Source: Hemileia vastatrix
Taxonomy: Eukaryota; Basidiomycota; Pucciniomycetes; Pucciniales; Zaghouaniaceae
NCBI GenBank assembly: GCA_030280995.1
Contig: JASXTE010000002.1
Span: 26,943,683-27,007,682 of the forward strand
DNA: 64,000 bases
Direction: 5' to 3'
Part shown: positions 1-64,000 of the stretch, in pieces
How positions within the stretch are numbered: position 1 is the first letter of the stretch
Layout: each line of letters opens with the position of its first letter
Translations under genes and position numbers: made by a program
Notes under the pieces: model-generated
Told to the model about the DNA's origin: nothing
What the model saw: the letters and a program-made list of their open reading frames with translations, nothing else
Database searches by the model: none

Positions 1-154
1 TTTCTTTCACCAGCTCAACATGAAATTGCATATTTTCTGAAATCACATATTTTTTCAGTGTTTCTTTTTTTCATTCTTCACTCATATCCTTTTCCTCCTC
101 TCCTCAAATATCCCTCAAATATTTTGGTTGCATTTTTTTAACTCATCTCACCAG
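1..154 (+). promoter_or_regulatory. Leader and first noncoding exon of the Tet-like gene, copy A
   Basis: The sequence matches the reverse complement of about 30145-30320, upstream of the Tet-like gene in the other Harbinger copy. It ends in a consensus splice donor (CCAG/GTAAGT, exon end 154). A matching acceptor (TTGTTCAG) ends at 2755, just before the ATG at 2763. I infer a 2.6-kb 5'UTR intron. A third relic of the same leader, with the same donor, is at 9530-9665. No transcript data support this. Confidence 0.5.
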
Positions 155-282
155 GTAAGTCATTTTTTCATTTTTATTGATTTTTTATTTTCTAATCATG
201 TTTTTTTTGTTAGTGCTTCAATTTTTTTTTCAAGGGTAAACTTTATTTTTTCTCTCAATCTTTTCTCTCTTGTCCTGCTTTT

Positions 283-520
283 TCTTCTCCTTTCCCCCCT
301 TCTTGTTTGCCCAATCCCCTCTTTCCCCCTTATTCTCTTTCTCACCCCTTTTATCCCCTTTATGCATTCTTTTTTTGCCCTCTTTAGGCCCCCTATACCC
401 CCCTTTACTCCCTTTTCCCTGCTTTAGCACGCCTCACGCCTCACCCCTCCACCACTTCCTCCCTCACCCCTACCCGCTTATTACTTTCCCCCCTTTCCTT
501 TCCTCCTCCTCCCTTTATCT
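283..520. repeat. C-rich arm of the split inverted repeat, copy A
   Basis: A pyrimidine-rich block with runs of C and a CTCTTTAG-type motif. It is complementary in character to the G-rich block at 2090-2275, and the pair corresponds to the two arms at 29160-29935 of the other copy. It lies inside the inferred 5'UTR intron. Open frames across it are low-complexity and not genes. Confidence 0.6.
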
Positions 521-534
521 CTAAAAAGATTGCT

Positions 535-2085
535 AAGCAAAAATTGGTCACCACACTCTCAGTAGGCTTCTGGATTTTCCTAAGTAATTTTTCATTTGAG
601 TTAACATCTATTATCAAAGGTTTCTACTTCTACCTCTAATTTCTAGACCTTTGTTTCTAGCCAGGCTTTGTATCACCAAGCCAACTCATACTATGGATTA
701 CTCCCAGCTTAATCTGGTGGTTCAAAATTTGATGTGTTATCCAGCTACAAATGATGGCAGTGAGACTTCAAACCTGTCCAAACCACAATTTCAATTCTAA
801 AGTATCTTCCATTCCAAACCCCCCTTTCAACACTTTAACTATGCTCTCACCAAGCCCACAATTCAGAATGAAAAAGACACTATGAAGAACCTTTTTCTAC
901 TGGGCTCAATGAATTTGGGCAGTTTGTGTCTAATAAAGAAAAATGTTTGGATTGGCACTGAAATTTTTTCATATCTTATTCTGAGGATGCCATACCAGCC
1001 CTCTAGCACCCTTGTGCCCTTGTAAAAACTCACATTCATCTGCTTATATGGTTTTCACTGTTTTTATTAAAAGATAGACTACCATCCTGGAATCTCCAAA
1101 CTCTACATTCTGAAAGCCAAAGCCAACTCAAAAGCAGAACCTCCACTCAAAGTGAAATCATCTCTGATTCATCTCATAAGAGCTCATTTTCTCATTATTT
1201 AAAAATGAGCAGTAGCTAAGTTGAATGTACTTCATCATATATATAAGCTTGCATATAGCCACTGCACTTGTTTTCACCAAAAAAAGTCACAGAAACTCTC
1301 AAAGCCTGTTTCTAATGATTATGATCTCAATGATCAAGTTGAAGAGCTTTTTCAGTCAGACTTCTCTGTTTGTAAAAAAGGAAAATCAGCTCCTCCTGGT
1401 CACAAAGCTGCTTTTGTGTTCTCTGGATCTATTGTGCCATCAATTCCCCCCATAATCACACTAACTACCTCCACTCCCCGGTTGCAATCTCCACTTGTAC
1501 AGTTTTGTCTTTTCAAGACAAACTCTAATCCTGAGTCCAAAAATGAGCTATCCCCAGAGCCGATTTCAGCACCAAAAAGTCACCACAGTGCTTTGGTTCC
1601 ACTTAAAAAAGTAGCTTTGCCTCCCTTAATTACTAAACCTGTTTCAGAAGAACATCTATAATGTGGCTCTACTTAAAAGACTTGTCCTAATGACTCATAT
1701 CCTTACCTTCAACAATCTTCCACCACTTTATAGTTTTCTTTGGAATCATTACTTGGTGCAAATGATCTATGTGCTTCAAGTGCTACCCACCTCTCCGCAG
1801 GTACTGGAATATTATATGATGAAATGGCTTCATTACATGGTGGTTCTTCACAATCAAAAATTTTTATAGGTGCAGATGACAAGAAGTCACAAATTAAGGT
1901 CATCAGGACCCTTCAAAAATGTGGAGGTGACTTCAAATCTTTTATTTACTGCACAAAGGCAGCACTGCGTTGAGAAGGGCTTTGGAAATCAGTGTGAGCA
2001 CAAGATGGTTTGAGTTAGAAAATTAATATTTTTTTATATATTAAATTTTATTTTTTAAGGTTAGTCAGCATTCTGATTCTTTCCA
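535..2085. other. Unidentified insert between the two arms of the inverted repeat
   Basis: About 1.5 kb without a counterpart in the other Harbinger copy separates the C-rich and G-rich arms. It holds broken coding-like stretches: an open frame at 1221-1661 rich in Ser, Pro and Lys, and one at 1740-1973. I recognise no domain. Composition is less AT-extreme than the flanks, which fits a later insertion of an older decayed element, but I could not define end repeats or a target duplication. Confidence 0.35.
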
Positions 2086-2089
2086 GTAG

Positions 2090-2275
2090 GCGGCCTAAAG
2101 GGGGGAAAAGGGAGTAAAGGGGGGGTATAGGGGGCATAAAGAGGGCAAAAGGGGTGCCTAAAGGGGGGAAAAGGGGGTTAAGGGGGTTTTGAGGAGATCA
2201 AGAAGGGGGAGAGGGGGTTTGAGGACACCAAAAAGAGGGAAATGAGGCAGACAAGGAAGGGTAATATGGGGGCTT
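2090..2275. repeat. G-rich arm of the split inverted repeat, copy A
   Basis: Many G4-G7 runs separated by short A-rich steps such as CCTAAAG and TTTGAGGA. It is the counterpart of the G-rich arm at 29575-29935. Runs of this kind can form G-quadruplex or triplex DNA; that is known chemistry, and function here is inference. Confidence 0.6.
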
Positions 2276-2762
2276 GTAAAAGATAGTTTTAATAATTTTT
2301 ATTAACATTATTTTGTATTTTGTATTTTTTTTAACAGAATATTATAAAAAAAATTTGTTCTGGTTCAAGCTGATTCAAAAATAAATTTGATGTGTTTATA
2401 ATTTTGATTTTTTTTTTGGGAATAATTTATCTGATACAAATTTTTTTTTGTTTAAATTTTTGAGTATAGTTTTTTTTAATCTTTTTTTTTCAAGGACTTT
2501 AGGTGGTATATCTAATTCCAAATAACTTTAAATTTCATTTAGGTGGAAAAGAATTTTACTGATGTTTGTTTTTATTTTATTTTATTTTATTTTTGTTTCA
2601 ATTTTTCTCTTCAAAGACAGTTTTAGTAATTGATTTCTTTTCAAAAAAATTATTTGGATTAATCTTTTTCAATAAAATTCTTAAGGTTAAATAAACAAAC
2701 TTAATTTTGTGAGTTTTATTTTTTTGGTTTTTGACACAAATTTTTTTTTGTTCAGAGAAAAA

Positions 2763-3967
2763 ATGTCTATTTCATCAGAATCAACTCTTACTTCTCTATC
2801 ATCATCCTCTTTATTGTCATTATCATCTTTTTCAAATTCAACTTCATTTCAATCATCATCCAAAATATCAAAAAAAAATAATGATGTTTGAATTCAGCAG
2901 AATAAAAGAAATTTAAAAAATAAAATTCATTTGGATTGCTTATTTGGCAATATATCAAATATTTAGTACTATAAAACTAGAGTTTATCAAAAAAATTCTT
3001 ATCCAAATGAGTTACCAGAAGATTTAATATATTTAACTGGATAAGGAGACAATGAAATTAAAGCAGTTATCAGTAATTCTTTTAAACCTCAATTTATTTA
3101 TTAAAACCATTCTTTTAATGGTTCAAAAGATGAAACCTTTGATCAACTATCTGATCTCATAATAACACTATATCAATTGGCTTTGGCTTGTTTACCATTA
3201 AGGAATACAAATTTTTTGGGTGGTATTATGATTGGATTTGGTTGTAGACCAGGATTTGTTAAAAGCTATTCTCTTGGTATGTCTGATAATATATGTTTCT
3301 TTCTTCAAATCATGTCACTAATTTTATTTCCATAGGCATCTATTCTTTACTTAAAAATTTATCTAAAGCTCAAAAATATGAAAATTTTTGCTTATGAGAC
3401 ACCTTACCTTCTTTCAATACTTTTATTGCTTTTTGCCTCAAAAAACTCTGTAATAAAGCTTTTAAAAAGAATCATCAACTTGCTACCAAAGTTGGAATAC
3501 CAAATTGTTGTGACTCCAAATGGGTAAAAATTAGCAACCAATATCTTTTATTTTCAAACTTTATTATTACAAATTCAGTATTCCACAATAAGATTCATAT
3601 TGATAGGAACAATTCCAATTATCTTACTTTTGGAATTTTCTTATATATCAATCCAATAACTGGAATACCTATCCCTTCCGCAGATAAAAAAAAAGGTCAT
3701 GGGTTATACTTTCCAGATAAAAACTGTATAATTGATTTTGGATTGGGAACTAGAATCATTGAAACTATTTTCAACTCTTCTAAGGATAATGACCAAACAA
3801 CAAAAGCTCCCCCTGGTTTGGAATCTTGTCACGACTTTACTCATTTTGGCTGCTCCTTCCAAATCAGTCAAAAAATAATCCAAAAAATAAATAAAGTAAA
3901 AAAAGAAGGTAAATTTAACAGATATAAAAAAACTTTATGTAGATCAAAAAAGTATGGGGATGAGTAG
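2763..3967 (+). pseudogene. Tet-like 2OG-Fe(II) oxygenase, copy A (decayed)
   Basis: Homologue of the gene at 27307-28552. The order is a Ser-rich N-terminus (from 2763), a middle region, an intron with donor GTATGTCTG near 3279 and acceptor CATAG near 3336, then the double-stranded beta-helix core. The iron-binding HxD is visible as HIDR near 3597, followed by GHGLYFPD, IIDFGLG and HFGCSFQIS. Proteins of this fungal family (TET/JBP relatives) oxidise 5-methylcytosine in DNA. The residue expected to be the third iron ligand is Asp (DNDQTT) where the other copy has His (DNHQTT), so this copy is likely catalytically dead. Several in-frame stops precede the core, including a TGA at the position where the other copy has TAG. 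Confidence 0.75.
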
Positions 3968-4249
3968 AGTCATCAAATATTTTTTATTTTTTAATAATTT
4001 TTTTATAAATAACTCTTATATTTCAAATTCTTAAAGTGAAGTAATGGGCCAACAACCTTGTGTTGTATAAATGGGAATCATGACCAAATTTATTTTTTTC
4101 ATGAGTTCCTTGGCCTACACTTGTGGAAAGTCCTAAAAATTTATCTCTAGATGTATCCACATTTTGGCTTGAGGGATTGTCATTACTTTAAACTAGGGAA
4201 ATTGATATATATTAGATATTTATTTAATAATTTACGTAATTATATTAAA

Positions 4250-4600
4250 TTTAGATGACTTCCACCACTTACTTCAATAAAATGCAGGGGGGGGTATTGC
4301 CAAATTTTCAAATCTGACATGTGAAATTGAGGACTTAGAAAAATTTTGGTGATACCCACCCCTTGCTTCAATAAAATTCAGGGGAGGGTATTGCCAAATT
4401 TTCATATGAAACTTGCAAAAATAAAATTGACTTGAATTTTTGGAGATAACCATCCCTTACTTCAATAAAATGCAGGGGGTAGTATTGCCAAAATTTCATA
4501 TAAGACTTGAAAAAAAATAATTTGGGTAATACTTGCCCCTTAGTTCAATCAAATGCAGGGGTGGTATTGGGAAATTTTAAATGTGACTTGAAAATTTTAA
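4250..4600. repeat. Tandem repeats of about 95 bp between convergent genes, copy A
   Basis: Four degenerate units each contain a C- or G-rich patch, CAATAAAATGCAGGGG and a stretch like CAAATTTTCA. The same repeat occurs at 26590-27010 in the other copy, again between the 3' ends of the Tet-like and trihelix genes. The position suggests a 3' end or transcription-termination zone; this is inferred. Confidence 0.6.
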
Positions 4601-4778
4601 CTAAAAAAGGGTTTTTAACATTAAAAACTCTTGAAAATTTTATTTAAAAAAGAATTTATAACATTAAATTATGAAAATTCAACTAATGATCAATATAGTG
4701 AAGAAATACAGGAAATTAAGATAAAATTTTATGAACAATTAATTATGAACAGTTGAAGTGTGAGAGAAATAAAACAAA

Positions 4779-6171
4779 CTAGTCATCAAACAATTTCTTT
4801 AAATGTTCAATTTCCTCAACAAATTTATTAGCTTTAACACATTCTATCAAGAAATATTTCTTTTTGGAATATTCTTCACAATCAAGCTTATATTTCATCT
4901 ATTCCATGAGGTTTTGATGCTTGAGTGTTTTCTCCTCTTTCATTGATTTTTCAATACTTAGAGATAACTCAAATTTTTTCTCCTCCAAGTATTGTGCCCT
5001 ATCATCCTTCTGTAAAGAGTTTTTTTACTTCCTCTCCTCCAAGACTTGTGCCCTATCATCCTTCCGTTAAGAGATTTAAAACTTACTCTCTTCCAAATCA
5101 TGTACCCTGTAATCACTCTTTAAAGAGAGCTCATATTTTTTCTTTTCAAACTTTAGAGTCTCTTTAGCAACTTCCACTTGTTCTAGAGTGATAATAAATA
5201 TTAACAAAAAGTAGAAGAAAAGCAGAGTAAAGTATTAAGAGGCTGGGCATCACTTACCAGCATCACATTTCTCCAAAAATTCTTCAATAGAAGAATAAGG
5301 GGTTTGAAATTAAGTATCATTTTTTCTTCTTCTTTAAGAGGGGAAATTTAGACTACTTGAAGCCCTTTGCTTTTTTTTCAACATCCCATTTTTCTCCTCA
5401 TCATTGTCGCTGGCTTCTGAATCAGTTAATTGTGGCTCCTACATTTGTTCTTCAGCCTTTTTAGAAATAAGAAAATTTAAATAAAAAAAAGAATTGATAA
5501 GATAAAAGAAAAAAAACATACTTAAGTTAGATCAGGTTGGTTTATATTTACATAAGGATCTATTGAAAAGATATCTTGATTTGTGGAAGTTAAACAAGGG
5601 GAGGCTTGAGTAGAAGAAGAAGAAAAAAATTTCTTTTGACATCATGATTGGAGATAGAATCTTTACCATCCAACATGTTTTCAAAATTAAAATCAGCTTG
5701 CTCTCCAAAAATAGCATCCATCTCTTTAAAGTAAGGACATAAAGAATCAAGTTTATTGTCTATGAATTTGATGCCCTTACTGATATCAAGGTCAGTAATA
5801 CTAAAACCGGTAGAAGATGAAAGAGTCTTTGCCTTCTTGTATTTGGCTCTATAATTTTTGAAGCTTTCAGAAATTTATTTAGGTAAAAGATCTATCCTTC
5901 CCTTGGTCTAATTCCATAATTCCTTGTCCATTAAAAGATAACCATAAACTTTTTATGCTGGGGTCCATCCTACTTTATTTGCATTTTTGGTACCAAAACA
6001 AGAGTCATAGTTCGATTTAGTTTTCAGCCAGTCAATAAGAATAAGATGATCATCTTTTTTTAATTGAAAGTTATTTTATTTCTTGGCCGAGAAGGGGAAA
6101 GATGGAGTAGTGCAATTTGAAGAACAACTGGGGGAAGGCTGCCTTTGAGAAGATCTATGATGACAGGTCAT
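4779..6171 (-). pseudogene. Trihelix/Myb-like Harbinger accessory protein, copy A (decayed)
   Basis: Antisense homologue of the gene at 25107-26456. The start fits ATG at 6171 followed by a Ser/Gln/Pro-rich segment ending in SAKK. A stop follows at once, where the other copy continues into the DNA-binding domain. The C-terminal coiled-coil repeats around 4930-5150 (motif DDRVQDLEE in the other copy) are recognisable on the minus strand but frameshifted. Harbinger-type elements usually encode a Myb/SANT or trihelix protein that helps the transposase reach the element ends. Confidence 0.65.
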
Positions 6172-6449
6172 GTTAAGATAATTGAAGATGAAAAGGAGCA
6201 AAATAAGCAGATGAGATAGGGAGATGTTCTGAATGGAGAGAATGGGAGTGTGAAGAAATGTAGAAGGCATATCCAGAGTGTAGTCAAAGATGTGGTTATG
6301 AATGATAATAGGCCAAGATGTGGTTATGACAGAAAGTTGTCCAATATGTGGTTTTGAAAAATTGAGTAGGAAAATGTTGGATAAGAGGTCAACTTTGAAA
6401 CATAAAATGTCTAAAAATCCAATTATTAGCAAAAATAATTGTGGAAGAT

Positions 6450-6516
6450 AATTGGGGTATAAGGATTTTTATCTGCAATTAATTTAATTGCAGATTGGTC
6501 AACTTTTATACCCCCT
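6450..6516 (-). repeat. Terminal inverted repeat end of Harbinger copy A
   Basis: Read on the minus strand from 6516 it begins AGGGGGTATAAAAGTTG and then contains a palindromic CTGCAATTAAATTAATTGCAG segment, aligning with the left end at 24739. The flanking AAT at 6517-6519 matches the AAT seen at the other Harbinger ends. Confidence 0.75.
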
Positions 6517-6619
6517 AATTAGTGTGCATAGGTGAAATAACTCATATCCTATAGTATTTGCCAAATAAATTCATTTATACATGCATATACCCACCTATTA
6601 TAGGTCTTATGTACTTAAT

Positions 6620-7198
6620 AGGGGGTATCAATATTAATGGATCTGCAATTAGGGATCAGGAATTTCTTTCCCTGAATCAGACACTATGAATCGCACAGGA
6701 TTCTTATCCACTAGCCCTTGTGATGGTGGATATGCAATGCACAATATTGCATTATCCTGCCTCTTATACCCCAATTTTTTTTTCCATTCCCAATCCCTGC
6801 TCCCAAACTCATAAAATCAATGATTTATTTGTAAGAAATTCACATGACATATAATTGCAGATGTCATCCTTATTTCACTCTTCACTCTAGGCCACTTAAT
6901 TTTGGTGGAAAAAACTTAAGATTTTTTTCTATCTCCACTTTCCCCTGCTCATTTGGTAGAAAATTTCTGCTTCCCTCATCACGTAAACCTTCAACCAACA
7001 ACTATGAAGCACTTCTCTACTAGGAAGTGGCTTGCATAAACTATGGATTTTATCACTTTATCTTTAATTTCTGAATCTGATTATTCCTCTGATTTATAAA
7101 CCACTTTAGCTTATATGTTGATTCTTTCCAAGAAGTGTTACATCAGACAAAAGGGGACAAATCTTGTTCATGATCCCAGATACAATCTTCACTCAATC
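6620..7198 (-). mobile_element. Right end of a second Harbinger-like element (copy B, relic)
   Basis: Starts AGGGGGTATCAATATTAATG after AAT and matches the reverse complement of 40320-40916, including TTATCCACTAGCCC and TATACCCCAATTT. It lies only 103 bp from the end of copy A, with the ends facing each other. It runs into a transposase start at 7043 and is interrupted at 7199 by a solo LTR. Weak similarity may resume after 8380, and a leader-like block at 9530 could be its continuation. Confidence 0.7.
7043..7198 (+). pseudogene. N-terminal fragment of a PIF/Harbinger transposase
   Basis: ATG at 7043 followed by a frame with one stop that reads into LSKKCYI and VHDPRYNL, matching LSKKCYI and YHDPRYDL of the transposase at 39994-40497. 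Coding stops at the LTR insertion at 7199. Sequence beyond 8380 is too decayed to rejoin with confidence. The catalytic core is not present here. Confidence 0.65.
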
Positions 7199-8375
7199 TG
7201 TCAGTACAGTCTAGTATATAAGTATGATATAATAGTGTTATTTTATGGTCCTACTACTTATTTATAAATGATTTAGTGATTAAACCTCAGGGGAAGATCA
7301 ATAGAATAGTTATACTCAAATAAAACTCACAATACTTGGATTTAAATGCGTGCTAGTGGTGGAAAATAGAAGAATAAAATATAGTTATAGCTTTTATAAA
7401 GATAATATCAATTTATAAGGGCTTTATAATATATTTCTGAATGTTAATAATTGTAGTGTAATGTTTGTTTTAAGTGTAGTAATTGAATGATGATAATAAA
7501 CCGTCAAAATCCCTCCTTACTTATACCCAAATCCACTGGAGTGCACAGACCTTCAATCCAGATGATGTCACTGCTATCCCCGGCAATTACAGCACTGTGA
7601 GGGCCCATCACCTCCCCATGGCGTCCACTTCAAGCAGTTTCAACACCCAGACCTCCAGTAAGGACCCTCCATCACTATTAATAATAACACAGAGTCATAC
7701 CATAAATAGAAATCCCAGATAAAAGCGGATACCATAAAGAAACAGGTAAAATAAATGATCAAAAAGAGATTTAATGAAACTAAAAGCATATAAAGGAAAC
7801 AAATAAAATGTCCAAGCCCCCAATAACATCCCCAATCATCCACATTAACCCAAAAACATATTTCCAACCCATAAATCCGTGAATAACCATCCAAGGAAGT
7901 AATTTTAGTTGTCCAAACTGGGTGTATGCGCCTGATATAGGTGTCTATGCTTCTGTAGGCGTTGTGAGTCCACTGATTTCGTCCATATGACCTAAAATAA
8001 GCAGAAAAACAAAGGTTATAGGCTATTAAGGGGCTAAAACCCACTTATATACCTAAATATACATAATATACTGCATATTTCACTGAATATGAGATTTATG
8101 TATACATATAAGCTTATGTATGTCAATAATTACTTCATATCACTTAAGATAAGTATATTATGACTCCATTAACACCTTAATAAGTATTATTAGGCCATGG
8201 ATAAGCTATTTAAACTATTATAAATTATATAATAGAATAATAATTATATATATATATAATAAAATAATATATATTATTATTTTAACCTTATTTTTAAGAT
8301 ATAAGCTTAATCTAGTTAAGGTTATCTTATTTTAAGCATAAGAAATACTCAGTCCTAAGGATATTTAGGCTGACA
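7199..8375 (-). mobile_element. Solo LTR (family 3) with perfect target duplication
   Basis: Minus-strand ends are TGTCAGCCTAAATATCC (from 8375) and CTAGACTGTACTGACA (to 7199), so the LTR has TGTCA/TGACA termini like the Ty3 LTRs elsewhere in the window. It is flanked by CAATC on both sides (7194-7198 and 8376-8380), a perfect 5-bp duplication. A TATA-like motif TATATAAGTGGG lies near 8049 on the minus strand. Open frames at 7483-7722 and 7640-8044 lie inside the LTR and are not taken as genes. No internal Ty3 region remains, so it formed by LTR-LTR recombination. Confidence 0.85.
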
Positions 8376-8380
8376 CAATC

Positions 8381-9529
8381 ACTTGGAATGGTTTTTTTTT
8401 GCGTATTGACTTTGATTTTGAATTTTCTGTCAAAGTCTCTTTTTTTCAAGTCTCTTTGTTTCCCTTCATAATTTCAACATGAAATCACATTGTTGAAAGA
8501 CCCTTACAGTTTCCTTGCTGTAAGCTGAATCCAAGAAAGTTGTATAAACCTCAGAAAACCTTGTCCCTTTAAATAAAATAAGAGTTGAAAATTAACTAGT
8601 CGAAAATTTCTACTTAACAATAAAATGAGTTGTTAACCAGTTTTTTAATGTATTTGAGATGATGAATTGGTGTTCTTAAGTTAATATAAAGAAATAAAAC
8701 AAAAATTTGTACCAGTGAAAAGTTATTTAAATAATTGAATTAATATGTTTTTATTAAGTTTTTATTTTTTTGAAATAATTTTAAAATTTAGTCCCTAGAG
8801 TTGATTCCTTTCTAATTATACCCTATATTTATATACTTATAAAATGTTGTGTAAAATATATGAAGTGTTAAGGAAAAATGTTATATTTATAAGGGTATTA
8901 CAACTTGTAGAATGTTATCTTAAATGATGGTTGTTATGTGTTATATTTTAATATGTGATAGTATCTGATGTTGTATGCTGTTTTATTCTTTTGAATCTAC
9001 AGTATTTATATGCATAGTCAAGTCAAGTTGCCTCCTTTGTCCTTCCAGAGCTTTTACAGACTTCTAGACTCAATTAGAGCCTTAAAACTTTAATAAAAAC
9101 ATTTAAAAACTAGAGATGATAGAGAAAAATCTGAAGAAAATTTCTTCTAACTTTTATAGCCTGTGAGGCCTTATTCACTGAGCTAAAAATCATTAAAGTT
9201 AAGTAAATCAACAAGAATCATAAATAAATTAAAATACTTAATAAAATAATTTAAAATATAAGAAAAATAGTAAAAATTCCCATAAAATTTTCAAAGGTTC
9301 TAGAGCCTCCTAAATTTCTTTCCATGAATTTTTAATCCCATAATAGTGTTTCTTGACTTTGAGTTAATTATTTTCTCTTGATGCATTATTAGACCAATTT
9401 TTATCATGAAACCAACCATTTCCTTTGCAATAAAATTATTCTAAGATCAAATAACACTTTTAAGCCTCATAATAAGTTACCCAACATAAATTCAAAGCAT
9501 CTTTTAGTGACGTAATAAACTATATACTT
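8381..9529. other. AT-rich relic sequence, no gene seen
   Basis: No open frame of note and no recognisable domain. It is probably the decayed interior of Harbinger copy B, judged from the flanking pieces only. Confidence 0.3.
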
Positions 9530-9790
9530 CCACAACATATTTTCTGAAATCATATAAATGTTCAGTCATACTTTCTTTCTTTCATCACTCATATTCATTT
9601 CCTTCTCTCCTTTTGCATCCTTCAAACAATTTGAAGTCAATTTTTTTTTGAAATCAACTCTCCAGGTAAGTAACTTTTTTCATTTTTACTTATATTTTTG
9701 CTAATTGTAACGTTTTTTCTGTCTTTTTCTTTTTTGTATTTAATTTTTTTGTAAGTTTCTAATTTTATTTTCAAGGTAAAATTAACATTT
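9530..9790 (+). mobile_element. Relic of the Harbinger Tet-gene leader (third copy)
   Basis: CATATTTTCTGAAATCATAT, then TTCATCACTCATATTC and CTCTCCAGGTAAGTAAC, align with 35-165 and with the reverse complement of 30130-30290. The splice donor is kept. A short C-rich stretch follows at about 9865-9880. Downstream the similarity is lost. Confidence 0.6.
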
Positions 9791-10189
9791 TTTTATCTTC
9801 CTCTTTTTTTTCTTTTTTTCTCTCCATCATCCTACACTTCCTTCCTCCTTGGCATGGCCATTATCCCCCCTTTCCCCTATATCACTTTTTTTGTTCCATT
9901 TCATTGAAACACATACATTGCACATTATTTATTCATTTCAATTGTTCCATATTAATTTTCACCCAAATTCCAACTTCACTTTTTCTCACTCATTTTTTCT
10001 ACCTTTCAATCAAAGTAGGTTTCATCTCTTTTTTTTCATGCTTATATGATATCACTTTCTTTCTATGAACATTTCAAACCTAAATCTATGTAGGACTCTT
10101 ATCTGGATAACAGTTGACTTATTCAGCTCCACATGTTGTCATTTTTATTACCACTTTTATAGTTTTTGTAAAATTTTGAAAATCTGAGT

Positions 10190-10525
10190 TTGAATTAGTT
10201 TTAGGCTTATTTAATTTTACATATTTTTACTTAAGACTATCCTACAGAGTACCTTTAATTTCACACAAACAGATTTGAATTTGGTTCAGTTGTTTCTGAG
10301 ATATTGACCATTAAATTTGATCCTTTTTTCCCAATTTGACTTTTTATTGCATGGTTTTATATAACAAATTAGGGTTATTTTTACTTTAATTAAATTCTCT
10401 TTTAACTGAAGACTCTCCTAAAGCCTATCTTTCATTTCTAACAAACAGTTTTAAATTTGGTTAAGTGGTTGCTGAGATATTTACCTTTAAAGTTGAGCCT
10501 TTTATTCAAAATTTTACTTTATTTA
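10190..10525 (+). repeat. Two direct repeats of about 145 bp
   Basis: Two diverged copies about 185 bp apart share AACAGATTTGAATTTGGTTC / AACAGTTTTAAATTTGGTTA, then GAGATATT and a TTGAxCCTTTT end. There is no coding capacity. Probably the remains of a transposon's noncoding part. Confidence 0.5.
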
Positions 10526-13500
10526 TTTCATATTTTTATATTGCATAATTCACCACAGAATATAGGGGGCGGACTTTGTAGAAAGTCAGCAACCTTGAAC
10601 CCAAAAATCATATCAAATTGTGCACACAATGAGACTGTGCTGAAACAATCATGAAAACATATTGAAGCTGCATTGAAAAATCTTTGAAGCAGATTTGAAC
10701 ATTTATTGAAAGACAGATTATCAAAAGTACAAAAATATTGAGGCTTAAATTACAGTGATTTTCAAGGAAGATTAAAAAATTGAACAGCATTGCCAAACTC
10801 GGCTTGCTGATGTATAATACTTTAAAATATTATGTTTTTTTCATTCTTAAATAATATTAAACATCTCATATGAGCTTCATAATTGTATATTTCACAAAAT
10901 TTAACAATATATTTCACCTATGAATATATGAAGAAATAATACACTATTATAAGAAATTATTCATGATATAAATACTCATTAAAGTCATATTTTTCATCAA
11001 ATTCTTATCAGTAAAGATTTCAAATATATATATATATATATGATCTCATTCAATAAATTGATATTATTAAATCTTTATCAAACTTAAAAATAATTCTAGA
11101 AGATACAGAACACTTCAAAATGAAGTTATAATAATTTTAATTAAATGGTCAATTTTTAAATTTATATAAATACCATATTTTTACAAGTAAAAAAAATATA
11201 GTGGTACAGTTTTTTTAAGAAACTACCTCACCATTACTTCCATAATATGAAGAAAATCAAGGTAAAAATTATATGAAAATAAAACATAAACTAACAAAAA
11301 AATTTTAACATTAATAAATGTTTTTGCAGGGGTTTAAACAATTATAATTTCCAAGCCTTATAATATATAATATATATATTGTTGTTTTTTTATGTTGGGT
11401 GAAAATTATCCTTCCCACTACTTTCCTCCCCTCACTATTCCATCACATTATCCTTCTAGTTAAGTATATCTTTCTATTTTGTATCTTTCTTTACTCTCAC
11501 TAGTAATCTCCCCTCTCAACTCCTGGTGCTCCCCTTTCCATCCCTCTTCACATAAACTCATCAAAAGGTACTCCTTTTTCTCCTCCTTGCACCCTCCTTA
11601 CTCCTTTTTCCACTCCACCTGCTTCAGTCTCACTCCTTTTACTTGCCTTCCCACCTCTTTTACACCATAGGGAGTAAAAGTAGTGAATTGGAAAGCAAAA
11701 GGGGTGTTATTAAAAGTGAAATGGTGGTTTGTGGTGGAAGCAAAATAGTTGGGGTGGTCAGTGATAATTTTGATGTTGGAAGAAAAAGGGTTGGGTAGGT
11801 TACAAAAGGGGTGGGACATATTTGAGGGCAAAGTAAAAGAGTGGAGTGGGATTTGGAAGGGAGGGGGTGCAAGAGGGGTGATGAGAGGTAAGGAGTGAAG
11901 AAAAAGGGTTGGGGTGAAGTAAAGATTGAGAGGTCAGTGTAAGGGAGGGGAGGGACTGAAACTTGGGCTCAGAATTTTTGATATTGCACAAATGTATCAG
12001 GATGGTAATCAAAGGGTGAGGGGTGTAAATTGAAGGAAAGGGATGCAGAGAAAGCAAGAGGTGGGCTAAGTGGTGGAGAGGGTGTCAAAGGAAGTGATGT
12101 AAAATAAATAGTGAAAGCTGTTCTTTTGCTGAAAAATAGAATTCATGCTGTCATTTTATGGTGCTTTTCTTCAATTATAAATGATAATTTATTATAATGG
12201 TTTATTAATATGTATCCACCAAACTGTATAAAATATCCATATTTATTGGCTGTTTGCACAAAAGACTGCACTTTAAGACTGAAGAAGTATTAGAAAAAAA
12301 TAATTAGCAATGAAATATGGTTTATCCTTTTAAGAAATTATTTCACAGAGTGCTTCTGATAACTATACATAAATCAAATAAAAAAATAGGTAAATTTTAG
12401 AAAAAGTTGAAAAAAGAACAATATCTATATTATGATTTTAAACTAATGCTCTTACATATTTTACGGGGTGAATTTAATTAGAATTGGTTTAATTTTAAAT
12501 TATATTAGTGGGATTAAAAATATCTTCAAGTAAAATGATGGAAGTAAAACAAATGTTTAACAAAAACTCCATTGATGTATTTAATCTTTAAGCATAACTT
12601 CTTTTTTTATAATTACTATACATACCTGAATTGTTACCTGTAATAGATAAAAATTTAGGAGAATGAAATAACTTAGCTATTCCAATATCTGTACTAATAT
12701 CTATTCCGTAAAAGATAAAACTCCTTAGGTACCTATAAATTCTAAATGTTTTTATTCCAATAAATATATACATTCTTACAAAATTATATATCTCTTAGTT
12801 TTTCTGGAACTAAGATTGAACTCCTAACAAAATCCTGTGACCTCATGTTGTTCCACCTAAGTTAAGATGTGAAAAAACATTAATTTATTAAAAATTTCAT
12901 AGATGATTTTTTAATTTGAGCTTTAGAATATTTTCATATCAATAAGATTTATAAGAAATAATATATATTTCAGGAAATAAATAGAGCCTTTGAAAAATTT
13001 TAAGGACAATTTTTATTAAAAATAGTCTAAAACTCACTTTACATCATGATAATATTATGTATTTTCCATATGATAGACTACAAAAAGTTTTAAACTAACA
13101 TTTATACAACTATAATATGAAAAAAGATATCAGATATTGTGTTTATACTTAAGCTACCTTAAAAAAAGATTTTTTTTGTTTGGGTTTTAAATTATTTATA
13201 TCCTTATGAGTATCACCTTATTTTTTTATATTCTTATGAATAGTCTAAACTGAAGCCTCACAGGATAACTTTGGTTATTTTTTAAAAAAGGCAATCAACA
13301 TCTTTTTCTCTGATTGAAATTGTACTAAAAACTCAAATTATAAACTAAATTTTTCGTTGAAGTATTTAATAAAGAGCTTAAAGATTCTTGGTTGGAATTA
13401 ATTTTTGTTAAAACATATTCATTCAAATATTGGTTTTTGATAAGACAAATTACTAAGTAGACTTTTATAGTCTTGTTTAATAAAAAAATTCAAATGTAAT

Positions 13501-13651
13501 GAATTCAATAGAATTAAATACTTAATAGGTCCATAATGAATTTTTTACCTATCATTGTGATTATCATATTTATAATAAATCATTTATTAATTTTCAATGT
13601 ATATATTTTTTCTTTAAAATGAGGTGTTAACTTTTATTTTCAAACTACTTC
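10526..13651. other. AT-rich intergenic or relic DNA; one pyrimidine/purine switch
   Basis: No gene supported. The only structure is at 11480-12080, where a pyrimidine-rich strand (11480-11668) switches abruptly at 11669 to a purine-rich one, loosely like the C-rich/G-rich arms in the Harbinger intron. The open frames there (11479-11670 and minus-strand frames over 11598-12057) follow from this biased composition. A dinucleotide TA run is at 11026-11041. Confidence 0.4.
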
Positions 13652-14919
13652 TGTCAGCCAGGCTATACCAGGAGCCCAGTAAATGTTATGGCAATTTACT
13701 GGAATTAAAATAGGGCGTAAAAATATGCTTATCATGTATATAAATAAATATTATATTGCATAATAAAATTATATAAGTATTTTATTATATATAAGTAAAA
13801 TCGATATTATAATTATTTTATTATTATATAAATTATATATACATTTAAATTAAGCATGATAAATGTTATATTCTATAAATTATGGCGCATTTTTATGTAT
13901 TTAATAAATATAAATTAATAATTAATTAATTATCAACATATATTATAATTATAGGTGTAAAATTTAACTTATAATGTAATTAAATTAATTAATTAAATTT
14001 ATATATTAAATAAAACCTTACATATCTTATTAAACAATAATATTGGGCGCTTTTTTGATCCATAATTGTTTCATCAAAGTATTAAACAAGTTAAAACACT
14101 TTATTAAAAAAATTATTAATGTTTTATTCTAAAATTTAGTAATTTTGTTAAAATAAGTATTTGTTTTAACTTAAAATAAAATTACTCATGTTTTATACTA
14201 AATTAATTAATTACACTATTTTTATGTGTTAAAATAATTTCATTTTTATGTTTCACTTAAAATTGGTTTTTTTTAAAAGGGTTATCATACATGTTTTGAA
14301 TTAACATAATTGTTTTATTGCATCTCAAACTTATTTAATCACTTCCTAATTTTATTTTATATGTTTGGGATTAATTTAGGGAATTTTAGGCTCTTACTCA
14401 TGTGTGTTGGTTAATTGTTTCACGAATTCCCTTGCACTTATTCTATTTTTTTTACCTTTTTATTTAATTTTATTTTTAATTGTATATACTTTAATGTGGC
14501 GCTCCAGAGGGCCCCTTGCGTATATAAGGGCCTTGGGTAGCCCCTGTAGCCTCACCACTTATTATACACTCAACTTAAATATATATTTTAAATAAAACAT
14601 GTTTATTTTATTTTTATTAGTATTATAAATCTAATTTAAAAAGTAAATAAATAATCTAAGGATGCAGTAAGTCTATTAATAATAGTAATTTTTTGACACA
14701 CATCGAAGATAAATAATTAATTAAATAAATATATTATAAATTAATAAACCCTCACTGTTGTGTCTACTCATAAGATTGTTTTTGAATTTTTTTATTTCTC
14801 TCTCTTATTTTCTTAGAATTTTAAATCTAAGTTATTATCAATCACTATTTTATCACCTTATCCTAGTTCCTTTTTATTTCCTTCTCCTTCTTCTCCCTCT
14901 TCTAGATGACCAGCCAACA
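13652..14919 (+). mobile_element. Solo LTR (family 2)
   Basis: Begins TGTCAGCCAGGCTATACC and ends CTAGATGACCAGCCAACA, aligning over its length with the 5' LTR at 56440-57699. A promoter motif GTATATAAGGGCCTTGG is at about 14519. Flanks are ACTTC (left) and ATTTC (right), a 5-bp target duplication with one mismatch, so this is an old solo LTR. Confidence 0.8.
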
Positions 14920-15344
14920 ATTTCTGTGAAAAAACTTTTTCTAGAAAACAGGCATTAAAACCTAAACTATTGTATTTAATCACTTTTTAAACACCTTGAA
15001 ATTAAAATTTCTAGCCTATTCATTTAAAATATATAGTAAGACTTATATTAATTAAGATATAGTCAACTTAATGCTATCTTTATCTATTGAAATAGATACA
15101 AAAACCTATTGTATAATTTTTACAAAATAAATATCATATAGTATTTTTTAAATGAGTAGCTGAAACAATGATGAAAAATATCCCATCTTCCTACTTTACA
15201 GTCTTTTAACAATAATACTGTCTAAAATAAAATCTCAAACACCTTTTTCCACATGAGAACACTTTATTAAATTGGTGTTGTTTATTCCCAGGTGAACACT
15301 GTTATTATACCAAAATATAACATTCATGAATAGTTTATCATTAA
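14920..15344. other. Intergenic, nothing recognised
   Basis: AT-rich stretch between two LTRs. I see no gene, RNA or repeat. Confidence 0.3.
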
Positions 15345-16152
15345 TTTCAGCCAGACTACTAGACTTAACCAGTAAAAAAATTAATTATTTACTGGGATGA
15401 AGCCACACCTTTTTAATTCTTATTTTATAATTAGTTATATTATATTTACTTTATTATTACTTGTAATAAATTAGCTAATTACAATAAGTAAATTTAGTCA
15501 ATATTTAAAATTAATAATAATGTCCCTCATTTTTTTATTCCCTAGCACTGTGCTCAATAAAAGGTTGGAAGAGAAATAAAAATATATCAATACTAATTTT
15601 TTTTAAATTCAAATTTCTTTTATTTAAAACATTAAAATTCTATTAATACAAAAATTTAATTCAAATTATTTTATACTAATTTTGACATTTGAAAGTAAAC
15701 TTTAAATATATCAAATAATTTGATATATAGTAAAATATATATTTTTTGGCGCATCTTTATAGAACACTTTTTTTATTTGCAATTTCTTATTTTTGGAAAA
15801 TTTTTCCTCCCACACTCCTTTATGTAGGCTTGTTAACTCCATGTGCTCTCTCTCCTTTTTATCTATAAAGGGCCTTCCATTTTGTGCTGTTGTTTTCATT
15901 CTGTACTACTTACAATATTATTATTAAACAAATCAAATATCATTTTTATTACTACATCTGTTGCTCTAGTATTTATAATAGTGTGCTTCTGATATTACAA
16001 AGAAATAATAATAAAACCTTCATACCTTTTATTTGAGTAATAAATCATATAAGATAAAAATCTACGTACCTTGACTTTAAATCTTTGAGTTATCCACCTT
16101 CACATCCATTTTGACTGCTGTAAAACTTCTAGACAATTAGGACCCCTTGACA
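15345..16152 (+). mobile_element. LTR (family 1) followed by a primer-binding-like site
   Basis: Begins TTTCAGCCAGACTACTAGAC (first G of TGTCA mutated) and ends GACCCCTTGACA. It aligns with the LTRs at 31154-31972 and 39172-39993, including CTATAAAGGGCC near 15862. It is followed by GTTGGGAGTTCTTCC, comparable to ATTGGGATCCTTTCC after the LTR at 31972, so it was a 5' LTR. The Ty3 interior that should follow is not recognisable. Confidence 0.75.
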
Positions 16153-17410
16153 GTTGGGAGTTCTTCCAAATCATTTTTGACACACTGTTGTCTTGACACC
16201 AAGGACTGAGGGACCTTTGACTACAAGGACCAATAAGTTCTGGTGGACAACTGAATATGACAAACATTATCAGGAATGTGACTTACCTTTTTTGAGGTGT
16301 GGTACGGGCCTTGCAGGTAGTTTGACTTTGGACCAATCAGCTCACATAGTCCAGGAAGAACAAAGGGGATTCATAGCGCAGTAGGAAGTGCTAAACTATA
16401 ATACGTGTTTGTGTGTTTCAAGGAAAAAGGGAAATAGAAGTGCGGAAGAGGATTCAGGGTCTGTGCACTTGGATTTTGCAGCAGGATGCGCCATACAATG
16501 GGGAATTTTGTGTTATTGATTTAGGACTGCAAGCACTGAAAAATATGGACTTGGATTTTCCAATAATTGTGTGTTACGCACTAAGGAAGTAATTATGGCT
16601 TAAGGAAAGACTCAAGTGCAAAGTATACTGCACTGCGGCTAGTATGGTAACTTACTGAAACAGGTGATACAGGAGGTTAACTAGTTAAAAGTCAAAGCAG
16701 CTAGGATCAGCGTTAGAAGGATTCAAACTTGGAAGTAGCGCTGAAACAAACAAAGGTACAGTCAGGGGCGCTCATGTCAAGATGTCAAGTATGAGTGAAA
16801 CAAGTTAATACTAGTGTTAGTAAGGATAGGGTATTTTTTAGGAGCTGTAGTTGTTACAAGCGGTGTACGTAGTTTATTAATAGATTAGTTACTGTTTTAC
16901 TAATGTAGCACTAGAGTCAGCGCTGGAGATCAACTAGGGAACTGTGTTTAGAGCGCTGGAAAAATATAAAATGGGTATCGCATCTAGTAATAAAAAAAGA
17001 ACGAATTGACAAATAGTTGGTTAACATATGAGTAGTTAATAATTGTGGAGTAAAAAATATTAGAATTTCTGCGATCAATTTTTTGAGAATATATAGATTC
17101 AGTAGGATTAACTATTATTAGATTTATTTTATTGCTATAATAAGGCATATTCAAAGAGAGTGCTTCAAGAGGGAGTAGCTGTTGATATTAGTGCTTGTTA
17201 AGAATAGAAATATCCAGATAGTAATACTTGTTTTTCTGATTTTTTAAACTCAGTTCTCAACTTATAAACTTTCTAATCACATATTAGTGTTACTCATTAT
17301 TGCGCTGTCTTTAAAAATAAGAGTGGCAGGCGCTTTTTTTTAGAAATTGAAAAGAAGAACCAACCCATCTCGCATTGTGTCTACTGCTTAGTACTTTAGA
17401 ACTATCTACA
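16153..17410 (+). other. Noncoding stretch, probably an LTR of another Ty3 family
   Basis: No coding frame is supported. The stretch is less AT-rich than its surroundings and ends ...ATCTACA immediately before ATTGGTGTCCCAACAGTGGC (17411-17430). That string looks like a retrotransposon primer-binding site, so the end is likely the 3' edge of an LTR. I could not find its matching second LTR. Confidence 0.35.
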
Positions 17411-17670
17411 ATTGGTGTCCCAACAGTGGCATAATTGTAACTAGTGTTTTGATTAGATTGTTTGGTTTTTAGTGTTTTTTCAAGAAGACAAGATCAAGCC
17501 GGAACTTCAGCGGAAGAGTTGTAGGGTCTACAACAAGTGGATAAATAGCCGTTATCAAAGGATAGTGTAGGGCTGTATCGTGAAAATAGTCAGGTATTAA
17601 TTACCAAGTGTGTTTTTATTATTTTTTGTGATCTCTGTTTTGATTTCATATTTCGGAAATCGACCCTACT

Positions 17671-18690
17671 GTGACTACATCTAAGGGATGTCAGGATAAG
17701 GTTAAAACACCTAATTCAATGGAGTTGTTGCCACAGACAGTAAATACAATATTTAGATGTAAAGATGAAAATTTGCGTTTTACGTGTATTAATACCAAGA
17801 AGTTCTTACGAAGGTTTGAACAAGCAGCGGAAGTGCATGGAGCGACCAAGTATGATATGGTGCATCAAGTGCTTTTCTTTGTCTCTAATGAGTGCATAGA
17901 TGATTTAGAGGATTTAAAGGGGCATGAAGAGTGCAATTAGTCAGCGCTAAAAGAACAAATGCTCAAGAGATGGCCAAAGGTTACCAAGGAAACTAAGTAT
18001 ACAATAAAGGATCTGGATGTCTTGGTAAAAAGGGTCAAAGCTAAAGGTGTTTTTCAAGACCCTAGGGAATTTAAAAGTTTTAGAGAGGATTTTGATCAAA
18101 AAGTGGAATATTTAGTCAGTAATGAAGATTTTAGTGATGCTAATGTGTCTTTACCTTGGTTTTTTGAAGCACTAGCGCTAGAAGTGGAAGACTGGGCAAA
18201 AAGGCACTTGGATAATGAAGGAAAGCTAGTCAAGAAGAGGGATGGTAATTATAAGTACCCTGGATTAGAAGAAGTAGAAATTGAAGTGGAAGCAGAAACG
18301 AAGCTGTTCCGAGTTAAGAATCGCGCAGCTAGAGTTGCTTTGGATAGCGAGGAAATGGACAAAGATGCGTCTGGCATGCAATCGCATCCTCAGATGTTGT
18401 CTCCTAAAGTTAAAGTTTTCACTAAGGATCTGGATTCAGTTAAGGCAAGTATTAACAAGCTGGAGAAGAAAATAAATGAAACGGCAAAAGCAAAAGAATT
18501 GTTTAGGCCCAAGAGTTCTCCTCAACCATCATGCTTTGCTACTATGTTATGTTACTATTGTAATAAAGAGTGACATACTAGGATGAGGTGTAATGCGCTT
18601 CAAAAAGATAAAGAGGAAGGGGTAGTTTACAAGGATGGAACTAAGCTAATGTTGGAAGATGGGACTAAGCTTTTCAAAGACAAGGATTGA
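17671..18690 (+). pseudogene. Ty3-type Gag pseudogene
   Basis: A frame of about 340 codons lies 0.25 kb downstream of a primer-binding-like site. It contains a Gag core (FLRRFEQAAEVHGATKYDM, then LKEQMLKRWPKV) and a C-terminal zinc knuckle CYYCNKE-HTRMRC with CX2CX4HX4C spacing. After the knuckle come repeats of KDGTKL / EDGTKL. Gag packages the element RNA. It is broken by TAG at 17938 (after EECN), by TGA inside the knuckle near 18571, and the frame ends at TGA 18688. Family members read Trp at the first stop, but that is from memory of the family only. The start is unclear (GTG at 17671; an upstream ATG may be lost). No pol follows. It differs from the Gag of the other two Ty3 elements. 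Confidence 0.65.
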
Positions 18691-19542
18691 GGGATGTGAG
18701 CCATGGTCATCAATCATATTAATAAAAAGTCTATGGAGGGCAGTGTCATGCCCCACGTGACACTCAAGACAAAAGAAACTCAATAAATGAATAAAACAGA
18801 GGTTTAAATGCATACTTGAAGCGCAGAAAGTGATTCTACATAGCAACGGTGACTTGCCTTTGTGTACTCACTATTCAACCGCGCTAATCTAAAATTTAAA
18901 TGTAAATTAGTCAATTTCTCAAAAGTGTGTTTAGTCTTTTCTTCGATGAGCGACACACAGCACAATAGTCAATGCAATATTCCGCTAAAAGGTTTATTAA
19001 GGATCTGCGGGTTATTAAAAGGGGTAGTGAGCATGGATAGGATGGTTAGTGGAGGATTGAGGGGTTAACTGATGTTAGTGAGGAGAGTCCAGGTATAACG
19101 GGTGTAATTTTGGTTGTCTGTGGTGTGCGGAATGATGGATGGGTATGAGGCCAATGCAAGGAGGAGTAATGGATATAAAAGGGGTTGGATTTTGGTTCAA
19201 TATTTTTTTAGAACTAAGTTATAAAACATATTTATAGTTAATAGTGTTAAAACTGCAAGTTAAATCATTATTACTATACATTTCCTTATTTTCTCAATAA
19301 TCATTTCTAAATTTGAATCTTTTATTGTTGAGTTACAACCCTTTGTGAGATCTTAAAATATCAGTATTACCTTAAATTATATTAAGATTCTTATCAAACA
19401 TATCTCAAAGAAGTATCTCTTCCTTCAAGTCTTCTTCGAATCACTTCCTCAAATATTTCCTTTGTGCTTTGAAGAAGTTACTAAACTCCTCCCTTCATCT
19501 CACTATCAGGAACACCCTCGACCTTGTGCGTAGGTTGTCAGG
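18691..19542. other. Noncoding relic downstream of the gag pseudogene
   Basis: Near 18744 TGTCATGCCCCACGTGACA could be the start of a 3' LTR. GATATAAAAGGGGTTGG near 19169 looks like an LTR-type TATA box. Without a matching 5' copy this stays uncertain. No coding frame is supported. Confidence 0.3.
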
Positions 19543-20340
19543 TGTCAATGGGACTCTTGGTCTAGAAGATTTAGCTGAAGGTTCTACGAGGATTTTAAGT
19601 GGTTTAATAGACTTTCAAAGGCAAGGTACGTATTTCTTAATCTTTTTGATTGTTTTACTCAAGCTATAAGAGGTGGATTCAAATATTAATATAAGTTATA
19701 GCTTAAAGTTACATTGATGTAAGTACTAATATTTTAAAGTATAGAAATAAGGATGTAATTGATGTATTGTAAGATTTGTAAGTATGTAAGGAATCGTCCA
19801 AAAAGTATAAAAAGAGAGGGCCTTTTATAGGCAAAATGTGACAAATAAAAACACGGAGTTAACACTACCTAATACAAGGGTGTGAGAGGAAAAAACTAAA
19901 TAAAGAGAGTATGTGAAATAATAAAAGCTATACTAAATGGTACGTCAAGAAGGATATCAATTTTATTTGAAATAAAACTTGAGTTCCCATAGATTGTCAC
20001 ATTTAGTACAAAACATTTGATTTAAAATATAGATTCAACGGAAATTTAAATTTCTTAATAAAGGAATTTGAATTTTTTTAGATTTTTATTATATTTTAAT
20101 ACTATTTTAATTCCCTATCATCTGTATTATTGAGCACGGTGTTAGGGAGTAAAAATGTATGGAACAATTACTTATTTTTATTAGTTATCTACATTACTTA
20201 GTGTACTTAGCTAGTTAGTTGTAAGAAATACATAAGTAGTTAATAAATAATTAATTAATAATAAGGATTTAAAAGGTGTGGCTTCATCTCAGTAAGATAA
20301 TTAATTATTTTACTGGGTAAGTCTAGTATCCTGGCTGACA
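19543..20340 (-). mobile_element. 3' LTR (family 1) of an antisense Ty3 element
   Basis: On the minus strand it begins TGTCAGCCAGGATACTAGAC at 20340 and ends CCCATTGACA at 19543. A TATA motif GCCTATAAAAGGCCC lies near 19830. Just outside 20340 the minus strand has the purine tract GAGTGGAGGAG, matching the tract before the 3' LTR at 39172. This marks it as the 3' LTR of the integrase pseudogene that follows to the right. Confidence 0.8.
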
Positions 20341-20399
20341 CTCCTCCACTCTAAAAAAACAATAAAAAAAATGCTATGATTTTTCTTTTTATACTTTTT

Positions 20400-21917
20400 T
20401 AGTAAAGTAGGAAGATTGGATATGTCCTTCCCAGGTATCCAAGAATCATTCAGATGATTTATTCTTGAATCTCAATAAATATTCTGTACCTTTTTCAGCA
20501 GTGACTATTCTGTCATTCAGAATCTTTTCAATTTCTTCTGCTTTAGTGATTTTATTTGGGGTTTTCTTCGGTCTTCCCCTCCTTTTTGGAAATAAATCAC
20601 TATTGGATGTGTAAGGTTTCGGAATAGATATTGGAAAAACAGGATGTTTTCTGTCATATGGAGAATACAAAATAACCTCAACTGCATTATCTCCAATCAT
20701 TCTTCTGACAACAAATGGACCAACAAATGGGTATTTCAATTTGTTATTACCTTGTAAATTGAAGTGGACTGTAGAAATCAACACTTCATCACCCTTTTTA
20801 AAAGTGTATTAATTATGGGATTTGTCCCATCTCTTCTTCTCATATTCAAATGATTTTTCAATATATTTTTGAGCATGAGTTCTGCAAAGTTGTTGCATTT
20901 GAAGAAAAGATTTTACACCAGGATGTATATCCAATTTAGGTATTTTGTTATTGAGAATTTGGGCAGGAGTATTTGGAACATATCCAAGCCAGAGCTCAAA
21001 AGGCTTTCTTTGAGTAACAGAATGAACAGTGCTATTATAAGCAAATTGCAACCCAGGAAGTAAAGTAACCCAATCATGAGTGAATCTGTCATTATCTTTA
21101 TACTCAATACCAAAGGCAAAATACCTTCTTATCATGTCCTCTAAAGTCTGAATCATTCTTTCAGCTAAGCCATCAGTCTGTGGATGATGGGCAGTAGAAA
21201 GTTTCAGATCACAACCACAAACATCCATCAGAGACATCCAAAATTCAGAAGTAAATTTAGGGTCTCTGTCAGAAATTATGGCTTTAGGAAAACCAGCAGT
21301 ATTAAACATATGAGACCACCATAAGAAAGGTAATTCTTCAGTGGAAACATCCTTGTGGGTAGGGATAAATTTACACAATTTTGTGAATCTGTCCACAATA
21401 ACCCAACAAGAGTTATAACTGTCTTTTCCAGCAATAGGTAATCCTGTTACAAAATCCATGTTTATTATCTGCCATGGTGCATCAGGAGGTTCAATATGTT
21501 GCATTAATCCTGCTCTTTTACCAGTCAATCTTTTTGATTTTAGGCAAGAATCACAGGATTCAAAATATAGTTTGGTGTCCTCAGACATATTAACCCACCA
21601 AGAAGTGTTCTTAATTCTGATCATTGTTTTTTCAAGATCAAAATTTCCAGCTAATATGTCATCATGACAAATTTTCAAAATGATTTCTTTCATAGGAGGA
21701 ATAACCATAACATTACTCAACTTTCTTCTATAATATAGATATCCTTCATTAATTGAAAATTTACCTTTTTCCAAAGCCTTCTGGTACTTTGGTGGAAGGG
21801 TCTTAATTAATGCTTATATTGAAGCATTATTTGGATCATTTAATATGGTGCATAACTTTTTCAAGTCAGTGTCCTTATCATATGAATCCAGAATGAGCTG
21901 TAATAGCTCTTCCTCCA
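20400..21917 (-). pseudogene. Ty3 integrase and chromodomain fragment (antisense, broken)
   Basis: A minus-strand relative of the integrase region at 37570-39133, extremely similar. Visible are the zinc-binding region (CHDDILAG, CDSCLKSK), the catalytic core (INMDFVTGLP, ISDRDPKF, DGLAERMIQ) and a C-terminal chromodomain-like stretch. Stops relative to the sister copy are TAA for CAA near 21813 and TAA for GAA near 20809. A 2-bp deletion near 20450 removes the chromodomain end. The N-terminal side is cut at 21917 by a family-2 LTR, so Gag, protease, reverse transcriptase and RNase H are missing. Confidence 0.85.
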
Positions 21918-22672
21918 TGTCAGCCAGGCTGTCCCAGGAGCGAAGTAATAAACATACAATTTTATTGGAGTTAATAAATGAAATAATAATTGCAGCTTAT
22001 GTATATATATTAAATTTATATTACATAATAAATTATATTAAAATATTATTTTATAATTAATATAAATTTTATACTAATTTTATTATCATATAAATTAAGT
22101 ATACATTAAAATAATTATTATATTCCATATAAAGAGGTGCTATGTGTATTTAATGAATAATTAATTAATTACATGTTGATAATATAATTATATCTTATTA
22201 AATTATCTTATATTGTAATTACATTAATTTTTAAATTTAAATATATAATTGAACCCTTTTCATATTCAAAATTATCCATAATTATTGACATTTTTTTGAC
22301 CCTTATTTGTGATGAATATTAAATGCATTATTATAATTATTATAATAAATTTAAAATTCTAAATTTGGTTCAGTAGAAAAATTAATTACTTGTTTCAACT
22401 AGTTATTACATAGTCAAAAAAATTTACTAATTTTCTACAGACTAACACTAAAATTGATTACAATATTTTTTTGCGTCAAAACATTCCATTTGCTTCACTT
22501 ACAAAATCTATAAAAAAATATTTTTATACTTAATTTGATTACTTTTTCACATGCTTCTCATGTCTCAGAGTTGTTTAATTACTCACTATATTACTTAAAT
22601 TATTTGGGAAATGGTTGCGTGAAAATTGTTTTTTTAATTGGGATTTTAATTACTTGTTTCACCTTTTTCTCT
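21918..22672 (+). mobile_element. Truncated LTR (family 2) inserted into the integrase pseudogene
   Basis: Starts TGTCAGCCAGGCTGTCCCAG directly in the integrase coding sequence and follows the family-2 LTR up to the GGGATTTTAATTACTTG region. After that, at about 22672, similarity to 56440-57699 ends. About 500 bp of the LTR, including its TATA box, are missing. Confidence 0.7.
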
Positions 22673-23576
22673 CCATTCACCATGGGAAATCAGGGGGTGA
22701 ACTGCTAGCAGTTCCCTCTTTTTGAAACTTTCAGGAGGAGGTTGGGAAATTGTTGGGGAAATGTTTTGAAAGAATTAGGAAACTGTTTTTAAATTATATG
22801 AAAAAATTTTGAAAAAAAAGTTGGCCCTAAATTGAGCCTCGATTTATCCCTTCTTGAGCAGAGCTTTGGATTTAAGTTGAGCATCAGTTGGAACAAATTT
22901 GAGCAATGTTTGAGCCACAACACTTAACATACCATAATATTCAATTTTATATATAGATCCATTTAATGTTGGGAGGTCAGGTTTGATATAAGTAGAAATA
23001 TCTTAAATGACACATAGTATACTAGGTCTGGAATATTATTTCAATTATCAATTTTATTTCCGCAAATATATAAAAAAGAATACTATTTAAGTCCTTTTTA
23101 AAAACTTTATTAATAAAAATATAACTCTGTAAAAATATTTGCACATAATTTTAAATTTTCTAGACAAAAGTTGATATTGAGCCCTTATCAATAGAAATTT
23201 CTCATTGTTCCTTGGAATAAAAAAGTATAAGACAATGTTCAAAAAATTTAATGTAGGAGAAAATATATATATTTTTTTTATAAGGGGAAAAAATAGTAAT
23301 GTATTTTTTAAAAAATTTACACTATTAAAGAAACTAATTTTAATATATTGGCACAAAACTTAGGCTCTAAAATAATGCACTTTTTTTATTATTTATCTGT
23401 ATTTAGTTATTATTAAAATGTGAGTCAACATTAATTATTAACATACATGAAAAATTCAATTTTGAATATTCATCCAATATTATATATATTCTCTACTTTA
23501 TTCTCTTTCAAAACTTTGCTCTCACCCTCTCTTTCTTTAAACTACCACCATCACCATAAAATTAATTTAATTAAAA
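22673..23576. other. Intergenic and upstream region of the SNF2-like gene
   Basis: AT-rich. It contains a 16-bp perfect palindrome GAACTGCTAGCAGTTC near 22698 and no supported gene. The promoter of the SNF2-like gene would lie at its right end, but I see no clear motif. Confidence 0.3.
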
Positions 23577-24666
23577 TGTCAAATTTAAGATGCATTGGAC
23601 AATTCTTTTTAAATTTTAAACCTATTTTTCCAAAAGAAAGATCTGTATTTGATGAAGTATCCACTCCAGTTATTATGCAACGAGGAAGATCTTTAGTTCA
23701 TGTTTTTGAATTATTCAAAGAAGGAGAAGCAAAACCTATTGGTGATCTTTCTAATGAACAGAGCAGCCAAATTGGACAACTACTTGGAGAAATTGGATCT
23801 GGATCTCAAATTTTAACTAAGGAAAGGGCTTTAAATCCCCAAATACCTTATTATTTTTGCTCTTACTTGGTTCTACTATTAAACAGGCAGTATAGAGTTT
23901 GTGGCCTCCTTTTTTGTTTGACTGATTTTATTATTCAGGCTTAAGAAGTATTTCTAAATGCTCAAATTGATTTGACACCAATTCCACACTACAATCCAAC
24001 CGTCTTCTTCAATATTCCTCATTCTTGTATTCACACAACTTCTAAAATTTCTGGGACAAGGGATAATCAAATGGCAAATCTATCTATACGTGGTATGAAA
24101 ACAACTCTGAAAATGCATCAGATTCAAGCTATCAATTTTATGATAGACTATGAAAATAACTTATCCGAAAAGTTAGAAAACCTGTGGAGGCATGCAGACA
24201 ACAGCTGTCTGAGAGTGGGTTTTAATAATTATTATGAACAATTTCTTGAAGAAAAGTTATCCTCTGCAGGAATTGGTTCAATTCTAGCTGATGATATGGG
24301 CTTGGGAAAGACCCTCTCAACTCTTGGCCTAATTACTGCAACTCAAAGTGAAGACAGACAATTCCAACTCTTGGGTGGTGGACAAGAGAAAGATAGGACA
24401 TCAGCAACTCTCATCATTTTCCCACTTGCAACATTATCAAACTGGGTCAATGAAATAAGAATTCACTTTGAAGATAATGCACTACCTTTCAAGGTTCTTT
24501 ATGGGAAGGATTCAAAGAAAATTAATTTTGAGAAGCTTCAGAACCAACTAGTTGTTTTGACTACCTATGAGACAGCAAGTCCATCTTCTTCAAAGAAAAC
24601 TCCTCAACCTATTCCGCCAGTAACTCATAAACTCATTTGGTACAGAATAGTTTTAGATGAGGCTCA
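23577..24666 (+). pseudogene. SNF2/Rad5-like DNA-dependent ATPase, 5' part
   Basis: The N-terminal half of a Swi2/Snf2-family protein that translocates on DNA using ATP. The frame from ATG 23577 gives an N-terminal region with HVFELFKEGEAKPIG. A stop (TAA) near 23942 may be a mutated codon or lie in an unrecognised intron. The ATPase domain follows: QIQAINFM (Q-motif region), Walker A LADDMGLGKT (near 24288), motif Ia LIIFPLATLSNWV, VVLTTYE, and Walker B VLDEA at 24651-24664. The exon ends GCTCA at 24666 before a GTAAGC donor, splitting the DEAH codon. The rest of the gene resumes at 40927, beyond a 16-kb Harbinger insertion in this intron. Low similarity outside the motifs leaves the exact subfamily (Rad5, Rad16 or HLTF-like) open; no RING finger was seen. 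Confidence 0.8.
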
Positions 24667-24738
24667 GTAAGCATTCATTTGAATTACTAATAATTTTGAA
24701 CATAATATTATAAAAGCTGATGAAATGTTTAACATAAT

Positions 24739-24801
24739 AGGGGGTATCAATGTTCAGGGATCCGCAATTAAATTAATTGCGGATAAAAATCCTTATACCC
24801 C
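24739..24801 (+). repeat. Left terminal inverted repeat and subterminal palindrome
   Basis: The first 32 bp match the right end at 40885-40916 exactly in inverted orientation. Bases from about 24759 form a nearly perfect palindrome, CCGCAATTAA then TTAATTGCGG around one central base. The next motif, CTTATACCCC, is the inverted form of GGGGTATAAG seen inside the right end near 40765. These are likely transposase or trihelix binding sites (inferred). Confidence 0.85.
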
Positions 24802-25106
24802 AATTATCTTCCACAATTATTTTTGCTAATAATTGGGTTATTGGACACTTTAAGTGTCAATGTTCACCTCTTATCTGACATTTTTTTACTCAATTTTCCA
24901 TAACCACATCTTTGACAACCTTCTGTCATAACCACATCTTGACCTACTTTCTGCCATAACCACATCTTAGACTACTCTCTGGATATGGCTTCTACCTTGC
25001 TGAACACTCACATTCTCGTCCCATCCTGTCCATTCTATCCACTCAGAACCCCTCACCATCTCATCTGCTTGTTTCTGCTCCTTTTCATCTTCATTTATAT
25101 TTTAAC

Positions 25107-26456
25107 ATGCCTTGACGTCCTAGATCTTCTCAAAGGCAGCCATCACCAAGTTGTTCTTCAAATCCCACTACTCCCACTTTCCCCCACTCAGCCAAGAAAT
25201 CAAAGACTGTTCAATTAAAAAAAGATGACCATCTCATTCTTATCAACTGGCTGAAAACCAAATCTAACTATGATTCATGTTTTGGTACTGAGTATGCCAC
25301 TAAAGTAGGACGGCCCCCCGCATCAAAAGTTAATGTCTATCTTCTAATGGCAAATGAATTACGCAATAAGACCAAGGGAAGGATTGATCTTTTGCCTAAA
25401 CAGATGTCTGAACGCTTCAAGCATTACCGAGCAAAATACAAGAAGGCAAAGGCTCTTTCATCTTCCACGGGTTTTGGGATTACCGACAACAATATAACTA
25501 AGGGCATAAAATCCATAGACAAGAAACTTGATTCTTTATGTCCTTACTTTAAAGAGATGGATGCAATTTTTGGAGAGAGAGCTGATGTTAATCCTGTAAA
25601 CATGTTGGATGGAGAAGATCCTATCTCCGAAAATGATGTCGAAGCAAATCTTTTCCCATCCTTTTCCTCCACTCAAGCCTCCCCTCATTTGAATGAGACA
25701 TATCTAGATAGCTTTTCTGTAGATCCTATAGGTGATTTAACCCAACCGAATCTAACTCAGGTCTGTTTCTTTTTTCTTTTATCTTATCATTTCTATTTTT
25801 TATTTACTTATCTTTTTCTTATTTATTAAAAGGCTGATGAACAAACCCAGGATCCTCAATCAACTGAGTCTGAAGCTAGTGAAAATAATGAGGAGGAAAA
25901 TGCTACATTGAAAAAAAATAGAAGGGCTTCAAGTAGTCTAAATTTCCTCTCCCAAAGAAGACAAAAAAGTGATACTTCATCACAAACACCTTTTTCTTCG
26001 ATGGAACAGTTTTTAGAGAAATGTGATGCTGGTAAGTGATATCATACCTCTTATTACTTTACTCTGCTTTTCTTCTACTTTATGTTAATTTTTATTCTCA
26101 CTCTAGAACAAGTGGAAATCGCTAAAGAGACTCTAAGCTTTGAAAAAAAGAAATACAAGCTCTCTTTAATGAGGGATGACAGAGTACAAGATTTGGAAGA
26201 GAGGAAGTACGAGCTCTCCTTACAGAACGATGATCGGGTCCAAGATTTGGAGGAGAAGAAGTTTGAGTTAACTCTTAGTATTGAAAAATCCAAAAAAGAG
26301 GAAAAAACACTCTAGCATCAAAACTTAATGGAACAGATGAAGTATAAGCATGATCTTCAAGAAAGTTCTAAAAAGAAAGATTTCTTGATCGAATGTATTA
26401 AAGCAAAAAAATCTGTTGAAGAAATAGAACAATTAATGAAATTTTTTGTTGACTAG
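25107..26456 (+). pseudogene. Trihelix/Myb-like accessory protein of the Harbinger element
   Basis: A DNA-binding partner protein of a PIF/Harbinger element; such proteins help the transposase bind the ends and enter the nucleus. Exon 1 (25107-25760) has a Ser/Pro-rich N-terminus and a trihelix-like domain (HLILINWLK, FGTEYATKVG, LPKQMSERFKHY) followed by CPYFKEMDAIFGE, a signature common in fungal transposon Myb-like proteins. Introns 25761-25832 and 26032-26106 have good GT/AG ends. Exon 3 has two or three coiled-coil repeats (DDRVQDLEE-K-YELSL). Two stops break it: TGA as codon 3 and TAG at 26313. Either is a single change from a sense codon, so decay is recent. Copy A starts at the equivalent ATG. 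Confidence 0.75.
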
Positions 26457-26589
26457 TTTCTTTTATTTTGCTCACACTTCATGTGTTCATATTTATTTGT
26501 ACATAAATTTTACAATTATTTTCTGTATTTCTTGAAATATCGTATTTTAATGTTAAATATATTTTTTAAATAAAATTTTCAAGTCTCCT

Positions 26590-27010
26590 TTGAAAATTTG
26601 ACAATCCCCCACCCCTGGATTTTTTCGAAGTAAGGGGTGGGTATCACAAAAATTCTTTCATGTCATGAATCTTGAAAGTTTTATATGAAAATTTGGCTTT
26701 ACTACCCCCTGCATTTTACCGGTATCCCAAAAATTCTTACATGTCAAGAATTTCACAAGTCTTATAAGAAATTTTGGCACAACCCCCCATGGATTTTATT
26801 GAAGTAAGGGACGGGTATCACAAAAATATTTACAAGTCAAAAAAATTCTATATCTGTTTAAAAAAATTGGCAATACTCTCCCCTGCATTTTATTGAAGCA
26901 AGGGGTAGGTATCACCAAAATTTTTCTAAGTCATCAATTTCACATGTCAGATTTGAAAATTTGGTAATACCCCCCCCCCCCCTGCATTTTATTGAAGTAA
27001 TGGGTGGAAG
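26590..27010. repeat. Tandem repeats of about 95 bp between convergent genes
   Basis: Four to five units share GGATTTTATTGAAGTAAGG, GGGTATCACAAAAAT and a C-run. They lie between the 3' ends of the trihelix (plus) and Tet-like (minus) genes, as in copy A at 4250-4600. The longest C run is at about 26970. Confidence 0.65.
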
Positions 27011-27306
27011 TCTTCTAAATTTAATATAATTACATAAATTATTAAATAAATATCTAATATATATCAATTTCCCTAGTTTAAAGTAATGACAATTCCTCAA
27101 GCCAAAATGCAGACCAAGTCAAGAAACAAAAGTTTGGGACTTTCCACAGGTATAGGCAAGAGGAACCCCATGAAACAATAAATGTTATCATGATTACCTG
27201 TTATACAACACAAGGTCGTTGGCCCATTACTTTAGTTGAGGAAATTGATATTTAAAAAATATTTATTAAAAAGTTATGAAAAAATATAAAATTTTTGATG
27301 ACAACT

Positions 27307-28552
27307 CTAATCCCCATACTTTTTTGATCTAGATAAGGTTTTTTTAAATTGATTAACTTTATCTTCTTTCTTTATTTTGTTGATTCTTTGAATCAACTTT
27401 TGACTTATTTGAAAAGAACAACCGAAATGAGTGAAATCTTGAAAGGATTCCAAGCCAGGAGGAGCTTTGGTTGTTTGATGATTATCCTTAGAAGAATTCC
27501 AAATAGTTTCAATGATACCATTTCCCAAACCAAAATCAATGATGCACCGGTGGTCTGGAAAATATAAACCATGTCCTTTGATTTTAGCTGGAGATGGTAT
27601 TGGGTGGCCAGTTATCGGATTGATATATGAGAATATTCCAAAAGTAAGAAAATTGGAATCATTCCTATCGATATGAATCCTATTGTGGAATCCATAATGA
27701 GTGATGATAACATTAGAAAATAAAAGATATTCATGGCTGATATCTTCCCATTCGGAGTCACACCAATTCGGTATTTCAACTTTGGTTGCCAGTTCATGAT
27801 TTTTTTCAAATGCCTTATTACAGAGCTTTTTGAGTCGAAGAGCAAGAAAAGAATTAAAGGAAGGTAGAGTGTCCTATAAGCAAAAATCTTCATCTTTTTG
27901 TGCTTTAGTGATATTATTGAGCAATGAATATATACCTATATAATTGAAATAAGTGAAATGATATTAAGAATGGAACAAAAATTATTAGACATACCAAGAG
28001 AATATCCTTTGACAAAACCAGGTCTCCAACCAAAACCAATCATGATACCACCCAACAAATTCTTATTCCTTATAGGTAAGCAAACCAAAGCCATTTGATA
28101 AGGAGTTATGATAAGATCCGATAGTTGATTAAAAGCTTCATCTTTTACACCATCGAATGAATGAACTTCCAAAATGAATTGAGGCTTAAAAGCATTGCTG
28201 ATAACTGCAACAACTTGATCATCTCCAAATTCTGTTAGATATTTGATATCTTCTTGGAATTTTTTTGGATATTGAATTTTTTTATCTACTTTAGTTTTAT
28301 AAAAAAAATGTTTGGGATATGACAAAAATAACTTTCGCAGAGAATCCTTTTTTTTAATATCTTTTCTTCTGATGAGACTGATTATCTTTAATTTTTTGAT
28401 GATTTAGAAGATGATTGTATGGAAGTTGATTTCAAAGAAGATGATAGAGTTGATTTCAAAGAAGATGATAGATATGATAAAGATGAAGAAGATAAAGAAG
28501 ATAAAGATGAAGATAAGAGAGAAGTAAGGGGTGAATCAGAAGAAGAAGACAT
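27307..28552 (-). pseudogene. Tet-like 2OG-Fe(II) oxygenase carried by the Harbinger element
   Basis: A fungal TET/JBP-type dioxygenase; such enzymes use Fe(II), oxygen and 2-oxoglutarate to oxidise 5-methylcytosine in DNA. The minus-strand order is a Ser-rich N-terminus from ATG 28552, a region ending RPGFVKGYSLG, and an intron (donor GTATGTCTA near 27995, acceptor ATATAG near 27932). An uninterrupted core follows: WCDSEWEDI, FSNVIITHYGFHNR, iron ligands HID, FGIFSYINPITGHP, GHGLYFPD, IIDFGLGNGIIETIW, third ligand His in DNHQTT, and HFGCSFQIS, where many relatives have Arg-Phe-Gly. All three predicted iron ligands are present. Breaks are a frameshift with stops after the Ser-rich segment (about 28380) and TAG near 27867. 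The transposase is transcribed on the same strand from upstream. Confidence 0.8.
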
Positions 28553-28561
28553 TTTTTTGAT

Positions 28562-30144
28562 CTGAAAAAAAAATTAATTGTCAATAAAATTTTAACTCAA
28601 ATTTTTTTTAAAAAAAATTCCTACCTAATAATAAAAAAAGATGTTTTTTTATTTTAAAAATAAAATTGAAAAAAAACCAAAAAATCAGTAAAAAATTTTC
28701 CAAAAAAAAAATTTATAAAAAAAAACCTGAGGTTTTTTTTTAAAAAACACAATAAAAGCAAAATCCTATTAAAAAAATTAATAATTAAATTCATTCAAAA
28801 AAGAAAATTTCAGTAAAAATTAAATCACAAAAAAAAATTTTTTAAAAAAAATTAAAAGTGAACCTGAAGATTGGTTATTAAAAACCTTCTCACAAGATCA
28901 TGAAAAAAAAAAATCAGTAAAATAAAAATAAAAAATAAAAAAATTATTTAAATAAAATCAAAATCACAAAAATTAATTATAGAAAAATTAAAAATAAAAT
29001 TATAAACCTTTTTTGTTTTGTAAATAAGAGGGACAGTCCTTATCAGAAAGAATTTTTTTTTTTCTATATTACTGCAAAAAAAATAAAAAAAATAATCAAA
29101 TTAAAAACAAAAATTTGTTAGTTTCTTTATTTGAAAGTTGGTAACCCATCTTTATCTCTCATAAATGTCCCCTTTTCCCCCTCAAATGCTCTCCTTGCCC
29201 GCCTCAAAATCCCCCTGAAATACACCCCTTTCCCCCCTCTTTAGGTCCCTCATCACCCTCCTTCCCCCCTCTTTAGCTGCATCAAACCCCCCCCATTCCC
29301 CCCTCTTTAGCTGCCTCAAACCCCCCCCCCCATTCCCCCCTCTTTAGCTGCCTCAAACCCCTCCCCCATTCCCCTCACCTTAGGCGCCTCAAACCCCCCC
29401 CATTACCCTCACCTTAGGCGCCTCAAACCCCCCCATTCCCCTCTCCTTAGGCACCTCAAACCCCCCCCTTCCAATCACCTTACCCCCTCCCAAACCTTTA
29501 CCACTTTCTCTACCCTCCCCCCCCCCCACCTCCTTTTTAACGAACGATCTGTAACGATCGTTCGTTAATAATCAGGGGGGGGGGGGGTAGAGGAGGATGT
29601 AACGATTTGGTAGGGGGGTAAAGTGAGTAGAAGGGGGGGAAGGGGGGGTTTTTGAGACGCCTAAAGAGAGGGAAAGGGGGGGTTTGATGTGGGTAAAGAG
29701 AGGTGAAGAAGGGGGGGTTTGAGGCGGCAAAAGAGAGGTGAAGGGGGGGTTTGAGGGACATAAAGAGAGGGGAAGGGGGGTGTATTGAAGCACCTAAAAG
29801 GATGGGAAGGGGGGTGATGAGGGACCTAAAGAGGGGGGAAAGGGGGGATTTTAGGCAGCTAAAAAGGGGGTAAAAAGGGGGTCAGAGACAGGTAAAGAGA
29901 GGAAAAAAGGGGGGCCTTGAGGATGATAAAGAGAGGTGAAGGAGAGAAAAAAAAACAAAAAAAAAGAGAAAAAAGAGAAAAAAGCAAAACAAAAATTAGT
30001 TTACCCTAGAACAAAAATAAAAGAAGCACTTACAAAAAAAACAAAAAAAACAAAAAAAAAGCAAAAAAAAAAGGAAAAAAAAGCAAAAAAAAAAATCATG
30101 ATTAGCAAATAAAAAACCATGAAAAAAGAAAAAAAATGACCTAC
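28562..30144 (-). other. Long 5'UTR intron of the Tet-like gene
   Basis: Minus-strand donor CACCAG/GTAGGT at 30145/30144 and acceptor TTTTTTCAG ending at 28562, ten bases before the ATG. The same donor and acceptor positions exist in copy A (155-2755). Besides A-rich low-complexity DNA it holds a large inverted repeat (29160-29935). Splicing is inferred from consensus sites and conservation between copies. Confidence 0.5.
29160..29935. repeat. Large inverted repeat with C-rich and G-rich minisatellite arms
   Basis: The left arm (29160-29530) is built from units of about 30-35 bp like CTCTTTAGCTGCCTCAAACC with C runs. The right arm (29575-29935) is built from inverted units like TTTGAGGCGGCAAAAGAGAG with G runs. 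The centre is a 12-bp perfect hairpin stem, TAACGAACGATC / GATCGTTCGTTA around TGTAAC, at 29538-29567. The whole could fold into a very long hairpin or form G-quadruplexes. Confidence 0.8.
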
Positions 30145-30444
30145 CTGGTGAGTTGAGTTGAGAAAATAAATGCAACCAAAATATTTGAGGGATGTTTGAG
30201 GAGAGGATGAAAAGGATATGAGTGATGAATGAAAATAAAAATCACTGACAAAATATGTGATATAAGAAAATATACAATTTCATGTTGAGGAAGTGAAAGA
30301 AAACCAATGAGCCATCCAAAAAAAAGATATTCACCGTAAATTCAAAAAAAAAAATTGAATATGCAACAAACCAAAATACAAAACCAAGTGATTAAAGTAC
30401 ACAAAGAGGACATTTGGAAAGTATGAAAACATAAAAATTAAAAA

Positions 30445-31153
30445 TTAAAATGGTGAAGAGAAATGTTGGAGAGTAATTGGCATTATAATGGGGAGTATGC
30501 TGGTTGATTGAATGATTTGTGAATCAAGGGAGGGGAGTGCCAGTGGTGGTTCAGGATCCTCTTCTTCATAAAGATCATTCCACTTGTCCTTTAAATTAGC
30601 TAGAATATTGTGGAGTATTACGCAAGTCAAGATCCAATGATTTGCAGTTTTGATCTCCAATTTTTTTTGAAATTGGATTCTGAGCTCCCGAAGACTAGAA
30701 AATTGTCCCTTTAAAATACCTATAGCATGTTCAATTCGTACTCTTGATTGTGCAAGGTGATAATTAAATTTAGTTTTGGGGTCATTTTCTGAATTTGCAC
30801 CACGGAAAGCAGGTATAATGTACTTTCCACTTGCATATGCTGAGTCTGCAAGGAGGTACTGAGATTCGTGAAAGTATGAGTCAGGGGATTGAGAAATCCT
30901 CATTCTTTGGAAGACGGAAGAGTCATGACATGATCCAGGGCAGCCACTGTGAAAAGCAATAAATTTTTTATTGACATCGCATACAAGTTGAACGGCAATA
31001 GAGTATCCAGAAAGAAGATAAAAAGTTAGATTGTGAAAGATGAGAACTTGGAGGAGATTTTGAAGAAACCTTTTTTTGCGATCAAAATAATGGTTGCCAT
31101 CATTAGCAGGCTTTTGACTCAAAGGGATGGTTGTGCCATCAACAAAACCTATA
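30445..31153 (-). pseudogene. PIF/Harbinger DDE transposase, C-terminal part
   Basis: The catalytic half of a DDE-type Harbinger transposase, which cuts and joins the element ends. On the minus strand from the Ty3 junction: CIGFVDGTTI (first Asp), a short segment that may be an unrecognised intron, LVCDVNKKFIAFHSGCPGSCHDSSVF (in shorter terms, second Asp in HDSSVF), LLADSAYASG, IIPAFRG, then SRVRIEHAIGILKGQF with the catalytic Glu, and VILHNILANL. All three acidic residues are visible. It is continued upstream by 39994-40497; the Ty3 insertion splits it just before the first catalytic Asp. Confidence 0.85.
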
Positions 31154-31972
31154 CAGCCAGGCTACTAGACTTACCCAGTGAAATAAGGAATTATTTACTG
31201 GATGAAGCCGCACCTTATCATCTTTAATTATTATTTAATTATCATTTAGTTACATTAACATTAGTTATAAATTAACTAGTTACAGAATGTTAAAACTAAA
31301 TTAATTAATTAAATAAATAAGTAAAATTATAATTATAATTTTGTCCCTTATATTTTCTCTAACACCGTGCTCAATTGACAGGTTGGGAAAAATAAAACTT
31401 TATATTTAAAAAATAAAATACAAAGATAAAATAAGATTTAAATATTCAAATAATATTAAATATATACAAATAAATCAAATTTCTTATTTGGAATTGACAT
31501 TTAAAGTAAATATTAAAAATATTGATGTATTTCTGACATACTCTGTAAATACATCTTTTTGACGCCTTCTTTATGGAATAACTTTATTATTTGAAATTTC
31601 CTTTCTGGAATGTTCTTTTTCTCTCTTTTTTCCTACTGTTTTTAGAATTTGATTTCCGTGCTTTGTCTCTCCTTTGCCTATAAAAGGCCTCTCTTTTTGT
31701 TGTCTTTTATTCATTCTATCTTACTAAACCATTTTATTACAACAATAACCAATAAAAACTTATTCTTATATATTCTATATCATTAGTATTTACAATAACG
31801 TAATTCTAATTTATAAATTATATTAATATTTTAATTCTACCTCTTTTATTTGAGTAAAACAATCATTTTTGAATTAAGAAATACGTACAAATTTGTTGAG
31901 AATCCATTTAAACCTTTTAAATCCTCGTAGAACTTCGTACCAAAACTTCTAGACTAAAAGCGTACCTTGACA
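31154..31972 (+). repeat. 5' LTR of the nested Ty3 element (family 1)
   Basis: Begins CAGCCAGGCTACTAGACTT (TGT missing) and ends GCGTACCTTGACA. A TATA box GCCTATAAAAGGCC near 31678 marks the promoter. The putative primer-binding site TTGGGATCCTTTCC starts at 31974. Confidence 0.9.
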
Positions 31973-32113
31973 ATTGGGATCCTTTCCGAAATATCAATGG
32001 CGCAACGTTACTTGAGGCATAATCGAGGGGACCATCGGCGTACAAGCACCTGTAAAGGACGAGTGGAGGCAAGAAAAACGACGAACGTCATACGTCACAT
32101 GATAAAAATTTTT

Positions 32114-32176
32114 GCTGCGAACGGGAATTGAACCGCGCTCCAAAACTTAAGTTCATATACTGACTAAAGATCGTAT
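32114..32176 (-). other. Antisense tRNA-like sequence in the Ty3 leader
   Basis: Read on the minus strand it has a D-arm/A-box-like ATCTTTAGTCAGTAT, a central hairpin AACTTAAGTT, a B-box-like GGTTCAATTCC and an acceptor-like GTTCGCAG. The arms do not pair well, so it is not a functional tRNA gene. The element at 56440 has an alignable sequence at the same leader position (57786-57838). Confidence 0.4.
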
Positions 32177-32433
32177 ATATCGTGGTAATTATTGTGATTA
32201 CTATTTGTGGGTTACTCTTCACTCTTCATTTGCTACATATTTCCTTTTACTCAGCACTCTGTAAGTGGCATTAATTTGCTCATTTTGCAGGGGGAGGTGT
32301 CTGGTAATTGGAATTTATTTTTATTATTATATTTTTTTTTATTTTTCCTGGTTGACCATAATAGAGCAATACCTGTTCTTAGTCCCAGAGGTAATAAAAT
32401 AATTATATATTAATATTAATTATTATCATTTTT

Positions 32434-33003
32434 CAGTTGACAATTGTCCTGATTAATTTGAATTTTAATTGTTCCAGTTGACAAACTGTCCTGACAATAA
32501 TATTTTTTATTAAATAAAATAATTATTATAATTTTTCAGTTGACATTTGTCCTGATTAATTAATTGTTCCAGTTGACAAATTGTCCTGACAATTATATTT
32601 TTTTTTTAATAAATAATTAACATTTCATTACTTCAGTTGACTTTGAGTCCTGGTAATCCAATAAATCTTTCTAATTAATAAAACTCATATTTAATTACTT
32701 CAGTTGACATGAAGTCCTGGTAGTTAAGTGATCAGTAATAAAACTTTAAAACTTCATATTTAATTACTTCAGTTGACATTAAGTCCTGGTAGTTAAGTGA
32801 TCAGTCAAAATAAATTTTTTTTGATTAATAAAGATTCATATTTGATTATTTCAGTTGACAATAAATCCTGGTAATAAATTAGTTGATTTAAATCCTGAAA
32901 ATAAAAATTAATAGAAATTCTAATTTATTTCTACAGTTGATTGCATTATCCTGGTTTTAAATTTTTTTTTATTAATTTTATTTAAGTTGATTTTTATCCT
33001 AAC
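32434..33003 (+). repeat. Array of short CAG-TTGAC...TCCTG-GTA units in the Ty3 leader
   Basis: About ten imperfect copies of a 16-17-base core, TTGACA(N5)GTCCTG, each preceded by a T-rich stretch ending in CAG and several followed by GTAA or GTAG. Spacing is roughly 50-70 bp. Each unit resembles a micro-exon with its own acceptor and donor. The other Ty3 leader has only one or two such units (near 57999 and 58112). Confidence 0.6.
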
Positions 33004-33111
33004 AAGATTTTTTTTATTACTTTTATTTTATTTTTTCTGTTAAAAAAAAAATTAAAAATAAAGACTAATTAATTTTTTGTCTCTTTTCCTTCATTTCAGT
33101 AGAATCTTAAG

Positions 33112-33781
33112 ATGACTGATCAAAGTGGCTTTGCTTCACGTGAAGAAGAACTAGACTTAATTGATTATGATGAGCCTACTTCTGTAAGTTCTCCTTTAAC
33201 AAGAAGAATTTCTCAAACTAATAAATCCTTGCCCCAAACAGGATGTGGAAATGGAAGAAGTAGAAATCCTAGTGGGCAATACTCAGGATCAGAAACCCAG
33301 GACAAACCCACCAGAAGAGCTTCCAAGAGGCTTCAAGATAAAAAAGATGCCGTTGTCCCAGCAGATAAAGAATCTGTCAACCCACATAAAGGAGTTAAAG
33401 ATAGACAGCTTAAAACTAAAGGTAAGGGTAGATGCCTTGGAAGAATGGGAGAAAAGAAAAAATACTTCTCTCCAAGAGAAAAGAAAACCTCTTCCTCCCA
33501 GGGATCAACAACAATTGGCTCCCCAATCCCAAGAGATGGTAGAAGTGTCCAAGTGGCAGTGGGACTGGCTCAACACACAGTGGGACTACTTAGCTCAAAA
33601 TCAGCATCAATTACCTCACGTAGGTCCATCAAGGCCCACCCAGGCAAACCCCACTCCTCCCCACCCTTATCAAGGAGGCAAAAGAAGAAGGAAACCCAAT
33701 ATGGTGATACCCAGCAAACCCTGGTATGTCCCTCTATTGATTCTCAAGTGCCTTTTCTTGTGGCTGACTCTGTTCCTTTAG
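33112..33781 (+). CDS. Overlapping frame reached by removal of a conserved intron
   Basis: Splicing out 33184-33241 (donor TCT/GTAAGT, acceptor AAACAG, 58 nt) joins the first 24 codons to the +1 frame. This yields a protein of about 200 residues: acidic start, a coiled-coil-like part (LSTHIKELK), a Trp-rich segment (WQWDWL) and a Pro- and Arg/Lys-rich tail (GGKRRRKP). The element at 58389 has the same intron (58464-58527, 64 nt) and the same frame (58480-59070), with clear protein similarity (LP-GFKIKK-PL-QQI-NLS-HIKELK). The +1 frame is visibly better conserved than the Gag-Pol frame over the same bases. The product's role is unknown; an accessory or alternative Gag N-terminus is possible. 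Confidence 0.55.
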
Positions 33782-36700
33782 GTAAATCTGGAAGGCAGGA
33801 TGAAACCTTGAGACCTATAGAGGCTGGGAATAGTAGACAGTTATCTCATGTATCCAATCCATTACTTTTAATTGCTACCTCAATGATTAATCCTGATATG
33901 GCTGTGATTGATGAAACTCTTGACCCTGAGTTCTATGAGAGCCTGGAAAGTTACTCAGTTTCCTTATTGAGAAACACTCCAGATGTAGTAAAGATTAATG
34001 ATGAGTACTTGAGAGATATTATTGCCAAACAAAACCATATAATGAACAATATGCAATTGACTCAGAGATATAATACTTTGTTAACTGATAAGGGTTATCA
34101 AGCATTAAGAAGTGAATCACAGAGAGTCTCTGATGAATTGTCTCATTACAAAGCAACCCATGAAAAGAAAGTTGATTTATGGCAAAATATAAAAAATTAT
34201 TTGTCTAAACTGAAAGATACTGTATCTGCCTGTTGCCAGGAGGTGGAGATAAATAAGATGAATCTGAAAAGATTGAATGACCATTTTTCATCTTTTCAAA
34301 ATAAGAATCAGTTATCTTTTGAAACAATCAAAGAGAGTTTATCTAGTCTTCCAAGATTGAAAACTAGACTAACAACCATTGAGGAGAAATTGAACTCATT
34401 GTTTATTGATCAAAATTATTCTGAGATTTCTTTGAAGGAACAAATAGTACAGGATGCTCCAGAGTTACCTGTGGCTAGTTCATCTAAAAGTAAATTAGTT
34501 CCAGAAATACCTGTTGATAACACTGAGTTTCCATCAAAAACTGATGATGCACCAGGATCTGCAACAGAATTAAACAATGAGATTTCAGCACAATTAGAGA
34601 AATTACAGCTGCTTCTTACTCAGAAACAAGCTAGTACTAAGGAGACTCCTTCAAATCAAAAGAATTGGCCAAAACTTGACCAGTACCCAACATTTGATGG
34701 TGATTCTTCCTCTGATTGGCAACAATTTATTTGCAGAATTGATAATTTAAAAAATTCTTACAAACTCCCAGATGAGGAAATTGTGTCCAAATTAATTTCT
34801 TTGTTTACTAATGTTGCCCTGATGTGGTATGAATCTGTTCTCCTGGATGGGAATGACTACTCATGGGAGGATTGGAAGAAATTAATTAAAGCACAATTTG
34901 GTGGCTCCAAGTTCAGAATGGCTCAACAAAGGCAGTATGAGGAAACTAAATATAGCTCTTCTACTGATAAAACTATTGAGTTTTTAATGAAACTTGTAAA
35001 AATCTTAAGGGCAATGGACCCAAATATGGATTTTGATTTATGGAAGGACAGGATCCTCTATAAATTACCAATGTCTCTGAGAGACTTGATTGTGGCTAGG
35101 ACTGAGTTCTCCAAAGAACCCTCTTCTTTCATTAATACTTGCAATGAGATACTTCTAAACAATAAGTATGATGCAAGAAGATTCATTCCTAGGACCCCTT
35201 TGGAGAAACCCTCCACTTACCAACAAAAACCTCAGGAAAAGGTTGGTAAACCTTCTGCCCCTGTTGCACCAAAGAAATATGCAACAAACACTTGCTTCAA
35301 GTGCAACAAGCCTTGGCAGAAAGGCCATGTTTGTGACAGGAAGATAAATCTTGTAGAACAAACAGAGGAGCATGCTGATGACACAGTGGCACTGGACGAT
35401 ACATCAAGTGATTGTGCTAGCAATATTTCATATGAATCTCAACAAGAAATCTTGATGCTGGAAGAGGATATTCATTATTTAAATACTATTGACATTGATA
35501 ATAATGATTTATCTACAGTTGAGGATGCTGAGATCATAAAGAACATTGAGGATAACTCAATTGTTATTGCCCCTCTTAAGGCACCAGTCTTGAATAATGG
35601 AACCAGCATTGAAGTTGTTCTGGATTCTGGAGCTGGAGGAAGTGTAGTATCTGAAAGAGCACTTGCCTCAGTAGATCAAGACTATAAATCTAAACTGTTG
35701 CATATCATTTCTGAAAATTGGAGAGGGTATGGCTCTGTTTTGTCCCCCATTGGTAAATACAAAGCCACAGTGTTTTTTAAATATAACAATGGTTTTGTAA
35801 GAGCTATTTGTTATTTTGTTGTCATGAAAAATGATAACTTGAGCAATTGGTTTATTGTAGGGAATGATATTTTAACCAAGTATGGCATAAAATTGGATCC
35901 TTCAAACCAATGTTTCACAATGGGGTTGAATGGGAAGAGAAAATTTAAAATTTCCTCCTCTAAAAAATTATTAAAACCAGAATTGAACACATGTAATTCT
36001 GTGGTTCAATATAAAGGAAGATCTACAAAGGAAATGCATGCCCTTATGTCTGAAATTGACAATGCCTCTTTTGGAGAACAACTTTCTGGTGAGGATAAAG
36101 ATTCCATCATTAACTTGATAAAGTCTTTTCCTATGGCCTTTACTCATGGGTCACATGAACTGGGATTAGTTAAAGAAGAAATGAAACTTTCATTGTCTTG
36201 CCCATTAACTGATATACCACCTAGTTTAAAGAAGAAGCCTTATCCTGCTTCTCCCACAAAGAGAAAAGATATTGAAGATAATATCTCTACCCTTTTAAAA
36301 ATGAATATTATTGAAAAGGTAGTTGAAACACCTAAATATTGTGTTATCTCACCTGTCCTAATTTCTTATGAGAAAGATAAAGCCAGGTTATGTGGTGATT
36401 ATAGAGCACTAAATACTTATACTGTTGATGATATCTATCCTTTACCTAGAATCAGCTCTATACATGCTACTTTACAGGGTGCTAAATATATCAGCTGTTT
36501 GGATGGTAATAAGGGATATCACCAGGTGCCTGTTGAGAAGAACTCTCAGAACTTTCTGATGATTGCCACTCATATGGGTATTTATAAGTATATTAGGATG
36601 CCATTTGGCCCTAAAAATGCCCCTTCTGTTTTCCAAAAAGTAATGGATAACACATTCCATCAAGAGATAATTGAAGGTTGGCTGATGGTTTATATTGATG

Positions 36701-37515
36701 ATATCATTATATTCTCAAAAACATTTGAGGACCATCTTAAACACCTGTGTAAAGTATTCCAGAAAATGGATGAAATAAATATGACACTTGCTTTGAAGAA
36801 ATGTAAATTTGGTTTCCATTCTTTAAAAGTTCTTGGTCATGTTGTTTCAGGCTTACAGATATGTGTTGACCAGAACAAAGTGGCAGCCATACAACAGGTG
36901 AAAGCTCCTACAACAGTGAGAGAGCTCCAAAGTTTTTTGGGAATGTGTGGATACTATAGACAGTATATTAAAAATTACCAAGTCATAGCTTTACCCCTTA
37001 CCCAATTAACTAGAAAGGATGATGCTTTTGTCTGGAATAGTGAAAGACAAAGAGCCTTTGACACTATGAAACACTGTTTGATGTCAGCACCAATTCTTGC
37101 TTTACCTGACTTTGATCAACCATTTGTTTTGTACACTGATGCCAGTTTTATTGGTCTTGGTGCTGCCCTCCATCAAAAACAAGTGATAAATGATAAAGTT
37201 TCAGAGGTAGTAATTTGTTATATTTCAAGAACCTTGAGAAATAGTAAATTGAAATATGGTGCTACTCAATTAGAGTGTTTAGCTGTAGTATGGGCTCTGG
37301 AAAAGCTTCATTATTACCTAGATGACCAGAAATTTGAACTTGTCACTGACTGCAGTGCAGTTAAATCCCTATTAAGCTTGAAAACACCTAATAGACATAT
37401 GTTTAGATGGCAGCTGGCTGTTCAAGAATACAGAGGGAGAATGACAATTATTCACAGAGCTGGTATTGGTCACTCAAATGTGGATATTTTTATCAAGGTT
37501 ACCCTTACCAAATGA
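33112..37515 (+). CDS. Gag-Pol polyprotein (Gag, protease, RT, RNase H), frameshifted at the end
   Basis: The polyprotein of the nested Ty3 element. From ATG 33112: a low-complexity N-terminal region that overlaps another frame; coiled-coil-like segments (aa 300-460); a Gag core (WPKLDQYPTFDG, aa 520-680); a zinc knuckle CFKCNKPWQKGHVC (aa ~728, CX2CX7HXC type); a pepsin-like protease with DSGAGG (aa ~837); reverse transcriptase with LCGDYRALNTY and YIDD (aa ~1194); and RNase H with LYTDASFIGLGA (aa ~1341). Relative to the copy at 61089-63374, one extra T in the run at 37487-37491 shifts the frame, giving an early stop at 37515 instead of running into integrase. Whether translation starts at 33112 or further in is uncertain because of the conserved leader intron. 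Confidence 0.85.
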   Translation: MTDQSGFASREEELDLIDYDEPTSVSSPLTRRISQTNKSLPQTGCGNGRSRNPSGQYSGSETQDKPTRRASKRLQDKKDAVVPADKESVNPHKGVKDRQLKTKGKGRCLGRMGEKKKYFSPREKKTSSSQGSTTIGSPIPRDGRSVQVAVGLAQHTVGLLSSKSASITSRRSIKAHPGKPHSSPPLSRRQKKKETQYGDTQQTLVCPSIDSQVPFLVADSVPLGKSGRQDETLRPIEAGNSRQLSHVSNPLLLIATSMINPDMAVIDETLDPEFYESLESYSVSLLRNTPDVVKINDEYLRDIIAKQNHIMNNMQLTQRYNTLLTDKGYQALRSESQRVSDELSHYKATHEKKVDLWQNIKNYLSKLKDTVSACCQEVEINKMNLKRLNDHFSSFQNKNQLSFETIKESLSSLPRLKTRLTTIEEKLNSLFIDQNYSEISLKEQIVQDAPELPVASSSKSKLVPEIPVDNTEFPSKTDDAPGSATELNNEISAQLEKLQLLLTQKQASTKETPSNQKNWPKLDQYPTFDGDSSSDWQQFICRIDNLKNSYKLPDEEIVSKLISLFTNVALMWYESVLLDGNDYSWEDWKKLIKAQFGGSKFRMAQQRQYEETKYSSSTDKTIEFLMKLVKILRAMDPNMDFDLWKDRILYKLPMSLRDLIVARTEFSKEPSSFINTCNEILLNNKYDARRFIPRTPLEKPSTYQQKPQEKVGKPSAPVAPKKYATNTCFKCNKPWQKGHVCDRKINLVEQTEEHADDTVALDDTSSDCASNISYESQQEILMLEEDIHYLNTIDIDNNDLSTVEDAEIIKNIEDNSIVIAPLKAPVLNNGTSIEVVLDSGAGGSVVSERALASVDQDYKSKLLHIISENWRGYGSVLSPIGKYKATVFFKYNNGFVRAICYFVVMKNDNLSNWFIVGNDILTKYGIKLDPSNQCFTMGLNGKRKFKISSSKKLLKPELNTCNSVVQYKGRSTKEMHALMSEIDNASFGEQLSGEDKDSIINLIKSFPMAFTHGSHELGLVKEEMKLSLSCPLTDIPPSLKKKPYPASPTKRKDIEDNISTLLKMNIIEKVVETPKYCVISPVLISYEKDKARLCGDYRALNTYTVDDIYPLPRISSIHATLQGAKYISCLDGNKGYHQVPVEKNSQNFLMIATHMGIYKYIRMPFGPKNAPSVFQKVMDNTFHQEIIEGWLMVYIDDIIIFSKTFEDHLKHLCKVFQKMDEINMTLALKKCKFGFHSLKVLGHVVSGLQICVDQNKVAAIQQVKAPTTVRELQSFLGMCGYYRQYIKNYQVIALPLTQLTRKDDAFVWNSERQRAFDTMKHCLMSAPILALPDFDQPFVLYTDASFIGLGAALHQKQVINDKVSEVVICYISRTLRNSKLKYGATQLECLAVVWALEKLHYYLDDQKFELVTDCSAVKSLLSLKTPNRHMFRWQLAVQEYRGRMTIIHRAGIGHSNVDIFIKVTLTK

Positions 37516-39133
37516 TGACTCAAATCCTGCTTATGATCCTGAGGATGAAATTATCCATATCCATGGGATATATGTGGTTGATATGGAGGAAGAGCTATTA
37601 CAGCTTATTCTGGAATCATATGATAAGGACACTGACTTGAAAAAGTTATGCACCATATTAAATGATCCAAAGAATGCTTCAATACAAGCATTAATTAAAA
37701 CCCTTCCACCAAAGTACCAAAAAGGTTTGGAAAAAGGAAAATTTTCAATTGATGAAGGATATCTATATTATAGAAGAAAGTTGAGTAATGTTATTGTTAT
37801 TCCTCCTTCTATGAAAGAAATCATCTTGAAAATTTGTCATGATGACATATTAGCTGGACATTTTGATCTTGAAAAAACAATGATCAGAATTAAGAACACT
37901 GCTTGGTGGGCTAATATGTCTGAGGACACAAAATTATATGTTGAATCCTGTGATTCATGCCAAAAATCAAAAAGATTAACTGGTAAAAGAGCAGGATTAA
38001 TGCAACATATTGAACCTCCTGATGCTCCATGGCAAATAATAAACATGGACTTTGTAACAGGATTACCTATTGCTGGTAAAGACAGTTATAACTCTTGTTG
38101 GGTTATTGTGGACAGATTCACAAAATTGTGTAAATTTATCCCTACCCACAAGGATGTTTCCACTAAAGAATTAGCTTTCTTATGGTGGTCTCATATGCTT
38201 AATACTGCAGGTTCTCCTAAAGCCATAATCTCTGACAGAGACCCTAAATTTACTTCTGAATTTTGGATGTCTCTGATGGATGTTTGTGGTTGTGATCTGA
38301 AACTTTCTACTGCCCATCACCCCCAGACTGATGGTTTAGCTGAAAGAATGATTCAGACTTTAGAGGACATGATAAGAAGATATTGTGCCTTTGGCCTTGA
38401 GTATAAAGATAATGACAGATTCACTCATGATTGGGTTACCTTACTTCCTGGGTTAGAATTTGCTTATAATAGCACTGTTCATTCTGTTACTCAAAGAAAG
38501 CCTTTTGAGCTCTGGCTTGGATATGTTCCTAATACTCCTGCCCAAATTCTCAATAACAAAATACCTAAATTGGATATACATCCTGGTGTAAAATCTTTTC
38601 TTCAAATTCAACAACTATGCAGAAATCATGCTCAAAAATGTATTGAAAAATCATTTGAATATGAGAAGAAAAGATGGGACAAATACCATAAAGAATACAC
38701 TTTTAAAAAGGGTGATGAAGTGTTGATTTCTACAGTCCACTTCAACTTACAAGGTAATAACAAATTAAAAGATCCATTTGTTGGTCCTTTTGTTGTCAGA
38801 AGAATGATTGGAGATAATGCAGTTGAAGTTATTCTTTATTCCCCATATGACAGAAAACATCCTGTTTTTCCAATATCTCTTTTGAAACCTTACACATCCA
38901 ATAGTGATTTATTTCCAAGAAGGAGGGGTAGACCAAAGAAAACCCCAAATGAAATCACTGAGACAGCAGAAATTGAAAAAGTATTAAATGACAGAATAGT
39001 CACTGCTGAGAAAGGTACAGAATACTTATTGAGATTCAAGAATAAATCATCTGAATATGATTCTTGGATACCTGGGAAGGAGATATCTAATCTTCCTACT
39101 CTACTAAAAAAGTATAAGAAGAAAAAATCATAG
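37466..39133 (+). CDS. Ty3 integrase with C-terminal chromodomain-like region (Pol, shifted frame)
   Basis: Continuation of Pol after the one-base insertion near 37490. The true polyprotein would enter this frame there, so 37466 is not a biological start. Order: linker, zinc-binding region (CHDDILAGH, then CDSCQKSK; aa ~120-170), catalytic core with INMDFVTGLP, ISDRDPKF and DGLAERMIQ supplying Asp, Asp and Glu (aa ~193, 255, 291), then a C-terminal domain and a chromodomain-like stretch (EYLLRFKNKSSEYDSWIPG, aa ~510-530). Chromodomains direct chromovirus integration toward particular chromatin. The core is intact by eye. Confidence 0.85.
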   Translation: MVTQMWIFLSRLPLPNDDSNPAYDPEDEIIHIHGIYVVDMEEELLQLILESYDKDTDLKKLCTILNDPKNASIQALIKTLPPKYQKGLEKGKFSIDEGYLYYRRKLSNVIVIPPSMKEIILKICHDDILAGHFDLEKTMIRIKNTAWWANMSEDTKLYVESCDSCQKSKRLTGKRAGLMQHIEPPDAPWQIINMDFVTGLPIAGKDSYNSCWVIVDRFTKLCKFIPTHKDVSTKELAFLWWSHMLNTAGSPKAIISDRDPKFTSEFWMSLMDVCGCDLKLSTAHHPQTDGLAERMIQTLEDMIRRYCAFGLEYKDNDRFTHDWVTLLPGLEFAYNSTVHSVTQRKPFELWLGYVPNTPAQILNNKIPKLDIHPGVKSFLQIQQLCRNHAQKCIEKSFEYEKKRWDKYHKEYTFKKGDEVLISTVHFNLQGNNKLKDPFVGPFVVRRMIGDNAVEVILYSPYDRKHPVFPISLLKPYTSNSDLFPRRRGRPKKTPNEITETAEIEKVLNDRIVTAEKGTEYLLRFKNKSSEYDSWIPGKEISNLPTLLKKYKKKKS

Positions 39134-39171
39134 CATTTTTTTTTTATATTATTTTTTTTAGAGTGAGGGAG

Positions 39172-39993
39172 TGTCAGCCAGGCTACTAGACTTACCCAGT
39201 GAAATAAGGAATTATTTACTGGATGAAGCCGCACCTTATCATCTTTAATAATTATTTAATTATCATTTAGTTGCATTAACATTAGTTATAAATTAACTAG
39301 TTACAGAATGTTAAAATTAAATTAATTAATTAAATAAATAAGTAAAATTATAATTATAATTTTGTCCCTTATATTTTCTCTAACACCGTGCTCAATTGAC
39401 AGGTTGGGAAAAATAAAACTTTATATTTAAAAAATAAAATACAAAGATGAAATAAGATTTAAATATTCAAATAATATTAAATATATACAAATAAATCAAA
39501 TTTATTATTTGGAATTGACATTTACAGTAAATATTAAAAATATTGATGTATTTCTGACATACTCTGTAAATACATCTTTTTGACGCCTTCTTTCTGGAAT
39601 AACTTTATTATTTGAAATACTCTTTCTGGAATGTTCTTTTTCTCTCTTTTTTCCTACTGTTTTTAGAATTTGATTTCCGTGCTTTGTCTCTCCTTTGCCT
39701 ATAAAAGGCCTCTCTTTTTGTTGTCTTTTATTCATTCTATCTTACTAAACCATTTTATTACAACAATAACCAATAAAAACTTATTCTTATATATTCTATA
39801 TCATTAGTATTTACAATAACGTAATTCTAATTTATAAATTATATTAATATTTTAATTCTACCTCTTTTATTTGAGTAAAACAATCATTTTTGAATTAAGA
39901 AATACGTACAAATTTGTTGAGAATCCATTTAAACCTTTTAAATCCTAGTAGAACTTTGTACCAAAACTTCTAGACTAAAAGCGTACCTTGACA
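39172..39993 (+). repeat. 3' LTR of the nested Ty3 element (family 1)
   Basis: Complete, TGTCAGCCAGG...CTTGACA, 822 bp, TATA box near 39701. Preceded by the purine tract ending at 39171. It meets the Harbinger transposase sequence GAAACCTTC directly, with no target duplication. Confidence 0.9.
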
Positions 39994-40497
39994 GAAACCT
40001 TCAGCTTGCATTACTTGAGAGGATTCAAGTTGCTGTTCTGGAGTTGGCCAAGCAAAAGTTTGAGACTTGAGGGAAACAATAGCAATCATACAGCGCTTGG
40101 TGTATAATATCACGGTACCATATCCTATGTTAAAGAGATTATCCAAACGTCTTACAGCAGCACCATTTCAATTTGAGCCAAAGCGACATAGAGCAACAGC
40201 AAGTTGGATGGCACAATTACACTGTTTGTTATGAGAATTGTTATGCAAGATAGGATTATCGGAGATGAGTTGATAAAGTTTGAAGAAAGAATCGGGAGAA
40301 GTTCTAAAAAGTTGTGTGAATTTTAAATGAGGAATGTTGAGAATGGAGGCCAGATCATATCGGGGATCATGATAAAGATTTGGCCCCCTGGTGATGATGT
40401 AACACTTTTTGGAAAGAAAACACATATAAGCTAAAGCATCTTCCAAATCAGAGTCAGATTTATATTAAAGAACTAAAAGAAAAGTAATAGCATTCAT
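39994..40497 (-). pseudogene. PIF/Harbinger DDE transposase, N-terminal part
   Basis: Minus-strand frame from ATG 40497 (supported by the aligned ATG in copy B at 7043). It includes LSKKCYI, YHDPRYDL, FKLYQLISDNPIL and CAIQLAVALCRFGS, then NGAAVRRLDNLFNIGYGTV and a Trp-Pro segment, all typical of the region before the DDE core. Stops are TAA at about codon 11 and TGA near 40168. The protein then enters the Ty3 insertion and resumes at 31153. Together the halves are of normal Harbinger transposase size (about 380-400 residues). Confidence 0.8.
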
Positions 40498-40884
40498 TGT
40501 TGAGTGAAGTAGCTTCCTAGTAGAGAGGTGTTTCATTGTTGCCGGTGGAAGGGTTATGTGATGAGGGAAGTGGGAATTCACCGCCAAATGTGCAGTTGGG
40601 GTGTGTAGATAGGAAAAAAAATTAAGTGTTCACCACCAAAATTAAGTAGCATAGAGTGAGGAAAGACTTAAGGATGGCATCAGCAATTATGAGTCATGTG
40701 ACTTTCTTGCAAATCCATCATGGATGAGATTAGTTTGGGATCAGGAATTAGGAATGGAAATTGGGGTATAAGAGGCGGGATAATGCATTTTTGTGGATTT
40801 CTTATCCACTAGCCCTGGGGCTAGAGGATAAGAATCTTCCGCAATTAATAATGTCTGATCCCAGGAAAAAAAATTCCTGATCCC

Positions 40885-40916
40885 TAATTGCGGATCCCTG
40901 AACATTGATACCCCCT
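40885..40916 (-). repeat. Right terminal inverted repeat of the Harbinger element
   Basis: Reverse complement of 24739-24770 without mismatch; ends CCCCCT at 40916 and is followed by AAT. Just inside is a second palindrome-like part, TTTCCTGGGATCAGAC on the minus strand. Confidence 0.85.
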
Positions 40917-40926
40917 AATTTAAAAG

Positions 40927-42072
40927 TTTAATCAAGAATCCCCAGTCGCACAAGAATCAGAATATATAGGCCTTGGAGGCTGAGTATCGACTATGCTTGA
41001 CAGGGACACCACTTCAGAACTGGACAACTGATCTTCAAAGCCTTATATCATTCCTCAGAATCGAAAGATGGCAAGAAAACTGGTTGTGGATTAATTTTCT
41101 TATGAATGGCTTAAACAGAGGAAGCTCTAGCTCAATAAAATCTATAAATACTCTCATGAATGTCATATGCCTGCGGAGGACAAAAGAAGCAATCTTATCA
41201 CTTCCTCAAAAAATTGAGCAAGGAATATCTGTAGAATTATCAGAACCTTGGCACTCAAAACTTACAAAGCTTCAAGAACATTTTTCTGAGTATTATGGGC
41301 CTTCTCGAAACACCAACCTCCCTTGGGACTCAGCTGAGTTTCTCCGAGAACTGTCAATTTTATGGCAATTTCGTAACCACCCTGTCTACGAAAACCCAGA
41401 TCAACCTCCAACATTTCCTTTCACATGGAAACATTCAGCAAAGATTATACATCTAATCAGTCATTTAGAAATTTTCTTAAGGGGATAACGGGGGATAATT
41501 TGTCCCAAGGCTGTTATATTTTCAGAATATGCGGACTTTTTGGAAATGTAAGGAATTCTATTAATTATCTCAATAACTTATTTTTAGCTTAAACAACATT
41601 TCAATATTCTATCCATTGAAACAGTATAAAAAAGGCTTTAGATGACCATTGAATTAGCTACACAGAGCTTGTAGGAAAGTTGAGCATGAAAAAAAGGGAT
41701 GAAAATGTGGACAAATTCAAAAATGATGAAAGATGTCAACTTTTGCTTGGTACAATCAAGGCTTCAGGAGTTGGAATATACTTGAGGTGTGCACAAAATG
41801 TATATATAATGGTAAGTAAAAGAGTCTTATATTGAAATAGAAAAGGTTGAAAAGAGAATTTGTTTAAAATATTGAAACAGGAGCCTATTTGGAATCCAGC
41901 AGTTGAACAGCAAGCAGTTGATCGTCTGTATAGAATGGGCCAACAAAATGAAGTTCATGTACTCAAGTATTTTGTAAGCAGAAGTATTGAATTCAGCATT
42001 TATAAGATACAAAGAAAAAAGATTGATCTATCAATGTATGTGAAATTTTCTTTATATAAAGTTGCATCATAG
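40927..42072 (+). pseudogene. SNF2/Rad5-like ATPase, 3' part
   Basis: After an acceptor (TTAAAAG, 40926) the frame completes the DEAH codon and reads IKNPQSHKNQN, one stop (TAG near 40969), then LTGTPLQN (motif III), RRTKEAILSLP, PKAVIFSEYADFLE (motif IV, near 41500), LLLGTIKASGVG (motif V, near 41739) and PAVEQQAVDRLYRMGQ (motif VI, near 41890). At least one more stop lies near 41486 and one short intron near 41815-41880. Spliced to the part at 23577-24666 it would give a full SNF2 ATPase. Premature stops make it a pseudogene unless unrecognised introns remove them. The end position is approximate. Confidence 0.8.
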
Positions 42073-42169
42073 CTAAAAATATTTATCTGTTCTAATTTTT
42101 TAAGGTTAAGTGTCCCAAACATTGGAAACGAGGAATATGAGTCTTCTAGATTATTGATTAGGAAACTCA

Positions 42170-43317
42170 TCAATAACTCACATTAGAATTTGAAATTTGT
42201 TCAAGTATGTAAGAAATGTTTATTGGGGCTTGACAATTAAGAAGTCTTAATTGTTGAGGATTAAGAGAAGCGTGATATAATAAAGAATAGCAGTCACTTG
42301 GCAAACCCCTGGGGACTGGAAAAGAATTAAAGTGAGTCTTGATTGAGGATACCAAATTTAATCTATCATATAATGCCAAGTTCTTAAGTATTTCTCCTGA
42401 ATAAGAGGAAGATTCTCGGATTTGAATGTGTTTCTGGTCAAGATTTCGTGCAAGTCTTGAGAATTCTTAAGATCTCCATGGCAATAAAATCCGCTTAAAA
42501 GAACCTTCATCATCAATTTTGGTGTCTCAGCAACATTTGAAGTTTTTGAAAAGATTCTCATAGGTTTCACCACTTGGAAGTTGTATAAGAAGGTGAGTTC
42601 GGTTAAAAGAATTCTGAAAAAGATTGTCAAATTTATATAAGCTTGTGTAAAAAAAAAGATAAAAATATTAGTTCTTACTTTCTTTTTTATTTTATATTTA
42701 TACTTTCTTATTTTAACTATTTCACGGAAACTATCAGAATCTTTTCCGAGTTGTAATTTATCAGCATAACCTATAAACCAGCGGTGAAGAACACCCATTT
42801 GATTTAGGTAGGAAATATGAGTAGAGTCCATTGAATAAGAAACCAAATAATTATTTTCCAAAGCTTTATCCCAGTGCTTAATGATAATTTTTGCCAAAAC
42901 TTTATTCCACTCGTGAAACCAATCAAGATTCCAAGCAAACGTTTTTCCAGGAAAGTTGCATTGAAGAAGAAAGTGGATAAAAGCATTGTGGAATATAGCA
43001 GGGATTTGTTCAGAAATACGGTAATTTCGTTCAGGATATGGCAAATTAATATCAATGTTGAGAGAGCTTATATTTAACAATGAAAACCTATGTAGTTGTT
43101 CTTTGGTGGGGTTCAGATTCCATTCATTAGACTGAGGTGAAATATTCAAAAGCACACGACAGAAATTGTAAATAGACCTGCAAAAATGAGAAGTTGATCG
43201 AGGGAGTATCTCATTGAATCTTTTATTTAGTACATGGGTATTAGTAGGTATTTTTCCCTGAGGAAAATAAGAACAAGTAGAGCTCATCATATACGTTATG
43301 AAAATCAAAATGAACAA
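42170..43317 (-). pseudogene. Unrecognised gene convergent with the SNF2-like gene
   Basis: A minus-strand frame starts at or inside 43317 and reads about 190 codons (segments LNIDINLPYPERNYRI, FAWNLDWFHEWNKVLAK, HWDKALENNYLVSYSMDSTH). An intron follows with donor GTAAGAAC near 42680 and acceptor TTTTTCAG near 42616. After it come two stops (TGA near 42530, TAA near 42475) and a further 90 codons to the stop at 42170. I recognise no domain; there is no signal peptide or membrane segment beyond a weakly hydrophobic N-terminus. The conserved-looking amphipathic sequence and good splice sites say it was a real gene. Confidence 0.5.
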
Positions 43318-44253
43318 AAATATAAAATTTTTAAAGGATATGGCAACAAAAACACTGCTATAATAAATTTTTTATTTTGAAAATAGTTAATAATGAAGAG
43401 TTGAGTGGACGGACAGATGAGCTTTCTCATGAATATCTTTCTCTATAAAATATGGATATCTATGTATGTTCATAATTAATTCAAAAGGAAATAACTCAGA
43501 TGTAATAGAAAATTATTGCATGATAAAAGGGTAAAAATATAATGCAGAATCATTTTGATTTTCCAACTTATTTTGATAATATTTTAATGCAAATAATGAC
43601 CTTATTTGAGCTTGTTGATTGTGCTGACAAACTTATTTTAAAAATAAAGATTAACACCTTATTAGTATGTATATATTTTATTTACCAAGATTACTCAGAA
43701 ACCATACCAATTTTTCAGAGTTTGGAATAAGCAACTTAATGTAAAAATTCTGTTTTATGGATTCTGGAAGCTTTACTTTGATGACCTCTTAGATTTGAAA
43801 ATTTTAAAATAATATATTTTGTTGAAAAAATATTTATTTTTCAGACTGTAATTCTATATTTTGAAAAATAAATATTATAAATTTTTTTATATCTTATAGT
43901 GATTATTAGTGAAAAAATTTCTGTTACTTGGCAGAATTTTATTAATTCAGGTGATTGCAGAAAAAAAAATGGCAACACTTAAATAACTTTATTATTATAA
44001 ATTAAATGGTATTATTTTGATTCAAGTTATATCATAGTTTCTCCTATATTTAAAAATGTGATCAATTTGTATTCTCTTATAGTATTATGCTTTGTGCAAA
44101 ATAAGCTGTTTGATAAACATGTATGCAACATTGTAAAATGTAGCGAGTCTGAAACATTTTTCTGATGCACTTTAGTAAGTGCTTCACAATAAATCAATAG
44201 TTTGTTCAATTGCTATCATCCAGTAACATATTTCTTATATCCAGAAGTCATAA
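43318..44253. other. AT-rich intergenic region
   Basis: No supported gene. It separates the unknown antisense gene from the Tnp2-like transposase and presumably holds divergent upstream regions. I looked for element ends here (CACTA-type) and found none I could defend. Confidence 0.3.
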
Positions 44254-47200
44254 AATGCCACCATTTTTTTGCGTTTGTAAATGTGAAGAGCTTGGATGTT
44301 CATCAAGAAAGCATCAGACCTCATTGGGAAGCTTTGAAGTTGGTGTAGCTTTCAAAACATCTCAGTCATACTCCAAAAATGAAGAGGAAAGAAATTTCAA
44401 AGCACAGATGGTTGGTACATCCAGCGCTTCACCTAACTTAGGATTCAACATCCCAGATCTTGTAAGACATCAATATTTGGTAAATAAAGAGAAATTATGT
44501 TTCAATTAATCTCTATTTTTTTTCTTTGCTTAGGGGCAGCCTGTTTTGGAAACAATTCAATCTCTATCACGGTCAAACAATTTGAATTTTGAAGAGCCTT
44601 ATAGCCAAAAGATAATGTGGCAAGCAGCAAAACTTTCTCTTATCCATCATTGAAGCAAAGAAGGTTGTGCTGAATTTTTGCATGATGAAGTCAACAAACT
44701 CAAACTTCTTAGTGACATAGGCAAACTAGATACTAGCAGAATCATCAGCCTGATTCCCCTTTCTATAGAGACAGTTTTTAGTCGATTGCAACTCAATCCA
44801 TTATTTGTCACAAAGACATGCTGTGCTAAGTGCTTTGCTCTTTATGAGTATATCCCCAAACACCAAACATCGATCTTATCTTGTACTCAACCTTTTTTTT
44901 CATCCTCAAAGCGCTATTTGAAAGATTTAGGACAGAGAGAAGAAACTGTAAATTGTGATGAAAATTTGTATTTGGCTAAGTACAAACAAGAAGAAGCAAT
45001 CTACCATCCTCGTAAAACATTTCATCACAACAGTTTGGTTGAATGGCTTTCAGGAAAGTTTAAACTAATCAAATTCAAGACGCTGATTGAGAAAAAAAAT
45101 GATTTTCTAGAAAACATGGAAAGGGATGTCATGAAAGATGTATATGATGGTTTTGTATGGAAAAATTTTCCAGATATTTCTACGACTTGAAATAGAAGTG
45201 TTGATGGATATACAAAAACCCAAGGTAATTTAATGTTTAGTTTATATGTTGACTGGTTTAGACCGGGTGGCAATCGTATTGGAGGTCATCAGAAATCTGT
45301 GGGTAATATCTTGTTGGTGTGTATGAACTTGCCTAGAGAAGATCGATACAAAACCGAAAATCTATTTTTGTATGCTATTATTCCCGGTCCAACTGAGCCA
45401 ACGATTGAACAAATAAATCATCTTCTGAAGCCTCTTGTCGATGAACTAAAGACTCTATGGGATGGCATATTTATTGAAAAAACACCTCACTATCCATAGG
45501 GCCAAAAAATAAGGGCTGCATTATTCTCTTTAATAGGGGACATTCCAGTGATGCGAAAGATTGCTGGTTTTGCAAGTCACTCAGCCACTAAGTTCTGCTC
45601 TGTCTGTCATATTTCAAAAGATGAAATCGGTGAGCATCAAGTCGAAAAATTTTCTTTACGTACTCATGAGGATCATATGCACTGGGCAGAGAAGTGGAAA
45701 AAGTGCCAGTCACATTGGGAGCGGGTATCTATTGTTAGGAGTCATGGGGTTCGATGGAGCGAGCTAAATAACCTTGTATATTGGCAACCTACAGAATATT
45801 GCTCAATTGACTTGATGCATTCACACATGCTTGGAAATCTTAAAGATCACAGTCTAACTTTTTATCTAATACAAAATGCCGCAATCGACCTAGAAAAAAA
45901 GCTGACAAAGGAAAAAAATTGGCATGTAAGAAGAGAAGATGATGATGCACATTCTGATATATTTCTAAATAAGGAATATAAAAAACGTAGAAGCAGCTTA
46001 ATCAGCACTGATGCCGATAATATTGAACCAGTGGGATGGCAAAAAAGACTACGATATACAAGTACAATGAGACGGTCACAAACATATCTTAGAATGGATA
46101 GTGGAGGAGCTGAATCGGAAGGATCAAACAGCCGGACAAAGTCATCAAGTTCTGAACATCACTTTCAAACCTTAGAGTTTGGCTCTGAACATGCTTCTGA
46201 AAGTGGAAGTCAAAATTCAACCTATAACTTAAGGCAAAAAAGTATCAGTATATCCGAAAGTGAAAGATCTAATTCATCCTTTGAGACTATTAGAAGTAAT
46301 GAAGATAAAAAGAGGGGCAAAGAGAAAGAAAGTGAAAGAACTAGGAATCCACGATTGTCAGCCACTGAGCTAGAGGCAGTGTGGAATGTGATAGAGCAAA
46401 CAAAAAAACCTTCCTGGATTTCACGAGTGCCAAAACAAGTAGGAACTAAAAAGTCAGGTTCCCTCAAAGCTGCGGAGTGGCATGTACTTTATACTGTTTA
46501 CTTTCCTTTGTCACTTATCCCCCTTTGGGTAGAAAAAATAAATCAAGCCGAGACATCCGTGACGTCAGACCACAAACCTAGAGAATATTATCTTCTCAAA
46601 TCACTCACCACTTTAAGTTCAATTACCAACTTTTTGACTTTAAAAAATGTGTTTGCCAATGAAGTTGATGAATTAAAACAACTGCTATTGGAGTATTGTA
46701 ACTGCTTGGAAGAAGGTTGGAAAAATATCAGCTTTAAGCCAAATCTTCATTTCACTGAACATTTTCCAGAAATGATTAAACGTTTTGGTCCACCCGTAGG
46801 TATGGCTACTTGGGCTGCTGAAAGAGTTAATGGTATATTATCGGAAATTCCAAACAATCATCATCCAGGTATTTAGTTTGGTATTTGGGCGCTTAAAAAT
46901 GCAAATGAGCTAATTTATTTTTATTGAACATAGAAGAAATACCACGGACCATGCTCAAGCACTGGCATCGGAAGTCTAGGGTATTGGAACTAGGTGAAGC
47001 TGAAGATGATGCTCAGTATGGATCTAATATTAAAAAAATTGAGTACGATAAAAAAAAAAGACATTTCCATTTAACTGAGGCATTATTTAAAAATTGGTAA
47101 GGGCACACTTAAGAAAAGAGACATCTAAACGGGCTTTGTTACCATCAGAGAAGGTAGGAGACAGGGTAGTTGAAAATATAGCAAGCATATTGGTCCATGG

Positions 47201-47718
47201 AAAGCGTTATAGGACTCATGAACAGAATCCTGGGAATTCTACCATTGAATTCTACTTTGGAAAAGATAGTCATTTTGGGCATATTGATCAGCTTTTTAGT
47301 TCAAAGGACGATAATGAAAAAGTCTATCTAATCGTTAGTCCATTTAAAGAGCTTATACCAGAAGATACAAAAAAGGATCCCTATGAGGCGTTTCCACAAG
47401 TGCATTGCCGTTTAGTAAGAGTAGAAAAAGCGACACAAATTGTGATAAATCAAGATTCAATTATTGGACATGCCGCCACTTTACAGCACCAAAGGGGAAT
47501 GTTTGGAATAAAGTACGATGTTATCACTGCTGTTGGACTTCAGACACTAGTAAGTAAAAAATTAAACAACATGGACATTTTATTTTTGTTAATATGGTTG
47601 AAATTATTTAGGATTGGTAAGAATTTGGAAGATTTGGAAAGTTTGTAATAGATCTTTGGAACAGCTAGATGTAAGATTAATAAAAAAAAACTTTTTGAGA
47701 TGTTGCCTAAATGTTTAA
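44254..47718 (+). pseudogene. Tnp2-like transposase (CACTA/EnSpm type), decayed
   Basis: A transposase of the Tnp2 family, which mobilises CACTA-type elements and is abundant in basidiomycetes. From ATG 44254 (MPPFFCVCKCEELGC, Cys-rich start) with an intron near 44480-44534. Then LSLIPLS-like helices, the hallmark FSLYVDWFRPGGNRIGG (45236), LVCMNLPREDRYKTENLF, IIPGPTEPTIEQINH, a zinc-site segment FCSVCHISK (45595), GVRWSELNNLVYWQPTEYC and IDLMHSHMLGNL (45810-45840), a long Ser/Arg-rich linker, WHVLYTVYFPLSLIPLW, and FKPNLHFTEHFPEMIKRFGP. After introns near 46870-46930 and 47551-47612 the C-terminus has FGIKYDVITAVGL. Stops at 44653, 45188 and 45497 disrupt it. The 3' end is approximate. Confidence 0.8.
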
Positions 47719-48044
47719 GAAAACAATAACAAGGGCATTCTTTACGGTTTAGAAACCCTGCTATTAATGAGTGACATTTTATTGTAAATGTATTTTCAAC
47801 TAAAAGGAATTCAATGTACTATACAAACTCTACCTATACTTGAAAAATATTATAAATAGTTCAGAACCAGGGTTGAAAAATCTAGGGACCATATTTTTCA
47901 AGCCAATAAAACTGAGTTTTCAACTAATTTTTTCGCTTGAATATTTTATTCATTAAAATCACAATTAAAATGTATAACTAATTTCTCTTTAATATTATCT
48001 TGTCTATATTCTGAAAGTTAATAATTTTTTTTATAAAGCACAGA
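47719..48044. other. Intergenic between the two Tnp2-element genes
   Basis: AT-rich, with no coding frame. Probable terminator of the transposase and promoter of the next gene, which has the same orientation. Confidence 0.3.
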
Positions 48045-49736
48045 ATGTCTAATACTGGTGATTCCATGCAGGTTGATCCTCCATTAGAAAGTAATGTTGG
48101 AGTGCAAAATAATCCTCCCCCTCAAAATCCTAGAATGCCTCCATCGGGTCCTGCTCCCCCTGAAAGACTGAGTGAAAATCCAGGTAAACCCTAACCTCCT
48201 CCTCAGTCTTCACCAGATCACCAAATTTGATCAACTGATTGCTCTTTTAATATCACAAATACAGATGGTCGATCCGCACCTGGTAATTTTCAGCAGGAAG
48301 CAGAAAGTGTAGGTAATTATTGGGCTAGTATGTTGTTGAATCAGTTTCTTGGAAGCGGTGGGGGATCCACTTCTACTAACCCAGCTGCCAGTACCAGTGG
48401 ACCTGGTGAGTAAACTTTTTCAACATGCTTTTATGTTTTAAAATAGGTTTACCAATTTCTATTTTCAAAAATTTGCAGTTAATCCCTCTCTTATAATTCG
48501 AGCTACTGATCAGCGCAGAATACTTGATGCTGAGTCACTTCAAAATGACCGAAACTTGCAAATGGTTAGAAGCATAGTTACGAGGTGTGATGTACCAAGG
48601 AGCTCAGATTCTATTAACCGAAATATCTATCACTTTTTGAAGTTCTGTCTTGGTGGACCCATTAATGTATCTGAGTTTCCTATAGGCCCAACAAATGAAG
48701 AACTTACAGATTGGAAAAATTGGCATGATTACAAGCTATTGACGATTGAAACAGCATTAAAACAGGTTCAAAACACACCACAGGCAACTTCAGCTGCTGA
48801 TTTTCAATTTATTTTAACAAATACTGCTATATTCTTACGTTCCAAAATTCATCTACCAACTTTTATTTCAACACCTGAGCCCCAAGGACTAAAGGGAGGA
48901 GCTGCTGTACCAATCTCTGTAAAACAGCATTTGGAACGAGAGCTTCAAGAGAAAGGATTTCGTCGACTCGCTTTTGATTGGAACTGTCAAAATTTTTCTG
49001 AGTCACTATGGAATCAAGTAATGGGGAGTGTAGTATCAGACAATTGTACTAAGTGGCTCTCAACATTGAAAAATATTGATTCAGCAAAACTCAGGTTTAC
49101 ACCAATCATCGTCGAGCAATGGGTGGTCAACAAGGGAAAGGAGATTCGAAAGGTGGCTGGTCAAAACTGTGAGGTGATTGAGGCAAGTAGAAAGGAAAAG
49201 AGATCAAGAGCACAGGTAAAGAGTTATCAAACAAAGGTATTTATTCAAAGCATAATAATTAAAGAAAGTCTATTACTAATTTGATTTGATTTTAGATTTC
49301 AAAAAACTGCTACTACATTGCGAGAAAAAAGTGCTTTGATCAGCCAGGCTTTGTAGCACTTTTTCATGATACAAGTCTCATGTCTGATTTAGAAGAAGCC
49401 CCACCCGATCCAGAAGAGAATCATCCTAAATGAGTAGTTCCTGGATGGAGAAATAAAAAACTCGATGAAATTTTAGATAAAATGGACAACTTGACTAAAA
49501 AGACGGCCCATTCAAATGTTGAAAAGGCTTCAATGAAGAAACTTTATGATCGCTCAACTAAAAAGACAGCTTCAACAGATGGTATCTTGAATGTGCCCAA
49601 ATTTCTGCCAAAAAACTGCTATTCACCTGGATATTTAGCAAATTTGTCGGTTAATGAGAGGGGGTTACTTGATGTTCGAGAAGATATAGATTTTGCCAAA
49701 GTTAATGAAGCACTAGATCAAGCAGCAGCACCTTAA
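48045..49736 (+). pseudogene. Accessory gene downstream of the Tnp2-like transposase
   Basis: Unrecognised as a named family. Likely exons: 48045-48181 (Pro-rich, MQVDPPLESN), 48266-48409 (SAPGNFQQEAES), 48479-49215 and 49297-49736. Splice sites are consensus (for example CCTG/GTGAGT to TTTGCAG). The main exon encodes a globular, helix-rich domain (RSIVTRCDVPRSSDSINRN; WKNWHDYKLLTIETALKQV; KQHLERELQEKGFRRLAFD). The last exon ends with repeated motifs KKTAHSNVEKAS / KKTASTDG. One TGA is at about 49430 (HPK-stop-VVPGW). Position and orientation match the second gene of a CACTA-type element, whose product usually binds repeated sites near the element ends. That role is inference. Confidence 0.6.
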
Positions 49737-50466
49737 ATTTTTTACCCAACTGGTAACCATGAATATAGAGTGATAGTAATCATTTTTTAAATATAAGATT
49801 ATTATTCTTTCTTATAAAAAATTCCAATTGATGTATAAGATAAACGAGAGCAAAAGAATTAAAGATTTTAAAATTATTGAGCATAGAAAAACATATATAT
49901 ATTTTTGTAAAACTTTAAGACATGACAAACGTTTTGATTAAATAAATGTGAAATTTTTTTATGCACAATAAATGAACTTAAAATAAATTAAATTGAATCT
50001 CTTCTCAGATACTTACGACAAGATCAAATTAAAGCCTAAAACAAGAATAGAATTAGATTCTAAATTTCAATTTAAAATACCTGTTTTTCAATAATTATAA
50101 TTGCTTTTTTATTGGCTAAACGCCACCAATGATTAGTATAAAAATGCACATGTGAAAAAAAAATGAAAGTGAACACCTTCCCTCACCAAAAAAGAAAGAT
50201 CATTAAAGGCACTCAAAAATCCATTACCATAGTTAATAAACTAAATATATACAAAAAATTAAAGCATTCAAACAATGGGAATTTGTTTACACAAGGATCT
50301 TAAGAAATTTTTATTTTTAAACTTCACTTTTCGCAACAATAATTGAAAATTATAAATCATTAAAAACCAAAAAATCATCAATTTATATTTGGTTTTCATG
50401 CCTTAAAAAATAAAAGAGGATTTAATAACATGTAATTGATAAAGATACTTCAGTAGAATTTAAGTA
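49737..50466. other. AT-rich region before the palindrome array
   Basis: No gene supported; A/T-rich with no clear repeats until the first half-palindrome at 50467. Confidence 0.3.
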
Positions 50467-53400
50467 TTGTGCTGGACACTTTGGCCAAGACCAGTGACTA
50501 AAAATTGCAATGAAAACCAAAAATCAATAGCCTATAAAAGGAAGTTAATTGATGACATCAAATTGTTTTTTGGTAAAAGTGTCCAGCACAAGCTCGGCCA
50601 AACTTATGCTGGACACTTTTCCAATTTGAAGTTGGTGAGGTGTATGTTTTTTTAAGAGAAGTGAGGTGTTCCTCATAAAAGTGTCCAGCACAAGTTCGGC
50701 CGAACTTGTGATGGACACTTTTAACAAAAAAAAAAATGATGCTATCGAATATGTTCATGTTATAGCCTAATTTTTTTTTATTTCCTTGAAGTAATAAGTT
50801 ACTGTCCATGACCAAAGTGTCCAGCACAAGTTTGGCCGAACTTATTCTGGACACTTTTATAATTTGAAGTTGGTAAGGTGCATGTTTTTTAAGAGAAGTT
50901 AGGTTTTCCTAATAAAAGTGTCCAGCACAAGTTCGGCTGAACTTGTGCTGGACACTTTTACCAAAGACATTAGATAGCATCAATTATCTTCATTATATGG
51001 GCTATTTTTATTGGTTTTCCTTGCAATTTATAGTCACTGTTCTTGGCCAAAGTTTCCAGCACAAGTTCGGCAGAACTTATGCTAGACACTTTTCCAATTT
51101 GAAGTTGGTGAGGTGTATGTTTTTTTAAGAGAAGTGAGGTGTTCCTCATAAAAGTGTCCAGAACAAGTTCGGCCGAACTTGTGATGGACACTTTTACCAA
51201 AAAAAAAAAATTATGCTATCAAATATGTTCATGTTATAGCCTATTTTTTTTAATTTCCTTGAAGTAATAAGCTACTGTCCATGACCAAATTGTCCAGCAA
51301 AAGTTCGGCTGAACTTATGCTGGACACTTTTATAATTTGAAGTTGGTAAGGTGCATGTTTTTTTAATAGAAGTGAGGTTTTCCTTATAAAAGTGTCCAGA
51401 ACAAGTTCGCCCGAACTTGTGCTGGACACTTTTACCAAAAAACAATTTGATGCCATCAATTAACTTCCTTTTATAGCCTATTGATTTTTGGTTTTCCTTG
51501 CAATTTTTATTCACTGGTCTTGGCCAAAGTGTCCAGCACAAGTTCGGCCAAACTTATGCTGGACACTTTTATAATTTGAAGTTGGGGAGGTGTATGTTTT
51601 TTTATAAAAGTGAGGTGTTCCTCATAAAAGTGTCCAGGACAAGTTCGGCTGAACTTGTGCTGGACACTTTTACCAAAAAAAAAATAGATGCCATCAAATA
51701 TGTTCATGTTATAGCCTAATTTTTTTTTAATTTCCTTGAAGTATTAAGTTACTGTCCATGACCAAAGTGTCCAGCACAAGTTCAGCCAAACTTATGCTGG
51801 ACACTGTTAATAGGAAAAACATCACTTCTCCTAAAAAAACATGCACCTTACCAACTTCAAATTGGAAAAGTGTCCAGCATAAGTTCGGCCGAACTTGTGC
51901 TGGACACTTTGGCCAAGACCAGTGACTAAAAATTGCAAGGAAAACCAAAAACCAATAGGCTATAAAAGGAAGTTAATTGTGGCATCTATTTTTTTTTTTG
52001 GTAAAAGTGTCCAGCATAAGTTCAGCCGAACTTGTGCTGGACACTTTTATGAGGAACATCTCATTTCTCTTAAAAAAACATGCACCTTACCAACTTCAAA
52101 TTAGAAAAGTGTCCAGCATAAGTTTGGCCAAACTTGTGCTGGACATATTTACCAACAAAAAATTTGATGCCATCAATTAACTTCCTTTTATAGCCTATTG
52201 ATTTTTGGTTTTCTTTGCAATTTTTAGTCACTGGTCTTGGCCAAAGTGTCCAGCACAAGTTTGGCCAAACTTATGCTGGACACTTTTATAATTTGAAATT
52301 GGTAAGGTGCATGTTTTTTTAGGAGAAAGGAGGTTTTCCTTATAAAAGTGTCCAGCATAAGTTCGGCCGAACTTGTGCTGGACACTTTGGTCATGGACAG
52401 TAACTTATTACTTCAAGGAAATTAAAAAAAATTAGGCTAGAAAATAAAGATATGTGATGGCATCAATTTTTTTTTTGGGAAAGGTGTCCAGCACAAGTTC
52501 GGCCGAACTTATGCTGGACACTTTTATAAGGAAAACCCCACTTCTCTTAAAAAACATGCACCTTACCAACTTCAAATTGGAAAAGTGTCCAGCATAAGTT
52601 CGGCCGAACTTGTGCTGGACACCTTGGCCAAGACCAGTGACTTAAAATTGCAAGGAAAACCAAAAATCAATAGGCTATAAAAGGAAGTTTATTGATGGCA
52701 TCAAATTGTTTTTTGGTAAAAGTGTCCAGCACAAGTTCACCCGAACTTGTGCTGGACACTTTTATAAGGAAAACCTCACTTCTCTTAAAAAACATGCACC
52801 TTACCAACTTCAAATTATAAAAGTCTCCAGCATACGTTTGGCCGAACTTGTGCTGGACACTTTGGTCATGGACAGTAACTTATTACTTCAAGGAAATTAA
52901 AAAAAATTAGGCTATAACATGAACATATTTGATAGCATCATTTTTTTTTTTTGGTAAAAGTGTCCATCACAAGTTCAGCCGAACTTGTGCTGGACACTTT
53001 TATGAGGAACACCTCACTTCTCTTAAAAAAACATACACCTCACCAACTTCAAATTGAAAAAGTGTCCAGCATAAGTTCGGCTGAACTTGTGCTGGACACT
53101 TTTACCAAAAAACAATTTGACGCCATCAATTAACTTCCTTTTATAGCCTATTTATTTTTGGTTTTCCTTGCAATTTTTAGTCACTGGTCTTGGCCAAAGT
53201 GTCCAGCATAAGTTCGGCCAAACTTGTGCTGGACACTTTTCCAATTTGAATTTGGTAAGGTGCATGTTTTTTTAAAAGAAGTGAGGTGTTCCTCATAAAA
53301 GTGTCCAGCATAATTTTGGCCGAACTTGTGCTGGACACTTTTACCAAAAAACAATTTGATGCCATCAATTAACTTCCTTTTATAGCCTATTGATTTTTGG

Positions 53401-53579
53401 TTTTCCTTGCAATTTTTAGTCACTGGTCTTGGCCAAAGTGTCCAGCACAAGTTCGGCTGAACTTATGCTGGACACTTTTCAAATTTGAAGCTGGTAAGGT
53501 GCATGTTTTTTAAGAGAAGTGAGTTTTTCTTTATAAAAGTGTCCAGCACAAGTTCGGCCGAACTTGTGCTGGAAACTTT
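50467..53579. repeat. Array of 26 palindromes of about 44 bp with alternating spacers
   Basis: A half-site at 50467-50484 is followed by 26 imperfect to perfect palindromes of consensus arm GTGTCCAGCACAAGTTCGG and its inverse. Starts are near 50576, 50681, 50814, 50917, 51048, 51153, 51285, 51388, 51526, 51628, 51765, 51868, 52005, 52107, 52242, 52345, 52481, 52582, 52717, 52819, 52956, 53058, 53195, 53297, 53434 and 53536. Distances alternate strictly between about 102 and 135 bp, a dimer unit of about 238 bp. The short spacer is one family (CAATTTGAAGTTGG...). Long spacers are of two families: one with TTTTATAGCCTATTG and one with AAGTAATAAG and CTGTCCATGACC. Spacers occur in both orientations between the constant palindromes. 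Open frames here are by-products of the repeat. Confidence 0.95.
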
Positions 53580-54879
53580 ACTCAAAACACTTTGATGGAT
53601 TCAATTGTCTACATATTCCTTACCATGGTCTTTTGGTAAAAAGGGAAACCTTTAGCTATTGGTAGTTGTTTTGAGTATATTATGAGTAGTTGATATTTCC
53701 ATTTTAAGGTAAAAGAGTACAATATTTTTTGCAATTACCAGTAATTTATTTCCCTCAATATTTCTAAGATATTGGTTATAATTTTTATAACACCTATTTC
53801 TAATATTCCTCTTTGATTTGATTATTTTTTTAGTCCTGATTTAAAGGTTTTTTACTATTTTATCAACCAAGCTTTACATCAATGTAAAAATTACCCTGAT
53901 TAATCCTGCTATATTTTTTTGACTGTTCCTATTCAATAATAGCTCAAGTTAGAAACATATATCCATTATCTATTTTCTTTTTCAACTTAGTTATCTCAGT
54001 GGAAAGTGTTCATCAATTACTATTGAATGATGTTTACAGTTCGTAAAGTTGTTGAAATCTGTAAAATACTTTAAAAAAATTGTGACTTTGGTAGTTGGTT
54101 ATTGGATTTTATATGGAAATAATTTCAAATAATTTTATACTTTATTCATATGCTAAGATTCTTAAGTGTTTCTATTTCCGATTTATTATATCAATTTAAC
54201 TTTAACTAAGTTTAGACTAGGTTTGTGCCACGGGGTGTCAGCGCAGCCCAAACGAGCTCCTATCATACAATAAATTAATTTTTTTTAATAATTTTATATA
54301 ATACTATTTAGTGTTATCTTTTTTTATCCCCTTTTTTTAAATTATCTTTTTCCTTTGTTTTTGTCCCCTATTTTTTATAACACATAAAGATGCCGAAATT
54401 TCCAATAATAGATCCCTTTGTCATATTGCATGATGTCGATATTTAAAAATTAATTTAAATATTTAAATTAGTTAAACTTATATTCTCAACTATTTACCCT
54501 TTGCGATTATCAAATTGTAAATTGGACATTTTTTTTGTTTGTCATCCTTTTAAGTTCCCAATGTTTATGTCTAGTTGCTTCCCTTTTACTATTAACCCCA
54601 TTATTATCATCAGACTATTTTACAATATTCTCTCTAGCTTGATGCCATTGTAAAAGAACCCCTATCAAAAACCTGCTTCTGGTAATATATAAACCCTCTT
54701 GTTTAGTACCACATTTCTCAATTTGTTTATTTCTCTCAATTTTACTAATATTATCTTTTGGTTATCACATTTATCTGTGTTAGTAAAGCTTGAAAATACA
54801 AATAGCAATATATATTTTTTATCTCTTTATTATCTTGATATAAGAATTTTTTATTTTTTTCAAGTAATAAGTCATTAAA
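53580..54879. other. AT-rich flank of the palindrome array and upstream region of the next gene
   Basis: No coding frame is supported. A local GC-rich patch at 54226-54263 (GTGCCACGGGGTGTCAGCGC) stands out, and AATATATAAACCCTC near 54685 is a TATA-like motif about 190 bp before the ATG of the next gene. Confidence 0.35.
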
Positions 54880-56439
54880 ATGCCTCGTGATAAACAGACA
54901 CCTCCTTTATGTAAGATCTATTGCTTTATCTCTTATATCTTCTTAGACTAACTTTTCTTTTCCATTAATATATTTGATATATTAGCACCTAGTAGTTATT
55001 TGACAAAATCTCATCAGCATCCTCGATTCAAATCCTTCAAACTCAAGAAACAACCACCTCTAGGCATGTCTCCAAACCCCCCTTCTCTTGCCAATGAAAG
55101 GACTGAAATTACCTGATCTCAATATGGCAAGATACTTGAGTTTGCTAAAGGCAAAACTGAAGAACTACTGTCAACTCTTAGCGAGAAGCCTTTTCCATCT
55201 TATATTTCGAATGCCTACAACAATGTGCTTGAATACATTGATGACCTAGAAAAATGTAAGTAATTATTTTATATTAAATTCTTTTAACTCAGAAAAATAA
55301 ATTATGGACACTTTTTCTTTAAAACTTATTCAAATTCAGCTTATGAAAAAGGTATCATTCCTCCTGATGATGTCATTATCATCAAAGATGATGATGATAA
55401 TGAAATACCTGATGCTGAAGGCTATGCATCAACATCTCGAGGGGGAGATAAGACTATTCTTTGGCATTCAAAAAGAATGAGACTTTCTAGGGGCTCTAGT
55501 TTTGTCAGTGCTACTAAAACTCCTCCTGCCAAGGATTCCTCTTACTCAGCATCTCAAAAATCCAAACAAACTAGCCAAAATGTGTCGAAAGGGTATGTTA
55601 TTTCTTTCATGAGTAATATAGCAATCAATTTTATATTAGTGTTTAAAGCTATCTCCAAATTCTTTACTTTCTTATTTATTATTTCTTGTCTTTTTCTTAT
55701 CTTTTAATCCAGCTCTAAAAACGACAATCACCCCAAAGCATCAACTAATAGCGAATCTTGCTCTAATGAAGAAGAAGTAGAAGAAGAAGATGATCATGAA
55801 GTTTCAAAATATGAAGCTTCTCTAACTCAAAAAGATGATGAAGCTACTTCTGCTGATGAGGTTGAGAAAACACCGAATGAAGAAATCAATCCACCTAGCC
55901 AGCCACAAAAAAATACTTCAAGTTCAAAGAAACAGCTTATAGTTGCTGTATCTTCAAAATCTAAAATTGAAATTCCCCAAATCCTATGGTCTCTATCATC
56001 ATCAATAAAAATTTCTAATAACTCCCTTCCTTATACTCCAACAATGATTGGAAACTCAAAATTACAGAAGCAAATAGCTGAAATTCATCGATTTTTTGAA
56101 GGTAGAATCAATGGTCAAAAGGTACTTAGGGCATGGCCAGAAATAGATCAGTTATTTGAAATCCGTTTGTCTGCTTCTCTTGAAAAGCCACACGAAATTT
56201 TGCACAAATTCAATTTTCTATAGATGAAATCTGCTCATGACGAAATGCTTACAAAAATTAATGAACTCTGTATGTATCACTTAATTGAAGTTGGATAATT
56301 TATTTTATGATAACTAATTGTTGTTATTTTTTTAGCTTTGGATTTTCTTAATGTTGACACTTTGCAGATCTGGGTGGTCAATAATTTGAACTTTGAAAAT
56401 TTGGAAAATTTTTGTAACTCTGAAGAACCAAACTCAAAT
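54880..56439 (+). pseudogene. Unrecognised spliced gene, truncated by Ty3 insertion
   Basis: ATG 54880 (MPRDKQTPPL). Exons: 54880-54912, 54987-55256, 55340-55592, 55713-56268 and 56338 onward, all with GT/AG introns of about 70-120 bp. The protein is hydrophilic: a Pro/Lys-rich N-terminus, a helical part (YGKILEFAKGKTEELLSTL, YNNVLEYIDDLEK), a Ser-rich centre with an acidic run (EEEVEEEDDHEV), and a C-terminal helical part (KLQKQIAEIHRFFEGRING, RAWPEIDQLFEIRLS). I do not recognise the family. Stops occur near 55112 (TGA) and 56222 (TAG). The gene is cut at 56439 by the LTR at 56440. A transposon-borne regulatory protein is possible but unproven. Confidence 0.5.
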
Positions 56440-57699
56440 TGTCAGCCAGGCTATTCCAGGAGTCCAGTAAATGATATATAAATTATAAAACCTTAAAAAT
56501 TGGGTAAGACTTGTATTTAATGAATATAACTTAATATTTTATTGCATAATGAAATTATATAAGAATTTTATTATATACAAGTGTTACATTAAATTTATTG
56601 GTTATATATATTTTTATATACAATTAAATTGAGCATAATATAATATATTCTACAAATAATGGCGCATTTTTATGTATTTAATAATTATAAATTTATATTT
56701 AATTAATTAAAAAGAAAAAAAACATATATTATAATTACAAGTGTAAAATTGATTTATAATATATTTAAATTAATTACTTAAATTTATATATTAAATACTA
56801 CCTCTCATATGATACTAAACAATAATTAGTGGCGCTTCTTTTGACCCTTAAATTGTGTCAGGAAGAAAATAAAATAAATTATAATACTTATTTTATAAAA
56901 TAGTATTATAAATTCTCAAATTAAATTAATTAATTGTTTCAGTTAAACTAGTTATTAAATTACATAGTGAAAACAATTAATACATATTAATTTACACTGA
57001 ATTAAAATGATTGCATGCCTTGTTACGTCAAAACATGTTATTTGTTTCACTTAGAAATGCTGAAAACAGATTGTAATACTTGTTTTGATCTGTTTTTCCC
57101 ATAGTTCTTAGATCACAGGGTTGTTTAGTTACTCACTATTTTGTATTAACTGATTTGGGAAATTTGGGATGGGAATTTTATATTCTTAATTGGGATTCTT
57201 ATTATTTTTCGTATAATTTTCTCTTAATTACTATGTTAAAAATGTCTTCTTTTATCTTCTTGTTTTACTTCATTACTATTTTGTATATAGTCACTTGTAG
57301 CGCTTCAGAGGACCCATTGCCTATAAAAGGGCCTTGGATAATCCCCTGTAGAATTATCACTTATTACACACTCAACAATTTAAAAATAAAATTATTACGC
57401 TTATTATTATTTTTATTAGTATTAAATTCTAATTAAAAATTCTAAATAACAATTTAAAGGTTGCCTTAAGTCTGATAGTAATTATAGTGTTTGCCGCGCA
57501 GAACTCTTACTTAAACAATATTAAATATTAATAAAACCAATTTGTTGTCACCTCTCAAATCACTCGTCGTTGCTTTCTCTCAAATAAATTAAATAATTTC
57601 AATTGTTTTTATTTCCTTTATTTCTAAACTACTATCTCCTTCTTGTCCTCCTCTCTTTTCTTCCCTCTTCTCTTATATCTTCTAGACGACTGACCGACA
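56440..57699 (+). repeat. 5' LTR (family 2) of the second Ty3 element
   Basis: TGTCAGCCAGGCTATTCC at the start and CTAGACGACTGACCGACA at the end; 1260 bp. A TATA box GCCTATAAAAGGGCC is near 57320. The following CTGGGGGCCTTTCC (from 57701) is the likely primer-binding site. Related copies: the solo LTR at 13652-14919 and the truncated one at 21918-22672. Confidence 0.9.
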
Positions 57700-57785
57700 A
57701 CTGGGGGCCTTTCCAAACGACGACGACGATCGAGCCTGGTGACGAACGACAAAACGCACGGACCACCTAGCAAAACGAAACTTTT

Positions 57786-57838
57786 GCCGCGACTGTGTTT
57801 TGAACTTGGGTTCGACATCTTAGGTTTATATAATATTA
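57786..57838 (-). other. Antisense tRNA-like sequence in the second Ty3 leader
   Basis: The minus strand reads ...AAGTTCAAAACACAGTCGCG, alignable with the B-box and acceptor-like part of the sequence at 32114-32176 and at the same distance after the LTR. More decayed than the first; not a tRNA gene. Confidence 0.3.
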
Positions 57839-58388
57839 ATTTTTATATTATTTTGAAGTGATTTTTCGATCACTATAGTAAGTTCACCTTTGCGCCTCTC
57901 ACTCATATTACTATATTTTTATTGCAATAACAGTGATTGTGGCTTAATTGCTGATTCACTGAGTGTAAGTGTTCAATTTTTAAAATTTTTTTTTCCTAGT
58001 TGACCATTATAGAGTGTTAAATCCTCTTAGTCCTAGAAGAATTGACATTATTATTAATACAAATTGAATTATTAATTTAATTTTTTTTATTATTAATTAT
58101 TGTTAATTTTGGTTGACTTAAAAGTACATTGTGCTTAGTCCCAATATATTGCCATATTTAATATTGGTAATTAATTGGTTGAATTAACTTACTTGTTATT
58201 CCCAATTTAACCTTGCAATCCATTTTTTTTAAAAAATTAATTTTTTAATTATTACTTTATATTGAAAATTATTTTTTCTATAATTTAATTAATTAAAAAT
58301 TTTTTTTTATATTATTTGGAGCAATTATTGACTAACTTTGATTATTTTTTTATAAAGTACAAAGTAAAATATAAATCTTCCCACTAGT

Positions 58389-59070
58389 ATGTCCAACAAT
58401 TTGGCAGAAAAAATGGATAACATGCAAGTGGATGAGATAGAAATTGACTATGATGCTGACACTGTAAGTTCTTCTAAAGTTGGTCATAAAAAATCTTATG
58501 CTAACACAAAGAATTCACATACTGCAGGATGTGGAAATGACAGGAAATGCAAACAAACCAAACCCCCTTCCCCCAGTACCACAGAAGGAAGTAAAGCTTC
58601 TAGTGCCTCAAGAAGGTCTTCCAAAAGGCTTCAAAATAAAAAAGCTTCCTCTGCCACAACAAATCAGCAACCTATCCAGTCATATAAAAGAGTTGAAGAC
58701 AGAAAATATGACGTACAAAGCAAAGGTAGACACATTGTGGGATCAGGTCCAAGAACTCAGGAACCAGATTCAGGCCCAGGCCCCTCCTCAATTGCCTCCC
58801 AATCAGCTTCAATTTCAGGCTCAACCTTCACAGCCACCCAGCTCAACCATCCAAAATCCAAATACTATGGAAGTAGAGCAATGGAAATGGGATTATCTAA
58901 TGAGTCACTACCAACAGAATGTGCAACACCCGCCTCATCATCAGCCTGGCCCATCCAGAACACCCAATTTCCATCCACCTCCTCATCCCTACCAACAAGG
59001 CAGGAGAAAGAAGGCCCAAGCACATTCCCAAAACCAGTCCCAGGGGAAGATTCCTCCTCTGCCATGGTAA
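58389..59070 (+). CDS. Overlapping frame reached by a conserved intron (second Ty3 element)
   Basis: Removing 58464-58527 (donor ACT/GTAAGT, acceptor CTGCAG, 64 nt) joins 25 N-terminal codons (MQVDEIEIDYDADT) to the +1 frame. That frame reads to TAA at 59070 through LPKGFKIKKLPL, LSSHIKELKTENM, a Gln/Pro-rich part, EQWKWDYLMSHY and a basic tail (QGRRKKAQA). It is homologous to the +1-frame product of the element at 33112. A consensus donor (ATG/GTAAGT) also sits exactly at its stop, with an acceptor (TTCTGCAG) at 59125. Joining those leaves TGG-TAA, so the product would still end there. Confidence 0.55.
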
Positions 59071-62000
59071 GTAATTTGGTTGATTGTCACTTGGGTATGT
59101 TTTCTAATAAATCTTCTTCTGCAGGTAATATTATTGAACATGGTGAAAGAACAGTTAAACCTGTTAAAAGACAGCTTCCTGTAACTAGTAGCCCTATTGA
59201 TGTAATTAGCAAATTGTCATTAGATGAACCTTTACATTTAACTTCTACATCTTTAATTAATCCTTCTCTTGCAATTAAAAATGATTCTGTTCCCCCTGAA
59301 ATCTATACCTTAATTGAAAAAACTTCTGAGGAAATATTGAAAGATACCCTTGATTTTAATATTGTGAAAGACAAACATGTGAGAGACGTGTTAATCCATG
59401 AAAATGATAGATTAAATAATTTACACTTGCAATGTAAAGTGAGTTCTTCTGTACAAGATACAGCTTATTTAAAAATCAATGAAACCTTAAATATTGTTCT
59501 TAGTCAACAAAAACAAATAAGAAGTGACCATAGAGCTATCTCAGACAGAAATATCAGTCTACATAAGACATTGAGTGAATTGAAACCCCTTATTGAGGAA
59601 AATTATTCATTCAAAAATGAAATAAAATCTCTACAAAATGAGTTTAAGAAGCTAAAAAATGATTTCCATGCACTAAGTACCAAACACTCAGTTTCTGAGG
59701 ACAGAAATGTTCTATCTCTTGCAAAAGTAAATGACCAGATGTCTGAAATTCCAAGAATAAGAAACTATGTGTCTGACCTACAGGAAAAGTTCTCAACCTT
59801 AACCATCAATAATGAATTAAATGAGATTTCTGCAAATAAGCTGCATAAAAATAAAGGGAAAAAACCTGAACAAAGTTCATCCTTTCTTCCTCATATTTCA
59901 ACCATTAAACAAACTGACAATGAGTCTGTAAAATCTTTTGCTACTAGCAAAAAATCTTGTGATGGTCATGCACCAGCTGTTTCTGTAAATAATGAAATTT
60001 CTGAACACCTGGCTAAACTTCAGGAATTATTACTAATGAATAATTCAAACCAAAAAGTGGACCATCCCAGTAGTCAGAAAAATTGGCCTAAGTTAGACCA
60101 ATATCCTACCTTTGATGGTGATTCTTCCTCTGATTGGCAACACTTTATCCAGAGAATTGATAATTTAAAGAGATCTTATAAACTACCTGATGAGGAAATT
60201 GTTTCTAAGCTAATTTCTTTATTTTCCAATGTAGCCTTGATGTGGTATGAATCTGTCCTCTTAGATAACAATCATTATACATGGAATGATTGGAAATCCT
60301 TGATTGAGAATCAGTTTGGTGGTTCAAAATTCAGGTTAGCTCAGCAAAGACTGTATGAGAATACTAGATATGTATCCTCCTCTGTTGAAAAGCCCATTGT
60401 TTTTCTGATGAAAATAACTAAAATCCTTAGAGCAATTGATCCAAAGATGGATTATGATAATTGGAGAGATAAAATCTTGTATAAATTACCAAATTCTCTT
60501 AGGGATTTGATTGTTGCTAGAACTGAGCATGTAAGGGAAAATTCTTCTTTCATTAATATCTGTAATGAAGTACTACTCAACCATAGATATGAACCAAAGA
60601 ATTACCTTAGTAAATCTTATAATGATCAGAATAAACCTTCTATAAAGCTCCCAGAAAAATCTGGTAAACCCTCTGCCCCAGTTGCACCTAAAAAATATGC
60701 AACAAATACTTGTTATAAATGTAACAAACCGTGGCAGAAGGGTCATGTTTGTGACAAGAAAATTCATCTTGTTGAACAAAATGAAGACACTGATGAAATT
60801 GAACTTGATGTCAATAATTCTTCCAGTGACTGTGAAAGTAATATCTCCTATGACAATGAATCTGTTAAAGATGTTTTAATGTTGGAACATGATGTCCATT
60901 ATTTAAATAATATATCTGAAGATTGTGTATTGAATTTATCTTCAGTAGAAAATGCTGAGATAATTAAAGATATTACTAACAATTCTATTCCTATATCCCC
61001 TTTAAAGGCACCTGTTATCATTAATGGTAAAAATGTTGATGTAGTTCTTGATTCTGGTGCTGGAGGAAGTGTAGTATCTTAAAAAGCTTTGGCTTCAGTG
61101 GATAAGGAATATTTGAGTAAATTATTGCCTATAACTTCTGAAAAATGGAGAGGGTATGGTTCTACCTTATTTCCTATTGGCAAATACAAAACCTCTGTAT
61201 TCTTCAAATATAATGGTGGTTTTGTCAGAGCTATTTTTGAGTTTGTTGTCATGAAAAATGATAATTTGAGCAATTGGTTTATTATGGGAAATGATATTTT
61301 AACCATGTTTGGTGTGAAACTGGACCCAGCAAATAATTGCTTTACCTTAGGAATGAATGGGAAAAGAAAATTCAAAATTTCTTCTCCTAAACCTTCTGGG
61401 CATTTGTTGAAATCTTGTAACTCACTGACCCAATGTAAAGGTAGAACAACAACTGAAATGGATGCTTTATTACATGAAATAAATACCGCTTCTTTTGGTG
61501 ATCATTTGACTAATGAACAAAAGGATTCTATTGTTGCCTCTATTACCTCTTTCCCTATGGCTTTTGCTCATGGTTCTCATGTCTTGGGAATTGTTCAGGA
61601 AGAGATGAAAATTACCTTATCCTGTAATTTGAGTGATATTCCTCCTTCCCTTAAGAAAAAACCATATCCTGCTTCTCCATCAAAAAGAAAAGATATTGAA
61701 GATAATATTGAAACATTATTGAAAATGAATATCATTGAGAAAGTGAATGTCACCCCCAAATATTGTGTCATCTCCCCAGTCTTGATTTCATATGAAAAAG
61801 ATAAAGCTAGATTATGTGGAGATTACAGAGCTTTAAATACTTATACTGTTGATGATATTTATCCTTTACCCAGAATTAATTCAATACATGCTACCTTGCA
61901 AGGTGCAAAATTTATTAGTTGTCTGGATGGTAATAAAGGTTATCATCAAGTTCCAGTTGAGAAAAATTCTCAAAATTTTTTACTTATTGCTACTCATATG

Positions 62001-64000
62001 GGAATATATAAGTATTTTAGGATGCCATTTGGCCCTAAAAATGCTCCTTCAGTTTTCCAGAAAGTCATGGATAACACTTTCCATCAAGAAATTATTGAAG
62101 GTTGGCTCATGGTTTATATTGATGATATTATTGTTTTTTCTAAAACTTTTGATGAACATATGATTCACTTGAATAAAGTTTTCCAAAAAATGGATGAAAT
62201 CAATATGACCTTATCTTTAAAAAAGTGTAAATTTGGTTTTCAATCTTTGAAAGTCCTTGGCCATGTTGTGTCAGGCTTACAAATTTGTGTAGACCATAAT
62301 AAAGTTGCTGCCATTCAAAATGTTAAAGCACCAACTTCTGTAAGAGAAATCCAAAGTTTTTTGGGTATGTGTGGCTATTATAGACAATATATTAAAAATT
62401 ATCAGGTCATAGCCTTGCCTCTTACAAAACTCACCAGAAAAGATGTTGCTTTTCTCTGGAATGATGACTGTCAGAAAGCTTTTAATACATTGAAAAGTTG
62501 CTTAATGACAGCCCCTATATTGGCTCTCCCAGATTTTAACAAGCCATTTGTACTTTATACAGATGCTAGCTTTATTGGTCTGGGTGCTGCCCTTCACCAA
62601 AAGCAAATTATTAATGATAAATCCTCAGAGGTTGTAATTTGTTATATTTCAAGAAGCTTAAGAAATAGTGAATTGAAATATGGTGCCACTCAATTGGAGT
62701 GCTTAGCAGTTGTTTGGGCTCTTGAGAAACTTCATTACTACTTGGATGACCAAAAATTTGAGTTGGTAACTGACTGTAGTGCTGTGAAATCTCTCTTAAA
62801 CCTCAAAACACCTAACAGACATATGTTCAGGTGGCAACTTGCTGTTCAGGAATACAGAGGAAGGATGACTATTATCCACAGAGCTGGAAATGTTCACTCT
62901 AATGTTGATATGCTCTCCAGATTGCCTCTGCCAAATAATGACTCCAATCCTGCTTATGTACCTGAGGATGACACTGTTCATATACATGGTATATTTATAG
63001 TTGATATGGAAGAAGAGTTATTACAATTAATACTGGATTCATATGATAAAGATTCTGACTTAAATAAATTAGTTACTATTTTGAATGATCCTAAGAATGC
63101 TTCAATTCAATCATTAATAAAAACTCTTCCTACAAAGTACCAATATGCTTTAAATAAAGGAAAGTTTTCTATTGAAGATGGTTATATATATTATAGAAGG
63201 AAGCTTACCAATGTAATTGTTATTCCTCCTTCAATGAAAGAAACTATCCTTAAACTTTGTCATGATGACATATTAGCTGGTCATTTTGATCTTGAAAAAA
63301 CATTGATTAGAATCAAAAACACTGCATGGTGGGCTAATATGTCTGAAGACACAAAATTATATGTTGAATCTTGAGATTCCTGCAAAAAATCTAAAAGGTT
63401 AACAGGTAAAAGGGCAGGGTTATTACAACATATTGAAGCACCTAGTGCTCCCTGGCAAATCATTAATATGGATTTTGTCACTGGTCTTCCTGTTGCAGGT
63501 AAAGACAGCTTTAACTCTTGTTGGGTAATAGTGGATAGATTCACGAAAATGTGCAAATTTATTCCAACCCACAAAGATGTATCCACCAAAGAATTAGCTT
63601 TCTTATGGTGGTCTTACATGTTTAATATTATTGGTTTTCCAAAAGCCATTATCTCTGATAGGGATCCAAAATTCACTTCTGAGTTTTGGACCTCTTTGAT
63701 GGATATTTGTGGCTGTGAGTTAAAATTGTCTACAGCTCATCATCCTCAGACTGATGGTCTAGCTGAAAGAATGATTCAAACTCTGGAAGATATGATTAGA
63801 AGGTATTGTGCCTTTGGTTTAGAATATAAAGACAATGACAGATTTACTCATGATTGGGTCACTCTTTTGCCTGGTCTTGAATTTGCATATAATAGCACTG
63901 TTCATTCTGTCACTGAGAAAAAGCCTTTGAGCTCTGGTTAGGTTATGTCCCAAACACTCCTGCTCAGATTCTCAATAATAAGTTACCTAAGTTGGAACTG
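58389..64000 (+). pseudogene. Gag-Pol polyprotein of the second Ty3 element (stops and frameshift)
   Basis: Domain order as in the element at 33112: low-complexity N-terminus, coiled-coil segments, Gag core (WPKLDQYPTFDG near 60087), zinc knuckle CYKCNKPWQKGHVC (near 60712), protease DSGAGG (near 61051), RT with YIDD (near 62117), RNase H (LYTDASFIGLGA near 62555), integrase zinc region and core (MDFVTGLP near 63468). Breaks are TAA at 61079-61081 directly after the protease motif, where the sister has GAA; TGA at 63373-63375 in the integrase zinc-binding Cys pair, where the sister has TGT; and loss of one T near 63930 (AGCCTTTGAGC versus AGCCTTTTGAGC). Coding continues in the shifted frame to the window end. 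Confidence 0.9.

Follow-up and report, generated by a model that had tools for sequence, protein, structure and literature searches.

A PIF/Harbinger transposon family of Hemileia vastatrix with an optional Tet-like oxygenase gene and a 3-bp AWT target duplication

The window (the whole stretch of 64,000 nucleotides of Hemileia vastatrix DNA analysed here) contains a DNA transposon of PIF/Harbinger type which encloses a gene for a Tet-like oxygenase, raising the question whether this gene is part of the transposon and what it would do there. The borders of the element are exact, from the A at 24739 to the T at 40916, and agree with those proposed in an earlier note on this DNA, with inverted ends and AAT flanking both sides (Table 1). 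The perfect inverted match at the ends spans positions 24738-24770 and 40885-40917. The 32-bp perfect terminal repeats described in the note are present in the window copy, but the two ends differ from each other in 16/16 of the other complete copies, and the perfect repeats are thus a peculiarity of the window copy. An 8.8-kb Ty3 retrotransposon, overlooked in the note and with LTRs identical at 807 of 819 positions, splits the transposase gene, so that the element proper is approximately 7.3 kb. With a retrotransposon within its transposase gene and stops in all three genes, the window copy is dead. The second copy with Tet and partner genes, also reported earlier, was found to have its left end at 6516, and its left-end, partner-gene and Tet regions are 79-86 % identical to those of the window element.

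Table 1 Features of the element and of related copies in the window (strand "." where none applies)
Feature	Position	Strand	Remarks
Second, older copy, partner and Tet genes decayed	1..6516	-	Left end 6516; far end beyond window
Third copy, transposase-side end	6620..7182	-	78 % identical
Left target site duplication AAT	24736..24738	.	AWT pattern in 17/17 complete copies; four copies with uninterrupted sites
Left terminal inverted repeat (AGGGGGTATCAATG...)	24739..24770	+	
Partner gene (helix-turn-helix-like, "trihelix") exon 1	25107..25760	+	Stop 25113-25115
Partner gene exon 2	25833..26031	+	
Partner gene exon 3	26107..26456	+	Charged repeats
Tet-like oxygenase exon 2	27307..27935	-	PF20515; HxD and distal H present; stop 27874-27876
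Tet-like oxygenase exon 1	27995..28552	-	Serine-rich leader and domain start; frame broken
C-rich and G-rich repeats, large inverted repeats, between Tet and transposase	29190..29943	.	
DDE transposase, C-terminal half	30445..31153	-	DDE_Tnp_4, E 4.8e-27
Nested Ty3/gypsy LTR retrotransposon, foreign to the original element	31154..39993	+	LTRs 31154-31972, 39175-39993
DDE transposase, N-terminal half	39994..40536	-	Stops at 40467 and 40170
Right terminal inverted repeat	40885..40916	-	
Right target site duplication AAT	40917..40919	.	

The identity of two of the three genes was borne out by profile searches. The region 30445-31161 on the minus strand matched DDE_Tnp_4 (E 4.8e-27, 95 bits, cut-off 24.8), as expected of the Harbinger-type DDE transposase that had been suggested, and 144 of the 150 best transposase matches in the genome were free of stops. 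Such a transposase, together with terminal inverted repeats and a short (2-3 bp) target duplication, places the family among the PIF/Harbinger elements (PHIS). The gene at 27307-28552, earlier called Tet-like, returned PF20515 (E 7.1e-28, 98.5 bits, cut-off 27, for 27307-27873 on the minus strand), and the Tet gene of the intact copy L029 matched the same profile with E 1.5e-37 (130.1 bits, cut-off 27). The predicted HxD...H iron ligands were recovered in exon 2 and correspond to H66, D68 and H131, invariant in a two-sequence alignment and shared with P0001. The partner gene was also present, with a splice pattern backed by L029, but its trihelix label is weakly based, the match to Myb_DNA-bind_4 (E 0.0011) being under the cut-off. 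The third codon of this gene is a stop in the window copy. Its profile search gave only weak matches to V-ATPase (E 0.83 or worse), and PDB sequence searches with the partner exon and with Tet exon 2 found no match. A structure model built from two sequences had a mean pLDDT of 41.5, too poor for use.

In the window copy the leader of the Tet gene is out of frame and exon 2 is interrupted by the stop at 27874-27876; in the second copy the Tet frame is stopped at 3395-3397, which is the same aligned codon. The frame is open from the ATG across both exons in only three of nine Tet+ copies (L024, L027 and L029), and all three genes are open in one copy, L029. The nine Tet+ copies gave an omega of 0.28 (0.15-0.48) for exon 2 and of 0.65 (0.40-1.85), showing no clear constraint, for exon 1. 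The catalytic exon 2 is thus under purifying selection.

The Tet gene belongs to the element, as the earlier note had argued from two copies. Among the 150 best places of each gene, 35 transposase places were paired with 35 Tet places on the same strand and 2.8-3.7 kb apart, and no opposite-strand pair was found within 8 kb. Apart from the window copy, five complete copies have Tet between the shared ends; three of them (L009, L015 and L024) were among the first 20 loci, whereas L030 and L031 were picked because they have Tet. The note had also stated that copies consistently lacking the gene would count against its view. This was partly the case, since in a sample of 14 complete copies chosen for the similarity of their transposase, 11 contained transposase and partner-gene sequence and no Tet, yet a large Tet+ set remains. 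The Tet gene is therefore optional in the family, and the Tet-less form has multiplied recently. Other cargo in the Tet-less copies was considered and rejected, the replaced interval having no open frame longer than 109 amino acids in the copies inspected (L012, L014 and L020).

Group-private C>T changes were counted at 30/808 CpG site-copies and 22/8557 other C/G site-copies in Tet+ copies, and at 37/1152 and 16/12288, respectively, in Tet- copies, a raw CpG excess of 14-fold for Tet+ vs 25-fold for Tet-. Tet+ and Tet- copies thus both carry CpG-to-TpG decay. By these counts protection of Tet+ copies in cis looked plausible, but divergence is greater among the Tet+ copies, and once it was matched the difference was unconvincing. 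At divergence of 1 % or less, CpG-type differences made up 22/71 of those in Tet+ pairs vs 320/756 in Tet- pairs (overlapping pairs); Tet+ copies were not clearly spared, and the matched counts are too few to show cis protection. A stricter count of CpG transitions private among all 34 copies, in which recurrent CpG hits are dropped, gave 12 such transitions in the 19 Tet+ copies and 4 in the 12 Tet- copies, with a much weaker excess, slight in either group. A six-frame, exon-by-exon search with PF00145, in which intron-rich genes can be missed, found no cytosine methyltransferase on long contigs, and all eight matches were on the small contigs C74, C228, C350 and C561. Two of three sampled PF00145 contigs had a higher G+C content (0.44 and 0.48) and may be contaminants. 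The PF12047 profile had no match anywhere, controls included, and is uninformative.

The earlier note was unaware of any Harbinger family with a Tet-like gene, but 15 that are TET+ have been reported (Kojima 2025, PMC12730594). The TET+ Harbinger elements of Pucciniales were there named PHISTA, were defined by TA duplications and were found in five Puccinia species and Austropuccinia psidii; Hemileia is absent from that work. The Hemileia family is likewise TET+ and from Pucciniales (PF20515, with protein relatives in Phakopsora and Puccinia), and shares with PHISTA the Harbinger-type DDE transposase, the HxD-type Tet-like gene and a third protein for which no confident Myb/SANT match is known. 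It differs in host and in having a 3-bp AWT in place of a TA duplication. An ANT duplication and ends usually starting with AG or GG characterize the Pangu group of PHIS, which has a transposase and a second ORF and three basidiomycetes among its reported hosts (Han et al. 2015, PMC4482050). Pangu is equated with Repbase Harbinger2 in PMC12730594. The Hemileia family resembles Pangu in its type of duplication and ends; in the passages of PMC4482050 consulted, in contrast, no Tet gene is described and autonomous elements average about 3.5 kb. Kyakuja, Dileera and Zisupton, the KDZ transposons with TET/JBP genes, are also fungal with Tet-like cargo, but have transposases of another type and target duplications of 7 bp (Kyakuja) or 8 bp (Dileera and Zisupton) (PMC12730594).

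That the element is plain PHISTA as published, with a TA duplication, would suit its rust host, its Tet gene and its third protein, and with the ends taken to be GGGGG...CCCCC, TA does stand on both sides in 17/17 complete copies, which makes a TA call an easy phase slip. The ends are, however, AGGGGG...CCCCCT in all 17, the base adjoining TA is identical on both sides in every one of them (ATT in 11, AAT in 6), and the uninterrupted paralogous sites of four copies contain a single AWT without a gap. The duplication is accordingly 3-bp AWT and conforms to the ANT type found in Pangu elements; TA is ruled out for the Hemileia family, and the plain PHISTA reading is very improbable. Chance neighbourhood of Tet and transposase, joined by nested insertion, could be imagined in a window rich in repeats with one true nested insertion, but is refuted by the 35 separate same-strand pairs of near-constant spacing and by the five further complete copies with Tet within shared ends, and its probability is negligible.

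Tet could instead be a captured passenger which hitch-hikes without benefit to the element, given that 11/14 complete copies were amplified without it, that its frame is broken in 6/9 Tet+ copies and that rust TET genes pass passively between transposon superfamilies (PMC12730594). The constraint seen in the catalytic exon, where even the upper bound of omega is 0.48, is not what a passenger should retain, and neither is the absence of stops from 117 of the best 150 matches to exon 2; we regard this reading as distinctly unlikely. Slightly less unlikely, though still doubtful, is a role of the enzyme in another DNA modification (a hypermodified base, 6mA or thymine oxidation) and not in erasure of 5mC. 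The activities of its relatives are diverse (CMD1, JBP, CcTET on 6mA), another activity of the PU type was allowed for in PMC12730594, and the long contigs had no cytosine methyltransferase match; the CpG-specific decay, on the other hand, argues for 5mC, present or past, in the element copies.

The explanation which we consider probable is a PHIS transposon family, represented in the window by a dead copy, in which an optional Tet-like enzyme oxidises 5mC and acts in trans. The transposase and partner protein would mobilise the element, by analogy with other Harbinger elements, and the Tet-like enzyme, of a type able to remove methyl marks from DNA, would oxidise 5-methylcytosine at CpG sites of the transposon DNA, which may keep the element genes expressible. 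Since copies of the family that lack Tet still multiply well, the Tet product would work in trans and be a shared good open to use by Tet-less derivatives. The same anti-silencing role has been proposed from independent data (Kojima, Dec 2025, PMC12730594). A wider proposal, that rust TET+ Harbinger elements are Pangu-type with a 3-bp ANT duplication that was published as TA through a phase slip, and that the Hemileia Tet is a public good in trans, is put forward tentatively.

Compared with published PHISTA, the AWT duplication, the purifying selection on Tet exon 2 and the CpG-to-TpG decay in Tet+ and Tet- copies alike, without clear cis benefit, are new. The 3-bp duplication corrects or splits this recently named group. 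Whether transposons carry anti-silencing enzymes for their own protection is an open question, and here closely related Tet+ and Tet- transposons and selection on the catalytic exon occur in one genome; with such natural pairs and a selected catalytic exon, the question is directly testable by methylation sequencing. If the public-good reading is true, Tet+ elements would keep the whole family, free-riders included, expressible in a CpG-methylated genome.

The inverted ends of the element are perfect over 33 bases, one flanking base on each side counted, and lie 16 kb apart. Profile searches confirmed the Harbinger-type transposase (DDE_Tnp_4, E 4.8e-27) and the Tet-like 2OG-Fe(II) oxygenase (exon 2 against PF20515, E 7.1e-28) recognized in the earlier note, and the second copy it described has the Tet gene at the same place; part of a third copy was also found (see table). 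More than half of the span given in the note is, however, a Ty3 retrotransposon. Target duplication was not seen at the borders of this retrotransposon, and at its left junction the LTR start and the target share 8 bases (CAGCCAGG), which suggests non-standard insertion. All genes of the window copy are broken, and its Tet frame and that of the second copy stop at the identical aligned codon, TAG in one copy and TGA in the other. Identical ends are peculiar to the window copy and look like the result of one end being copied onto the other; all 16 other complete copies (among loci L009-L031) have differences between their ends around bases 16-19. Protein relatives came from Phakopsora pachyrhizi and Puccinia striiformis, which fits a rust host.

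Positions of the element and of other features in the window
Feature	Position	Observation
Second copy	1-6516	begins at 6516; older, decayed
Third copy	7182-6620	transposase-side end
Ty3 fragment	20247-21926	~93% identical to nested retrotransposon
SNF2-type helicase gene	23945-24670, 40927-41488	TAG in resumed frame at ~40967
Element	24739-40916	
Nested Ty3 retrotransposon	31154-39993	within transposase gene; LTRs 98.5% identical
Frame with Plavaka-like match	45500-46876	E 6.9e-5, below cut-off
Palindromic array	50403-53614	26 units; spacings alternate ~102 / ~137 bases
Second Ty3 element	58368-63941	~78% identical to nested retrotransposon

With splice sites read by eye, the element appears to lie within an intron of the helicase gene: the preceding exon breaks off within the DEAH motif, and the frame is taken up again past the element. 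The units of the palindromic array are AAAAGTGTCCAGCACAAGTTCGGCCGAACTTGTGCTGGACACTTTT-like. The weak match further along the window is to the transposase family of Plavaka, another transposon group carrying TET genes elsewhere.

The genome assembly (747,610,610 bases, 791 contigs) was searched in six frames, and among the best 150 of 15,000 first-look candidates the transposase matches, apart from the window itself, were 95-97% identical, 144 of the 150 being stop-free. Of the 25 rows ranked directly below that of the window, 20 were sampled, a non-random choice by transposase similarity. The Tet exon was detected in six of these loci (L009, L010, L015, L016, L024 and L027; tblastn at 1e-8). 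Both ends lay within the fetched stretch in 14 of the 20, and the consistent absence of Tet from other copies, which the earlier note had named as speaking against its reading, was found only in part: 11 complete copies lacked the gene (Tet-), including L013, whose distant match to Tet (42%) lies outside the element, but three (L009, L015, L024) carried it (Tet+). The Tet- copies retain transposase and partner-exon sequence, with the Tet region replaced or deleted. Where alignable, the replaced intervals are 97-100% identical, and the Tet- copies have therefore multiplied recently. Tet was more probably lost than acquired late, because the old second copy has the gene at the same place and because L016 holds Tet plus part of the replacement interval.

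Three further loci (L029, L030, L031) were selected for a Tet match near a transposase match. In L029 all three genes are open, coding for a partner protein of 418, a Tet protein of 458 and a transposase of 419 amino acids; the fetched sequence stops short of its left end, and its right end failed the end-pattern match. With its Tet exon as query, the best 150 of 15,138 candidates were 96-100% identical and 117 of them stop-free. Crossing the two best-150 lists gave at least 35 Tet/transposase pairs, all on the same strand and 2.8-3.7 kb apart, and no opposite-strand pair within 8 kb. PF20515 gave 10,849 first-look candidates genome-wide, all 150 scored ones above the cut-off, and no match in any of 14 control genomes. 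Many of these best 150 have open frames of ~325-400 amino acids, matching the profile from position 7 or 8 and longer than exon 2 of the window's family, which suggests that this genome has further Tet-carrying transposon families.

Reading the ends as GGGGG...CCCCC would leave TA as the flank on either side. In every one of the 17 complete copies, however (the window, L030, L031 and 14 from the initial 20 loci), the base beyond TA agrees too, so that AWT (11 ATT, 6 AAT) flanks A-GGGGG...CCCCC-T. When the two flanks of L019, L020, L023 and L025 are joined, they align over the join with uninterrupted paralogues that have a single AWT and no gap there; three paralogues of the L023 site that lie within the window and are more distant differ at this point, one with CAT, one with a 2-base shift and one with a gapped alignment. 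The matching third base and the single ungapped AWT at uninterrupted sites therefore show that the duplication is 3 bp. It is of the ANT type by which Han et al. (PMC4482050) define Pangu, a group with ends usually beginning AG or GG and with a second ORF given no known motif in one place of that paper and Myb/SANT in another.

Omega, from pairs that are not independent, was 0.28 for Tet exon 2 (codon bootstrap 0.15-0.48), 0.65 for Tet exon 1 (0.40-1.85) and 0.50 for the C-terminal half of the transposase (0.20-1.30) in nine Tet+ copies, and 0.48 for partner exon 1 (0.27-0.92) in seven copies. Comparison with the second copy, old and decayed, gave 0.22 for Tet exon 2. In the Tet+ copies (the six sampled loci and L029-L031) pS was 0.074 for Tet and 0.057 for the partner gene but only 0.016 for the transposase, a difference that hints at exchange between copies.

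Group-private C-to-T changes were enriched at CpG: in 12 Tet- copies they affected 37 of 1152 CpG versus 16 of 12,288 other C/G positions, and in nine Tet+ copies 30 of 808 versus 22 of 8557. Twelve places were added from the PF20515 Tet list, the source of their Tet status, 10 having both alignable segments. When 34 copies were counted more strictly, 19 Tet+ copies had 12 CpG transitions versus 182 non-CpG changes, and 12 Tet- copies had 4 versus 26. In pairs of at most 1% divergence, 22 of 71 differences were CpG-type in Tet+ versus 320 of 756 in Tet-, while CpG made up 68 of 1940 positions. Mutations thus cluster at CpG in both forms, as methylated DNA would lead one to expect, and these comparisons do not show that Tet benefits its carriers in cis. 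Observed/expected CpG was 0.26 in the window and 0.52 at the element's transposase end. Cytosine methyltransferase (PF00145) matches in the assembly were only on the small contigs C74, C228, C350 and C561, two of which, with higher G+C (sampled as L033 and L034), are perhaps contaminants.

The earlier note knew of no Harbinger family with this cargo. Kojima (2025, PMC12730594) describes, however, 15 TET+ Harbinger families from six rust species, a lineage named PHISTA after its TA duplications and with a third protein reported to lack Myb/SANT. The same paper proposes that the elements evade methylation-based silencing, so both the cargo and the anti-silencing idea are already in print; Hemileia is absent from the main text of that paper. 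The window element is a real member of an already described kind, with a distinct target duplication, 3-bp AWT rather than the published TA. Judged from a literature search not directed at TET genes in Hemileia, the additions are this duplication, the subfamilies with and without Tet, the selection test and the host. Most likely, the element is moved by the transposase and the partner protein, which bind its ends, and the Tet-like enzyme would oxidise 5mC in transposon chromatin, so that the element genes stay expressed. That Tet- sister copies have multiplied makes it probable that the enzyme acts in trans.
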